Shown: in pieces, positions 1 to 48,329 of the stretch
Layout of the letters: every line of letters starts with the position of its first letter
How positions within the stretch are numbered: position 1 is the stretch's first letter
DNA from: a virus
Direction: 5' to 3' (one strand)
DNA length: 48,329 nt
IMG/VR virus record: IMGVR_UViG_3300031711_000005
Location: 1 to 48,329 of that record
Position numbers and translations under genes: made by a program
The notes under the pieces: model-generated
Told to the model about the DNA's origin: nothing
What the model saw: only the letters and a program-made list of their open reading frames with translations
Database searches by the model: none

Positions 1-398
1 CGGTTAACTGCCAGGGACAGAAGGTGGAGGATGTCGTCAAAGGGCTGCTCCGAAGTGAAGGTTGGACCGCTCGCCAACTCAACGCCATCAAGATTCAATT
101 GGAAGGGATGACCCTCGCTTGCAAGCAGGGACTAACCCGACGCATTCGTGAGCTGGCCCAACGGATTACCACTCTGGAGAAGGTCATTGCCAAAGAGGAA
201 GATTCGAACATTCGCCACCAACGGAAACGCAAGCTGGCCCGGTGGCAGTGCCGGCTAGCCAAGTGGGAAGACCAGATCAAGGCAGGCAAGCCGAACTTCT
301 GTTTCGGCGGACGCCGGTTGTTCAAGGCCCAGCACCAGCTCAAAGAAAATGGGTATCGCAACCATGCCCAGTGGCTGGCAGATTGGCAGGCAGCACGA
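1..398 (+). pseudogene. TnpB-like (IS200/IS605-type) transposase fragment
   Basis: The reading frame is already open at base 3, so the gene enters from outside the window. It encodes a basic, Arg/Lys-rich stretch ending in a motif like CFGGRRLFKAQ followed by NGYRNHAQWLADWQAAR. This pattern is familiar from TnpB-type proteins of IS200/IS605 elements, where it precedes the RuvC-like nuclease core. The homologous reading stops at about base 398; beyond that the same frame runs on to 488 with unrelated residues. The nuclease core and zinc finger are therefore missing and this is only the N-terminal part. The break coincides with the truncated end of the opposite-strand gene, so one recombination event probably created both ends. 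The family call rests on motif recognition only. Confidence 0.6.
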
Positions 399-705
399 GC
401 ACGACCTCCTTACTACGCCAGACTATGGATGCGTGCGCACCCGTGCCACCAAAGAACTCCGCCTCAAGAAAAGCGACTGCTCCAATAACAGACAGTTCCG
501 CCGCCCAGTCTGCCAGCGCGGGGGTGAGCGTATACATGTGTTGGTATGGCTGGCCCGTGGAATCGGGGAAAAAGTTGTGGAGATGGTCGGTAAGCGGCAC
601 CAGCGCAAAACTCTGCGCGAGTGGCACCATGTCGATTAGCCCACGGCGGTGTTCCTCATCAAAAACTGCCGTCCGCGCAACGAAACCTTCAAGGGAATAG
701 CTCAT
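340..705 (-). pseudogene. Conserved hypothetical protein, C-terminus truncated at the TnpB junction
   Basis: Starting at MSYSLEGFVAR, the product resembles a small soluble protein family seen in many bacteria, with motifs like VPLAQ, PLTD and a late AEFFGGTGAHASIVW segment. In such proteins the AEFFGG block is followed by a conserved C-terminal part. Here similarity stops after about residue 103, and the last 18 residues are read from the antisense of the TnpB fragment. The gene looks truncated by that junction. Function is unknown. It lies just downstream of the macro-domain relic on the same strand and may have belonged to the same operon. Confidence 0.5.
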
Positions 706-733
706 GGGGCGGATTTCCAGTAGCCATCCTCCT

Positions 734-850
734 TCAGCGAACCGCGCTGGCGGTGACCACCGCGTCGGTGTCCTGGATGGCGATGTCGCCGGTGACGAGC
801 CTCAACTTGGTTTTGCCGATAACGGCCTGCTTCGTTGTGGGAGTGGGCAT
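734..850 (-). pseudogene. N-terminal relic of a macro-domain (ADP-ribose binding) protein
   Basis: A 38-residue frame, MPTPTTKQ then KTKLRLVTGDIAIQDTDAVV, matches the start of macro domains, whose first conserved block reads like GDIT...DAIVNAAN. Here the block ends VVTAS and hits a stop, so the ADP-ribose-binding Asn/Gly loops and the remaining 130 or so residues are gone. Macro domains bind or hydrolyse ADP-ribose adducts. The relic sits between a metallophosphoesterase upstream and a truncated hypothetical downstream, all on the minus strand. It is too short to fold and is best read as debris of a deletion. Confidence 0.55.
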
Positions 851-874
851 ACCGTGCTTCGGTTGGCATTGGGC

Positions 875-1411
875 CTACAACTCGATCCTCTGGTGGCCAT
901 AGACGCCAAGGACCCTGCTCGCGCCCACCAGCGTCTCCTGGTTGACGTGCTGGTGCCCGTGCAAGAACAGCCTTGGGTGAACGCGGTGGATATACTCCAA
1001 GCACGCGTCGAAGCCGAAGTGGACCTCATCCTCGCGGTCATGGACATGCCTCGGCGAGTTGTGCGAGACGAACACGTCAACGGCTGGGAAACCCGTGAGC
1101 AACCGCCGGGCCTCGGACTGGTCGTAGAGGTAGTTGCCCCTAGGCTTGTACTTCCATGAACCGTTGAATCCGCCGAACCGCAACCCACCATGCTCCTGGA
1201 CGACAAGGTGGAGATCGACAATCGGCGACGGAAAGGCACCGCTGCTGTCGTGGTTGTCTTTCACCGTGTAGATACAGGAGCATTGGACCGCCGTGGCGAT
1301 CTGGAGGATGGTCCAATCAGCTAGGTCCCCACATGCGACCACAACGTCGGCTGGTTCCGGCGCGATCTGGTGCCGAACCTCGTCGTCGTCTGCGATAACC
1401 AAGAGAGTCAT
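875..1411 (-). CDS. Metallophosphoesterase (calcineurin-like), 178 aa
   Basis: This is a compact metallophosphoesterase, a di-metal phosphatase/nuclease fold in the cytoplasm. Visible blocks are GDLAD (residues 28-32), NHD (53-55), SHNSP (116-120) and HGHQH (151-155), which match metal-binding blocks II-V of the superfamily. Block I, usually D-x-H, reads IADDDE (residues 6-11), so the usual first metal ligand His is absent. The residue before NHD is Asp where GNHD is usual. The start at MTLLVIADDD was chosen because the frame upstream of it is Arg/Pro/Thr-rich and looks non-coding. About 250 bp on its 5' side are empty. Substrate is unknown. Confidence 0.75.
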   Translation of the reverse strand: MTLLVIADDDEVRHQIAPEPADVVVACGDLADWTILQIATAVQCSCIYTVKDNHDSSGAFPSPIVDLHLVVQEHGGLRFGGFNGSWKYKPRGNYLYDQSEARRLLTGFPAVDVFVSHNSPRHVHDREDEVHFGFDACLEYIHRVHPRLFLHGHQHVNQETLVGASRVLGVYGHQRIEL

Positions 1412-1657
1412 GAGGGCAAAGGCCCAATCGAGTTGACCACATGCCGAACCTGACGGCAATGCCGAGGTTGGCCCCAAGCTGACGGTTATGTTGGGCTTTG
1501 TTGTCCAGGACATTGTGGGGGCAGTCGAGGGCCATCGAGGCGCGTCATCCGGTGCGTCTGCCTCGTTGGGCGTTGTGGGCGATCTGGGAGGCCGCTGCGT
1601 GGAGGCTGTGAGAGGTCGTTGACGGCACCCTGTGGTGTGCCATGCTAGCCGCCACCG

Positions 1658-2593
1658 ATGGCGCGAAAACTCCGCACACTGCTGCTCGCCTTGGCTGGCG
1701 TATCTGTGGTGGCCATGTTGGCGGCGTGCTTCTTTTCCGCTGGTCCTGCTCACCCGCCATTGCCGAGCCCAAACGGCTACGATGATTTCCTAAAGGCGTC
1801 AGGGTTGGTGATCAGCGAAACAATCGACTCTTCGACCCTTGACCGCGACAACCTTCGAGCATGGGTGGGCATGAACTCAGAACCGCTTCGCCTTTTGCGC
1901 CTTGGCCTGACCCACCAGTGTGCTCCTCCTCCTCCTCTCGTTGACTCCTCCTGGACTAGCTTTGGAACGCTGGATCACGAGATGGCGTCCATGAAGCTAC
2001 TGGCCGGACTGCTAGAGGCTGAGGGGCGATTGTGGGAAATGGACAACCGCCTTGCGGACGCTGCCCAGAGCTATATTGATGCAGTCCACTTCGGAAATGA
2101 GATTAGCCGGGACGTACTCCTCGTTAATTGGATCTGGGGAATGTCGATTGAGGTTCGAGGCGACACCCCGCTCAGCAAACTTGTGCCAAGGCTTAACAAC
2201 AAGGAGGCACGCCTTGTAGTGACGGAGTTGGAGAAGATCGACGGTGCGCGAGTCACCTGGGATGAAGTCCGGCGAAACGAACACAGGTTCAACACTTGGC
2301 GCTTCAGCGAACTGTACCATCCTATCCAGGTAGTGAGGAGGGTGTGGCAGAATCGGCTTTTCGCTCAAGAGGTCGGGCTAATGTACAAAGAGCAAGTAGC
2401 TCGGCTGCCCCTCCTCATGGCTGAACTCGCCCTGCGCCGCTTCCAAGCCGAGCGTGCCTCTTGCCTCCATTATATGGCTCGCTCACGCCGTCAAGGTTGT
2501 GCTCCCTGCACCCGTCGCCTCCACCTTGACCGCGTTCGCTCTGCCATTGGATGGCACTTCGGAATCACGCTCGGACTCTGCATGTCTGGTTGA
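1658..2593 (+). CDS. Putative lipoprotein of unknown function, C-terminus probably frameshifted
   Basis: The N-terminus has basic residues, a hydrophobic run and a lipobox-like LAAC (residues 21-24), followed by a Pro-rich linker and PNGYDDFLKAS. That segment opens a family of exported planctomycete/verrucomicrobial proteins of unknown role. The middle is mainly helical. The segment LALRRFQAE near residue 262 is where such proteins usually continue with a conserved C-terminal block. Here it is followed by a Cys/Arg/His-rich tail that does not look like protein sequence, while the neighbouring frame keeps a GRPFRLF-like element. A frameshift near base 2455 is likely. It ends convergently, 22 bp from the ATPase gene. 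Confidence 0.5.
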   Translation: MARKLRTLLLALAGVSVVAMLAACFFSAGPAHPPLPSPNGYDDFLKASGLVISETIDSSTLDRDNLRAWVGMNSEPLRLLRLGLTHQCAPPPPLVDSSWTSFGTLDHEMASMKLLAGLLEAEGRLWEMDNRLADAAQSYIDAVHFGNEISRDVLLVNWIWGMSIEVRGDTPLSKLVPRLNNKEARLVVTELEKIDGARVTWDEVRRNEHRFNTWRFSELYHPIQVVRRVWQNRLFAQEVGLMYKEQVARLPLLMAELALRRFQAERASCLHYMARSRRQGCAPCTRRLHLDRVRSAIGWHFGITLGLCMSG

Positions 2594-2615
2594 GAAGACA
2601 GGAAGACCATTCCGA

Positions 2616-3863
2616 TTATTTGTGTCCCGCCCAAAGGTGCGATACCGGCAAACCGTGCAGGTTGGCGGCAAACGGAATGACTTCGGTGCCGGTGTAAAGC
2701 ACTACTCCGCGAACCCAACGTTTGCCCGCAGCGTTGGCCATCGCCTGCAAACCCCGAACATCGCTTCCGCCCAATGTGGCCCCAGCTTTTATTTCCACCC
2801 CCACCAACCGCCCGGCACTATCTTCGAGCACCATGTCCACTTCCTGTCCAGCCGCCGTGCGCCAGTAGAAACATTCCGGCTGAATCTTGCTCCAAGCCGA
2901 TTGTTTGCGCAGTTCCATCAACACAAAATTCTCCAGCACCCCGCCCGCCAATGTGCCGTCGACCTTGAGCCGTTCCACGGTCAATCCCAATAAATGGGCC
3001 AGCAGCCCTGTGTCATCCAAATAAACCTTTGGGGTTTGAATGAGGCGTTGTCCCAAGTTGCTCGACCAAGGCTGCAACAGTTGCACCAGAAACGTGGCTT
3101 CCAACAGGGCGAAATAGCGTTTTAATGTTGTTTGCGGCAACGCGAGGGTTCGTGATAGGTCAGCAAAATTCAACAGACCACCGGCACGGGTGGCGACGAC
3201 CGAGAGCAGACGGGGCACAGCCGTCACGTCAGCAACATTGCTCAGGTCACGAACATCACGCTGGAGAATCGTCGTCAAGTAGGATTGGAACCAGGCCTTG
3301 CGGCGCGCCACGGTGTTGCGGGCAACCACCAAGGGATAGCCTCCGGCCAGAACTTTCTCAAATAGTTCATCGCGCCGAACCCCGCTTGATTTTCCTGATG
3401 ACCAGACCGGCTGCTTGGAAAATAATGCGTCAACGAAGCCCTCTCTAACGCCTTCCAATTCGCCCTGTGAAAACGGCCACAGCGTCAGCAACTCCATGCG
3501 ACCCGCCAAAGACTCGGACAATTTCGGCAGGAGCATCACATTCGCGGAACCTGTGAGCAAAAACCGTCCCGCTTCCCGTTTCCGGTCAATGGCCACTTTG
3601 ATGACGGGGAAGAGTTCGGGCACATGCTGCACTTCATCCAGGGTGACGGGCGTGTTCAAACCGGCAATGAAACCGTTGGGATCGCGCTTGGCCGCTGCCA
3701 AAACGCCGGGATCATCAAACGTCAGATACTGGCGCCCTGGTTTCATCAGCTCCGCCGATTGCACCAAAGTGCTTTTGCCGGTTTGCCGGGCACCATTCAC
3801 GAGGACGGACGGCGTGTCCTCCAAAGCCTGGAGGAGATGTTCGGTAATGTGGCGACGAATCAT
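2616..3863 (-). CDS. AAA-family ATPase with C-terminal DUF4143
   Basis: The 415-residue product has the usual full-length layout of AAA_14 plus DUF4143 proteins. It begins with IRRHITEHLL, then a Walker A loop GARQTGKST (24-32), a Walker B-type TLDEVQ, and a sensor-like LLTGSAN. The C-terminal half carries the DUF4143 features QRDVRDLSNV, KVYLDDTGLLAHLLG, a FYWRTAAGQEVDMVL segment and VEIKAG. The last elements resemble PD-(D/E)xK-type nuclease remnants. These ATPases are common solitary accessory genes whose role is unsettled. The start was taken at MIRRHI rather than an upstream Met because homologues begin there. The gene appears intact. Confidence 0.88.
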   Translation of the reverse strand: MIRRHITEHLLQALEDTPSVLVNGARQTGKSTLVQSAELMKPGRQYLTFDDPGVLAAAKRDPNGFIAGLNTPVTLDEVQHVPELFPVIKVAIDRKREAGRFLLTGSANVMLLPKLSESLAGRMELLTLWPFSQGELEGVREGFVDALFSKQPVWSSGKSSGVRRDELFEKVLAGGYPLVVARNTVARRKAWFQSYLTTILQRDVRDLSNVADVTAVPRLLSVVATRAGGLLNFADLSRTLALPQTTLKRYFALLEATFLVQLLQPWSSNLGQRLIQTPKVYLDDTGLLAHLLGLTVERLKVDGTLAGGVLENFVLMELRKQSAWSKIQPECFYWRTAAGQEVDMVLEDSAGRLVGVEIKAGATLGGSDVRGLQAMANAAGKRWVRGVVLYTGTEVIPFAANLHGLPVSHLWAGHK

Positions 3864-4222
3864 GGCTGTATAATCAACCACAACACGGATGATAATCAAC
3901 CAGCATTTGGATGCAGTCCGACCGACGTGATAAAAGGTCTCCGACTAAATCTGCCCGACACGCCACAGAAACCCGGCAACCATCAGGGAGAAACAAGTGC
4001 CAGCAGAAGTGCTAGCACGGACGGTTTCTTTGGTGCTCCTGATGTGGAGCTTGCCCGCCGCGTCCCGCCAAGCAGCCTGCCAGTATTTCGAGTGTGGTCG
4101 TCGATGGAGTGAGGCCATACCGGTTTTCTGCCGTTCGGGTGATTAAGTGCTAACGAAAGTGTTAACATCAACCACGTAATTGACGTTCGATGAAGTTCAT
4201 TTTGCCAGGACACTCGCGGTTT

Positions 4223-4247
4223 TGGAGCGGGTGAAGGGAATCGAACC
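4223..4247 (-). other. tRNA-Gly 3'-end remnant (possible att site)
   Basis: Read on the minus strand, these 25 bases give the T-loop and acceptor end of a bacterial tRNA, TTCGATT then CACCCGCTCCA. CACCCGC would pair with the GCGGGTG start typical of tRNA-Gly, with U73 and an encoded CCA. The 5' side of the T-stem is wrong (TGAGG instead of GAGGG) and no D-arm, anticodon arm or GCGGGTG start lies upstream, so this is not a tRNA gene. Such partial copies are usually left by elements that recombine into tRNA 3' ends. I found no second copy in the window. Confidence 0.55.
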
Positions 4248-5020
4248 TCATCTCTCGGCAGCTGAATAGCGTCGCCAATCATGCCAGTTCTTCAGCGAGG
4301 AATTTGTTCGGTCGAGCCTGTGGGCCAGGAAAGAAGAACCGTCCGTCAAGCTCACCACCTTCTCACCACCGGGCTCTGGATCAGTCTCTATCCAGGCACC
4401 ACTCCCGAAACCACGGCGATCCAGCCGCGAAACTCGCCACCGCAGTCGCCACGTTCGTTTTACGCACCGAACCGAGCATCCGGAGCCGCAGGCTCTGCGC
4501 CCGATAGTTGGAAGGCTCGCGATGGATGGGCAGCGTTCCTGGCATCTCCTCAGGCAACCGATTGGGTCGGCAGCGGGATGACATTACCGGAAGCGGCTTT
4601 CAGCCCAAAGCTCACCCGTTTGCTCATCTCAAAACTGTGTTCCTGGCGCAGCTGGCCATCGGGGAGCGACGTGCCATACAAAGAAGGCGTTGCGGCCTTT
4701 GCGCTTGACCTGGAAACAGCGAAACTTGAAGTCGCGGGCGCCGCAAGCTACGGACGCCGGCAGGCCTCGGGGTTTTCTTTTCCGGTCCTCCGGTGGCTCA
4801 TAATCGCCGCTTGCAAAAGCCAAATCCTGCAGCGCCATGAGACCGGTCTGGTAGCAGCACTTATTGCTCCGTGCCCAGCCGCGGATGTTGAGGCGAAACC
4901 AAATCTGCTGCGGACACTTGCGCTCAAGATGGCGCAACAAGCCGAGCATCACAATTGGGGCATCACCATGCCCAATATCCTGTGCCATTTTTTTTCAAAA
5001 CCAGCCTAGACAGGCACAAA
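4248..5020. other. Region without a confident gene
   Basis: Both strands hold long frames here: a plus frame at 4281-5009 and a minus frame at 4629-4988, the latter starting MAQDIGHGDAPIVML. Neither shows a domain I recognise, a good ribosome binding site or convincing amino-acid composition, and they overlap antisense. The minus frame contains a block like QQIWFRLNIRGWARSN that looks more protein-like than the plus frame. It may be the relic of a gene brought in with the tRNA-associated element. Confidence 0.3.
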
Positions 5021-5038
5021 ACATCCCTCTATGGTGAG

Positions 5039-5069
5039 CCCACGAGATTTGAGCATCTCGGTTCGTGGG
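5039..5069 (+). other. Imperfect hairpin in intergenic DNA
   Basis: CCCAC pairs with GTGGG at the base and GAGAT with ATCTC further in, separated by a bulge on one side and a TTGAGC loop. No T-run follows, so a standard terminator is unlikely. The 300 bp after it, up to the terminator of the next gene, are relatively A+T rich and hold only a small ATTGTG-AAA-CACAAT palindrome (5311-5325). I see no gene there. Confidence 0.35.
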
Positions 5070-5346
5070 TTCCCACGGCTTACTCCCCCGTCCTTTTGCA
5101 CAGGATAGGGGAAGTGTGTCTAAGTGCGTGAAATCTGGCTGCTTACTGTTGTTTGCTCTAAGACCGCAAAGGCGTAACTACCCAAACAGTCGGATCACCC
5201 GATTCGAGATCATCTGAACCGATATCTTGTCTTCGTGGAATCGACAACCGATTCCCAAGATGGCATTTGTTTATAAAATCAATCCTACTATCGCAAGACA
5301 AAACCGCTATATTGTGAAACACAATTGTCTTTAGTGGAAAACGAAA

Positions 5347-5372
5347 GGCGATCCCGGGGGGACGGGATCGCC
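5347..5372 (-). terminator. Rho-independent terminator of the 235-aa gene
   Basis: A perfect 9-bp stem, GGCGATCCC with GGGATCGCC, encloses an 8-nt loop. It lies 24 bases past the stop codon of the minus-strand gene, and on that strand the stem is followed by the T-rich stretch TTTCGTTTTCC. Position, stem and tail fit an intrinsic terminator. Confidence 0.75.
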
Positions 5373-5396
5373 AGAAGTCGCGCCAAAAGAAGCCGA

Positions 5397-6104
5397 TTAA
5401 TCTAAGCCGATCAAATCCATTTGTCTGGGTTTAGGGGCTGCGATCACCGCAACGTTTGGATCGTGAGCGGCTGTTGTAAACCCTGTATTTGAAAACACCT
5501 CCGAGTACAGGGCATCCAGCTTATCGGCCGCCACCGGGCCGATGGCAAGATTATCGCGCAAAGCGACCACTTCACCGTCGAGGGCCACCAGGCTCCCGTC
5601 AACGAGGCGATCGAGGGTGGTCTCCTTTCCATTGGGCAAGTCGGTCTGGTGCGGGGTCACAGACTCAGGCAATCGCACCACCGTTAACGGACGGCCTTGG
5701 TTTTCCGCATGAAGGGTGGCCGCCACCTGCATATCCCTGTAGCTGCGGTTGTTGGGAAACTTCTCCTGCAGCTCGCGCCAGGTTTCTTCGGGGTGAGCGC
5801 TGGCCACGCGCGCCAGCATGAGCTTCAGGTTTTGATCGAAGTTCCCCTGGCGCTGGCTGTTTTCCTTGCTGAGATGGGATAGGTACCGGGTCACCAGGGC
5901 CTGCGGCTCCTTTAGAAGGCGTTCGGCGGTAGCCACGCCGATTCGAGTGGGCGTATTCTCCAACTCCTTCAACAGAGCGCTCTGCACCAGGTTGCGTTCG
6001 ATTCCGGAAGATTCGACCGCCTTCAGAATCAGCGGCTGCAGTTTCACTGCCAACTGCGGACCGACCTTCCCGTGGAGTTTAGCATCATGAGAATTCAGTT
6101 TCAC
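5397..6104 (-). CDS. Hypothetical protein, 235 aa, not recognised
   Basis: This is a soluble, charged protein with no signal peptide or membrane segment. The first 120 residues are predicted mainly helical, with repeated Leu/Lys/Glu patterns. The second half is mixed and includes RLVDGSLVALDGEVVALRDNLAIG. The C-terminus ends PKPRQMDLIGLD. I recognise no domain. It ends in a good terminator and faces away from the 127-aa gene across a 112-bp intergenic space, so a divergent promoter region is likely. Whether it belongs to the prophage or the host flank is unclear. Confidence 0.6.
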   Translation of the reverse strand: MKLNSHDAKLHGKVGPQLAVKLQPLILKAVESSGIERNLVQSALLKELENTPTRIGVATAERLLKEPQALVTRYLSHLSKENSQRQGNFDQNLKLMLARVASAHPEETWRELQEKFPNNRSYRDMQVAATLHAENQGRPLTVVRLPESVTPHQTDLPNGKETTLDRLVDGSLVALDGEVVALRDNLAIGPVAADKLDALYSEVFSNTGFTTAAHDPNVAVIAAPKPRQMDLIGLD

Positions 6105-6216
6105 ACCTCATTCTAATCCGCTAGGACCCCTGCTCGCGCAGAAAAGAAAATGCACGTGAAGTTATCGAGTAAGAATTTCAGAACCTAGACACACCACGGG
6201 ACCTATACTTAACACC

Positions 6217-6600
6217 ATGAAGATTTCGGACTCCTACAACGAGCTGAATCGGGTCGCTGACGGTTACCTTTACCAGCAATTGCAGGCCGTGGCCGCTCAA
6301 CCGCTGCCACCCAATTACGAGCTCTTCAAGACATCGCAACGGGAACGCATCGGCAAAGCCCGGGTGGCCGAACAGTTCGAGTGGAGCCCCGCGAAAGCGC
6401 AGCGGAAGGTCAAAGAGGGAAGTCAACTTGGGGCAACCATCATGAAGCACCTCGAAAGCGTTGATGCCAAAGATGCGCCTCAAATCGCCAAAGGGATCGC
6501 CGACAGGATTGTCGAAAGCCTGGGCGAAATTGTGACACGGCTCATGATCGAGCAAGAGAAAACACTCAGGCCACCCCAACCCGTCGGAATTAGCTTCTAA
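6217..6600 (+). CDS. Hypothetical protein, 127 aa, not recognised
   Basis: The product is a helical, charged, probably cytoplasmic protein (MKISDSYNELNRVADGYLYQ start) with a short Pro-rich end. Residues 55-100 contain a basic stretch, SPAKAQRKVKEGS, then an amphipathic helix. No domain is recognised. It is divergent from the 235-aa gene and converges on the late phage operon. The ATG start is 15 bp after ACCTATACTT, which might include a -10-like element, but this is weak evidence. Confidence 0.5.
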   Translation: MKISDSYNELNRVADGYLYQQLQAVAAQPLPPNYELFKTSQRERIGKARVAEQFEWSPAKAQRKVKEGSQLGATIMKHLESVDAKDAPQIAKGIADRIVESLGEIVTRLMIEQEKTLRPPQPVGISF

Positions 6601-7051
6601 GATCGAAAATAGCCCACCATTAACATCCCCCCAGACTCCCCCCACCGAAGCCACCCATACCGCAAATGGGTGGTAAAGACCGCCGAAAGGTTGAAAAGGG
6701 TGCGACGGAACCCTCAAAAGGGTCAAAAGTGTAAAACGCCGCGCCCGACCAAAAAGGGTCAGGAGGCAGGCGCGGCGGCAGCAGCGCCGGGGAGCGGCCA
6801 GCGGTCAGCGGGACAGCGGCGGAGGCGCAGCCACGGATTGACTCCAGAGCCCTTGAGAGGGCACCCACAGTGAGGGTGCGTGCATCTAGGCCATTTAGGG
6901 TCAAACCATCCATCATCCCCCACGCAGGCACGGCATGCCGCCTCACGCGCCTGCAGCATCGCTGTCCAGGGCGATCTGAGGCGCTCGAGGGATGCCTCCA
7001 TATAAGGTGGCAAAGGCTTTGCGACGTGAGGCCGATGGGTGATTCGAAAGA
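6601..7051. other. Convergent intergenic region, no gene seen
   Basis: The region lies between the 127-aa gene and the 3' end of the late phage operon. It contains several AAAAGGGT-like repeats near 6695-6735 and a short hairpin, GCACCC with GGGTGC (6861-6879). Frames on both strands are rich in Pro, Arg, Gly and Ser and look non-coding. This would be the place for the operon's terminator, but no clear stem plus T-run is visible. Confidence 0.4.
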
Positions 7052-10000
7052 TCATACTAAGGGTACCTTGAGCGCGAAGGCGTTCGCCGCGATTACCTCC
7101 AGATCGATTTCGATCTGACCCCCACCGTAACACTCGTTGACGATCGTCAAGCCAGAGCCTGGCGCAGGATAATTGCTGGCATAGTACCAAGGGCTGGGAG
7201 CGACAGCGCCGCAGTCCACAACTCCGTTTGAGTCCAGGGAGCACGATATTGAGCGTTCGACCTCGACAGTCTGCCAGCCAGTTCCAGGCCAACGGTTATG
7301 AGCATCACAGATCATGCTCTCGTTGATCGGAACTGCGATGGTCCGAACCTTCGTCTTGCGCACAAAAGCTCCCAGACTGTTCGGCACCATATCGCGCCAG
7401 GCCAACGGTATGGCCTGAAGCGCGTTTACATCGGTAAGTCGGACCTGATAGGTAACCACTTTCCGCTCGCTGCCAAAGAGCCAGTTGCTGGAGCCGCCAA
7501 GCATCCAATTGTTGTCTTCGCAGTAAGGCGCGAAGCCCGAGCTCGTTGACGCCGTGGCCACATAGTAGGACGTGATTTCCGCCCAATCCACATAGCTGCC
7601 AGGGTCAGGAGTCGAGCCTCCAGCCGGGTTGCCGGTCTTTGAGATCTTCCCGCTGCTTGAACAGGGCGTATCCCCGACCGGCGTGCCCCCCTTGAAGACA
7701 TCAGTCTTCGCCCAGAGGCTGGCCGGCAGCATGACCCTGGCCGAGGTCAATTTGTCGATGGCGGCCGCAAACTGGTTAAAGATCTCCGCCCGTGCGTAAG
7801 TGCAAGGCAAGGGCCCGTAACCCCAGGAGTTCCAGCCCGTCTCGGCTGCGGGCAAGCACTGCAGGGAAGTGCCTCCAAAAGCGTCGTAACAAAGGTTGCG
7901 GAATGAGTAGTCGAAGATCTGGCACGAATCATCGCCACAGTCGCAGGAATAGGTGGACGTGGTTGCCTCGTCAACAAACCCTTCGCACATTGACCTAAGC
8001 ACCACATCTGCCTGGGTGAACCAATCGCTCAAAAAGGGTGTATCGGTCAGGTCCTGCCGATCGTTTCCATCCTCGTAAGGTTCATCCATCAAACGCACGA
8101 ACAGTGCGCTGGGCCAAATGGAAGCGCTCGGCGCGCCAGTCTCGGTATTGATCCATGACCCAAATGAGCTGTCGCCGATCCTCCAGACCGGTACGTAGCC
8201 CGTTGCCTTCCTGAGCATGTATTCCCTGAGCCCATTGTCCTTAGTCCGATAATCCTCCGGAGCGTCCAAATCCGTGAGCGCCAGGCGCGCCACGTCGCCC
8301 GAGCTCCAGGTTGTAGGATCGCGGTCCACCACCGCTGGCGCTGACTCATGCGCTTGCAGTCGCCCGCTGAGCGTCACCTTGATCAGATCCTCACCGTTAA
8401 CCGTTTCAACAACTACCGATTCCACCTCGATCGGCGGCTCGTAAATCGGGCAGCTCTTGTAATGGCGGACATCATCGGGCGCGGCGCCCGTTCCTGGCGC
8501 GTAATTCCATCCGGATGGCGCTTCAGGCACCGACCAAGATGAATCGCCCCCAGCGATCATCCGTGTCATTGCAGGCGTCCTGCCAAACCGTGGCCCAAAC
8601 AAACATCTCGACACCCACGGCCAGTAATCGCCGTACACACTTGGGTGCCAGATGCTGCTACTATGGATCGAGAAGGGCTTGAGATTCAGATCCATGACCC
8701 AGCGGTTGGTACGCCCGCCAGGCGGTGCGACCTTCCGAATCCCGTCGGCCTCGCAGACCATCGCGTCGCCATGCGCGGTGAAAGTCTTATCCTTTCCAGC
8801 CGTGAACACCTGGTTCGCGTCATACTTTGCTCCTGCGTAACTGACCGACCCTCGGCCATCCTTAGACTTCACTACATATCTAACCCCGGTCACCAGCTCC
8901 CCGCTCGCGAAGGCCCCTGTCAAAGGTCCCAGGTCCGCAAACATGTCGATATTGTTTTTGCCCATTACCTTCGCGTAGCGATCGAAATAAAGGATGCTCT
9001 TGCCGCCGCTCACCGCGTAGGCCCGGATCTGGAAGGCCGGCATGAGCCGCACGTGTTGGCTAAGCCGGCGAGCCGCGTCCCAAACCGGGTTGGAGTTCAC
9101 ACTACCGCCAATTAGCGTGTTGGCCTGGGGAAGGCCGTCAGCTGAAGAAATGTTCAGCACGCACCCATATTTCCAATAATTGTCCGAGACCTCCTTAGGC
9201 TCGGCTAGGTCGATCCCGCGCGTGTCCACCGATCGCAACCCGTCACCCGTGGTGGTAGCCAGGCGCAGCAAGGCGGTCAGATCATCCAAGCCTGGTATGT
9301 ACTGGAGCAGCTCGTCAGCCTCGACGCTGATGGATCCCGCGCGCAGTCCGTTCGTGCAGATCACTTCCAGGTCGCCAATCTTCGGGTCCTCGAAAATCAC
9401 TTTGACGCTGGGTACCGCATCGCCAGTTTTGCCGCTAGGAGCTCGGCTGGGCACAATCAGCGTGCCTCGAGGCTCGCCACCTATGCGGATCTCGAGGGTC
9501 GCGTCCTCGAGCAAGCCGGTACCCTTCGCCCATATCCCGCAAATGATGCATTTAGAATCCACTCGCCACTTGGGTCCGCCGCCCGTCCAGATCACCGACT
9601 TGCCAGCCCCGGATGGACCGCTCAAGCGCCCCACTGGATAAATCGCGGACACGCCTTGGCCGCGCTCTTTGCCACGCGCGGGAGCGAGCTGGTACTGTTT
9701 GGTGGTAAAACCCTGATTGTAAAACGCCCGCGCCAGGCTCAGCCGCGTCCCGATCGGCGTCTGCGCCGGATCGTAGCCCCGAAACTCTCGGGCAAAGGCA
9801 TTCTGCATTACCCCAAGATGATCAGCCCAATTGTGCGCCGGAGCCGCCGCGGCCTTGTAAGGCCCCTCAATCCATTCGCTGGTCGGGAGCACTTCCACCA
9901 CGCAGCAGGATCCATCCCCGCGATAGGTGTAGATGACGTATTCCCGCTTCCGCTCGATAATTCCAGCAATGTCTCCAGGAACGTCAGGACAGTTCCCCGG

Positions 10001-10660
10001 GTACGTTTTCACGATTGCCGGGTTTTTGAGATTGGTGAAGAACCGCGCGAAGCTGCTCACCTGGTCATAAGGATCGGCGCACTGGCCTACGTATTGCGGC
10101 TGCGGTTGGTAGCCTCCCCAGCTCGTTCCAATCCTACTCAGCGGTCCAGTCCGGACCTGGTCATAGGCTCGTGCGGCGTCAATCATCGGAGCTGCCCGCA
10201 CGCCGGTGCTCGGGTCCTGCGCTCCTCGTTGGTACCTCGCTAAGCGGTGGCAGTATTCCACCAGGTCGCTCGAGCCGCCCACCAGGCGCAGGGGCACGTC
10301 CAACCTGCTTGCCTCATCCAAGTACCCCGCCGCCTCGTTTCCGTATTCATAGGCATTGCCCAGATTGTTGAGATTAGCCCCCTCGGGGTCGCCGGGCGCT
10401 GCGTCCGGCCATTGACCTTCCTCCGGACGGAGCATCATCCAATAATAGAAGTACTCCGCCTGGCTCGGGCATTTCTCGCCCGATTCGTCGCAATTGCGAA
10501 TCGCCCGAAAAAGCCCGACCCAATAGTCGAACAGCCTCCAATGTCCGTCGCCAATGCCCGAAAGCGTTCGCGCATTGAACGAGCGCGCCAGGCCAATGGC
10601 CTGCGTGCTAGTGATCTTGGCGCCTTTGCTGACCCGTGGCGCCTTCGGAAAGGAGATCAA
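7052..10660 (-). CDS. Very large distal phage structural protein (putative tail hub/baseplate), 1202 aa
   Basis: This is the last and largest gene of the late operon. The start is a TTG preceded at the right distance by AGGA, and an in-frame TGA three codons upstream excludes an earlier start. The protein is rich in Tyr, Trp, Gly, Asp and Ser with many short beta-like segments, as in receptor-binding or hub proteins. It has unusually many Cys residues, with a cluster near residue 905 (SCDCGDDSCQIFDYS). I recognise no catalytic domain. Its place after the tape measure and distal tail genes suggests the tail tip, but this is inference from order. Confidence 0.6.
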   Translation of the reverse strand: MISFPKAPRVSKGAKITSTQAIGLARSFNARTLSGIGDGHWRLFDYWVGLFRAIRNCDESGEKCPSQAEYFYYWMMLRPEEGQWPDAAPGDPEGANLNNLGNAYEYGNEAAGYLDEASRLDVPLRLVGGSSDLVEYCHRLARYQRGAQDPSTGVRAAPMIDAARAYDQVRTGPLSRIGTSWGGYQPQPQYVGQCADPYDQVSSFARFFTNLKNPAIVKTYPGNCPDVPGDIAGIIERKREYVIYTYRGDGSCCVVEVLPTSEWIEGPYKAAAAPAHNWADHLGVMQNAFAREFRGYDPAQTPIGTRLSLARAFYNQGFTTKQYQLAPARGKERGQGVSAIYPVGRLSGPSGAGKSVIWTGGGPKWRVDSKCIICGIWAKGTGLLEDATLEIRIGGEPRGTLIVPSRAPSGKTGDAVPSVKVIFEDPKIGDLEVICTNGLRAGSISVEADELLQYIPGLDDLTALLRLATTTGDGLRSVDTRGIDLAEPKEVSDNYWKYGCVLNISSADGLPQANTLIGGSVNSNPVWDAARRLSQHVRLMPAFQIRAYAVSGGKSILYFDRYAKVMGKNNIDMFADLGPLTGAFASGELVTGVRYVVKSKDGRGSVSYAGAKYDANQVFTAGKDKTFTAHGDAMVCEADGIRKVAPPGGRTNRWVMDLNLKPFSIHSSSIWHPSVYGDYWPWVSRCLFGPRFGRTPAMTRMIAGGDSSWSVPEAPSGWNYAPGTGAAPDDVRHYKSCPIYEPPIEVESVVVETVNGEDLIKVTLSGRLQAHESAPAVVDRDPTTWSSGDVARLALTDLDAPEDYRTKDNGLREYMLRKATGYVPVWRIGDSSFGSWINTETGAPSASIWPSALFVRLMDEPYEDGNDRQDLTDTPFLSDWFTQADVVLRSMCEGFVDEATTSTYSCDCGDDSCQIFDYSFRNLCYDAFGGTSLQCLPAAETGWNSWGYGPLPCTYARAEIFNQFAAAIDKLTSARVMLPASLWAKTDVFKGGTPVGDTPCSSSGKISKTGNPAGGSTPDPGSYVDWAEITSYYVATASTSSGFAPYCEDNNWMLGGSSNWLFGSERKVVTYQVRLTDVNALQAIPLAWRDMVPNSLGAFVRKTKVRTIAVPINESMICDAHNRWPGTGWQTVEVERSISCSLDSNGVVDCGAVAPSPWYYASNYPAPGSGLTIVNECYGGGQIEIDLEVIAANAFALKVPLV

Positions 10661-10742
10661 AGGGTGTCCTCAGATATGGCGAGGATTACCGGTCGCTCGC
10701 CATGGCTGGCGATTGCGGCCGACCTCGCCGAGTCCGCCGCTC

Positions 10743-11180
10743 TTAGGTCGCCGGGTCTCCGGCCTCGGTGGCGTCGATTTCGATCTTCACGACCGGGTTC
10801 CCGGCCGCGGCCGATTCCACGCGCGTTTTCGGGTAGCCGGCCGTTTGCTTGGTCTTGCGCATCGGGCCGTAGGGCTCGCCCGGTTTCATGATCGAATCGA
10901 GGACGTCTGTGCCGGCGTCCTTCTGGACGTAAACGTTCACGTCCGTCTGGCCGGCGTTGATGAGTAGAAGGAAATAATCGTTATCCACGTTGCCCGTGCC
11001 GTGGTTCACGATGTCCCCAAGGTCCACGTCCGCCTTGGCAGTCACGAACTGGGAACGCGTTTGCATCGCGCCACCAAGGGTGGTCTGCATGTTCTGAACC
11101 TTTTTATCGGTCGTGTTTCCGATCTGGATACCGTCGCGCGCTGCGCTCAGTCCAAACTGTAGGTTGATCTCGTCTGCCAT
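10743..11180 (-). CDS. Small phage virion-type protein, 145 aa
   Basis: The product is an acidic, beta-rich protein starting MADEINLQFGLSAARDG, with segments NYFLLLINAG-like (NDYFLLLINAGQTDVNVYV) and a C-terminal KIEID element. No domain is recognised. It lies between a 65-aa protein and the 1202-aa tail protein in the distal tail part of the operon, so a tail-tip or decoration role is plausible. The 5' leader is A-rich and lacks a clear Shine-Dalgarno sequence. The 82 bp between it and the next gene hold nothing else convincing. Confidence 0.6.
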   Translation of the reverse strand: MADEINLQFGLSAARDGIQIGNTTDKKVQNMQTTLGGAMQTRSQFVTAKADVDLGDIVNHGTGNVDNDYFLLLINAGQTDVNVYVQKDAGTDVLDSIMKPGEPYGPMRKTKQTAGYPKTRVESAAAGNPVVKIEIDATEAGDPAT

Positions 11181-11219
11181 AGTTTTGTTTTGGTTTTGGG
11201 TTGGTCCTGCTCGCTCGGT

Positions 11220-11417
11220 TTAGCCCCACACGGCTACGAATTGCTGTGGCGCAGAGGGCGCATTGCCCTTTGCGGTAGGTTTTGCGAAAACGCCGCTGGC
11301 CGTCTGCGTGACCAGCACTCCTGGTGATTGCAATGGGCGCTGCCTATCGATTTGTTTGCGCAACGCACGGACCTGCGCGCTTAGAGGAGAATTGGGAAGG
11401 GGAGTGAGTTCTGGCAT
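11220..11417 (-). CDS. Small hypothetical phage protein, 65 aa
   Basis: This short, Pro/Ala/Gln-rich protein (MPELTPLPNSPLSAQVRALR) has one possible amphipathic helix at residues 12-28 and a probable disordered second half ending in FVAVWG. It sits 5 bp after the 269-aa gene in the same direction, which supports it as a real operon member. No family is recognised. Confidence 0.5.
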   Translation of the reverse strand: MPELTPLPNSPLSAQVRALRKQIDRQRPLQSPGVLVTQTASGVFAKPTAKGNAPSAPQQFVAVWG

Positions 11418-11422
11418 AAAGA

Positions 11423-12232
11423 CTAGAGAGGTTTTCCGAAGTAAAATTCGTCGTAAGCGTTCGCTCCTTGGTATTGCTGCGTCAGGAGATACTGTCCCTT
11501 GCTCGTCTCATCCAGGTCGGGCCGAAGCTTCAGCCATACGATTGAATCATCGATCCCTTCGAAATCCAGCAGGTTGGCCTGGCGCAGGCTGGGCTCGACG
11601 CGTAGAAGCGTGGATTTGGTGAACACCGATCGCGAATTCTCGTGGACCATCGCCAGCTCGCTGGTGTCGGTAAGCGTCTCCGTTTTCTGGAGCAAATAGT
11701 ACTCCTCTTCGAAGCTATCCAGGTTGCGGAACAGATGATCCCGGACCTGTCTGGCCACGGCCAAAAGAGTGCCATCCCTGATTTCAGCCTTCATCCAGTC
11801 TGGCTCCGGAGGCTCTGGCGCGTCTTTGTCGAGCAAGCTTTGCTGGTACCGGGTCACTTCGGCGATGATGCGCGGAAGCCAGCTCCTATTTTTAGCCAGC
11901 AGGGGAATGACCTTCCAATATTCCGCGATGTACTTTTGCGCCAGCAAGGTCCGACAAGTCCATCTGCGCGTGACGGGATCGACTGGCGTAATATCGCCCA
12001 CGTTTCCCGTCGGAGTCGGGACAGCGGTCGGATATACCAGCTCGATCGTTGTTTCCAATCCATCGCGCGTGATGTTCCGCTCGATGTAGCCTTTGCGGAT
12101 GGCATGCAGGGCCGTCAATTCCATGCCGGCCGGACCTTTCCAGGTCAAAATACGCTGGTTGCCTGCGCTGGCGCTCCAATGATCGTGGACAGGTTGCTCG
12201 AGGTAGGCCTGCGGCCCAGTCATTTGTGCCAT
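11423..12232 (-). CDS. Putative distal tail protein, 269 aa
   Basis: The gene starts 3 bp after the tape-measure stop, the position where siphophage operons usually encode the distal tail or first baseplate protein. The sequence is mixed alpha/beta with many Trp and Tyr (DHWSASAGNQRILTWKGPAGM early; YDEFYFGKPL at the end). Residues 85-190 form a helical middle. I see no recognised domain, so the call is positional. It is a conserved-looking, intact frame with good codon use. Confidence 0.5.
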   Translation of the reverse strand: MAQMTGPQAYLEQPVHDHWSASAGNQRILTWKGPAGMELTALHAIRKGYIERNITRDGLETTIELVYPTAVPTPTGNVGDITPVDPVTRRWTCRTLLAQKYIAEYWKVIPLLAKNRSWLPRIIAEVTRYQQSLLDKDAPEPPEPDWMKAEIRDGTLLAVARQVRDHLFRNLDSFEEEYYLLQKTETLTDTSELAMVHENSRSVFTKSTLLRVEPSLRQANLLDFEGIDDSIVWLKLRPDLDETSKGQYLLTQQYQGANAYDEFYFGKPL

Positions 12233-12235
12233 AGG

Positions 12236-13837
12236 TCAAAACGTCTCGTTGTGGCGCACCGTCTGCCGCAGATCGTGCACTTCGCGTTTGATTTGCTGGA
12301 GCTCCTTGATGACGTCCTTCTGCAAATTGATTCCCAGCATTGAGTAAGCCTGCGCCCCTCCCCCGACAAAAACCCCCATGCGTGCCAGCCGATCGGTGTC
12401 AGGACGCTGCCAATTCATTTCCCCGCCCGCCTTCGATAGAGCCTCTTGATCGTCTATGATCTGAGATGTCAGCTCCTGCCGTTGGAGAGGGTTTTTGATG
12501 CCCTTGAGTTTTTTGATGTTTTCTGCAATTTGCTTCCGAAGCATATCCGCTCTTTGGCTCGGACTCCCCAGCGCGAAGGCATTCTTTTTGGCCAATTCTT
12601 GCGCCAGCTTTTCATCGTCCTTTCGGCTGGTCTGCGCTTGCATCAACGATGCTTGCGCACGTTCAACGGCGCCTTCCCCACGATCCCCCAGTTCCGGAGC
12701 CTGCGTGGCCATCGCCACCTCATCGAACGAAGCCTTATCATTATTGAGGATGGCCGACAACATTGCTGCGCCCCCAATCCCGCGGTGCATGAGCCGCGCA
12801 AGCCAGCCTTCGCCTTTCTTCATCGCTCCGGCAGTGTTAGCTCTGGTACGCTGGATCCGGCGATTGGCATCTAGCATTGCGGCATCGTATCCACTGTCGG
12901 AAGATGCTCTGTCAAGCTCGCTCCCAAGTCCCGCTCTGAGTGCAGGCATCAGCGATCGAAATTCCCGGCCCAAAAGCTTGATCGCCGCCGCGTATTGCTG
13001 TGCCGTGAGCGTTCCCTTCTCCATGCTCTTGGCAATTTTCACGAATAGGTCAGACCCATCGCTCCTTGCCAGTTCGCCATGCTCAATTCCAAAAGCCTTA
13101 AACGCCTCAGCCATCTCCTTCGATCCCCCGAGAGCTTCCCCTTGATGGCCGCGCAGACGCTCGGCCATACCGTAGATTGCCTGGGGTTCAAATTCGTCGA
13201 CTACGCTGCTGCGATTTATGACCTTTAGCTCCTCAGGAGTGAACCCGGTCGCGAGGGACATCCGACGACGCTCGCCAGCTTTGCTTGCTTGGCTCAAATA
13301 GTTGCCTCCGAGTCCGATTATCGCTGAGGCGATCAATCCCGGAATGGAGACAAGCTTGCTGGCTATTTGTGCGATGAACGGAACTTGCGCGAGAAACGAT
13401 CCGAAGAATCCAGCGCTCGCCACATCTCCTAGCGCACCCATACCAGCTCGGCCAGATCCGTCAGAGGCCTTGGCAAACCCAGCTTGCATTGCCAATTGCA
13501 GTTCCGTCCTCTGCGTCCCTAATTGTTGCTGCCTAAGCAACAACGCGCTGCGCCGATATTGGTTGCCAGACGCCGTGGCCCTTGCCAGCCGCTCCTCGTT
13601 GAGGGCCTCCTGCTGCTTGAGCCTGGATAAGCGTTCCTCGACGCTCAGGCTCGCCTCACGTTCCTTCCGATGCTGCTGTGCAAAAGTCGCTCGTTCCTTG
13701 TCCCATTTGGCCTGCTTCTGTTTGAGCTGCTCCGCTCGTTGTTCCGCAGCCTGCGCGGCGTTGATTTCGGCGGTGACCTTCTTCAGCCCGGCAATCGCCT
13801 GGTCCGAATCGGCATCGATTTCAATCCCGAATTTCAT
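12236..13837 (-). CDS. Tape measure protein (short), 533 aa
   Basis: The N-terminal 120 residues form a Lys/Glu/Gln-rich coiled coil. It is followed by a Gly/Ala linker and a hydrophobic stretch at about 143-180 (GSFLAQVPFIAQIAS then GLIASAIIGLGGNYL), then long helical segments. This is the layout of phage tape measure proteins, which set tail length and help DNA pass the membrane. By the usual relation of about 0.15 nm per residue, a tail near 80 nm would follow. The start ATG overlaps the stop of the chaperone-like gene by one base (TGATG), so translation is likely coupled. Confidence 0.75.
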   Translation of the reverse strand: MKFGIEIDADSDQAIAGLKKVTAEINAAQAAEQRAEQLKQKQAKWDKERATFAQQHRKEREASLSVEERLSRLKQQEALNEERLARATASGNQYRRSALLLRQQQLGTQRTELQLAMQAGFAKASDGSGRAGMGALGDVASAGFFGSFLAQVPFIAQIASKLVSIPGLIASAIIGLGGNYLSQASKAGERRRMSLATGFTPEELKVINRSSVVDEFEPQAIYGMAERLRGHQGEALGGSKEMAEAFKAFGIEHGELARSDGSDLFVKIAKSMEKGTLTAQQYAAAIKLLGREFRSLMPALRAGLGSELDRASSDSGYDAAMLDANRRIQRTRANTAGAMKKGEGWLARLMHRGIGGAAMLSAILNNDKASFDEVAMATQAPELGDRGEGAVERAQASLMQAQTSRKDDEKLAQELAKKNAFALGSPSQRADMLRKQIAENIKKLKGIKNPLQRQELTSQIIDDQEALSKAGGEMNWQRPDTDRLARMGVFVGGGAQAYSMLGINLQKDVIKELQQIKREVHDLRQTVRHNETF

Positions 13838-14442
13838 CAGGCTTTAGCCTCCGCGCTTTCCTGCGCTTTTGCCTGCGCCGCGGCTCGCAGTATGGCCAAT
13901 AGCTCCCTTTCATCGTCGCTAATGGGATCGGCCTTACCGCGCATTTCTCGCCAGCAGATTGAATCCCACATTAGCTCGTGGATTGGCGTATCCATGACTT
14001 TCTCCGGGCTCATATGCATCTCGGTCACGGCCCAGACCTTAAGGCATTGGATATAGGGCGACTTGAGCGCTCGAGCCTTGCCAGATCCCTCCCAAAGCTC
14101 GGGCAGCTTATAGCTCGCACAGAGCCATGCGGAAAACCGCAGACATGACTCAAGGCTTCGGTCGAAATTGCCAACGTGGAATCGCTTTCCGAGCCTTCGG
14201 ATCCACCATCGCCCCCGCCAACTCCGCAGAAGCCGCCAGGCTTCCGCCGCGGGCCGGCTGCATATCAGCAGTGCCATGGCCAGGTCTCCGCGCATCGGGT
14301 CGGCAGCCTGCGCGCAAACGAACGGACTCTTGATCCTCTCCAAGATCAGGGCATGCCCGTAGGTGAATGCAATCAACTGAACGCCGCAAATCCTCGGGGG
14401 ATCAGCGAGGCACGAACCTGCGTATGTCGCGGCGTCCAGCAC
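13837..14442 (-). CDS. Putative tail assembly chaperone, 201 aa
   Basis: The gene lies between tail tube and tape measure, where tailed phages encode the tail assembly chaperone that coats the tape measure before tube polymerisation. The C-terminal half is helical (HMSPEKVMDTPIHELMWDS then ERELLAILRAAAQ), as in those proteins. The frame opens with GTG; an internal Met (MRGDLAMALLICSR) is an alternative start, because the first 45 residues are Cys-rich and atypical. I see no obvious slippery heptamer for a -1 frameshift product. Confidence 0.55.
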   Translation of the reverse strand: MLDAATYAGSCLADPPRICGVQLIAFTYGHALILERIKSPFVCAQAADPMRGDLAMALLICSRPAAEAWRLLRSWRGRWWIRRLGKRFHVGNFDRSLESCLRFSAWLCASYKLPELWEGSGKARALKSPYIQCLKVWAVTEMHMSPEKVMDTPIHELMWDSICWREMRGKADPISDDERELLAILRAAAQAKAQESAEAKA

Positions 14443-14454
14443 GGGAGGTCAGGC

Positions 14455-14904
14455 TCAGGTTACAGCCGCAGTAAGGTTGGCCGCCGTCTGATGGCTGAAC
14501 TTCACCAATGGCAATGTCATCTTCGCCTCACCGGTCGGCGATCGAAGGATCTGGCCTCCCTGCTCATAAACCCAATCTCCGTTCAGGTCCGTTTCGTCAA
14601 AGTTCGCCAGTGTGACCTTGGTGCATTCGTTGGGGAGCTGGAGCGCCTTCAGCGCGTCATCCCCTGCGCCCGGCGTAGCGGCCGAGACCATGTAACAGTC
14701 GATCGTGATCGCCTTGTGCTTGTTTCGAAGCGCGTATCCTTGCACCTCGCCGTTGCCATCGGTTCTTCGGGAGATGTCGGCGCCTCCAGTTACCGTGTGA
14801 CCTTGCACTTCGAGTTTCGCCGCTGCGTCTAGCGCGGGGGATACGAGCGTAACCAAGGCCGTGAGTTCCACGCCTTGCACCGTTGCTTTGCCTGTTTCGA
14901 TCAT
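14455..14904 (-). CDS. Putative major tail (tube) protein, 149 aa
   Basis: This beta-rich protein has a Gly/Thr-rich N-terminal half (ETGKATVQGVELTALV), a central block DCYMVSAATPGAGDDALKAL and the element DLNGDWVYEQ. Size, composition and position before the chaperone and tape measure genes suit a tail tube subunit. It forms the tube that conducts DNA. No specific family motif is recognised, so the call is mainly positional. Confidence 0.55.
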   Translation of the reverse strand: MIETGKATVQGVELTALVTLVSPALDAAAKLEVQGHTVTGGADISRRTDGNGEVQGYALRNKHKAITIDCYMVSAATPGAGDDALKALQLPNECTKVTLANFDETDLNGDWVYEQGGQILRSPTGEAKMTLPLVKFSHQTAANLTAAVT

Positions 14905-14941
14905 AATTTGAGAGGGTTAAGAATTGTCGGTTTCAGTGAAA

Positions 14942-15409
14942 TCATTGGGACGCCACGTGCATGCGCGTGGAGAGCACCATCTCGCGAATAATGTATCCAG
15001 CGTCAGTTTTTCCGATTGCCGCGAAAGAAACCAACCGAAAGGGATACCACCATTCCGAGGCCCTCCAGCCGCTCGAGACCAGGAGAGCGACCGCCAACAT
15101 TGCGCTCTGCTGCGCCGTCTTGGTCATTGGAGTTTTAACCGACCGGTTTTCTCCAAACATCAGCGAGACCTTTGCACCTGCGAATCGCACATTGTCAGTG
15201 CCCTCGAGTGTTGGCTCCTGGACCTCCACGCCACAACTGCACCGTATGACGCTGAGCCTGAGTTCCTCCTCTGGATTGCCCCGCTCCTGCATCACAACGG
15301 CCACGCCCAGGCCGGGCTTGTCGGCGTTCACAAACCACGGATCGCTCACCAGGCGCGCGATGATCCGCTCCTGCAAATCGGTCAACAAATTGAAGGGGAA
15401 ATCGGCCAT
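14942..15409 (-). CDS. Putative tail terminator / head-tail joining protein, 155 aa
   Basis: The protein begins MADFPFNLLTDLQERIIARL and contains alternating beta strands (AVVMQERG, VRFAGAKVSLMFGENRSV). This pattern fits the tail terminator fold: one long N-terminal helix followed by a sheet, as in tail-completion proteins. It is the gene before the tail tube, the standard place for this function. No catalytic motif is present. The stop-start spacing to the connector gene upstream is 3 bp. Confidence 0.5.
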   Translation of the reverse strand: MADFPFNLLTDLQERIIARLVSDPWFVNADKPGLGVAVVMQERGNPEEELRLSVIRCSCGVEVQEPTLEGTDNVRFAGAKVSLMFGENRSVKTPMTKTAQQSAMLAVALLVSSGWRASEWWYPFRLVSFAAIGKTDAGYIIREMVLSTRMHVASQ

Positions 15410-15412
15410 GGG

Positions 15413-15808
15413 CTAAATACAGATCTTTCGGTCGCCACCCCAGCCAACTCTGGACGGCGGAGTTGCGGTCGGGTCCACGTCCACTCCTTTGAGGCCCTTC
15501 AGACGGTCCAGGGCTGCGCGTGCGGCGTCTTTACGGGCATCCGTGGCCGAGACGCCTACCCGGTTTTCAATCCGCGCCACGGTCAAATCCACCGCCTCGG
15601 TCAACAGCGACTCAGGGATCGTCCCTTTAGGTCCGATTGTCACTACGCGCTGCGCATAGGACCGAATCTGCTCAGTCACCTGCGTGATCGTGGGCGCGAC
15701 CGGATCCGCCTGCCCGGCCGCCAGCGCCAGGGCCCGCCATTGATCCAGCTCCGCTCCGCTTACGGCTGTCAGCAAATCCGCCTCAGTCAATTGTCGCCAG
15801 GTGATCAT
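15413..15808 (-). CDS. Head-tail connector protein, Mu gp36-like (DUF1320-type), 131 aa
   Basis: The short helical protein opens with ITWRQLTEADLLTAVSGAELD. This matches the start of gp36/DUF1320-like connector subunits of Mu-type phages (a 'tw..lt..dl...' helix, then helices covering the ring surface). The product would form a connector ring under the portal. The C-terminus is basic and Pro/Gly-rich. It directly follows the tail fibre gene, separated by 2 bp, an unusual neighbour for a connector. Confidence 0.55.
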   Translation of the reverse strand: MITWRQLTEADLLTAVSGAELDQWRALALAAGQADPVAPTITQVTEQIRSYAQRVVTIGPKGTIPESLLTEAVDLTVARIENRVGVSATDARKDAARAALDRLKGLKGVDVDPTATPPSRVGWGGDRKICI

Positions 15809-15810
15809 GG

Positions 15811-18800
15811 TTAAGGGTCCCTCTCCACGTAGACCAGCTTGAGGTTTAGCGCCCTGACAGCCGAAGTAAGCGTAGTGACAGATGCGAACTGACCTAGTAG
15901 GCCAAGGGAAGCAACCTTCGTCGTGTTGGTCGCGACGGCGGTCCCGTCAATGAGCCCGACAAGGCTCGACCCAGCGTTGTAGTCCAGTTCCCAGTGGTGA
16001 AAGCTGGTATCCGGTGTGATCCCGGTATCTGTCACAGATGGCCCGCTTCCGTCGTCAGAAACAAGCTTCCATTTGGTATCCGAAGCCCCCGTCGAGTAGC
16101 GAAACGCCATACAAGAACGGCTCGATCCATCTGCGCCCGCTTGGGTTCCCGGAAAATCCGTGACCCCTAGCCAAACCCGCTCGCTCGTGGTGTTGGTTAG
16201 GGCCCCCCACCAATGGATTTTGAAGCTCTTTGTCTGAGGCAGATTTACGTTACTCTCGTAAATATAAGCCTGATTTCCGCTAGTTGACCCCGTTCGATAG
16301 GCCCTATAGCCACCTTCCGTCGAAGTCGGCGCAACTACCCCGGTAGTGCCGCTGTCACCAAACGTTGATGCTGGCACTAGGGTCCAAGCGTTGGCGGGGT
16401 TGTACTCGGCAAACCAAACGACTCGACCTCCAAGGTTAGATCCACCAGAGCTACCACCCGAAGCACTAACCGTGTAAGTCGTGACGCCGGCGACCGTATT
16501 GCTCGACACCGAGGTGCCCCCACCGTTCGCCACGATGGTATTTACCGCCATGTTCGCGGCCGGAACCGTACCCGATGCGATGGCGCTTCCGTTCAGCCCA
16601 AAAAGATTGCTCCCAGGCCCAGAAAATCCCCCAACGCTGTAAATCATGTTTGGAGCGTAGAGCGCCTGATTCGCGCTCGGGAATCGCAACCACTGGCTGG
16701 CCACTGCCTGACCTAGAGCCAACTGGCCATTGTCGCTCAAATGCAGGCCGTAATCCGTCGGCGCGGCGGCATACAGAAACCACCAGGTGTTTGTGCTAGG
16801 AACAGCAATGTCGTTGTCCACCAGCATCAGCCAAGACGTGTTCTTTGCTGCTTCCTTGCGGATCAAGTCATTCAGCAAAGCCCTCGTGGCTTCCTGCGGA
16901 GCGCTCAGCTTGGCCGAATCCTGAATCGTAAACCCGATCACCGGGTAATAATTGGTCTGATGCGCCAGCCACCACATGTTGGTAAGGCCCTTAACCCAGA
17001 GATTGGTGTCGATGGTATCAAACAAAAGGTCATTGATGCCGAACATCAGAGCACAGGCTGCATTGGTCCCTGGAACTAACGACGGGGCATAATTCGTGAA
17101 GTAACGCGAGCCCGACCCATAGACCCCATAGAACGAATTCGACACGTCGGCCAGGTGATAGCTCGATTGCGCGTAATCGATCAGTGTCAGGTTGGTGAAG
17201 AACGAATTGTTGACCAGGTAGTAACACCAGCTATGGCTAGCGCCCGTCGGGGCCTCTTGCGTGAGTGAGTCGCCGTAGGTCACCAGCGCGGTGGGTTTCG
17301 CAAAAAAGAACGGGTAATTGTTCAGCGTCGCTGGCCCCACCAAACTGGTCGCTGCACCGCCACCGCCTCCGCCGCTGATCGCCACGCTCGAAACTGCCGT
17401 TGCCCGGCCCTTGGCATCCAGGGTGATCTGCGGAACGTGCGTCGAATCTCCGTAGGTGCCAGCCGATACACCGCTGGTCCCAAGCGTCGGATTCGGATAA
17501 GTCCCAGTTAAATCTCCTCCAGCGGTCCCAGTCGCCCCTGGGAACGTGATCGCCACGCTCGAAGCCGAGGTTGCGCGTCCTTTTGCATCCAAGGTCACCT
17601 GCGACACGTGGGTAGCGTCTCCGTAGCTGCCGGCCGTAACACCGCTCGTGCCAAGCGTTGGGTTGGGATAAGTCCCGGTCAAATCACCACCAGCGGTCCC
17701 AGTCGCCCCTGGGAACGTGATCGCCACGCTCGAAGCCGAGGTTGCGCGTCCTTTAGCATCCAAGGTCACCTGCGACACGTGGGTAGCGTCTCCGTAGCTG
17801 CCGGCCGTAACACCGCTCGTGCCCAGCGTGGGATTGGGATATGTCCCGGTCAAATCACCGCCAGCGCTGCCGCCAGGCGCGGTCCCGCTGATCGCGATGC
17901 TCGATACTCCCGTCGCTCGGCCTTTTGCGTCCAGCGTCACCTGCGGCACATGCGTCGCGTCGCCGTAGGTCCCGGCCGTCACGCCGCTGGTCCCTAGCGT
18001 TGGATTCGGATAAGTGCCCGTCAAATCCCCGCCAGCGCTGCCACCAGGCGCTGTCCCACTGATAGCGATACTCGATACTCCCGTCGCCCGGCCCTTTGCG
18101 TCCAGCGTCACCTGCGGCACGTGCGTCGCGTCGCCGTAGGTCCCGGCCGTCACACCGCTCGTGCCGAGCGTCGGGTTCGGATAACTCCCGATAAGATCTC
18201 CCCCTGCTGATCCGCCTGGGAATGTTCCGGTGATTGCGACGGAACTGGCGCCGGTCACTTGCCCTTTGGCGTTAACGGTAACCTGCGCGGCGTGCGTCGC
18301 ATCGCCATAAGTCCCAATGCTCGCATTCACATTGGTCAGCGTGGGATTCGGATAGGTTCCTGCCAGATCTCCACCAGCCGGCCCGCTCGGAGTGCCGCCT
18401 CCGCCCCCTCCGCCGCCACCGGCATGCTCCAATCCGTCTCCGCCGATCACCTTTGTCGAATCCCCGTCCAGCGCCAGCGCATTTGTGACAACGCTAAAGG
18501 TCGGAAACGCGGAGTCTCCAGGCTTGTAGCCGCCGAGGATCGCCAGATTAGTGACCGAGAGCCACAGGTTGGTGTTGGCAACGCTGGCCAGCCGATAGAC
18601 CGTCACCCCTCCCATGTCAAATGTTGTAATCGCCGTAGCCTGCGCCGTACCAGACAGCGTCAGGGTCGCGCTGGCACTGTTGGATTGCCAGTGACTGCCA
18701 TCAGTAGACCGGTCGAAAAGGGCCACCAAGGTCCCGCTGTTGGTTCCCCCGCCTCCGGCGAACTGGGCCGTGATCGAGATGGACAGCATTCGGGAGGTTC

Positions 18801-18942
18801 CGTAAACGCCGCTCGCCGCATAGCTGTTTGTCGATGCCGCCGCCACATTGTTCGTCCCACCGTTCAGGTAGACGAATTGAGCCCAGCCGACCTGGCAAAT
18901 GGTCAGCGCCGAAAGGGCCAAAAGGACGCGTAACGGTTTCAT
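15811..18942 (-). CDS. Tail fibre/spike with signal peptide, six 57-aa repeats, SGNH hydrolase and lectin-like domain, 1043 aa
   Basis: Residues 1-22 form a typical Sec signal peptide ([19 protein letters not shown], then WAQ). Six repeats with the core [21 protein letters not shown] and [10 protein letters not shown] follow; this repeat is common in phage and prophage tail fibres. After a Gly run comes an SGNH/GDSL hydrolase domain with YGDSLTQ (near 556), GIND (near 634) and [10 protein letters not shown] (near 730), so the serine, Asn, Asp and His of the family are visible. The last 190 residues resemble a LamG/concanavalin-type jelly roll. It likely binds and deacylates a surface glycan. 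The ATG overlaps the stop of the upstream SGNH gene (TAATG), so the two are coupled and this start is preferred over one seven codons earlier. Confidence 0.8.
17360..18390 (-). repeat. Six tandem ~171-bp repeats inside the fibre gene
   Basis: Six consecutive units of about 171 bp encode the 57-residue [13 protein letters not shown] repeat. Neighbouring pairs (units 2-3 and 4-5 counted from the N-terminus) are nearly identical at protein level and very similar in DNA, with variants such as THVPQ/THVSQ and [18 protein letters not shown]. This points to recent unequal recombination or gene conversion that changes fibre length. Confidence 0.85.
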
Positions 18943-19949
18943 TATTTCAAAGCGGATATCCATCCGCCAACAGGCATTTGCACCGCGCTGGTAATAAACG
19001 TGTTATCCCCGGTGAGCGCGGAATAGAGCCCGTTGGTGATCATTTCATGCATGAGCACATTTGGGTGTTGATCGTTTCCCCATGCCGTGGTCGCGCCCGT
19101 CGAGTCTCCAACCACGCCCGAAGCCACAAGCGATTTTAGGTATGCGTGCAGATCAAAGAATGGCACGCCTTGGGCATTCGCTGCCGCGAGTTGGGCGGCC
19201 CGAACCGGGCCATAATTCGAGTAATCCGCCGAAAGCGTGTCGCCGAGACCATTCGCGAAGTTCAGCCAATGGGCCGACATGACTAGGATTCTTTGGCATC
19301 CCTGCGTTGGGTCCGCGTTGTCGGCGATTCGACTCCAACCTGATGGCCCTGCCTGTGCATTTCGATAGATCCAGATCCTTGGCGCGGGAGAACCTGACAG
19401 ATCTCCGGTGACCGTTGGCAGATTGGGGGGCGATCCGATATTGTATCCCCCGGTGCCTGAGTTATCCGCCTGAACCAGGTATCGAGACTCGTTTGGTATC
19501 AGAGGCTTAAAACCATAGGTTTGATAGGCGGGAAGATTTGCCGGAGCCGCAACTACTCCGGAGACTCCGTTCCGAATTGCCCGGATAATCTGTTCAATCT
19601 GGCTCTGCGTCTGGGCCTGTGAATATGTGCCAGGATCATTCACCCCGATCATGAGGGTGCATGCTGTTGGAACTTCAAACACCGTGCCTCTTTGGCCCTG
19701 GCTCGATATGACCATCAGTTGCTGTGGGATGATTGAGAGTAGATCCTGGGTTTTAAAACCGGCATGCCCGCAATTTCTGGCGATGCAATTCGCCCCGGCT
19801 GCCCGAAGCCTGGCTGACACTTTAGCCGGGTACATATCGCTGACCATCACTCCAAGCGTATATGCCATCGTGATTGAGTCCCCGAAACAATAGATCGTGG
19901 CCCCTCTCGGTGATTTCGTGAACGCGGTTTGAATCGCTGAGGATGACAT
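18942..19949 (-). CDS. SGNH/GDSL hydrolase family protein, 335 aa
   Basis: The product has the four blocks of SGNH hydrolases: GDSIT (Ser25 the nucleophile), NCGHAG (Gly61 for the oxyanion hole), GVND (Asn104) and NDQHPN (Asp293 and His295 completing the triad). The family cleaves ester bonds, often acetyl groups on glycans. There is no signal peptide. It sits in the receptor-interaction cassette of the phage operon, translationally coupled to the fibre that has its own SGNH domain. A tail-borne glycan esterase is the most likely role. Confidence 0.8.
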
Positions 19950-19953
19950 AACT

Positions 19954-20838
19954 TTAGCAGATGAAACTGGGCGTCACGTTTACGGCGCCACTGATGCTCG
20001 CTTTGATGCTCAAATGGCCGGAAGTCGCCCCGACTAATCCCTGCACTGGAAGCGGCCATGTGTCGTTTGCGGGGATGTCATGCTGGAAGACGATCAAGGA
20101 GCCCGTTACGTCTTGGCCGTAGACGGTGACCGTGCCAGATGACGTGTTCACGAATAACAGCCCAATTAATGCCCGACCTAGGTTAAATGGAGTGGCCCAG
20201 ATTGACGTCAGCGCCTGATAAGAAGCCGTGAGTGTCTTGGGCAACGCGGAAGATGGAACATGCGGCATTTCCTCGTAGCCGGCGTTACGGTCGACCACCA
20301 GGCCCCAGATCCGATGATCCGATGCCACAGACGGAATTGCCGAGGCTTCTATCCTGACCGCGTGCTCGGTGTCCGACAGTCCAGTAACGACGAACGCTGA
20401 TTCTATGCCGAAATTGGTGATTGTCGCCCCATTCTCCAAAAAACGTTTTCGCAGCACTCTGTATGCTACGCCGTCGATGATTAGGTCGAAGTCCGGATAA
20501 GCCCCGCCACCGGAATTGTTCATGGTCGGGTCGTACCGAACCCCAACCACCGTGCCCCTGACCTTAGTCTGGATACTGAATTCGCTGCTCGATGATCCCG
20601 CGGGCATAGCCGGAATCGTTCCCGAAAAGCAACATGATCCGGACCCATCGGGGTTCCCTAGCCCAAGGTATCCATCGTAGAACGTGAACCCGCTGGTCGT
20701 AATCGAATCCTTTCGAAACGGATAACTGACAAGATTATTACGGGCATTGACCCTTATGTGCCCCTGTTCTGTGCCATCATCCACCCAGGCTTTTGCAAAA
20801 CTGGAATCGGGAGGCGGTGAAAATAGATCGTTGCTCAT
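19954..20838 (-). CDS. Putative tail surface protein, 294 aa
   Basis: This beta-rich protein (MSNDLFSPPPDSSFAKAW start) contains two apparent jelly-roll or Ig-like parts, with strands such as VRGTVVGVRYDP, DFDLIIDGVAYRVL and ALIGLLFVNTSSGTVTVYGQD. Similar low-specificity beta proteins are common as phage tail appendages. It is 4 bp upstream of the SGNH hydrolase gene and probably acts with it. No catalytic residues are recognised. Confidence 0.55.
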   Translation of the reverse strand: MSNDLFSPPPDSSFAKAWVDDGTEQGHIRVNARNNLVSYPFRKDSITTSGFTFYDGYLGLGNPDGSGSCCFSGTIPAMPAGSSSSEFSIQTKVRGTVVGVRYDPTMNNSGGGAYPDFDLIIDGVAYRVLRKRFLENGATITNFGIESAFVVTGLSDTEHAVRIEASAIPSVASDHRIWGLVVDRNAGYEEMPHVPSSALPKTLTASYQALTSIWATPFNLGRALIGLLFVNTSSGTVTVYGQDVTGSLIVFQHDIPANDTWPLPVQGLVGATSGHLSIKASISGAVNVTPSFIC

Positions 20839-20842
20839 AACC

Positions 20843-21499
20843 TTAGCTCGTTGTTACCCTCAAATCTGTCACTCCAACTGGATTGCCGTTCGCGTCTCTC
20901 GTGAAAGCATCTTGGACCACTGTCTTCCCGGAATTTGCGTGGCTCAATGTGTATCCGTTCACCAGCCCAAATGTGGCGTCTTTTGCGGTCCTGGTGTAAA
21001 CTCCCGCCGAATCGTCCGCCCACTGGATGGTCGCGCTCGATATCGTTTGGTCCGGGTCACGCGTAGGCGAACCGATGATTTGGTACCCGCCCTCCATCGC
21101 CCATTCAAGCAACTGCTGGTCCGTCGCGCCATTAGGAGGCGTAGGCGTCGGTCCGCCCGTCTGGCTCACTGCCGGAGTTACCATGAATACGCCCGAACGA
21201 GGCCGATATCTGACATCATCACCCTCGCGGTATAGGAGCAAATCGTAAAGGTAGCGCTCGTTCACAGTGAGACCAGCCGAGTGCCTCCAGCTCAGTGAGC
21301 AGGCCAGGTTCCCATCGGCGCCCATGGAAATCCCAGCGTCATTTACAATCTCGATCAGGACGTTGCCCGAGCTATCGAGCACCTGAAACACTGCTGACCA
21401 GCCGGTCAAATCCACTGGCGCACCATCCGTCGTAATCGATTCCGACCAGGAATAAGTGGCTCCCTGGGGAAACACAATGTCTCGTGACTGGTAATCCAT
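20843..21499 (-). CDS. Putative tail/baseplate appendage protein with Ig-like N-terminus, 218 aa
   Basis: Residues 1-100 read like the Ig-like N-terminal domain found in BppU-type baseplate proteins: FPQGATYSWSESITTDGAPVDLTGWSAVF, then strands with RYLYDLLLYREGDDVRYRPRSGVFMV. A Pro/Gly linker and a second domain (SSATIQWADDSAGVYTRT) follow. The domain in BppU-type proteins anchors receptor-binding proteins to the virion. That role fits its place just ahead of the surface-protein cassette. The similarity is by pattern only. Confidence 0.5.
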   Translation of the reverse strand: MDYQSRDIVFPQGATYSWSESITTDGAPVDLTGWSAVFQVLDSSGNVLIEIVNDAGISMGADGNLACSLSWRHSAGLTVNERYLYDLLLYREGDDVRYRPRSGVFMVTPAVSQTGGPTPTPPNGATDQQLLEWAMEGGYQIIGSPTRDPDQTISSATIQWADDSAGVYTRTAKDATFGLVNGYTLSHANSGKTVVQDAFTRDANGNPVGVTDLRVTTS

Positions 21500-21583
21500 C
21501 TCGCGTCGTTTTAAGTTGCCCCGCCGGGCTGCAACGGACCGGGCGAGGCGTTTTGGGGGTGAACCAACACGTGACCCAAAGCC

Positions 21584-22126
21584 TTATGGGCCCCCTATGG
21601 GATCTCGGGCCTGCGACCACAAGACGCTCGCGGTCGACACGATGTCGGTCACCGTGGACGTTATGCCGGCCGGCCGGATCCACCGGAAGTTGTCTATCCA
21701 GGCTGCGGGTATATTGGTCGCGCCGCTGGTCAGATTGGTCCCGTTGATTGCAAAGGTTGGACCGACGTAGGTTATCGTGGTCCAATTTGTGGAGGTGGCC
21801 AGTGCGTCAGGATTGACCTGGAACTTGTACTGCACGGTCGACGCAGTCGCCGTGTTGGTGGGCGCGGAGAAGGTAGCTTGGATATACATTCCCCGGTGCT
21901 GAAGAACCGTGACCGCGGTCCCGACCTGGTTGGAGGTCGCCGACGCCGGCATGGTCGAAGGGAAGCCAACAAATGACCCCTCCAGCGTTGGGCCTGGGGG
22001 CGCAACCACCGTCTGAGCTCTGGCAGGCGGTCCGCCTTCGAACATGATTACGGAGCTGATGATCGCGGCCGCCAATAGCAAAGGTGCGATGATTGCGATC
22101 TCAGGGAAACTGCTTCTACTTTTCAT
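21584..22126 (-). CDS. Exported or membrane-anchored beta protein in the head module, 180 aa
   Basis: The N-terminus (MKSRSSFPEIAIIAPLLLAAAII then PPARAQ) is a signal peptide or membrane anchor ending in an AxA-type site. The rest is Thr/Ala/Asn-rich beta sequence with FNWTT-like strands (TNWTTITYVGPTFAING). A TTG seven codons upstream is possible but the ATG is preferred. An export signal on a protein encoded next to the capsid gene is unusual. It could be a surface-altering cargo protein rather than a virion part. Confidence 0.5.
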   Translation of the reverse strand: MKSRSSFPEIAIIAPLLLAAAIISSVIMFEGGPPARAQTVVAPPGPTLEGSFVGFPSTMPASATSNQVGTAVTVLQHRGMYIQATFSAPTNTATASTVQYKFQVNPDALATSTNWTTITYVGPTFAINGTNLTSGATNIPAAWIDNFRWIRPAGITSTVTDIVSTASVLWSQARDPIGGP

Positions 22127-22155
22127 GGTTTTGATCTTTCGATTCAACGTTTGGC

Positions 22156-22179
22156 TTTCGAGGTTTCGAGGTTTCGAGG
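22156..22179. repeat. Three tandem TTTCGAGG octamers
   Basis: TTTCGAGG is repeated exactly three times between the capsid gene and the exported-protein gene, about 30-50 bp upstream of the latter's ATG on the minus strand. It is one of several short tandem arrays at gene junctions of the head module. Confidence 0.8.
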
Positions 22180-22189
22180 ATGAGGCCGC

Positions 22190-23107
22190 TTAGCTCAGGG
22201 TGATCCTGCGCCCAGCCAGGGTGCCTACGATTTGGATGTCCTCGCTCCAGTCGCACCGCAAGACGGTGTTGGTCTGGTCCTCGGTGACATACTCGCGCAC
22301 GCCCATGACGCTGCTATCTCCGTCGGTGAAGTTCTTCATCCAGCCCGGATCGTAAGTGGTCGGATTCGGGGTCCGGATGAAGATGAACACGTCATCGCCG
22401 ACAACGAGCTGCTTTGCGGCAGCGGCTCCTAGTTTGGCCGTGTCTTGGCTCAGAACAGCCACGCGGATCTGCACGGCCGGATTGAGCATCATCGTGGCTG
22501 CCTGGCTCTCGGTTACGCCGATGAGAGCCGCTCCCGGCATGCGTTTGATCACCTTCGCGTGGCTGCGGAACTTGCGCCAGGCGCTTAGGCCGAACACAAT
22601 CGCACCGGCCAGCATGCCGGTATCCGTCGCAATCGCCTCAAACTGGGCGTCCAGTTCGTTGATCGGATCAACGTCCGGGCTGCTCCAATTGCCGACGTTG
22701 GCCGTGGCGGCCAGCTTCTTCATGATGCTGACCACCTTGACCTCGTGGGAGAGGATGGTTGCTGAGAGCAGCGTCTGAAGCTTGTTCTCCTCAAGTTGGG
22801 CGATGTTTGCGCCGGCTGCCTTGCGTTCCGCCTGGTCAATCGCAATTTCCAGAGCTTGGGGCTGGCAATTGTAACTGGGGTCGGTGGTCAGATACTCGAT
22901 CCGGCGCGCCTTCCCGCCGATCGCTCGGCTGGTGTCGTAAGTCTGGAACGAGTTCTTGTCATCGAACTTCTTGTATTTGCCCGTGCTTCCCACGACCGGG
23001 ATAAGCGGCGCAACGAATTGGGCCAGGGCGCTCGCGCGATCCTGGAGGTAACCCTGCGCATAATTGGTCAGCGTGGGGTTGTAACTGGCTTGTGCTTGTA
23101 CGCTCAT
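22190..23107 (-). CDS. Major capsid protein, 305 aa
   Basis: The protein has the usual composition and size of HK97-fold capsid subunits: a helical N-arm (NPTLTNYAQGYLQDRASALAQF, then VAPLIPVV), a P-domain-like middle with FGLSAWRKFRSHAKVIKRM, and a beta-rich end with RCDWSEDIQIVGTLAGRRI. The segment KYKKFDDKNSF resembles the E-loop region. It follows the protease/scaffold and decoration genes as in Mu-like head modules and forms the icosahedral shell. A purine-rich AGAAAGAGA lies ahead of the ATG. Confidence 0.8.
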   Translation of the reverse strand: MSVQAQASYNPTLTNYAQGYLQDRASALAQFVAPLIPVVGSTGKYKKFDDKNSFQTYDTSRAIGGKARRIEYLTTDPSYNCQPQALEIAIDQAERKAAGANIAQLEENKLQTLLSATILSHEVKVVSIMKKLAATANVGNWSSPDVDPINELDAQFEAIATDTGMLAGAIVFGLSAWRKFRSHAKVIKRMPGAALIGVTESQAATMMLNPAVQIRVAVLSQDTAKLGAAAAKQLVVGDDVFIFIRTPNPTTYDPGWMKNFTDGDSSVMGVREYVTEDQTNTVLRCDWSEDIQIVGTLAGRRITLS

Positions 23108-23143
23108 GTTGTCTCTTTCTGAGGATGGATGGTTGTGTTTTGG

Positions 23144-23171
23144 CCTTCAGCCCTGAGCCTTTAGCCTTTCG
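23144..23171. repeat. Four degenerate heptamers in the capsid leader
   Basis: CCTTCAG, CCCTGAG, CCTTTAG and CCTTTCG follow each other without gaps, 37-64 bp upstream of the capsid start on the minus strand. The same CCTTCAG-like unit reappears in the portal gene. Copy number could alter the leader without touching the coding sequence. Confidence 0.7.
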
Positions 23172-23172
23172 A

Positions 23173-23559
23173 TTATGGCGCGGTGATCGGGCGATACAGC
23201 ACCGCCTCAATTCGTTCACCGGGATTACCGGCTTCCAGCGCTCTGGCGCATTGCGTGTGTCCCGTCACCGTCGGCTCGAATGTCCCGGTGGCCGTAATGG
23301 TGAGGTAATCTCCCAGCTTGCAGGCGGCGGATGCGGCGTCGAGCTGCACGTGCACGCTTCCAACCGAGCCCTCGCAAATGGCGATGGCCGATTTGCCGCT
23401 CACGTCCTGGCCCTCCGTAATCACCCCAATGGGGATTTGATTGTTGGCGGTCACCAGTGCGGCCTTGGGCCCGGCTGCGTAAACGACGGCATAGCCGTCC
23501 TTGCCCAAATGTGATTCGTTTGGCGTAAGCGCCAAAACTGCTTCTTCGCGAACTCTCAT
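23173..23559 (-). CDS. Capsid decoration protein, DUF2190-like, 128 aa
   Basis: This small beta-barrel type protein includes YAVVYAAGPKAALVTANNQIPIGVITEGQDV and a later block QLDAASAACKLGDYLTI. The '.. p.Gv...g....g..v.v...G.v.v...a...i..Gd.l' pattern is characteristic of DUF2190 and gpD-like decoration proteins. They sit on the capsid surface and stabilise it. It lies between protease/scaffold and capsid genes, the expected place. The second Cys in the AACKLGD block is not typical but not informative. Confidence 0.7.
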   Translation of the reverse strand: MRVREEAVLALTPNESHLGKDGYAVVYAAGPKAALVTANNQIPIGVITEGQDVSGKSAIAICEGSVGSVHVQLDAASAACKLGDYLTITATGTFEPTVTGHTQCARALEAGNPGERIEAVLYRPITAP

Positions 23560-23613
23560 GATTGTTTCGTTTCCTGTTTTGAGTTTTGTGTTTCGAACGG
23601 TTGGGGCTGCGCC

Positions 23614-24042
23614 TTACGACCTGAACAGCGTCGGCTTGGCCGTCCTGACAGCCTGCCAGGCCGCCTGGAAGGACATCCCGGGATGCGCCGCCCGATATTC
23701 TGCCACGGCAACGCGCTGGGCTTCGCCGTTCGCCGCTGCCGTTCCGTCCTCGGTCTCGGCATTCCCGCCTTCGATCACGCGCACCGGCACCCCGCTCTTG
23801 GGCATTGCGGCCAGGAGCTCCTCGGCCTCGGGATCTTCGGCGATCCGTTTGATCCATTTGCCCTGCAACTCGGTGTTCTTGGGCGGAATGCGCCCGTCGC
23901 CCGCTGCCGCCTCCACCAGCGCCTTCGCGCGCTTTTCAGCGGATGCTTTGGCCTTGGTTTTCAGATCGCCGACTTCGGTCTTGAGCGCCGCGATCTCGCT
24001 ATCTTTCGCCGCCAATGCGGCCTGTAACTCTGTTTCGGTCAT
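23614..24042 (-). CDS. Nested internal start: scaffold protein, 142 aa
   Basis: Within the protease gene, in the same frame, an ATG at codon 175 (MTETELQAALAAKDSEIAAL) follows AAAGGAAAC, a strong Shine-Dalgarno at short spacing. The product would be the coiled-coil scaffold alone. In phage Mu the scaffold is made in this way from the 3' part of gene I, and lambda does the same with C and Nu3. Separate synthesis is inferred from the site, not shown. Confidence 0.6.
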   Translation of the reverse strand: MTETELQAALAAKDSEIAALKTEVGDLKTKAKASAEKRAKALVEAAAGDGRIPPKNTELQGKWIKRIAEDPEAEELLAAMPKSGVPVRVIEGGNAETEDGTAAANGEAQRVAVAEYRAAHPGMSFQAAWQAVRTAKPTLFRS

Positions 24043-24564
24043 GTTTCCTTTCGTGTTATCTCCAGGCGCCGCCTGGTCGGCTTCTGCTGCCATGATGGTC
24101 AGGCCCGAAAACGCCGGCTGATTCACCAGCGATCCAGCATTCACTCGCGTCCCGACAATTCGCCCGTCATCGTCCACCAGGACGGTCGGCGAAAATCCTT
24201 CGTAATCCTTGCCCTCCAATGCGGCCTTGCCGCTTGCGGTCCATTCGACCCGTGCTTTGACGCCGTCGCCTCCCCATGAAAACTCTTTCAGCCAGGCAGA
24301 GGCCTTGCCGCCCCCCTTGGCGTTCTCGTGATCGAAGCCAAACATGGGCCTGCGACCGGCCTTCACCAGGGCCTGAAAGCTCTCCTGCAGTCTCGACGCC
24401 ACTGACGCATCGATCGTCACGGTGGTCGGCTTGGCCTCTCCGTTGACGTAAGGGGTGATCTGATGCGTGCCTGCCGGCAGATAGGTAATGACGTCCGGCA
24501 AAGGCTTGCCCACCTCGGGCGCCACTCCCAAACACTCCATCAGTCGAAAAACGTTCTGTTTCAT
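23614..24564 (-). CDS. Mu I-like head maturation protease with C-terminal scaffold, 316 aa
   Basis: The N-terminal 160 residues match Mu-like protein I: FGFDHEN (DHE at 78-80), a WTASGKAALEGKDYEGFSPTVL block and NQPAFSGLTIMAA near 148-160. This protease trims the scaffold during head assembly. After a linker the C-terminal half is a coiled coil (TETELQAALAAKDSEIAALK) followed by a conserved tail, typical of an internal scaffold. AAGGAA precedes the ATG. An internal ATG starts the scaffold separately (see that entry). Confidence 0.8.
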   Translation of the reverse strand: MKQNVFRLMECLGVAPEVGKPLPDVITYLPAGTHQITPYVNGEAKPTTVTIDASVASRLQESFQALVKAGRRPMFGFDHENAKGGGKASAWLKEFSWGGDGVKARVEWTASGKAALEGKDYEGFSPTVLVDDDGRIVGTRVNAGSLVNQPAFSGLTIMAAEADQAAPGDNTKGNMTETELQAALAAKDSEIAALKTEVGDLKTKAKASAEKRAKALVEAAAGDGRIPPKNTELQGKWIKRIAEDPEAEELLAAMPKSGVPVRVIEGGNAETEDGTAAANGEAQRVAVAEYRAAHPGMSFQAAWQAVRTAKPTLFRS

Positions 24565-24566
24565 GG

Positions 24567-25166
24567 TTAGTTCCTTTGGATCTGCAAAATCTCCTCTCGA
24601 AATTGTATCTCCGCGCCTTCGCTTACCGCTCGATCCATGACCGACGGTTCAGGCAGAGCTCTTGGGTCGGGCAATTGATTCACCTCGGTTTTCAGCCGAT
24701 AGAACAACGTCAACTCCCCGTCGACCTTCGCACCGAGGAAACTCCTGAAATCGCGCTTGAGCGTGACTACGAATAGTTTCACGCCCAGCTCCTGTTCCAG
24801 AACGCTCGCACGGCGACCGTGGGCGTCGGGATGCATGGGAATGGTCAGCCAAGGGACATTCTTGGCCACGATCTGTCCCCCAAAATACTTCTGAGCGAAC
24901 TCCGGAGCGCCAATGACCACTGTGGCTTGCCGGTCGGTCTGGAGCGCGTCTGGTACTACAACCGAATCAGATATCTTGCTCCAAAAGCCCGTACTCTTGC
25001 CCCCCAGTTTGTTGCCCTCACCGGCCCGGCTCTTGAAGTGCTGCTGCAAGCAATCCTGCAACGACCCCGCCGCGGCCGCCAGAATCCGCCGTGGCTTCTC
25101 GGCTAGCTTGATCAAGTCCTTCAGCGCGTTGCGGAGCTCTCCCGCCTGGATTCGTAGCACGATCAT
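24567..25166 (-). CDS. Phage virion morphogenesis protein, Mu gpG-like, 199 aa
   Basis: The protein starts with a helix (LRIQAGELRNALKDLIKLAE) and contains FKSRAGEGNKLGGKSTGFWSK, a form of the motif seen in gpG-type virion morphogenesis proteins ('F...g.P.G..W'). The centre has APEFAQKYFGGQIVAK and PMHPDAHGRR, and the end is acidic. These proteins act in head-tail completion. The start overlaps the stop of the Mu F-like gene (ATGA), so translation is coupled. Confidence 0.65.
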   Translation of the reverse strand: MIVLRIQAGELRNALKDLIKLAEKPRRILAAAAGSLQDCLQQHFKSRAGEGNKLGGKSTGFWSKISDSVVVPDALQTDRQATVVIGAPEFAQKYFGGQIVAKNVPWLTIPMHPDAHGRRASVLEQELGVKLFVVTLKRDFRSFLGAKVDGELTLFYRLKTEVNQLPDPRALPEPSVMDRAVSEGAEIQFREEILQIQRN

Positions 25167-26599
25167 GCGGGCCCCCTGAGATAGCGGATAACTCGGCCCT
25201 CATAGTTCTGGCCAGTGGCGCGGGTCCAATCGAGGGCGCGAGCGGCGGCATAAAGCTCCGCCGTCTTAATGTCCGTCTGGAATCCCGCCACCGCCTTTCC
25301 CGCGGGATCCACAATCACCACTTGCACCGTGGCTCGCTTGGCGGCCATGGCTTCGAAGCGGTCCAGCCCAAAACCAAGCCAGCGGCCGTTATCGCTATTG
25401 TCGCGGACCTGATCCCAGACCGGGCGTTCTTCGGTGGCGAACTTGCTGGTCAGCCCCTGGTCATAGACAAAGAGATTCGGTCCCTCGCTGCGAGCGACCA
25501 CACCGTTCGGAAGATGGGGCTGAAGATCCTTGGCTACTGACTCTGCCCAATTGGCATCGCCGTAGCTTTCGTGGAAGAGGGGTTTTCGTCCGGTTGAGAC
25601 GGCGCTGATTTCGACTGCGTTCGCGCGCGCAACATCCGCTTGTAGTTGGCTTGGGCTATCGGGACTCCCTCCTCCCAATCGATTTCCGCCAAGAGCCTCT
25701 TCGCTTCGGGCGAAGACGCGTCCAGCGTCTTCACGTATGCGGGTCCGTTGCTGCTCATAAACCTTAGCGTCACCTTTCCACTTCACCACGTCCTGGTCAA
25801 CCTCGATTTGATCACCGAAAATCGATTTGAGATTCTGGCGCGCCGCGGGCTTGAGCTCCTTCACTTCCCGCTGAAGCTTGTCAGTGAACTCGGCCTTGCT
25901 GGGCTTGAGCTCCTGCCCCATCTGGAGCAGGCCCAGCTCCCGCGCGCGACGGCGGAGCACCGGTCGGACCCACATCCCACTACCGAAATCGAATGGCGGC
26001 CAAGGCTTGCCGAACCGGCTCAACGCCTCCCAGATCGGCGACGTCTTCAGCGCGACCATGGCCTCTTTGCTCGCGCCCACCCAGCCAACCGCCGCGCCGG
26101 CCTCCTGCCACCTGGCTTCCCAGTGCCGCTTCACCTTGCGCTCTGCCTTGCGGTAAAGCTCCCAGGCAGGCACTGCGTTGAGCATGTCCGGGTCCTGACC
26201 TGACTTCCAATTGGCGAACCCCATGGCATCGGCTGTCTGCATCTCATAGATCAGCCGGGCCCGAGCCTCGCTCGTAATATCCTGGATCGTTCCGCGCTTG
26301 GACTCATCGACCGGCGTCAAACCTTCGCTGATTGCCAGCTTCTGCAAATCCGCGATGAATCCGCTTCTGCTGGTCAGTGCCCCATTGGCGTTGCGCCGAT
26401 GCGAGAGGATGTCGCTCACGCCGTCCTGCACCCGCTGAAGCATCTTGGCGCTCTCAACGCCGGCGCTGAACTGCCCGGTAATGCGGAACTGGACCGGCGT
26501 CTGGGCCCACCCGGCCGAGCGTAGGACGCTGCCGATCGGCGTCTTGGCGTCGTGATAGAGCATCGCGTCCTCAATGGGCGCTAGAATGAGCTCAGGCAT
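25163..26599 (-). CDS. Mu F-like minor head protein (head morphogenesis), 478 aa
   Basis: The protein follows the portal and has the helical N-terminal half of phage Mu F/SPP1 gp7 proteins, with the segment SEARARLIYEMQTADAMGFANW typical of the family's conserved helix. It continues with KPWPPFDFGSGMWVRPVLRRRAREL. The C-terminal third contains a separate domain (RVFARSEEALGG then a beta-rich part ending RVIRYLRGP). Mu F-like proteins are minor head subunits present at the portal vertex. The start at MPELILAP is set by GGGAGGCGGCA just before it, and overlaps the portal stop. Confidence 0.75.
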   Translation of the reverse strand: MPELILAPIEDAMLYHDAKTPIGSVLRSAGWAQTPVQFRITGQFSAGVESAKMLQRVQDGVSDILSHRRNANGALTSRSGFIADLQKLAISEGLTPVDESKRGTIQDITSEARARLIYEMQTADAMGFANWKSGQDPDMLNAVPAWELYRKAERKVKRHWEARWQEAGAAVGWVGASKEAMVALKTSPIWEALSRFGKPWPPFDFGSGMWVRPVLRRRARELGLLQMGQELKPSKAEFTDKLQREVKELKPAARQNLKSIFGDQIEVDQDVVKWKGDAKVYEQQRTRIREDAGRVFARSEEALGGNRLGGGSPDSPSQLQADVARANAVEISAVSTGRKPLFHESYGDANWAESVAKDLQPHLPNGVVARSEGPNLFVYDQGLTSKFATEERPVWDQVRDNSDNGRWLGFGLDRFEAMAAKRATVQVVIVDPAGKAVAGFQTDIKTAELYAAARALDWTRATGQNYEGRVIRYLRGPA

Positions 26600-28340
26600 T
26601 GCCGCCTCCCTTTCCAACCGCGCCCTGGGCGATTCCCTTGACCGCCGCAGCGCCTAGCGCCGAGTTGATGCTCTCGGACAGCGCGTTGATGTCCATCCGC
26701 ACGAAAACGTCGGGCAGCGACTTCATCACACTCGCCGCGAAGGTCACTACGGCCTCATCGCTGACACTGCCGTTGCGAGCTGCGGCCACCAGGGCGTTGA
26801 TTTGCTCGGTCACCGGCTCAAGCCAGCGGCGTTTTGCGCCCGCGCACTCCGCCACCGCTGCCGTCACGATTTCGTTCACCGCATCGGGCAACAGCGAAGG
26901 AGCCGCCGCGGCTTCGACCGTCTGCGGCGCTGTCGGATCGGCCTGCTTCGTCGGATCAGTCGCAGCTCCGCCTGCTCCTGATCCAGGCCCCGCCTGGCCG
27001 GGCCCCGTAATCACCGCTTCGCCGTCCTTGGGCTCCGGGACCTGTAGTTCCTCATAGACCCACGTCTTGGGCAGGGGAACCCCGCTCTCCAAAATGATCT
27101 TGAAGCGGTTCGCTTTGTCTAACGGCGTTTCGTCCTGTTCCCGAACTACGATGCTCGGGCATTCGGTGTCATCGCCGAAATTGAGCCGCATCAATGCCGG
27201 GACAAACTGATAATTGAGCGTGTCGGCCGCCCACGAGCCAATGCCGCGCACGCGTTCATCGCGCACGGTCAAATGCACTTCACCCAGCGCTTTGCTGCCG
27301 GAACCGGAGCCCTGCGAACCCGTGTCTGTGGTCAAAGTTTGACCCAGCACAACCGTGTCGCATTCCGTATTCGCCAGGGCAATCAGCCGCTCGTTCGGAG
27401 AATTCGCTCCGTCCGCTCGGGCTTCGATGTATTGAACGGTCGACCCGGTCGGGAAACAGCCGTAGCCGGCTGCGCCCAATTGCTCGAGCATGTTGTTGAC
27501 CTCGCGGAAAACCTCGTCTCCAGCCTCCGGGTCCACATTAGCCCAGCGGAAGGGCTGACCGAACCGCTCCGAGAAAGCAAGCAACCAATCCCGGCCAAAC
27601 ATCATAGCGCACCACCACCAAACCAGTTGGCGATAGAACCCATAGCCAAGCGGCGTTCCCGATCGGTTCTTGTAGACCCCGATCAGGAATTGGTTAGGCG
27701 GGATATCGATGAAAGAGCCGCCAGGGCCAGCCGGACGCAACTGAAGCCGCGTCCCGGTCGCCTGAATCCCGTAGTAGCGCGGATGCACCCATGCGGTCGC
27801 CCGCGGTGCGATCAGGCCGCTTGGACGGCGTTCCCAAAGGATTTCCTGGACCGACAAGCCTTTCCCGACGGCGTCCGTCACATCATAAATGCAATCGCGG
27901 AACCCATTCTCCGATCCATCCGGAGCCGGTGCCCACGTTTCCAGAACTTCATCCAAAAGAGCGGCTCTCGCCAAAGCCGTGGCCGTGGGCTCCTTGCCCT
28001 CTTCGCAATAGGGCCGGCTTACAAAATCCAGGGCGCAGACCGCCGACCGAAGCTCGTGGGTGTTCTTGCCCAGTCTCCCCCAGGTATCCTCCACGTTGCG
28101 CCAAAGATCGTGCTGGATCACCAGGTCCGCCCCCACCAGCCCCATCCAGACGATATCCTGAGCGGCGCGCGGCTCGATCTTGCGCATGATCATCTGCCGT
28201 CGATCCGCCGCCTGGGGCATGATCACCCTTTTCTGATTCTCCGCTGCCGTCGGCGCAGGCGATGCAACCGCGCCTTCCAGCACTTCAGCCTTCAGCCTTC
28301 GGCCTTCAGACTTTCTCAAAATGCGTTTACGCGGGGGCAT
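26592..28340 (-). CDS. Portal protein, Mu gp29-like (DUF935), 582 aa
   Basis: The sequence fits the DUF935 portal family of Mu-like phages. Visible elements are YDVTDAVGKGLSVQEILWE, a WVHPRYYG segment, FLIGVYKNRSGTPLGYGFYRQLVWWWCAMMF, and ERFGQPFRWANVD with the later NFGDD block. Twelve copies form the ring through which DNA enters the head. The first 40 residues and the last 130 (Pro/Ala-rich, then helical) extend beyond the conserved core. The N-terminal codons contain a heptamer repeat, so the extreme N-terminus may be unstable in evolution. Confidence 0.85.
   Translation of the reverse strand: MPPRKRILRKSEGRRLKAEVLEGAVASPAPTAAENQKRVIMPQAADRRQMIMRKIEPRAAQDIVWMGLVGADLVIQHDLWRNVEDTWGRLGKNTHELRSAVCALDFVSRPYCEEGKEPTATALARAALLDEVLETWAPAPDGSENGFRDCIYDVTDAVGKGLSVQEILWERRPSGLIAPRATAWVHPRYYGIQATGTRLQLRPAGPGGSFIDIPPNQFLIGVYKNRSGTPLGYGFYRQLVWWWCAMMFGRDWLLAFSERFGQPFRWANVDPEAGDEVFREVNNMLEQLGAAGYGCFPTGSTVQYIEARADGANSPNERLIALANTECDTVVLGQTLTTDTGSQGSGSGSKALGEVHLTVRDERVRGIGSWAADTLNYQFVPALMRLNFGDDTECPSIVVREQDETPLDKANRFKIILESGVPLPKTWVYEELQVPEPKDGEAVITGPGQAGPGSGAGGAATDPTKQADPTAPQTVEAAAAPSLLPDAVNEIVTAAVAECAGAKRRWLEPVTEQINALVAAARNGSVSDEAVVTFAASVMKSLPDVFVRMDINALSESINSALGAAAVKGIAQGAVGKGGGNA
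28284..28311. repeat. Four tandem heptamers in the portal 5' coding region
   Basis: TTCAGCC, TTCAGCC, TTCGGCC and TTCAGAC run in tandem and on the minus strand encode part of the portal N-terminus (KSEGRRLKAEV). Gain or loss of one 7-bp unit would shift the frame of an essential gene unless an alternative downstream start is used. Met codons near residues 41 and 50 could serve. Confidence 0.75.
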
Positions 28341-28343
28341 GAT

Positions 28344-28487
28344 TCAGAAATGGCATCGATTTAACGCTTCACGGCCGCGTACAGCCGAGGGGTACAGCGC
28401 GTCGCAGGCGAAAACCGCTATCCTGAGACCTTCCGGGGCGTTCCGGCGCGTCCTGGGGCAAATTGGGTTTTTGAGGGTGGCGCTCAT
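28344..28487 (-). CDS. Possible small protein between large terminase and portal, 47 aa
   Basis: An ATG lies directly after the terminase stop, with GAGGAA as a strong Shine-Dalgarno overlapping that stop (TGAGGAAATG). The frame encodes a basic 47-residue peptide (MSATLKNPICPRTRRNAPEG, later LYPSAVRGREALNRCHF). It ends 3 bp before the portal ATG. The spacing supports coupled translation. On the other hand, the composition looks like a translated intergenic repeat, so the frame may be fortuitous. Confidence 0.4.
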   Translation of the reverse strand: MSATLKNPICPRTRRNAPEGLRIAVFACDALYPSAVRGREALNRCHF

Positions 28488-28491
28488 TTCC

Positions 28492-30123
28492 TCAGCTCAA
28501 ACCGATCGCTCTTTTCCCCATCACAACCCGCTTCAGCGCCTCCGCCGTCCAGGCGCCCTCGCTGCTCTTGAGCGCCTTAAGCGCCAGCTTGGTCCCGTCA
28601 AACGTGTCCCCGTGTCGGCCGTTCGAATCCGGCTCGCAAACGAACATCCCCTTTTCCTTCCGCACCAGCCGGAAATCTTCCCGCAGATAACGCTCGGGCG
28701 GGAGCCACAGATGGTTGTCTTCCAGCTCCGCCACCAGTTGCCCCCCCAAATACTGCTTCTGGGTCATGGGTTCCTGACCGGGCAGCTCCACGGTTTCGCT
28801 CCCGATCACCAACTCCACCGGAATCTCCGCCCGAAGGGCCTTCTTGGCCAAGATGGCGAAGTAACGCTCGTTGGTGGCGTCAAGGCATAGCCGGCGTGCA
28901 CGTCCGCCTTCGCGGCGCCGCTCGACCGCCGCGACGATGCCGCTGGCTCGCTTAAATGCCACCTCGGGATCCGCCGTCTTCCAGACGAATACGGCACGCA
29001 CGATCCGATCCGTCCCTTGCGCTTCCATCACCGAAAACCCGTTCGGATTCGCCGTAGCGCTGGTGGTTGTGGCTGTGTCCCAGCCGAGCCCAACCTTGCC
29101 GGGGCCCAAATGATCGATCAGCCATAGCGTCGCCGCCTCGAAATCAGAATCGTCCTCGATCTGAAACAGTCGACATTGGCCAATTCCACGCGTCTGAGCC
29201 GTATCAAGCAGGACCAGGCCACAGGCGCTTGTGCCCCCTACCACGAACAGACAGCCATAGTTGCGATCAAACGCGTCCTTGTCGTTGGCTTTGGCTCGGG
29301 CCTCCTGAGGACTCTGCGGCTTGCCCGTGTCGTTGTCATAGAGTGGAACGCCGTCCGCAAAGGCATCGTTCGCCGTGAGCCTGAGCACCCAGATCCCCAT
29401 ATCGCTGCGGTACCAGTTCCCCCTGGGATTGATGGGCAGATCCAGGCCAACTGGAGGCGCCAGCAGCTCGAAAGAGTAGTGCGTATCGTCAGGAGGCGGC
29501 GTCGTGGTCAAGAGCCATCGGAAATCGGGATTGGAAGCGATGATCGGATCAATCGCCTCACAAACCTCCTTGAAATTCTTCACTCGGCCGACCTCGTCAG
29601 TGATCAGGTCGCCGGTCTCACCCACGGTGCTCGTGTTCAGCGCAACGACCTTCGTCCGCGAATAGATCGAGTCCGAATGCCAGAGCCGAAACTCCAGGCG
29701 CTGCGCTTCGAAGATCTCAGCGAAATCATCGGCAGATACGTCCGCGAGGGATTGGCCTCTGTCATCCGTTGGGCGCAGGAGCGTCTTTGCCTGCGCCGCC
29801 ATCTGCGTCAAAATCGCGATGCTCTTCTGAATTACCTCGGCTTCCTTGCGCACGATCTCGCGTCCGAGAGATAGCTTAGCGCTGCCGAAGATCACGGTAT
29901 GCCCCGCCGTGCGCATCATCTTCTTGAGCGCGATCCGCGCCGCGATCGTCGTCTTGCCGTACTGCCGGCGAGCGATCAAACCGCAGATCCGGTGCACGTC
30001 CACGCCCCGTTCAAACTCCCGCTGCCCTGCGCGCACTTTGAATGCGGAGGTTGAAATAGTCCCGGATGCACCCCTCTGGATCCCTCCAGAGTCGCTGGTG
30101 CTTATAGCCGTCCGGGGCGGCAT
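28492..30123 (-). CDS. Large terminase subunit, Mu gp28-like, 543 aa
   Basis: The packaging motor/nuclease shows an ATPase P-loop at RRQYGKTT (52-59), Walker B LITDE (173-177), coupling motif TTTP (206-209) and the nuclease start GLGWDTATT with Asp349, followed by PNGFSVME. This order is that of phage large terminases. The ATG at MPPRTAIS is the first in frame after the small terminase stop; the frame is open further upstream but has no start codon there. The first 27 residues (before SAFKVRAGQREFERG) look unlike terminases and cover a hairpin, so the original start may have been lost. Confidence 0.85.
   Translation of the reverse strand: MPPRTAISTSDSGGIQRGASGTISTSAFKVRAGQREFERGVDVHRICGLIARRQYGKTTIAARIALKKMMRTAGHTVIFGSAKLSLGREIVRKEAEVIQKSIAILTQMAAQAKTLLRPTDDRGQSLADVSADDFAEIFEAQRLEFRLWHSDSIYSRTKVVALNTSTVGETGDLITDEVGRVKNFKEVCEAIDPIIASNPDFRWLLTTTPPPDDTHYSFELLAPPVGLDLPINPRGNWYRSDMGIWVLRLTANDAFADGVPLYDNDTGKPQSPQEARAKANDKDAFDRNYGCLFVVGGTSACGLVLLDTAQTRGIGQCRLFQIEDDSDFEAATLWLIDHLGPGKVGLGWDTATTTSATANPNGFSVMEAQGTDRIVRAVFVWKTADPEVAFKRASGIVAAVERRREGGRARRLCLDATNERYFAILAKKALRAEIPVELVIGSETVELPGQEPMTQKQYLGGQLVAELEDNHLWLPPERYLREDFRLVRKEKGMFVCEPDSNGRHGDTFDGTKLALKALKSSEGAWTAEALKRVVMGKRAIGLS
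30074..30091. other. Short hairpin in the 5' end of the terminase gene
   Basis: CTCTGGA and TCCAGAG form a perfect 7-bp stem with a 4-nt loop (GGGA on the minus strand). It falls in the atypical first codons of the large terminase. It may be part of a REP-like or other dispersed repeat that entered the intergenic space. Confidence 0.45.
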
Positions 30124-30230
30124 TTGTGGCGCACAGTTGAGGGCTCCAGCCTCATTGCTGGATTGTATTTCCTTCTCGAGCCCCTCAGAGCCTGCGCCAC
30201 GCGTCTCGTTTTTGGTTTTAATAGAAATCT

Positions 30231-30872
30231 CTATGCCTCCGCGCCGCCAGGCGCATTGGGTCCAGGCACCGCCTGGGCCTGCTCCCAATCCTCGCCGAAA
30301 ATGAGTTGGCCCAGCCGTTCCATCTTCTCGGCATGCGTGCCTGGTGACAGCGCCGCATCCCGCGCCCGATGATCGTTGCACCATTGGAGAAAGCCCTCCA
30401 CGACCTTCATCCGGAGCGCCTGTTCGCGCGTCGCAACCATCCTGCGCTTGAGCTCTATCTCCCGATCCCGCTGCTCCGCCTTGCGATGCTCGAGGGCTAA
30501 GCGCTCGCGATCGGCCATTGCCGATTGCGCCGACGTCCAGTCGCCCGCTTCCCCCGTCCGGATCGCCAACGCGCTGAAGAACCGCTGCCCCGTCTTGAAC
30601 AGTTGATCCTCGCTCAATCCCGGGTCCTCGGCTGCCATCTCCGCCAAGACCTCGTTGATCGTCGCCTCGTTCTTGCGCAGATCCAGCCGCAAACGAAACC
30701 AGGAGAGAAAGACCGATAGCGAGCCCGTTGAGGTGCGGACTCCGTCGGCCCGAAGCCAGGCGACGGTTTCTGCCTCCGAATGATCGTGCGAATAGTCGAA
30801 GATCGCCATCTGGCGCTCTTCGGGCAGGTTCTTGAGCACGCTGTCCGATCTGGGTTTCTTGGTCGCGCTCAT
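30231..30872 (-). CDS. Small terminase subunit, Mu gp27-like (DUF3486-type), 213 aa
   Basis: The protein has the layout of DUF3486 phage proteins: an N-terminal helix-turn-helix part (SVLKNLPEERQMAIFDYSHD then ETVAWLRADGVRTSTGSLSVF), then long charged helices (DRERLALEHRKAEQRDREIEL). This family recognises packaging DNA in Mu-like phages. The ATG follows immediately after the stop of the 93-aa gene. The C-terminus is acidic and Pro-rich. Confidence 0.75.
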   Translation of the reverse strand: MSATKKPRSDSVLKNLPEERQMAIFDYSHDHSEAETVAWLRADGVRTSTGSLSVFLSWFRLRLDLRKNEATINEVLAEMAAEDPGLSEDQLFKTGQRFFSALAIRTGEAGDWTSAQSAMADRERLALEHRKAEQRDREIELKRRMVATREQALRMKVVEGFLQWCNDHRARDAALSPGTHAEKMERLGQLIFGEDWEQAQAVPGPNAPGGAEA

Positions 30873-31154
30873 TCATCCGATCTTCCGTTCCGCAACGAAA
30901 TCCATACCCGCCTTGGTGATCTTCCAGGCCCTCAACTCCGGAGAAACCTGTTTCTGCGCTTGCTCGATCAGCCCAGCCCCCTCCAGGTAATGCAATTGCT
31001 TCGCCAATTCTTCGTCCGGCAGGGTCGCCCGCATAAAACCAGCGGGGACCAGCAAAAGGCGCAGATGATTCTTGCCGAGACCGAAATGGGTATCGTTCGC
31101 GTCGAGGACCTCCAAAATGGAAAGCCTGAGTTGCTCAATTAGCGCGGGAGTCAT
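30873..31154 (-). CDS. Small winged-helix phage protein (Mu gp26 position), 93 aa
   Basis: The sequence reads as a winged helix: three helices (IEQLRLSILEVLDAND; PDEELAKQLHYLEGAGLIE) followed by a hairpin with LRAWKITKAGMDFV. Similar small proteins lie just upstream of the small terminase in Mu-like phages. It ends directly at the small terminase start. A DNA-binding role in packaging or regulation is inferred from the fold pattern. Confidence 0.6.
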   Translation of the reverse strand: MTPALIEQLRLSILEVLDANDTHFGLGKNHLRLLLVPAGFMRATLPDEELAKQLHYLEGAGLIEQAQKQVSPELRAWKITKAGMDFVAERKIG

Positions 31155-31157
31155 GCG

Positions 31158-31526
31158 TCATTGCCTTTCGATCAGCCGATCAATCTTCGCGTCGATTTGC
31201 GCCAGGCGAACACTCATCATCTCCGTCTTCTCATCTACCGCTTTGATCTGGCCTTCGAGCGGGTTGATCCGAACGTGGAGCTCCTTGGTCCGTTGCTCGT
31301 CCAGGGCGGACATGGCGTCCAGCTGGTCCTTGATCTCATCCCGGTGCGCCTGAAACTCGGACTTGGTCAGATAGGTCGCGGCGGGCGCGGGTTTCTCGCG
31401 GAAGTGGTTGGCGAACTTCATAGCCAGGTCGGCGATTTGCATCACCCCGTAGAGGCAAAGAATCCACAGCCCTACCTGAGCCGCACTCGGCTCGGAGAAG
31501 ACCTGGCTCGCGAGAATTGGTCCCAT
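31158..31526 (-). CDS. Membrane-anchored coiled-coil phage protein (Mu gp25/DUF2730 position), 122 aa
   Basis: One membrane segment at about residues 17-37 (VGLWILCLYGVMQIADLA) is followed by a Pro/Ala linker and a long coiled coil from residue 58 to the end (KIDRLIERQ). This is the layout of DUF2730-type phage proteins and also of inner-membrane spanins. Because the holin-like gene is next to it, a lysis role is possible. The order relative to gp26/gp27-like genes favours the Mu gp25-type protein. Confidence 0.55.
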   Translation of the reverse strand: MGPILASQVFSEPSAAQVGLWILCLYGVMQIADLAMKFANHFREKPAPAATYLTKSEFQAHRDEIKDQLDAMSALDEQRTKELHVRINPLEGQIKAVDEKTEMMSVRLAQIDAKIDRLIERQ

Positions 31527-31595
31527 AACGCCTTTGCTTCGTTCCCTTCGTTAGCTTCTGTTGGATTTTCCCATCTTGGGTCCAGGCGAGCCTGG

Positions 31596-32309
31596 TTACT
31601 TCTTCGCCGCTGTGACCGCCGCTTCCACTACCGCGCCGGTAACTCGTTCGACCAGCGAAACAACGTTTGTGCCGCTCGATTCATCTTGCAGCGAGGCCAA
31701 GCCGATGCTCTGCGCCGCGATCCCGTTGGTCCTGGTGGTTTGATGGGCCAAGAACTTGGTGAGCTCGCTCTTTCCATCAAGGAAGGTAAATACTGACACC
31801 TTGGTCTTGACCGGACGCCCCATGTTGTCGACCGACACGATCTCGCTCCCGAAGTGCGAGCACCCGACCAGCAAAAACCCCATCGCGCACATCGTCCCGG
31901 CCTTCGCCAGGATCGCCAGCGACCTGGATGTCCCGACCTTGCAGCTCGCGACGTAATCGATCAGGTAACACAGCACCTTGAACCAGGTGCTCGATTCGAT
32001 AACGTGCAGGCGCGCCTTCTCGGCGTCCGAGCCCGAGGTCTCTACCGTCTTCACCAGGAAGGAAAAGATCGGCTTGGCCGCCAGACGCGCCAGGCCCATC
32101 CAGGCGACTAAGGCCACGAACCAGCCCGGCAGATGCGCCAGCAGGAGCGCAAGCGGATCCGGAATCGCCGGCAGCGCCGGTGCCGCAGGTGTGCCGCCGT
32201 CAATCAGCACGGTCTGCGCGAAGCCATGCCAAACCACGCATAGCAGTAGCGCCAGGATGCCGGTCAATCCGAATAGGAGATTGCGCGGGGAGCGGGGGGT
32301 TCGTTTCAT
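31596..32309 (-). CDS. Holin-like membrane protein with an internal lipobox, 237 aa
   Basis: Hydrophobic segments lie at about 11-30, 54-75 and 108-123, with Lys/Arg-rich ends, suggesting a holin-like membrane protein. A second hydrophobic run at 139-149 ends in LLVGC (Cys150), an exact lipobox, followed by SHFGSEIVSVDNMGRPVKTK, which reads like the mature start of a small lipoprotein. Internal Met codons at 140 and 143 are in frame. The start at MKRTPRS was chosen because upstream codons look non-coding. No endolysin lies nearby. Confidence 0.5.
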   Translation of the reverse strand: MKRTPRSPRNLLFGLTGILALLLCVVWHGFAQTVLIDGGTPAAPALPAIPDPLALLLAHLPGWFVALVAWMGLARLAAKPIFSFLVKTVETSGSDAEKARLHVIESSTWFKVLCYLIDYVASCKVGTSRSLAILAKAGTMCAMGFLLVGCSHFGSEIVSVDNMGRPVKTKVSVFTFLDGKSELTKFLAHQTTRTNGIAAQSIGLASLQDESSGTNVVSLVERVTGAVVEAAVTAAKK

Positions 32310-32474
32310 GAGGTCCTCACATTTGAACCCGCCCCAGGATTGAGGATCGCGTGCGTGGACACCGAACGCTGGGTCCTGGAGTCGCTGAGGCAGGTAATCT
32401 TTATTGAGCCACTTGGCTCTGGTTTGGTGTCCGCAAACATCGGCCTCCATTCAACACCCGATTCCCTTCCCATC

Positions 32475-32491
32475 ATCCCTCCGGGAGGGAT
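32475..32491. other. 8-bp-arm palindrome next to the parS-like site
   Basis: ATCCCTCC and GGAGGGAT are separated by one base. The palindrome lies just 4 bp from the parS-like site in the short space between the holin-like gene and the helix-turn-helix gene. It may be an operator or a terminator stem for the latter; no T-run is visible. Confidence 0.5.
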
Positions 32492-32495
32492 ATTC

Positions 32496-32509
32496 GTTCC
32501 ACGTGGAAC
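32496..32509. promoter_or_regulatory. parS-like centromere site
   Basis: GTTCCACGTGGAAC is a perfect 14-bp palindrome. It agrees with the chromosomal parS consensus (core GTTNCACGTGNAAC) and with parS variants known from Pseudomonas. It lies in an intergenic gap directly after the stop codon of the helix-turn-helix gene, not in coding sequence. A specified 14-mer is expected by chance about 0.0002 times in a window of this size. A ParB-domain protein is encoded 2.8 kb away. Binding by host ParB is the other possibility. Confidence 0.65.
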
Positions 32510-32510
32510 T

Positions 32511-33002
32511 TTAAGCCCTCCGGCTCTGCAAAAAATGCACCACGCTCTCGCGGCTGACTATGCTGAAAGCCTGCGGCCCCACCTGAACCGCTCGGGGCTT
32601 GGTAACCAGGAGCAGGCCGGTGTCGACCAGCCCTTGGACGTGCTTTTGACTGCACGAAAAGATGCGCTGCAATTCCGTGGTGCGAATATCGCGATGCGGC
32701 AGAATCCGTTCTAAAACCTCGGCATCGCTGCGCCGCTCGGGTGGGTTGCCGTCGGCGGTGAGACCCAGGTCAGGTTTGTGGGGGGGAACGTTGTTGAGCA
32801 CTGCCAGCAGGGAATCCCTCCAGATCCGAAGGTACCTTCGCTCAGCCCCCTCCCCAGCAATGTCCCAAGCAAATTCGAACGTGTGATCTTCTACCGCCTC
32901 GGTGACCTCATCCTCATCCCGATCCATCAGGATCATGCAGGCCGCGAGCGGTATCAGCGGCCTCAACGCCGGCAACTCCAACCCTCGAAACGTCAACTGC
33001 AT
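32511..33002 (-). CDS. Hypothetical protein with C-terminal helix-turn-helix, 163 aa
   Basis: The first 70 residues are Leu/Asp/Glu-rich and probably helical. The region 104-133 (DIRTTELQRIFSCSQKHVQGL then VDTGLL) reads as a DNA-binding helix-turn-helix followed by a wing. The end is SRESVVHFLQSRRA, as in excisionase-like or replication-adaptor proteins. No exact family is recognised. Its stop codon abuts the parS-like palindrome, so it could be controlled by, or act at, that site. Confidence 0.55.
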   Translation of the reverse strand: MQLTFRGLELPALRPLIPLAACMILMDRDEDEVTEAVEDHTFEFAWDIAGEGAERRYLRIWRDSLLAVLNNVPPHKPDLGLTADGNPPERRSDAEVLERILPHRDIRTTELQRIFSCSQKHVQGLVDTGLLLVTKPRAVQVGPQAFSIVSRESVVHFLQSRRA

Positions 33003-33040
33003 CGCCTGCCATCATACGCAGGCCTGTCAAAACCCTTATT

Positions 33041-33511
33041 TTATGAACCGACGCGGTCGCCTTTTCCGCGGGCTCGATCTTCCGCTAGAACGTGCGCATC
33101 AGCGATGTCGAAAAAGGCGAGGGCTAGTAACTCGACGAATCTTGCTAGTGGTATCTGTCCAAAAAGACAAATTGCGGCGAACAAGCCGGCAGGTCCAACT
33201 CCGACGCAGGAGATTAGAGAAATGATCCCCCCGACAAAGGCGGCTATGGACCAGCCTCCGACCCATTTCGAAATCGTGTCTCGTTCGTGCCCGTAAACTG
33301 TTCCGGATCGCAGATCCCCAAGCGCAGATAGATGATTCCCATGGACTGCGTCGACGGGCGGACGAACGGGAACGATGACCGGCAATGGCGCCACGGCCGC
33401 CCAAGGTTGCTCGACATCCTTGTTGCAGCGCGAGCAGGTAACAATTTTGCCCGCAAACTCACGATCCCACCGCATGTCTTGTGCACAATTCGGGCACTTA
33501 AACGTCTTCAT
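33041..33511 (-). CDS. Zinc-ribbon membrane protein, 156 aa
   Basis: An N-terminal zinc ribbon has Cys6, Cys9, Cys26 and Cys29 (FKCPNCAQDM and VTCSRCNKD). A Pro/Val-rich linker leads to hydrophobic segments at about 83-135 (GGWSIAAFVGGIISLISCVG and LARFVELLALAFF), with an acidic tail. Such proteins are common in PVC bacteria and their role is unknown. It lies between the repressor and late genes and could be a lysogenic conversion gene. Confidence 0.6.
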   Translation of the reverse strand: MKTFKCPNCAQDMRWDREFAGKIVTCSRCNKDVEQPWAAVAPLPVIVPVRPPVDAVHGNHLSALGDLRSGTVYGHERDTISKWVGGWSIAAFVGGIISLISCVGVGPAGLFAAICLFGQIPLARFVELLALAFFDIADAHVLAEDRARGKGDRVGS

Positions 33512-33599
33512 TGTAACGCCACTTTAAAAACAGCAACCCCTTTGCTCGCTGTGTCGAGCAACCTGTTGCCGCAATTGGATCATTCTCGGCCACCTTCTG

Positions 33600-34229
33600 C
33601 TAGTTCTTCCTCAGTTTTCGAATTACGCTGTGGACGGGGTGCACAAAGGAAAGGTCCTGGACGTTAAGGTCCATGGGAGGGTAGGCCGGATTGTAGGAGG
33701 TCAGTCTTACGGTCTGAATTGATCTACCGACGCGATGGTAGAGCTTGAAAAAAATGTCACCTTCAATCGTCTTTGCAATCACCAGATCCCCATTTTTCGC
33801 CTCCGTATTGGGCATGACTATCGCGTAATCCCCAGGCTCGAAGCGCGGCTGCATTGAATCCCCATCGATCTGTAGAGCATAGCAATTCGAGTCGCGGCAA
33901 TCGGTGGCGACCATCGCGACATCCAGTCCTTGATCTTCGAAGGCAGCTGGGTTTCCGGCGCTGGCCCATGAGATGATCGGGCATTGATTAGTAGTACCCC
34001 AAAACGGGCCCCCATGATTGCGCGGCCTGGAGGTTGCTTGGGTGTTGACTTTTAAACGCTTCTCTTCAAGTAGAACTTCCAGACGTTCCATTACCCATGG
34101 CTTTATCGCCCGATGCCCATTCTCCAGCTGAGAAATATAGGCTCTATCGAGGCCGAGCGCGTGTCCCATCTTGCCTTGAGAAAACCCTAGTTCTTTCCTG
34201 GCGGTAATTAATTTTTCAACATCTTCCAC
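33600..34229 (-). CDS. Phage repressor, XRE helix-turn-helix plus S24 (LexA/CI-type) autoprotease, 209 aa
   Basis: Residues 8-45 are an XRE helix-turn-helix (ELGFSQGKMGHALGLDRAYI then SQLENG). After a linker comes an S24 peptidase domain: cleavage site Ala91-Gly92 in SWASAGNP, nucleophile Ser125 in DGDSMQP and general base Lys162 in IFFKLYHR. This is a full CI-like repressor that should self-cleave when RecA filaments form. It reads away from the early genes and starts with GTG. Operator-like repeats lie upstream and inside its own gene, so autoregulation is likely. Confidence 0.85.
   Translation of the reverse strand: MEDVEKLITARKELGFSQGKMGHALGLDRAYISQLENGHRAIKPWVMERLEVLLEEKRLKVNTQATSRPRNHGGPFWGTTNQCPIISWASAGNPAAFEDQGLDVAMVATDCRDSNCYALQIDGDSMQPRFEPGDYAIVMPNTEAKNGDLVIAKTIEGDIFFKLYHRVGRSIQTVRLTSYNPAYPPMDLNVQDLSFVHPVHSVIRKLRKN
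34042..34059. promoter_or_regulatory. Third operator-like repeat, inside the repressor gene
   Basis: GTGTTGACTTTTAAACGC shares GTGTTKACTTTT and the AAACnC right arm with the two repeats in the repressor-early intergenic region. It lies within the repressor coding region, about 175 bp from the gene start. Repressor bound here and upstream could form a loop. Confidence 0.5.
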
Positions 34230-34234
34230 AAAAC

Positions 34235-34273
34235 GTGTTGACTTTTTGATGGGTGTGTTTACTTTTAAAACAC
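34235..34273. promoter_or_regulatory. Repressor/early-gene operator-promoter region
   Basis: Two direct repeats, GTGTTGACTTTTT and GTGTTTACTTTTA, start exactly 20 bp apart, so they face the same side of the helix. The second is a palindrome, GTGTTT-N7-AAACAC. A plus-strand promoter may be formed by TTGACT (34238-34243) and TACTTT (34260-34265) with 16 bp between, fully overlapped by the repeats. A repressor bound here would block the early operon; the opposite promoter would drive the repressor. Confidence 0.65.
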
Positions 34274-34308
34274 AGTGAACGTTCGTTAACTAGAGCATCC
34301 GTATCCCA

Positions 34309-34497
34309 GTGCGAAATATTAAACAAGCCCAATTCGCGATCACGGTGAAGACGGCGCTACTCCGCAGGAGGTTAACGATCACGGATCTCGGGAGGAAACT
34401 ATCTCCGGTCCGACCAAGATCAACCCTCAGCAGGGCGATTCATGGCGGCGGATTTCCAAAGGTGAAGCGCCAAATCGAGGAGGCGCTGGGGCTATGA
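34309..34497 (+). CDS. Cro/Ner-like small DNA-binding protein, 62 aa
   Basis: This is the first gene of the early operon, with a GTG start. Residues 18-55 (LLRRRLTITDLGRKLSPVRP then RSTLSRAIHGG) fit a small helix-turn-helix like that of Ner or Cro. A basic start and the ending RQIEEALGL are typical. It would antagonise the repressor at the shared operators. The family is inferred from size, fold pattern and place. Confidence 0.6.
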   Translation: MRNIKQAQFAITVKTALLRRRLTITDLGRKLSPVRPRSTLSRAIHGGGFPKVKRQIEEALGL

Positions 34498-34718
34498 ATC
34501 GAAGAGAAGCCATCTTGCTTTTGGCCAGAGCCGCAGTTCGAAGCATTGAGACCATCCCTCCTTCAGATCGCATTCAGCTCTTACGTGCGCTGGCGATGCT
34601 GCTCCCGCAGTTAGAATCTGAGCAGGCGGAACACGCCGCCTACCTACTGGAGAAGGCTGAAAATCAGCAACTCAAATTCATCGCCATCCTCGGAAACCCA
34701 GACAATGCCCCATCCTGA
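34494..34718 (+). CDS. Small helical early protein, 74 aa
   Basis: The start overlaps the preceding stop (ATGA), so it is translated with the Cro-like protein. The product is Leu/Ala/Glu-rich with two helices (REAILLLARAAVRSIE and DRIQLLRALAMLLPQL), and no transmembrane segment is certain. Function unknown. Confidence 0.5.
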   Translation: MNRREAILLLARAAVRSIETIPPSDRIQLLRALAMLLPQLESEQAEHAAYLLEKAENQQLKFIAILGNPDNAPS

Positions 34719-35049
34719 GACGAAAAAAACGGAAACCTCTGAACCGCTGTCTTCCATGCAATCAAATCCCGATTCCCGCTGTTTTGCCAAGTCCACCGAG
34801 GGGGCTCTTTTATTAGCGCAGGTCCGCCAGCAAGCCATGCGTAGTCGAGGCGAGTTCGACTTCCGGCGCAATACGTTCACTAATCACAAGTCCCTGTTGA
34901 AGTCCAAAGGATGGTCCTATCGGAGCGCCGCCCCTCGGCTGAACGTCAGTTACCAGCACCTCAGCGAGGTGCTGAACGGCAAACGGCAGAGCCGTCGCCT
35001 CCTTGCCGCCATCGAATCTCTGCCCCTCCGTTTTGCCTCAGCCAAATAA
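34705..35049 (+). CDS. Early protein with C-terminal helix-turn-helix, 114 aa
   Basis: It overlaps the previous gene by 14 bp. After a polar N-terminal part, residues 65-105 (LLKSKGWSYRSAAPRLNVSY then HLSEVLNGKR) form an XRE-like helix-turn-helix with a clear turn, as in phage regulators that load on DNA. It may regulate early genes or replication. Confidence 0.55.
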   Translation: MPHPETKKTETSEPLSSMQSNPDSRCFAKSTEGALLLAQVRQQAMRSRGEFDFRRNTFTNHKSLLKSKGWSYRSAAPRLNVSYQHLSEVLNGKRQSRRLLAAIESLPLRFASAK

Positions 35050-35055
35050 ACAGCC

Positions 35056-35274
35056 ATGACAACAGCGTTAATCCTAACAGCAGGGCTGCTAGTAGCAGCA
35101 GGTTATCGGCGCCGAGAGCTGACGCAATTGAGTCGCGTCTCGCCCGACCCAACATGGCCAGAAGAATGGGCAGCGCTAAAGAGAGCAGCGCTATTAGGCT
35201 TCTTAGCAAACCTCGCCGCAATTCTGACAGGGTTTTTTGTCTCATGCTGCGCCTACCTCTACTACGCGCAATGA
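35056..35274 (+). CDS. Small two-helix membrane protein, 72 aa
   Basis: Two hydrophobic segments, TTALILTAGLLVAAGY (2-17) and LLGFLANLAAILTGFFVSC (46-64), enclose a charged loop with SPDPTWPEEW. It is the last gene before the strong palindrome. Such small membrane proteins in early phage operons may act in exclusion or host membrane control; nothing in the sequence proves this. Confidence 0.5.
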   Translation: MTTALILTAGLLVAAGYRRRELTQLSRVSPDPTWPEEWAALKRAALLGFLANLAAILTGFFVSCCAYLYYAQ

Positions 35275-35300
35275 CCCCCCAAATCAATCCATGATTTCCC

Positions 35301-35329
35301 GACCATGCCCCACTGAGTGGGGCATGGTC
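35301..35329. other. Perfect 13-bp-arm palindrome upstream of the ParB-domain gene
   Basis: GACCATGCCCCAC and GTGGGGCATGGTC surround a TGA loop. No T-run follows, so it is not a typical terminator. It is 24 bp before the preferred ParB-domain start and could be an operator, an attenuator, or a partition-type binding site. As RNA it would be a very stable hairpin next to the ribosome binding region. Confidence 0.7.
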
Positions 35330-35352
35330 CGACCGTTCAATATCAACAGCTT

Positions 35353-36087
35353 GTGAAACATGATCTTCCCGTCGGCCAGCCCGTCGTATCCACTGAAATC
35401 CTCTACATCCCCCCGCAAAATCTCGAGCCCCATCCAATCAATCGGAGGCTGCCAAGGTTTGCCCGCGAATCCTCAGAATGGAAGGCATTCCTGGACGATA
35501 TCGACGCTCGAGGAATCAAGACGCCGTTGAAGATCACGGAGAACCGGAAAGTCGTGGACGGCGAGACCAGGCGCCAGGCCGCTGTTGTCCTCGGTCCCAA
35601 CCGTTTCTCGGTAGTTCCGTGCGTCGTAGTCGAGGATGACGACGTTCTCGCCACGATCGCTTCGGAGATCGCGCTACGCCGCAATTTGGGCAAGGGCGCT
35701 CGAGCCTACTTGGTCTATCCGATGGTCAAAGACCTGCTTGAGGAGGCCAAGCGACGCCACCTCGAGAATTTGCGCACCGGTAACCCTATGCTGCGCCAAC
35801 CCAAGGGCACTAAAGGAAAATGGGCTGTGCTGGGCTGCGCGCGCGGGTATCAGGAGGGTGAAGACGGCAGGAGCTATGCGATTGTGACCGTGATCAGGCC
35901 GGGTCAAAAGCGATCTGTCCCATTGCCGCAGATCCGTGAACAGGTGAACGAGATGTATGCCTTCGCCCGGGCGCACCCGGATCTGATTTTCCTCGTTCCA
36001 CGTGCCGGGGATCGGCTCAAACCAAGCCTCAACGGTTACACGCTCGACGAAAACGCCAGCTGCTTTCTTGGTTCAGCCAAGACGTGA
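35353..36087 (+). CDS. ParB-domain protein fused to an A1S_2505-like phage domain, 244 aa
   Basis: Residues 12-115 form a ParB/Sulfiredoxin-type N-domain: LEPHPINRRLP, KTPLKITENRKVVDGETRRQ (the GERR-like box is DGETRR, 69-74) and ALRRNLGKGARA. From about 160 to 240 the sequence changes to ARGYQEGEDGRSYAIVTV, LPQIREQVNEMYAFARAHPD and LIFLV...LNGYTLDENASCF. This matches the family in which G.SYAIPT, an I...V..F..FA..P motif and a late G..GYT..eIAp.F are conserved. The GTG at VKHDLPV is preferred over one in the palindrome. ParB folds often bind or cut DNA using CTP. Confidence 0.6.
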   Translation: MKHDLPVGQPVVSTEILYIPPQNLEPHPINRRLPRFARESSEWKAFLDDIDARGIKTPLKITENRKVVDGETRRQAAVVLGPNRFSVVPCVVVEDDDVLATIASEIALRRNLGKGARAYLVYPMVKDLLEEAKRRHLENLRTGNPMLRQPKGTKGKWAVLGCARGYQEGEDGRSYAIVTVIRPGQKRSVPLPQIREQVNEMYAFARAHPDLIFLVPRAGDRLKPSLNGYTLDENASCFLGSAKT

Positions 36088-36217
36088 GCAGAGGGAGGGG
36101 CTGCCCTGAATTTCATTGCGTTGCCAAGGGCGTTCGGTTACTGGAAGATGAACTTACTCAAGGCCAGACGCATATTTCCGACCCAATAACCGAAGCGACC
36201 TCCAACAGCCAAACGAA

Positions 36218-36834
36218 ATGCAATTTCACGCACTGGCCAACCACCAATCAAAGCCAGTTGAACTCCAGATCGTCGGCGCCGAAGCGCTCCGATGCATCAG
36301 CTATTGGCGTCCATCGAAGGAAATAATCGACCGAGAAGGCGTCCGGGACTCCGTTGAATTTGCTCGGATAGCATCCAAACGCCACCGGCTGTATTCACGG
36401 ACTCTCCCCAGTCCCAAGACACTTGCCGAGTTCCTTGAAATCATAAGAAGAGAACCCAAAAAGACGTGGCGCTATTGCTTGGAGCCAGCGCAGATTGGTA
36501 CCAGCGATCGAAGCTCATCGGTATAGCCCAGTGCCGCCGCACGTATTGTCGTCACATCGTCTTGGAGTTCCTGGCGGTACATCCCGCCATTGTCGGTAAA
36601 CAAGACGATATCTCAGGGATCGGCACCGGTCTCATCTGCGGACTTGCCGAAATAGCCCAGCTGATCGGAAGTCCCCTGATCTGGGGAGAAGCCACCGAAG
36701 ACTCGGCGAGGTTCTACCGGGAAATTTTGAAGCGCCGCGGGATCAGAGACAGCTTCTTTATGCGCAAGGCGGAATTGGATTATGCCCGAGAGCGGTTCCA
36801 AACTAAACTCGACGGCTCCGGCACGCTTGCGTAA
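36218..36834 (+). pseudogene. GNAT-like acetyltransferase gene, apparently split by a frameshift
   Basis: Two overlapping frames together give one protein-like reading. The first starts MQFHALANHQSKPVELQIVG and runs to 36526. The second, open from about 36466, carries the C-terminal part with RHIVLEFLAVHPAIVG, GIGTGLICGLAEIAQLIG and LIWGEATEDSARFY, which fit the acetyl-CoA-binding strand and loop of a GNAT fold. The shift lies between about 36470 and 36520. It could be a sequencing error, a decayed gene, or a GTG-started separate product; the first is hard to exclude. Confidence 0.5.
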
Positions 36835-37286
36835 TGCCAAAAGACACGAGATGGTCAAGTTCGATGAAACCGCGGCCCTCAAAAGAAGCTCTGATCAAGT
36901 CCCTGGAGGAAATCGCGGACATTGAAAAGAGGACCTTTCCAGGCGTCCTGGGAAACCCTGTGACTGTTGCTGGACGATGGGGCTTGAAGCTTTCCAAAAG
37001 TTACCGAACGACTTCCAGGATACATGGCAAGCCAACTCGCCAGCCCAACCCGACACCTGCCGGCAAAGCCGACCTCGTCGTGGCAGTGACCCATATCAGG
37101 GCCAAAGGACAAACTGCAGAGAGCGCCGGACCACAGAAGCTGGCAGGACCTAAACGGTTACTTGCCAGGAAACACGATCTGCTAAAAACGCTCCTGCAAG
37201 TCCAAGCCCAGATCGCTAAGCTAAAGCCTGGTAGCAAGCCACGGCGAACTAGACACTCCAGCCGAAGGCTGCCAGTGACAGTCTAG
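36834..37286 (+). CDS. Basic hypothetical protein, 150 aa
   Basis: The start overlaps the preceding stop (TAATG). The N-terminal half has an amphipathic helix (SKEALIKSLEEIADIEKRTF). The C-terminus is rich in Lys and Arg and ends SRRLPVTV, suggesting DNA or RNA contact. No domain is recognised. It is the last gene of the early operon before the recA promoter region, so the prophage may end just after it. Confidence 0.45.
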   Translation: MPKDTRWSSSMKPRPSKEALIKSLEEIADIEKRTFPGVLGNPVTVAGRWGLKLSKSYRTTSRIHGKPTRQPNPTPAGKADLVVAVTHIRAKGQTAESAGPQKLAGPKRLLARKHDLLKTLLQVQAQIAKLKPGSKPRRTRHSSRRLPVTV

Positions 37287-37344
37287 CCCGCTCTAGCCTC
37301 CAGCTTCGAGCGGCAATCCATCCTCGCCGTCACTGAGACGGCAC

Positions 37345-37367
37345 GAGCATACCAAGGTGGCATGCTC
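37345..37367. promoter_or_regulatory. Inverted repeat upstream of recA, possible LexA-type operator
   Basis: GAGCAT-N11-ATGCTC is centred about 43 bp before the recA ATG. Palindromes at this place in recA promoters are usually LexA boxes, whose sequence differs between phyla. No good match to the gamma-proteobacterial or Gram-positive box is present, so the assignment is tentative. Confidence 0.4.
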
Positions 37368-37398
37368 AGCTGCGTTTCTGGCCATACAGAATTTCACC

Positions 37399-38498
37399 AT
37401 GGCAACAAAACGCAAATCCCGCTCCCTCCGACCCACCTTCCAGCCAAAACGCGCTGGAATGTGCTCTCAGTACCATTACCAAGACCTACGGATCGGGCAG
37501 TATCATGCGCCTGGGCGAGGCTCAGGGCGTGGCCCCCGTGCCGACCATCTCGTCGGGATCCATCTCCCTGGACTGCGCCTTGGGGGGTGGGCGGGATCCC
37601 GCGCGGGCGAATTGTCGAAATCTACGGGCCCGAATCATCGGGTAAAACCACCTTGATCCTTCACACCATCGCCAATGAGCAAAAGGCCGGTGGTGTGGCA
37701 GCGTTCATTGACGCCGAGCACGCGCTGCTCGCCAATTACGCCAAGCGCCTGGGGGTCAATCTTGACGAGCTCCTGGTCTCCCAGCCTAGCAATGGGGAGG
37801 AGGCACTCTCCATCGTGGAGATTCTTGCCAAGTCCGGCGCTGTGGACATCATCGTGGTGGATTCAGTGGCGGCCTTGACGCCAAAAGCTGAGATCGAGGG
37901 CGAAGTCGGAATGGCGACAATGGGTATGCAGGCGCGGTTAATGAGCCAGGCGCTACGCAAGCTCACGGCAGTACTTCACAAGAGCAACACCCTCTGCTTC
38001 TTCTCCAATCAACTCCGCGAGAAGGTCGGCGTCATGTTCGGAAATCCGGAAACCACCCCCGGAGGCAAGGCCTTGAAGTTCTACGCAAGTGTCCGCCTGG
38101 ATATTCGGCGCAAAGACACCCTTAAAGATGCCAAGGGTAATCCCATCGGCAACCACGTCCGGGTTAAGGTCGTTAAGAACAAGGTGGCACCTCCCTTTGC
38201 CGAAGCCGAATTCGACATCCTTTTTGGCAGCGGCATTGACTACTTCGCCGACCTCCTGGACACCGCCACGGAACTGAACGTTATCAGCAAGAAAGGAGGT
38301 TGGTACCAATACAATGGGCAATGGGTGGGACAAGGACGCGACGCCGCAGCCAAAGCCCTGGCTGGCAATGTTGAACTGGCGCAGAAGATCAAGGATTCGC
38401 TGCCAACGCGGCGGGCAACAGCACCAGCTGAGTTACCAGAGATCCCGGACATGCCGGTCGCTGCGCCGTATGAACAGGCTATGCCGGCGGCCGCATAA
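37399..38498 (+). pseudogene. recA: recA, recombinase A, with two single-base insertions
   Basis: The start MATKRKS is followed, in another frame, by [20 protein letters not shown] and [16 protein letters not shown], then in a third step by the P-loop [11 protein letters not shown] and the rest of RecA to the end. The product forms the strand-exchange filament and triggers LexA/CI cleavage. Frame changes fit one extra A in the run at 37446-37449 and one extra C at 37592; removing both restores a continuous protein. The remainder is well conserved ([47 protein letters not shown]), though FFSNQ replaces the usual FINQ. Either a fresh pseudogene or base-calling errors. Confidence 0.88.
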
Positions 38499-38629
38499 TT
38501 TTGGCGTGACACTTAGTCAGCGGGCATTACAACATAGAAATAACTCTTGAGGTACGCCCGCAATGAGTTATACGTTTGGAATGAGATGAAAATCTCGCCT
38601 TCCTAAACCGATCCGCACCTCCGGATCCA

Positions 38630-38653
38630 GGGGACTCTTTCTTCGGAGTCCCC
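38630..38653 (+). terminator. Terminator hairpin downstream of recA
   Basis: GGGGACTC and GAGTCCCC form a perfect 8-bp stem with an 8-nt loop (TTTCTTCG), followed by TGCTTCATTTT. It is 130 bp past the recA stop and 79 bp ahead of the next small gene. The tail is only partly T-rich, so efficiency is uncertain. Confidence 0.6.
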
Positions 38654-38731
38654 TGCTTCATTTTGGGCCCCAGTCGTTTGCCTTTTTGGGTCAGCGTCCT
38701 ATACTGGAAATGTGGCCAAAATGGCCAACAA

Positions 38732-38878
38732 ATGACTCATTCTAAGCGTACCATCGAACTCTCCCTGCTTTTGGCGGGGCTAATTGTCATTCTCGCTGTT
38801 TCCCTCCCGGACGCTGTCCGGGCCAGCCACAAGCTGTTTGCTGCAATGTGGCCTAGTAACACGCTCATTTGCGAGTAA
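38732..38878 (+). CDS. Possible small membrane peptide, 48 aa
   Basis: The frame begins MTHSKRTIELSLLLAGLIVI, continues LAVSLPDAVRASH, and has one clear hydrophobic helix at about 9-28. It lies between the recA terminator and the giant pilin-like gene. There is no good Shine-Dalgarno, and the N-terminus could also be read as a signal peptide. It may be a real small protein or a relic. Confidence 0.35.
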   Translation: MTHSKRTIELSLLLAGLIVILAVSLPDAVRASHKLFAAMWPSNTLICE

Positions 38879-38965
38879 TTGCCGCAGAACAAACAGCTTT
38901 ACTAACTTATACGATTTAACTTTGGAGCCATAAGTTATTGGCGCAAGACAAGTCACTTTTTACAA

Positions 38966-41900
38966 ATGAAAACGTCATTCCTTACGCGCAGACATGGGTT
39001 TACCCTGGTAGAGGTGGTTGGCATAACTGCCGTCGTCGTCGTCATGGGAGTGACAGTCCTGATGAAAATGGGCAACACTCGCGATCGAGCGATGGATGCG
39101 GAGGCGGCGTCTGATGCCCATCAACTCCAGCTAGCCTTTGACCGCGCGGTCATGAACCAGGTCAACATCCTTACCAACGATTCCATAGCCAGCTTTGCGG
39201 ATGCCGCCTACCGAGCCTCACTCATTACCAAGGTTCCAGAGACGACGTCACTTTCCCGAATCCACCTGGCGGAGGGCACCCATATCACCAACCAGACTGC
39301 CATGTTTGTGACCGTCACGAATGCTTCGATCGCCCTGCCTCCTCCGCAGGTTACGCTTGTCACTCCCGCGCCAGCCGGCAAGTACTACGCAGGAGTTCCG
39401 GTCAACCTGATGGCTACGGTCTCTTCGATGGATACGATCATGGAGGTGACGTTTTACAGCGACGGCGCCGCCATCGCTGGTGCCGTCGTGACACCATACT
39501 CGGGAACCTACCGCTTCGATGCGGGAACTCATACCATCCAAGCAACAGCCCGCACTGCTGGGGGTCTTTCGGGGTCGGCCACCGCAACCATCACTGTGTT
39601 ACCGAACACTCCTCCCGTTGTGCAGCTGAACGAGCCGGCGGCAGGGAGCTACCCGTATACAACACCGCTCTCCTTACGGGCTACCGCCTCGGATCCTGAT
39701 CCAGACGGACAAATCACCCGCCTGGAAATCTTTGCCGGAACCAATTCATTGGGATCCACCAGCGGCAGTAGCTACTCCTCGACGTGGCGTGGATCTCCCG
39801 GTGTTTATCAAATCGCGGCCCGAGCTACCGATAACGCCAGCAGTTTGACTACGACCGATCCCGTACAGGTCACTTTAATTCCCAATACGCCACCTACGGT
39901 GACCTTGACCAGCCCCGCAGATGGACAACATTTCCTTACCCCCACCACTGTTCCATTCCGGGTGACGGCGGTCGCTGATGGAGGACCGGTGAAGTCAGTG
40001 GTCTACACGGTCAACGGAACCACTCAGGCAACGATTACGAAATACCCGTTCGGCTACGACTGGGAATCCCTTGTTCCAAGCACATACAGCATCCGAGCCA
40101 CAGCCTTCGACAATGCGGGCGTGCAAGGCAACTCTGCGACGGTAAACGTCACCGTCAGCCAGGATACTCCCCCGGAAATTAGGCTCCTATCTCCCGCCAA
40201 CAACCAGGTCTTCTCTTCGGTGGATAACGTGCTTCTCAGCGCGACCGCCACGGATGCGGATGATGCCGTCACTAACGTTTTCTTTTACGCCAACAACCAA
40301 CTTGTGACCGCTTTAACCGCAGGGCCTTACCAATTCAATTGGAAGCCGGTGGCGGGCAGCTATAACGTCTTTGCTGTAGCTACCGACGGGCACAATGCCT
40401 CGACCAGAACGGCTACCAACCATATCACTGTATCGGGGGACAAACCCCCCACCGTCGTCATTACTTACCCGGCCAACAACGCCACGTTTGATACTCGAAC
40501 CGCCCTCACCGTCACCGCTAACGCTTCGGATCCCGACGATGGTGTCGCTTATGTCAACTTCCTGGTGAACGGTATCGTGATGAAATCCGTCACCCAAGCT
40601 CCGTACCAGTTTAGTTGGGTCGATCCCATCATCGGCACATACCAGCTCCAAGCCGTTGCCTATGACAACTCGATGATTTCGACCAAGAGCGATGCGGTCA
40701 CGGTCTTTATCAATCAGAACATACCTCCCAGCATTTCCCTGAACTCGCCTAGCGCAGGTCGATCGTTTATCGCACCTGAAGCGATTACGATCCAAGCCAC
40801 TGCATCCGATGCGGATGGAAGCGTCTCGAACGTGCAATTACAGGTCGTCGGGGTAGTGACGAACACATTGACTACGAAGCCCTACTCGATGGTGTGGAAC
40901 GTGACGAACCCAGGAAATTATACCATCGCGGCGGTCGCAACAGATGATAAGGGAGCCAGCAGCACCGCCTCGGCAGACATCACCGTCAATCCGAACCAGC
41001 TTCCCACCGTGACTCTGGTGACTCCCAGTGATGGCGCCCAATTCACCACCCCGGTGGCTGTGACCATTCAAGCGATTGCCAGCGATCCAGATGGAAGTAT
41101 TACCCGCGTCGATCTCCAGGACAGCAAGACCAACTTCACCAGTTTGTCCCGCTCCCCTTACAGTTTTTCCTGGAATGCGCCCGCTGGAGGACACCTGCTG
41201 CGGGCGGTTGCTTACGACGACAAGGGAGGATCTACAGCAACCCCCGAGGTCGGTATTCTGGTGCTCAACAGCTCCAACCAGGCACCTACCGTGACGCTGA
41301 CAAGTCCTGCCAACGGGGCTACTTACGCGCTGGGCAATCCGGTCTTGTTATCGGGCACCGCATCCGATTCTGATGGCAGCATCGCCCACGTAGACTTCAT
41401 GGCCAATGGGACGGTGGTCGGCTCCCTGTCTTCGGCCCCTTACAGTTACAGCTGGACCGGAGCTGCCTACGGGAGCTACCGCATCCAGGCGGTCGCATAC
41501 GACAATAATGGCGCCTCTACAGCATCGAGCTCAGCGCAAGTGCAAGTGGGCATCAACCAGACGCCCACGATCTCATGGGTGGCTCCAACCGATGGCTACT
41601 CCTTCATCGCCCCGGCAGACATTCCGTTTCGGGTCAGTGCCGCAGATGCAGATGACGGAGTCAAATCGGTCACGTATTCGGACAGTCTCTCGGCTGAAAC
41701 CCACACGGTCTCACAGTCCCCCTTCGCCTACACGTGGAAAGGGATGCCCGCCGGGGACCACACGATAACCGCCACGGTGTCCGATACACGCGGAGCCACC
41801 GCTGCCGCCTCGCTTCACGTGAGTGGCACGGAGGAACAATTACCGACGGTCTCCATCAGCGCACCCAAGAACGGGGATGTCTACACTCGAGACGAGAATA

Positions 41901-44900
41901 TTTCGGTCACGGTGGCCGCGGCCTCAAGCCAGCCAGGCAACGCGGTGAGCAGGATCGAGGTTTACGTGGGAGCCACGCTCATTTTCGCAACCAATCAAGC
42001 TTCCGCCCAGTTTACCTGGAGCACGAACGCGAGCGGCAGCTATTCGATTAACGCCAAGGCCTACGACAGTTTGGGCGGGGCGACTCAATCCAGCCCGGTC
42101 GGAATTCAGATCTACGGACCAGCTGCCCCCACAGTGAGCTGGACCAGTCCGCACTCCGGAGACAACCTGACCAATGCCAGCACGGTTAGCGTCGCCTTAG
42201 ATATTGATGACGTAAACTTTGGAGCAACCATAGACCGGATCGATCTCTATCAGGACGGCGCCAAAATCTTGTCGACCAACAGTCCGCTGTTTGATTTTAC
42301 CGCACCGACCAACGGGACTCACTCCTTCGTCGCCAGCGTGGCCGATAGTTACGGCATGACCGGAAACAGCACGACGCTATCGCTTTCGTTCTGGGCCCTC
42401 GCCGCCGGCGACCTGTTGCCGCCCACGGTCAGCATCAGCAGTCCGGCCAACGCGTATACCTTCCCTAGCAGCCAATCCATCGGCATTACCGCCAATGCAT
42501 CGGTGGCTGGCGGCACCATCGCGCACGTCGATTTTCTGGCGAACTCAAACTCCATCGGTTCAGTCAGCTCCTCTCCCTACAGTCTGACCTGGAAACCGTT
42601 GGCGTCGGGCGACTACATCTTGCAGGCAACAGCCTACACCGGAGCCGGCCAATCGGCCACATCCAAGGGGGTCAAAGTAACCGCTCTCGACAATGACCTG
42701 CCGGCAGTTTCTCTTACGCAGCCAGTGGATCAAACCGCCATCGTAGGCCCGGCAAACCTGTCGTTGGGTGCTTACGCTACCGACAATCAAGGAGTTTCGC
42801 GCGTCGACTTCAAGGCCAACAACAACATTGTCGCCTCGATTGCCAACGGAGTTAACGGAATCTATACGGCCGTCTGGACAAATTGTGATGTTGGAGACTA
42901 CGGGGTTCAGGCCATCGCCTACGATATCTATAACGCCGCACAATCCACCGTGCCGATCACCATCCACGTCAGTCAAAACCGGCCACCGACGATCAGCTTT
43001 CAATCCCCCAGCAACGGAACCACTTTCCTGACACCGGGCTCGGTGCAAATCAGCCTCAATGCAGCCGATCCGGATGGCGGGGTCGCCTCGGTAACCGTCC
43101 TCACCAACGGCACCACTTTCAAAACGCTTACAGACGCCCCCTACGTTTACAACTGGAACAACCCTCCCGCCGGGGACTACGCGCTAACGGCATACGCTAC
43201 GGATACCCTGGGTCTGAGCAGCACACCGGTTTCCAGCACCATTCACGCCCTCGCCGCTGTAAATCCAACCGTAGCATGGCAGTCGCCCTCAGCCGGCACC
43301 TACCAGTGGAACAACCAGTTCACGCTGCATGCCGTCCCGAGCGACCCTCAAGGGTTCGCATCGCAAAGCTCACTGCGCGTCTATTACTTTGACAACGGCA
43401 CCAATACCATCGGATCTGTAGCTGGCGTCGGGTCTGATAACAACTTCACGATCAGCCCTTACCAGTTGGATCCGGGGGTTCACATCTTAACGGCCAGGAC
43501 CACGAACACGCTCAGCGGACTGGCGGGGTCATCGTCCGTTACCGTTACGGTCCAATCGAACAGCCCGCCGACGATCACGTTGACGCCGACAAATAACGCC
43601 ACCATTTCGCCCGGAGCTACCGTGCTGACGGCCACCACAGCCGATCCCGACGGAGATGCCATTCAAGTCGTTTACTATCTCGATAGCACCAGCGTAGCCA
43701 CCAATTTTGCCGGCCCCTACAACACCACGGTGAATATGTCGATCGGCACTCACACCATTTGGGCGTCCGCCTCGAGCTCGGGTTACGCTGTTCCTAGCAC
43801 CACCAACACCATCGTTGTCGCGCACACCCCGCCGTCGATCGTCATCGCGTCTCCCGCGAGCGGGAGTACATTCGTGTCCAACGCTCCGGTTCTGCTGAGC
43901 GTGAGCGCGCAAGCCTACGATGGTTACACGATTGCGAACATCGACCACTATCTGGATGGAACAAAACTCGGCTCCTATCCCAATGTCAGCGGCATAACCA
44001 ACACCGCCCCCTGGACTGGGTCGATCGGGAGCCACACCTATAAAGAAGTCGCCATCGACAGCCACGGCACCGCTGGCACCAACTCCGTCACGTTCACGAT
44101 CAGCCCTTACACCGCTCCGCTCGTCAGCCTGGTCCCGACCAACGGCACGTTGGTTTCCACCGGCGCCTGCACGATCACAGCGACAGCTACCGACCAAGTA
44201 GGACAGAGCATCGCGGCCATGTCCCTCTGGCTCGATGGGACCAAGGTCTCGACCAACTCCAGCAGCCCATTAACCTACAGCGCCAACCTGACGGCTGGCA
44301 CACACACGATCTACGCCAGCGCATCAGATGTCAGCGGAACCGGCTATAGCTCTACCAATACGATCAATGCGCAAGCCCTGATTGCGCCAGTCGTCAACTT
44401 CACCAACTACAACGGCTTCGCCGTGCGCAGCAGTGTTACCCAGGACGGCATGCCACTGATCGCGGTGGCTACAAGCGCCGTTCGAACCATCTCCAGCGTT
44501 AAGTTCTACGACAACGGAAGCTTGTTGGGGAGCGGCTCGACGTCAGTGTTCACAAACGCCAATTATTACGCACTCAACTGGCAGAATGCATCCGTTGGGA
44601 CCCACCCGATCAGCGTGATCGCCACGGACAACCTTGGCCTGACCACTACAAACAATCTCAACGTCACGGTGAATGCGGGTTACAGTGATACCACCGGCAT
44701 GCCCGTCGGCAGCCCGACTGGCAACACGGTCTGGAACTACTACATCTGCCCAATCCAATCTTCTACGCCAGCTTCCTCGAAGAGTCCACTCCTCTGGCTG
44801 TCTGACTCGGGTGTATGGAAGTATGCCTATTCCTCGGCGTATCCATGCCCGCAAACGACCCTGAGCGGCTCCCTGTATCCGGGCGACGTGAGCATTGGTG

Positions 44901-46777
44901 ACGCGCTCGTGAGCTTTACGGCGCCCAGCACCGGAACGCTCACCGTCAACGGCAACTCCAACCTCAACGGATCAGGAACTTCGGACGGAGTTCAATTCCG
45001 GTTCTTGAATGGGAACACGCAAGTCTGGCCAAGCAGCGGCTGGCAAAACCTCAACAACAACTCGAGCCTCTACGTCAACGCCTCCTTCAGCGTGACGGCA
45101 GGAAACATCATCTACCTCCAGGTCAACTGCAAGACCGGCAACGCTTATGATTGGTTCTCGTTCCCATTCCAATTCTTCTACGCCAGCGGTTCGGCCAGCG
45201 CCCCAACTGTCACGATTGGCAATTGGCAGAACGGCGATACGACGGTGGCCGGCTACGGCACCAATATCGCAGTAACCGCTACCGATTCTAATCAAGGGGG
45301 GACAATCACCGCCCTCACCACCAAAGTGGACGGAACGACTCTCAGCACCGTCGTAGGTGCATCGACCACCGTGTCCTGGACGCCAGCGGCAGGCAGCCAC
45401 ACCATCCAAGCCATCGCCTTGAACAACTTCGGGCAGGCTGCCACCAATACGGTGACGATCACAGCCGCGTCGGCATCGGGATCCGTCGCAGTTCCCTGCA
45501 GTGGAGGAACAATCTCCGTTCCTGGTTCAGCATCCCTCGTGGCCACGGTAAATCCTCCGGCAGCGTGGGATCCGGTTAGCGCCGTGACCTTCTACATCGA
45601 TGGCACCGCAGTCGGGGGATCGAGCACTAAACAGGGGGACGGGTCTTACGCGACTACCTGGACCACGGCATCAGGCAGTCACACCATATACGCTAAACTG
45701 GTGGATACTTTGGGCCTTGCTAGCTACACCCCAACCAATTCATTCACCGTTTCCTACAGCGACGCCTACAACATCGGACTGCTCGGAGAGGGTGGGACCG
45801 CGACCGATGCCGTAGCCTTTGACGGAAACGCGGGCACCAGCCTGACCGCGCCCTTTTCGATTACCGAAAATCGCATCTGGCTACGATCGCGCAACGTGTA
45901 TGAGCTCGATTTCTGGGCCGCAGGCGGCAACCAGGTTGGCTACAAAACGTCCACCGACGGAGTGACCTGGTCCTCAATGGTCTACCCCACATATACAGCC
46001 AATCCTATCTCCGTAAAGTTCGCCACCCCGCAAAGCCTCAAGGGAGTTCAGTTTTATGTTGGCGGCCCCAGCGGGAACGTAACGTTTGCCGAAGGGAAAA
46101 TCTACAGCGATGTGATCAATGCGCCACCGAACGTTTCAATTACCTCACCGGTTACCGGGACCTCGTATTCCACGCCTGGCGTCACAACGATAACACCGCA
46201 AGTTGACGCGGGCACCGGCGATTCCGGCGATTACATCACCAAAAGCGAGCTCCTGGTCGATGGCGCCGTGGTGGCCACGTCAGGTTCCTCACCGTGGACA
46301 CTGTCGTATACGATTCAGCAGGGCACGCACAACGTGCAGGTTCGAGCAACTGACTCTTACGGAAAGCAGGCCGTCAGTTCCGCGATCAGCCTAGTCGGCA
46401 ACTGGACACCAACATCCAGCGCTAACCTGGCGTTGTCCACATCTGCCGCGGGGGGCACCTATACGCCCAGCATTTGCTTCGACGGGAATTTCTCGACCAG
46501 CTCAAGTGCTCAATACGGAGTCACGGCCACCCGAATCTGGCCGGCGTCACACACGGTCTACAGCATCGCATTCCAGGCATATGCCGGCGCTTACGTGAAT
46601 CTGCAATACACGGTGAATGGTTCTACCTGGGTGGATTTCTTCTTCTGGAACTCCTCCTACAATGGAACATACACCTACACGCTGGCTTCGCCCACTTCGA
46701 TACGCGGAGTGCGCCTCGACCTGGGTAGCAACAGCGGAAGTCCCAGCATAGGCGATCTGGTGGTTTACGGTCAGTAG
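38966..46777 (+). CDS. Giant prepilin-type protein with about 22 Ig-like repeats and two discoidin-like domains, 2603 aa
   Basis: The N-terminus has the type IV prepilin/pseudopilin signal MKTSFLTRRHG, cleaved before FTLVE (Glu at mature +5), and a hydrophobic helix to about residue 35. From about 125 to 1900, nineteen Ig-like units of 85-100 residues follow, each opening like PPTVTLTSPADG and closing like YDNNGAS. A separate beta domain (about 1905-2075), two more Ig units, a discoidin-like domain (about 2266-2383), another Ig unit and a second discoidin-like domain (about 2480-2603) complete it. Such ends bind glycans. Signal processing would need a prepilin peptidase and type II/IV machinery. 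A very long surface stalk or adhesin displayed from a pilus-like system is the likely role. Confidence 0.85.
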   Translation: MKTSFLTRRHGFTLVEVVGITAVVVVMGVTVLMKMGNTRDRAMDAEAASDAHQLQLAFDRAVMNQVNILTNDSIASFADAAYRASLITKVPETTSLSRIHLAEGTHITNQTAMFVTVTNASIALPPPQVTLVTPAPAGKYYAGVPVNLMATVSSMDTIMEVTFYSDGAAIAGAVVTPYSGTYRFDAGTHTIQATARTAGGLSGSATATITVLPNTPPVVQLNEPAAGSYPYTTPLSLRATASDPDPDGQITRLEIFAGTNSLGSTSGSSYSSTWRGSPGVYQIAARATDNASSLTTTDPVQVTLIPNTPPTVTLTSPADGQHFLTPTTVPFRVTAVADGGPVKSVVYTVNGTTQATITKYPFGYDWESLVPSTYSIRATAFDNAGVQGNSATVNVTVSQDTPPEIRLLSPANNQVFSSVDNVLLSATATDADDAVTNVFFYANNQLVTALTAGPYQFNWKPVAGSYNVFAVATDGHNASTRTATNHITVSGDKPPTVVITYPANNATFDTRTALTVTANASDPDDGVAYVNFLVNGIVMKSVTQAPYQFSWVDPIIGTYQLQAVAYDNSMISTKSDAVTVFINQNIPPSISLNSPSAGRSFIAPEAITIQATASDADGSVSNVQLQVVGVVTNTLTTKPYSMVWNVTNPGNYTIAAVATDDKGASSTASADITVNPNQLPTVTLVTPSDGAQFTTPVAVTIQAIASDPDGSITRVDLQDSKTNFTSLSRSPYSFSWNAPAGGHLLRAVAYDDKGGSTATPEVGILVLNSSNQAPTVTLTSPANGATYALGNPVLLSGTASDSDGSIAHVDFMANGTVVGSLSSAPYSYSWTGAAYGSYRIQAVAYDNNGASTASSSAQVQVGINQTPTISWVAPTDGYSFIAPADIPFRVSAADADDGVKSVTYSDSLSAETHTVSQSPFAYTWKGMPAGDHTITATVSDTRGATAAASLHVSGTEEQLPTVSISAPKNGDVYTRDENISVTVAAASSQPGNAVSRIEVYVGATLIFATNQASAQFTWSTNASGSYSINAKAYDSLGGATQSSPVGIQIYGPAAPTVSWTSPHSGDNLTNASTVSVALDIDDVNFGATIDRIDLYQDGAKILSTNSPLFDFTAPTNGTHSFVASVADSYGMTGNSTTLSLSFWALAAGDLLPPTVSISSPANAYTFPSSQSIGITANASVAGGTIAHVDFLANSNSIGSVSSSPYSLTWKPLASGDYILQATAYTGAGQSATSKGVKVTALDNDLPAVSLTQPVDQTAIVGPANLSLGAYATDNQGVSRVDFKANNNIVASIANGVNGIYTAVWTNCDVGDYGVQAIAYDIYNAAQSTVPITIHVSQNRPPTISFQSPSNGTTFLTPGSVQISLNAADPDGGVASVTVLTNGTTFKTLTDAPYVYNWNNPPAGDYALTAYATDTLGLSSTPVSSTIHALAAVNPTVAWQSPSAGTYQWNNQFTLHAVPSDPQGFASQSSLRVYYFDNGTNTIGSVAGVGSDNNFTISPYQLDPGVHILTARTTNTLSGLAGSSSVTVTVQSNSPPTITLTPTNNATISPGATVLTATTADPDGDAIQVVYYLDSTSVATNFAGPYNTTVNMSIGTHTIWASASSSGYAVPSTTNTIVVAHTPPSIVIASPASGSTFVSNAPVLLSVSAQAYDGYTIANIDHYLDGTKLGSYPNVSGITNTAPWTGSIGSHTYKEVAIDSHGTAGTNSVTFTISPYTAPLVSLVPTNGTLVSTGACTITATATDQVGQSIAAMSLWLDGTKVSTNSSSPLTYSANLTAGTHTIYASASDVSGTGYSSTNTINAQALIAPVVNFTNYNGFAVRSSVTQDGMPLIAVATSAVRTISSVKFYDNGSLLGSGSTSVFTNANYYALNWQNASVGTHPISVIATDNLGLTTTNNLNVTVNAGYSDTTGMPVGSPTGNTVWNYYICPIQSSTPASSKSPLLWLSDSGVWKYAYSSAYPCPQTTLSGSLYPGDVSIGDALVSFTAPSTGTLTVNGNSNLNGSGTSDGVQFRFLNGNTQVWPSSGWQNLNNNSSLYVNASFSVTAGNIIYLQVNCKTGNAYDWFSFPFQFFYASGSASAPTVTIGNWQNGDTTVAGYGTNIAVTATDSNQGGTITALTTKVDGTTLSTVVGASTTVSWTPAAGSHTIQAIALNNFGQAATNTVTITAASASGSVAVPCSGGTISVPGSASLVATVNPPAAWDPVSAVTFYIDGTAVGGSSTKQGDGSYATTWTTASGSHTIYAKLVDTLGLASYTPTNSFTVSYSDAYNIGLLGEGGTATDAVAFDGNAGTSLTAPFSITENRIWLRSRNVYELDFWAAGGNQVGYKTSTDGVTWSSMVYPTYTANPISVKFATPQSLKGVQFYVGGPSGNVTFAEGKIYSDVINAPPNVSITSPVTGTSYSTPGVTTITPQVDAGTGDSGDYITKSELLVDGAVVATSGSSPWTLSYTIQQGTHNVQVRATDSYGKQAVSSAISLVGNWTPTSSANLALSTSAAGGTYTPSICFDGNFSTSSSAQYGVTATRIWPASHTVYSIAFQAYAGAYVNLQYTVNGSTWVDFFFWNSSYNGTYTYTLASPTSIRGVRLDLGSNSGSPSIGDLVVYGQ

Positions 46778-46861
46778 ACCTTCAGCGGAGCAGCCAATTC
46801 TGCTCGCAGGCTGGTGTCTTGGAGTTGAGGCCGCTTTTGAAACCGCGTGAGTCTTTGAATT

Positions 46862-48074
46862 ATGCAAAATCCTCTTTGCTGTGCAATCTTGGCAGGCCTC
46901 TTGGGTTCGTGTTTGCATACTCAGCTGGCGGCGGACGAACAGAGCTTTAGCGGCACCAACCTTGCCGGCGCGTACCAGGTGTTTCCCGTGACGTTGGTTG
47001 CAGGGACTAGCAATCTGTCGATCCAACTCGATGGCAACTCTACCAATTACGGACTGCTCTACCTGGCAGCAGGCAGGACCCCTACGTCAACCAATTACGA
47101 TTATCGAGCGGTCGCTCCAGCCACCAATACGATCAATCTGGAGCTGCCTGAGTTGCTCAGCACTAATTACGAGGTGCGGGTACGGGCACCCGCCACGGTC
47201 CGAACACAGCTGTTCACGCTGCACATCGCGACGGACATCGCTGATTTGGGATCAAGCGCTCACCCTATCAACAAGGAGGTGGTTTCCACCAGCTACGGGG
47301 CAGCCACCGAAACTCCATCCTGGCATTACTATCGGATTGATGTCTCCTCCAACCTGCCGCCGTGGCGCGCGGTGACATTCAACCTCGACGACACCAATGC
47401 CCCGGCGCCCGATCTTTACCTAGGCAAGGGTCAGATTCCCACCTTTTCGAGTTATGTTGCGCGTGCCAAGGGCAGCAATCCCAACACATTGTTCCGACCT
47501 AGCCAAACCCTCACCAACGGCACCTGGTATCTTGGTGTATACGGCACCAGCGCATTTTCATTGGCTACCGAGTACGCCTCAATACGGAGGATGGAGGACC
47601 GTGCTCAAGGTAGTCGACGGCGAGGGGGATCTTTACTTGCGGAAAGGGGACCTGCCCGCACTGGAAACCAATAGTTTCAAGAGCACCTTTCCGGGCTCGG
47701 ACGGGATGGTTCTATCGAGCACCACCTACGTGGTGGGGGATGTTTGGTATTTGCTGGTTCACGCCAGCCCCGGGTCCCATTGGTCCTTGTTCAGCGGAGA
47801 GCCGTTTGTCCAAATCCTTGGCCCAATCTCCACGAATGCGGGAAACCTCGAGTTCACGATCGGGCCCGAACGGATGAGGTTCTTCCAGGCCAGCGTTCCG
47901 GCCGGGACCCTGGCTTGGCGTCTGTATATGAATGGCGCCACCAACCAGATTCTGCTGCGCAAGGGGTGGTTGCCGCTGCTGGGAGCAACCGATGTGCCGC
48001 CCAAGTCCCAGATGTTGGTGGTTCCCGGTTAACTGGCGCCCAACGTCGCCTATTTCCTGGGCTTCGCCGGGTCT
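46862..48074 (+). pseudogene. Secreted PPC-domain protein, broken by a frameshift and a stop
   Basis: A signal peptide (MQNPLCCAILAGLLGSC then AAD) starts the frame. Two PPC-type repeats follow; a typical block is LYLGKGQIPTFSSYVARAKG with TLTNGTWYLGVYG. The first frame goes off after FSLATEYA near 47575. The homologous reading resumes in another frame as TVLKVVDGEGDLYLRKGDLP and runs to a TAA at 48030-48032. Beyond that stop the frame still reads LAPNVAYFLGFAG, which belongs to the family, so at least two lesions exist. PPC domains normally end secreted enzymes; the enzyme part is not in this fragment. Confidence 0.65.
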
Positions 48075-48271
48075 GCACCAAATAAACCTGAGGGCCGACC
48101 AACTCGTCTCGGTAGGTCGAAATTGGAAAGCGCGAAACTATTCCACGACTCAAGCCTGCCAAATTTACGGTCAATTTCTGCAATCTCGGCCAGAAGTTCC
48201 TGCTTCATTTCTATCAACCTACCGATCCGTTTCAGGTGGATGGTCGAGAGTTGACTGAGCTTCATGCTCAT
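48050..48271 (-). CDS. Small coiled-coil protein, C-terminus probably truncated, 73 aa
   Basis: The start MSMKLSQLSTIHLKRIGRLI continues with an amphipathic coil EMKQELLAEIAEIDRKFGRL. This N-terminus recalls the many small verrucomicrobial proteins that continue with a basic, AT-hook-like tail. Here the C-terminus has a single RRVGRPSG element and then stops at the junction with the PPC pseudogene. It converges with that gene and overlaps it by about 25 bp. Confidence 0.4.
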   Translation of the reverse strand: MSMKLSQLSTIHLKRIGRLIEMKQELLAEIAEIDRKFGRLESWNSFALSNFDLPRRVGRPSGLFGADPAKPRK

Positions 48272-48329
48272 GGCCGGCTTGGACGTTCGCCTTGTGGGCC
48301 CAGATCAGTGGGCGTCAATTAACCCTTCC

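Follow-up and report, generated by a model that had tools for sequence, protein, structure and literature searches.

A putative giant modular type IV pilin with 22 Ig-like repeats, encoded beside a prophage on a probable Pedosphaerales contig

Pilins and pseudopilins are ordinarily 120 to 250 residues long, a comparison that the original prediction for this locus drew correctly, and the question raised here is what a type IV prepilin leader is doing at the start of an open reading frame of 2603 residues. The frame lies on the plus strand at 38966–46777 of the window (by which we mean the whole stretch of DNA analysed, a 48,329-base IMG/VR record that is classified as viral). It begins with ATG and is open over 7.8 kb, with 43 to 160 stops in each of the other frames. 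The answer that we favor, and regard as moderately probable, is that it encodes a giant modular type IV pilin, which would be anchored or assembled by its pilin helix and would carry a glycan-binding arm.

The N-terminus has the layout of a class III (prepilin) leader. The leader itself, MKTSFLTRRHG (38966–38998, plus strand), ends in Gly11, after which prepilin peptidase is predicted to cut. The sequence across the site, MKTSFLTRRHG/FTLVEVVGITAVVVVMGVTVLMK, combines a basic n-region with Gly at -1, Phe at +1, Glu at +5 and a long apolar stretch. A class III signal has Gly or Ala at -1, Phe at +1, Glu at +5 and an apolar stretch of ~21 residues, and all of these are found in HG/FTLVEVVGITAVVVVMGVT; in the core motif, HG/FTLVEV, Glu5 is present and a 14-residue apolar run follows. 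Among the 407 ORFs of at least 40 amino acids in the window, this is the sole match to the PROSITE PS00409-type pattern [KRHEQSTAG]G[FYLIVM][ST][LT][LIVP]E[LIVMFWSTAG]x14, and a shorter form of the motif appeared in none of 20,000 composition-shuffled N-termini. Pfam N_methyl gives the protein 13.8 bits, under the cut-off of 21.2, the GspH profile gives E = 2.4 × 10-5, likewise under its cut-off, and TIGR02532, which like N_methyl is part of the IPR012902 signature, reports nothing.

The predicted leader is borne out by the PS00409-type pattern, by Glu5 and by homology to pilins, but it had been described as a leader only, and a whole pilin module of ~118 residues proved to be present. The module (38999–39319, plus strand, residues 12 to ~118) comprises a long alpha-1 helix and a short, poorly predicted head. 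Residues 1–96 match an HMM of 22 small Pedosphaerales pilins with E = 3 × 10-8 (for 5,000 proteins), and with E = 0.0014 when the HMM is built without the two pilin pairs first detected with the giant; the same HMM matched none of 88 other Ig-carrying ORFs. In the alignment with the 22 small pilins and in the HMM, the homology reaches ~60–85 residues past the leader. The helix has Met in place of Pro22, which is common in small pilins. AlphaFold, supplied with pilin sequences (a mixed pilin-plus-Ig alignment was misaligned and was excluded from folding), predicts one helix at residues 14–68, with block mean pLDDT values of 86–97 for residues 11–60 and 70 for residues 61–70. Past residue ~70, in the head, which in pilins is usually a small globular beta-sheet domain, block means fall to 43–60 and strands are not predicted, and a Foldseek search with the model of the module returned no match. 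The pilin-like proteins of the "Verru_Chthon cassette" were considered as possible relatives and rejected, TIGR02596 reaching only E = 0.25.

Small pilins in tandem pairs, at loci L168 (410–1234) and L301 (9652–10485), are closest to the giant's pilin module. The neighbours of the pair at L301 include a VWA-like gene, a large gene of helicase-like type and what may be a sigma-factor gene, and the pair might mark a mobile element.

Beyond the pilin module the protein consists mostly of Ig-like units. The original prediction had counted "about 22", and the number is exactly 22: Pfam Big_7 (PF17957, E = 8.7 × 10-214) finds 22 stretches in the whole protein, and our own iterated repeat HMM also recovers 22 units, 19 in tandem, then two, then one. 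The 19 tandem units of ~93 residues each form the stalk (39344–44626, residues 127–1887). Units 20 and 21 (45203–45703, residues 2080–2246, individually 2080–2152 and 2162–2246) and unit 22 (46127–46351, residues 2388–2462) were placed with the repeat HMM; all lie on the plus strand.

Three further domains, also on the plus strand, interrupt or follow the Ig-like units. Two had been predicted, both as discoidin-like ends; the third, at residues 1903–2078 (44672–45199), had been overlooked. It matches no Pfam family and is probably a beta-sandwich of carbohydrate-binding-like fold. The predicted pair, which we call D1 (45752–46120, residues 2263–2385) and D2 (46397–46774, residues 2478–2603, the C-terminus), are indeed related to each other, and the model of D2 is CBM32-like, but an Ig-like unit separates the two, and D2 scores only 14.1 bits (E = 0.052) against Pfam F5_F8_type_C (PF00754), under the cut-off of 28.2; for that reason we call D2 discoidin-like and do not file it as a member of the family by sequence. 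Structure prediction had been proposed as a check on these domains. The AlphaFold model of D2, made from three sequences, has a mean pLDDT of 61.5, and its top Foldseek match is the CBM32 domain 4a42 of Clostridium perfringens GH89 (E = 8.3 × 10-5); the other best matches are mostly discoidin domains, among them neuropilin b1, lactadherin C2 and factor VIII C2 (E = 8 × 10-5 to 1 × 10-3). A discoidin-type jelly-roll fold for D2 is therefore predicted with moderate confidence. We treat the match as support and not as proof, because confidence in the model is itself moderate and the three sequences behind it include an F5/8C-like glycosidase tail. D1, which has no Pfam match alone, is tied to D2 by 33% identity. 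A D1/D2 profile gave weak matches only, the best being the F5/8C-like tail of a glycosidase, and no relative of D2 was found in 245 genomes.

How might such a protein be used? Prepilin peptidase (A24) and secretins occur in all three related genomes examined; one of these genomes (G082) has a type II secretion operon from GspE to GspK, and a PilT-like ATPase was found in another genome. It is likely, to judge by related genomes only, that the host has pilus or secretion machinery. The protein would be made as a prepilin and inserted into the inner membrane, where prepilin peptidase would cut after Gly11, probably with N-methylation. The alpha-1 helix, with Glu5 kept, could then dock into a type IV pilus or pseudopilus as a minor subunit, probably one close to the tip, or alternatively could hold the giant at the membrane. 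The 22 Ig-like units would extend as an adhesive stalk, ~80–100 nm long if fully stretched, and the CBM32/discoidin-type domains at the far end, together with the third non-Ig domain, would bind polysaccharide or glycans. Cleavage, surface exposure, incorporation into a filament and glycan binding are steps that we infer.

The features that support a giant modular pilin are the leader, the pilin homology, the repeat count, the fold of D2, and the peptidase and secretins of the related genomes. Against it stand the single instance, the N_methyl score under the cut-off, the poor prediction of the head, the lack of Pro22 and the absence of pilus genes from the window. The boldest form of the idea is that the protein is a single-chain harpoon, with an Ig stalk of ~90 nm and glycan-binding ends, which is itself a filament subunit: a diderm bacterium would extrude it through its secretin and display it where a type IV pilus or a type II pseudopilus ends. 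We put this forward tentatively, as a possibility that falls short of an even chance. To our knowledge, passage through a secretin of an arm of ~270 kDa is not known for any pilin this large.

The pilin helix might instead, as the original prediction also allowed, be a membrane anchor and nothing else, cut by prepilin peptidase or left uncut, staying in the inner membrane and never entering a filament. The Ig chain would then span or fill the periplasm, perhaps reaching the surface. The large size of the protein, the missing Pro22, the poorly predicted head and the lack of a pilus gene nearby all agree with an anchor. Glu5, however, which is used in filament docking, has been retained, and the discoidin ends suggest exposure at the surface. 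A plain secretion signal was, moreover, available: of 45 distinct related Ig ORFs in Pedosphaerales genomes whose start can be read, none carries a class III leader, and 44 fit a loose secretory-signal pattern, though a permissive one. We find it doubtful that the helix serves as an anchor only, and equally doubtful that the chain is confined in this way to the periplasm with at most its end at the surface.

The same comparison lends some weight to an ordinary secreted adhesin, in which signal peptidase I would cut the chain and the resemblance of FTLVEV to a prepilin site would be coincidental, inasmuch as secretory signal peptides stand at the start of most giant Ig proteins in the order. 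The position of the AXA-type sites argues otherwise. One lies inside the hydrophobic stretch; the others are found only at residues 45–51, at least 11 residues past the stretch and behind a charged segment. Cleavage by signal peptidase I, which the original prediction had set against its own reading, is on this sequence evidence unlikely, because beyond the hydrophobic stretch the AXA sites occur only there. The extent of the pilin homology past the leader and the failure of shuffled N-termini to reproduce the motif also count against coincidence, and we judge simple secretion to be quite improbable.

A base error in the contig could in principle have run together two separate genes, one for a small pilin and, downstream of it, one for an Ig protein, and two probable single-base errors do lie nearby, in the genes on either side of the giant. 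The junction nonetheless looks sound. The gap between the pilin module and the first Ig-like unit is merely ~8 residues; no start codon with a signal peptide precedes the first Ig-like unit in any frame; no homopolymer of 6 or more bases lies near the junction; and GC3 is continuous across it (0.66 versus 0.63). Given the short gap, the lack of an alternative signal peptide or long homopolymer and the continuous GC3, the fusion is most likely genuine, and an artefact appears very improbable. If the frame were split into two genes, the Ig gene would be left without any export signal.

The setting of the gene bears on whether it is viral at all. Most of the record is a prophage (5397–37286, ~5.4–37.3 kb) with Mu-like head genes: on the minus strand are the portal, major head protein, head protease and terminase genes, followed by an S24-type repressor and a ParB-like gene. 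On either side of the prophage, the IMG/VR "virus" record also takes in several kb that are probably host chromosome. Two observations concern the prophage itself. A minus-strand ORF at 15811–18963 encodes a probable tail-fibre protein of 1050 residues with a lipase/SGNH-like part, in which a 171-base unit (57 residues) is repeated five times in tandem (window 17376–18359). Among the tail genes there is also, by eye, an SGNH/GDSL-like hydrolase (18942–19949, minus strand), perhaps a polysaccharide esterase.

Between the prophage and the giant gene lies recA (37362–38498, plus strand; RecA PF00154, E = 4 × 10-111). It is 73% identical to recA of a Pedosphaera sp. and 70% to that of another Verrucomicrobia MAG, with the remaining matches listed at 58–68%, versus only 50–64% identity to recA of viral contigs. 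Its 5' part is frameshifted by a probable single-base error at ~37585, one G too many in a run of six. A terminator scan found a terminator-like hairpin at 38628–38655; since this separates recA from the giant gene, the latter probably has its own promoter. Downstream, a gene for a secreted PPC-domain protein (46862–48032, plus strand; PF04151, E = 2 × 10-11) begins 84 bases past the giant's stop with no terminator-like site in the gap, and may be co-transcribed with it. The PPC gene is broken by a single-base frameshift (~47400–47500) and ends near the contig end. Both this frameshift and that in recA are likely to be contig errors, or the genes pseudogenes.

That the giant is phage cargo, serving the adjoining prophage as a tail fibre or as an adhesin for lysogenic conversion, is hardly credible: the record is classed as viral and the prophage fills most of it, but the protein matches nothing in PHROG and nothing in 50,697 phage records, scans of viral contigs gave no relative for either the pilin part or the whole protein, and a host-type recA intervenes. 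Because recA is Verrucomicrobiota-like and matches to PHROG and to the phage records are lacking, the giant is best read as a chromosomal gene of the host, apparently a Pedosphaerales bacterium (Verrucomicrobiota), situated outside the prophage. Synteny around recA was not kept in the two nearest genomes, and no ortholog of the giant was gained from it.

Both halves of the putative giant pilin are common in the order, and their union appears rare. Big_7 repeats were matched in 164 of 245 Pedosphaerales genomes and pilins in all 245. Among the pilin matches listed in searches of 293 and 245 genomes, the longest open frame was 728 aa, a length inflated by upstream sequence. The search for a leader in a giant's frame covered the best matches listed and scored the best candidates per genome; rarer giants may exist beyond these. 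A match in genome G208 (query residues 47–323) was examined as a second pilin–Ig fusion and rejected, its ORF (L248) being without a class III leader. The nearest parallel is a protein of G082 (contig C86), which follows much of the giant's C-terminal half at 35–38% identity. It has a copy of the 1903–2078 domain, aligning over the full length, in a region of 38% identity. The contig stops short of the 5' end of this gene, so the N-terminal leader region is absent from the sequence. Contig C84 of the same genome was considered as the missing 5' half and rejected: it encodes a separate Ig giant, also incomplete at its start. No further copy was found in six genomes of the G082 family, and a prepilin-led Ig giant has been seen on one contig only. 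G082 encodes several very large proteins, one of them an open frame of 5,700 residues in which Ig units are scattered (contig C59, ~12900–21500; L325, L328, L330, L336).

Pilins onto which adhesive domains have been grafted are already recognized as a class, the modular pilins (PMC8179133, PMC9934059). An InterPro survey in 2021 counted more than 1,200 such proteins in 264 architectures, the most extreme named having 860 residues and 12 repeats (PMC8179133); larger ones may have entered databases since then. Like the modular type IV pilins, among them the vWA pilin PilB (PMC8179133), the giant has an N-terminal pilin module with non-pilin domains grafted to it: the long alpha-1 helix is there, and the extra C-terminal domains are not filament-specific. 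It differs from the surveyed extreme in scale, at 2603 residues with 22 Ig repeats and three further domains. The closest likeness is to PilC of Streptococcus sanguinis, which also joins a class III leader, a small pilin module, an Ig fold and a C-terminal carbohydrate-binding-type module, binds sialylated and sulfated glycans, and has been placed by modelling, together with PilA and PilB, at the tip of the pilus (PMC9934059). PilC, however, has one Ig unit and a ConA-like lectin where the giant has 22 units and discoidin/CBM32-like domains; it is several-fold smaller, and its host is monoderm, with no outer membrane to cross.

Other known proteins resemble the giant in part. With the giant Big_7 surface proteins of the Pedosphaerales it shares a common Ig repeat family and, in the G082 protein, a co-linear C-terminal half, but its class III leader sets it apart from all those with a readable start. 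Small Pedosphaerales pilins and the pseudopilins GspG and GspH align with its N-terminal module over most of the module's length, but are ~110–145 residues long, lack grafted domains and do not share the change of Pro22 to Met. The PilC/PilY1 tip adhesins of diderm type IV pili are likewise very large adhesive effectors thought to be displayed at the tip; PilY1, unlike the giant, is a non-pilin with a C-terminal beta-propeller (PMC8179133), and no such Pfam match was found in the giant. The original prediction's reading of the protein as an adhesive arm agrees with the sequence architecture, but what it describes is an extreme of the known modular-pilin design and not a new principle.

The giant is plausibly an extreme and apparently rare variant of that design, as far as one contig's sequence can tell, and about three times the size of the largest modular pilin named in the 2021 survey. 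Modular pilins account for the many functions that a single type of filament can acquire, and here the design would be joined to the giant Ig proteins typical of the clade. The protein poses the question of whether pilins that have to pass a secretin are limited in size, or whether proteins of this kind employ the pilin helix as an anchor only. If the giant is a filament subunit, the upper size of pilins would rise about threefold, and the assembly machinery would have to let through a very long string of folded domains. The finding is also relevant to the means by which uncultured Verrucomicrobiota might hold on to polysaccharide some way off from the cell.
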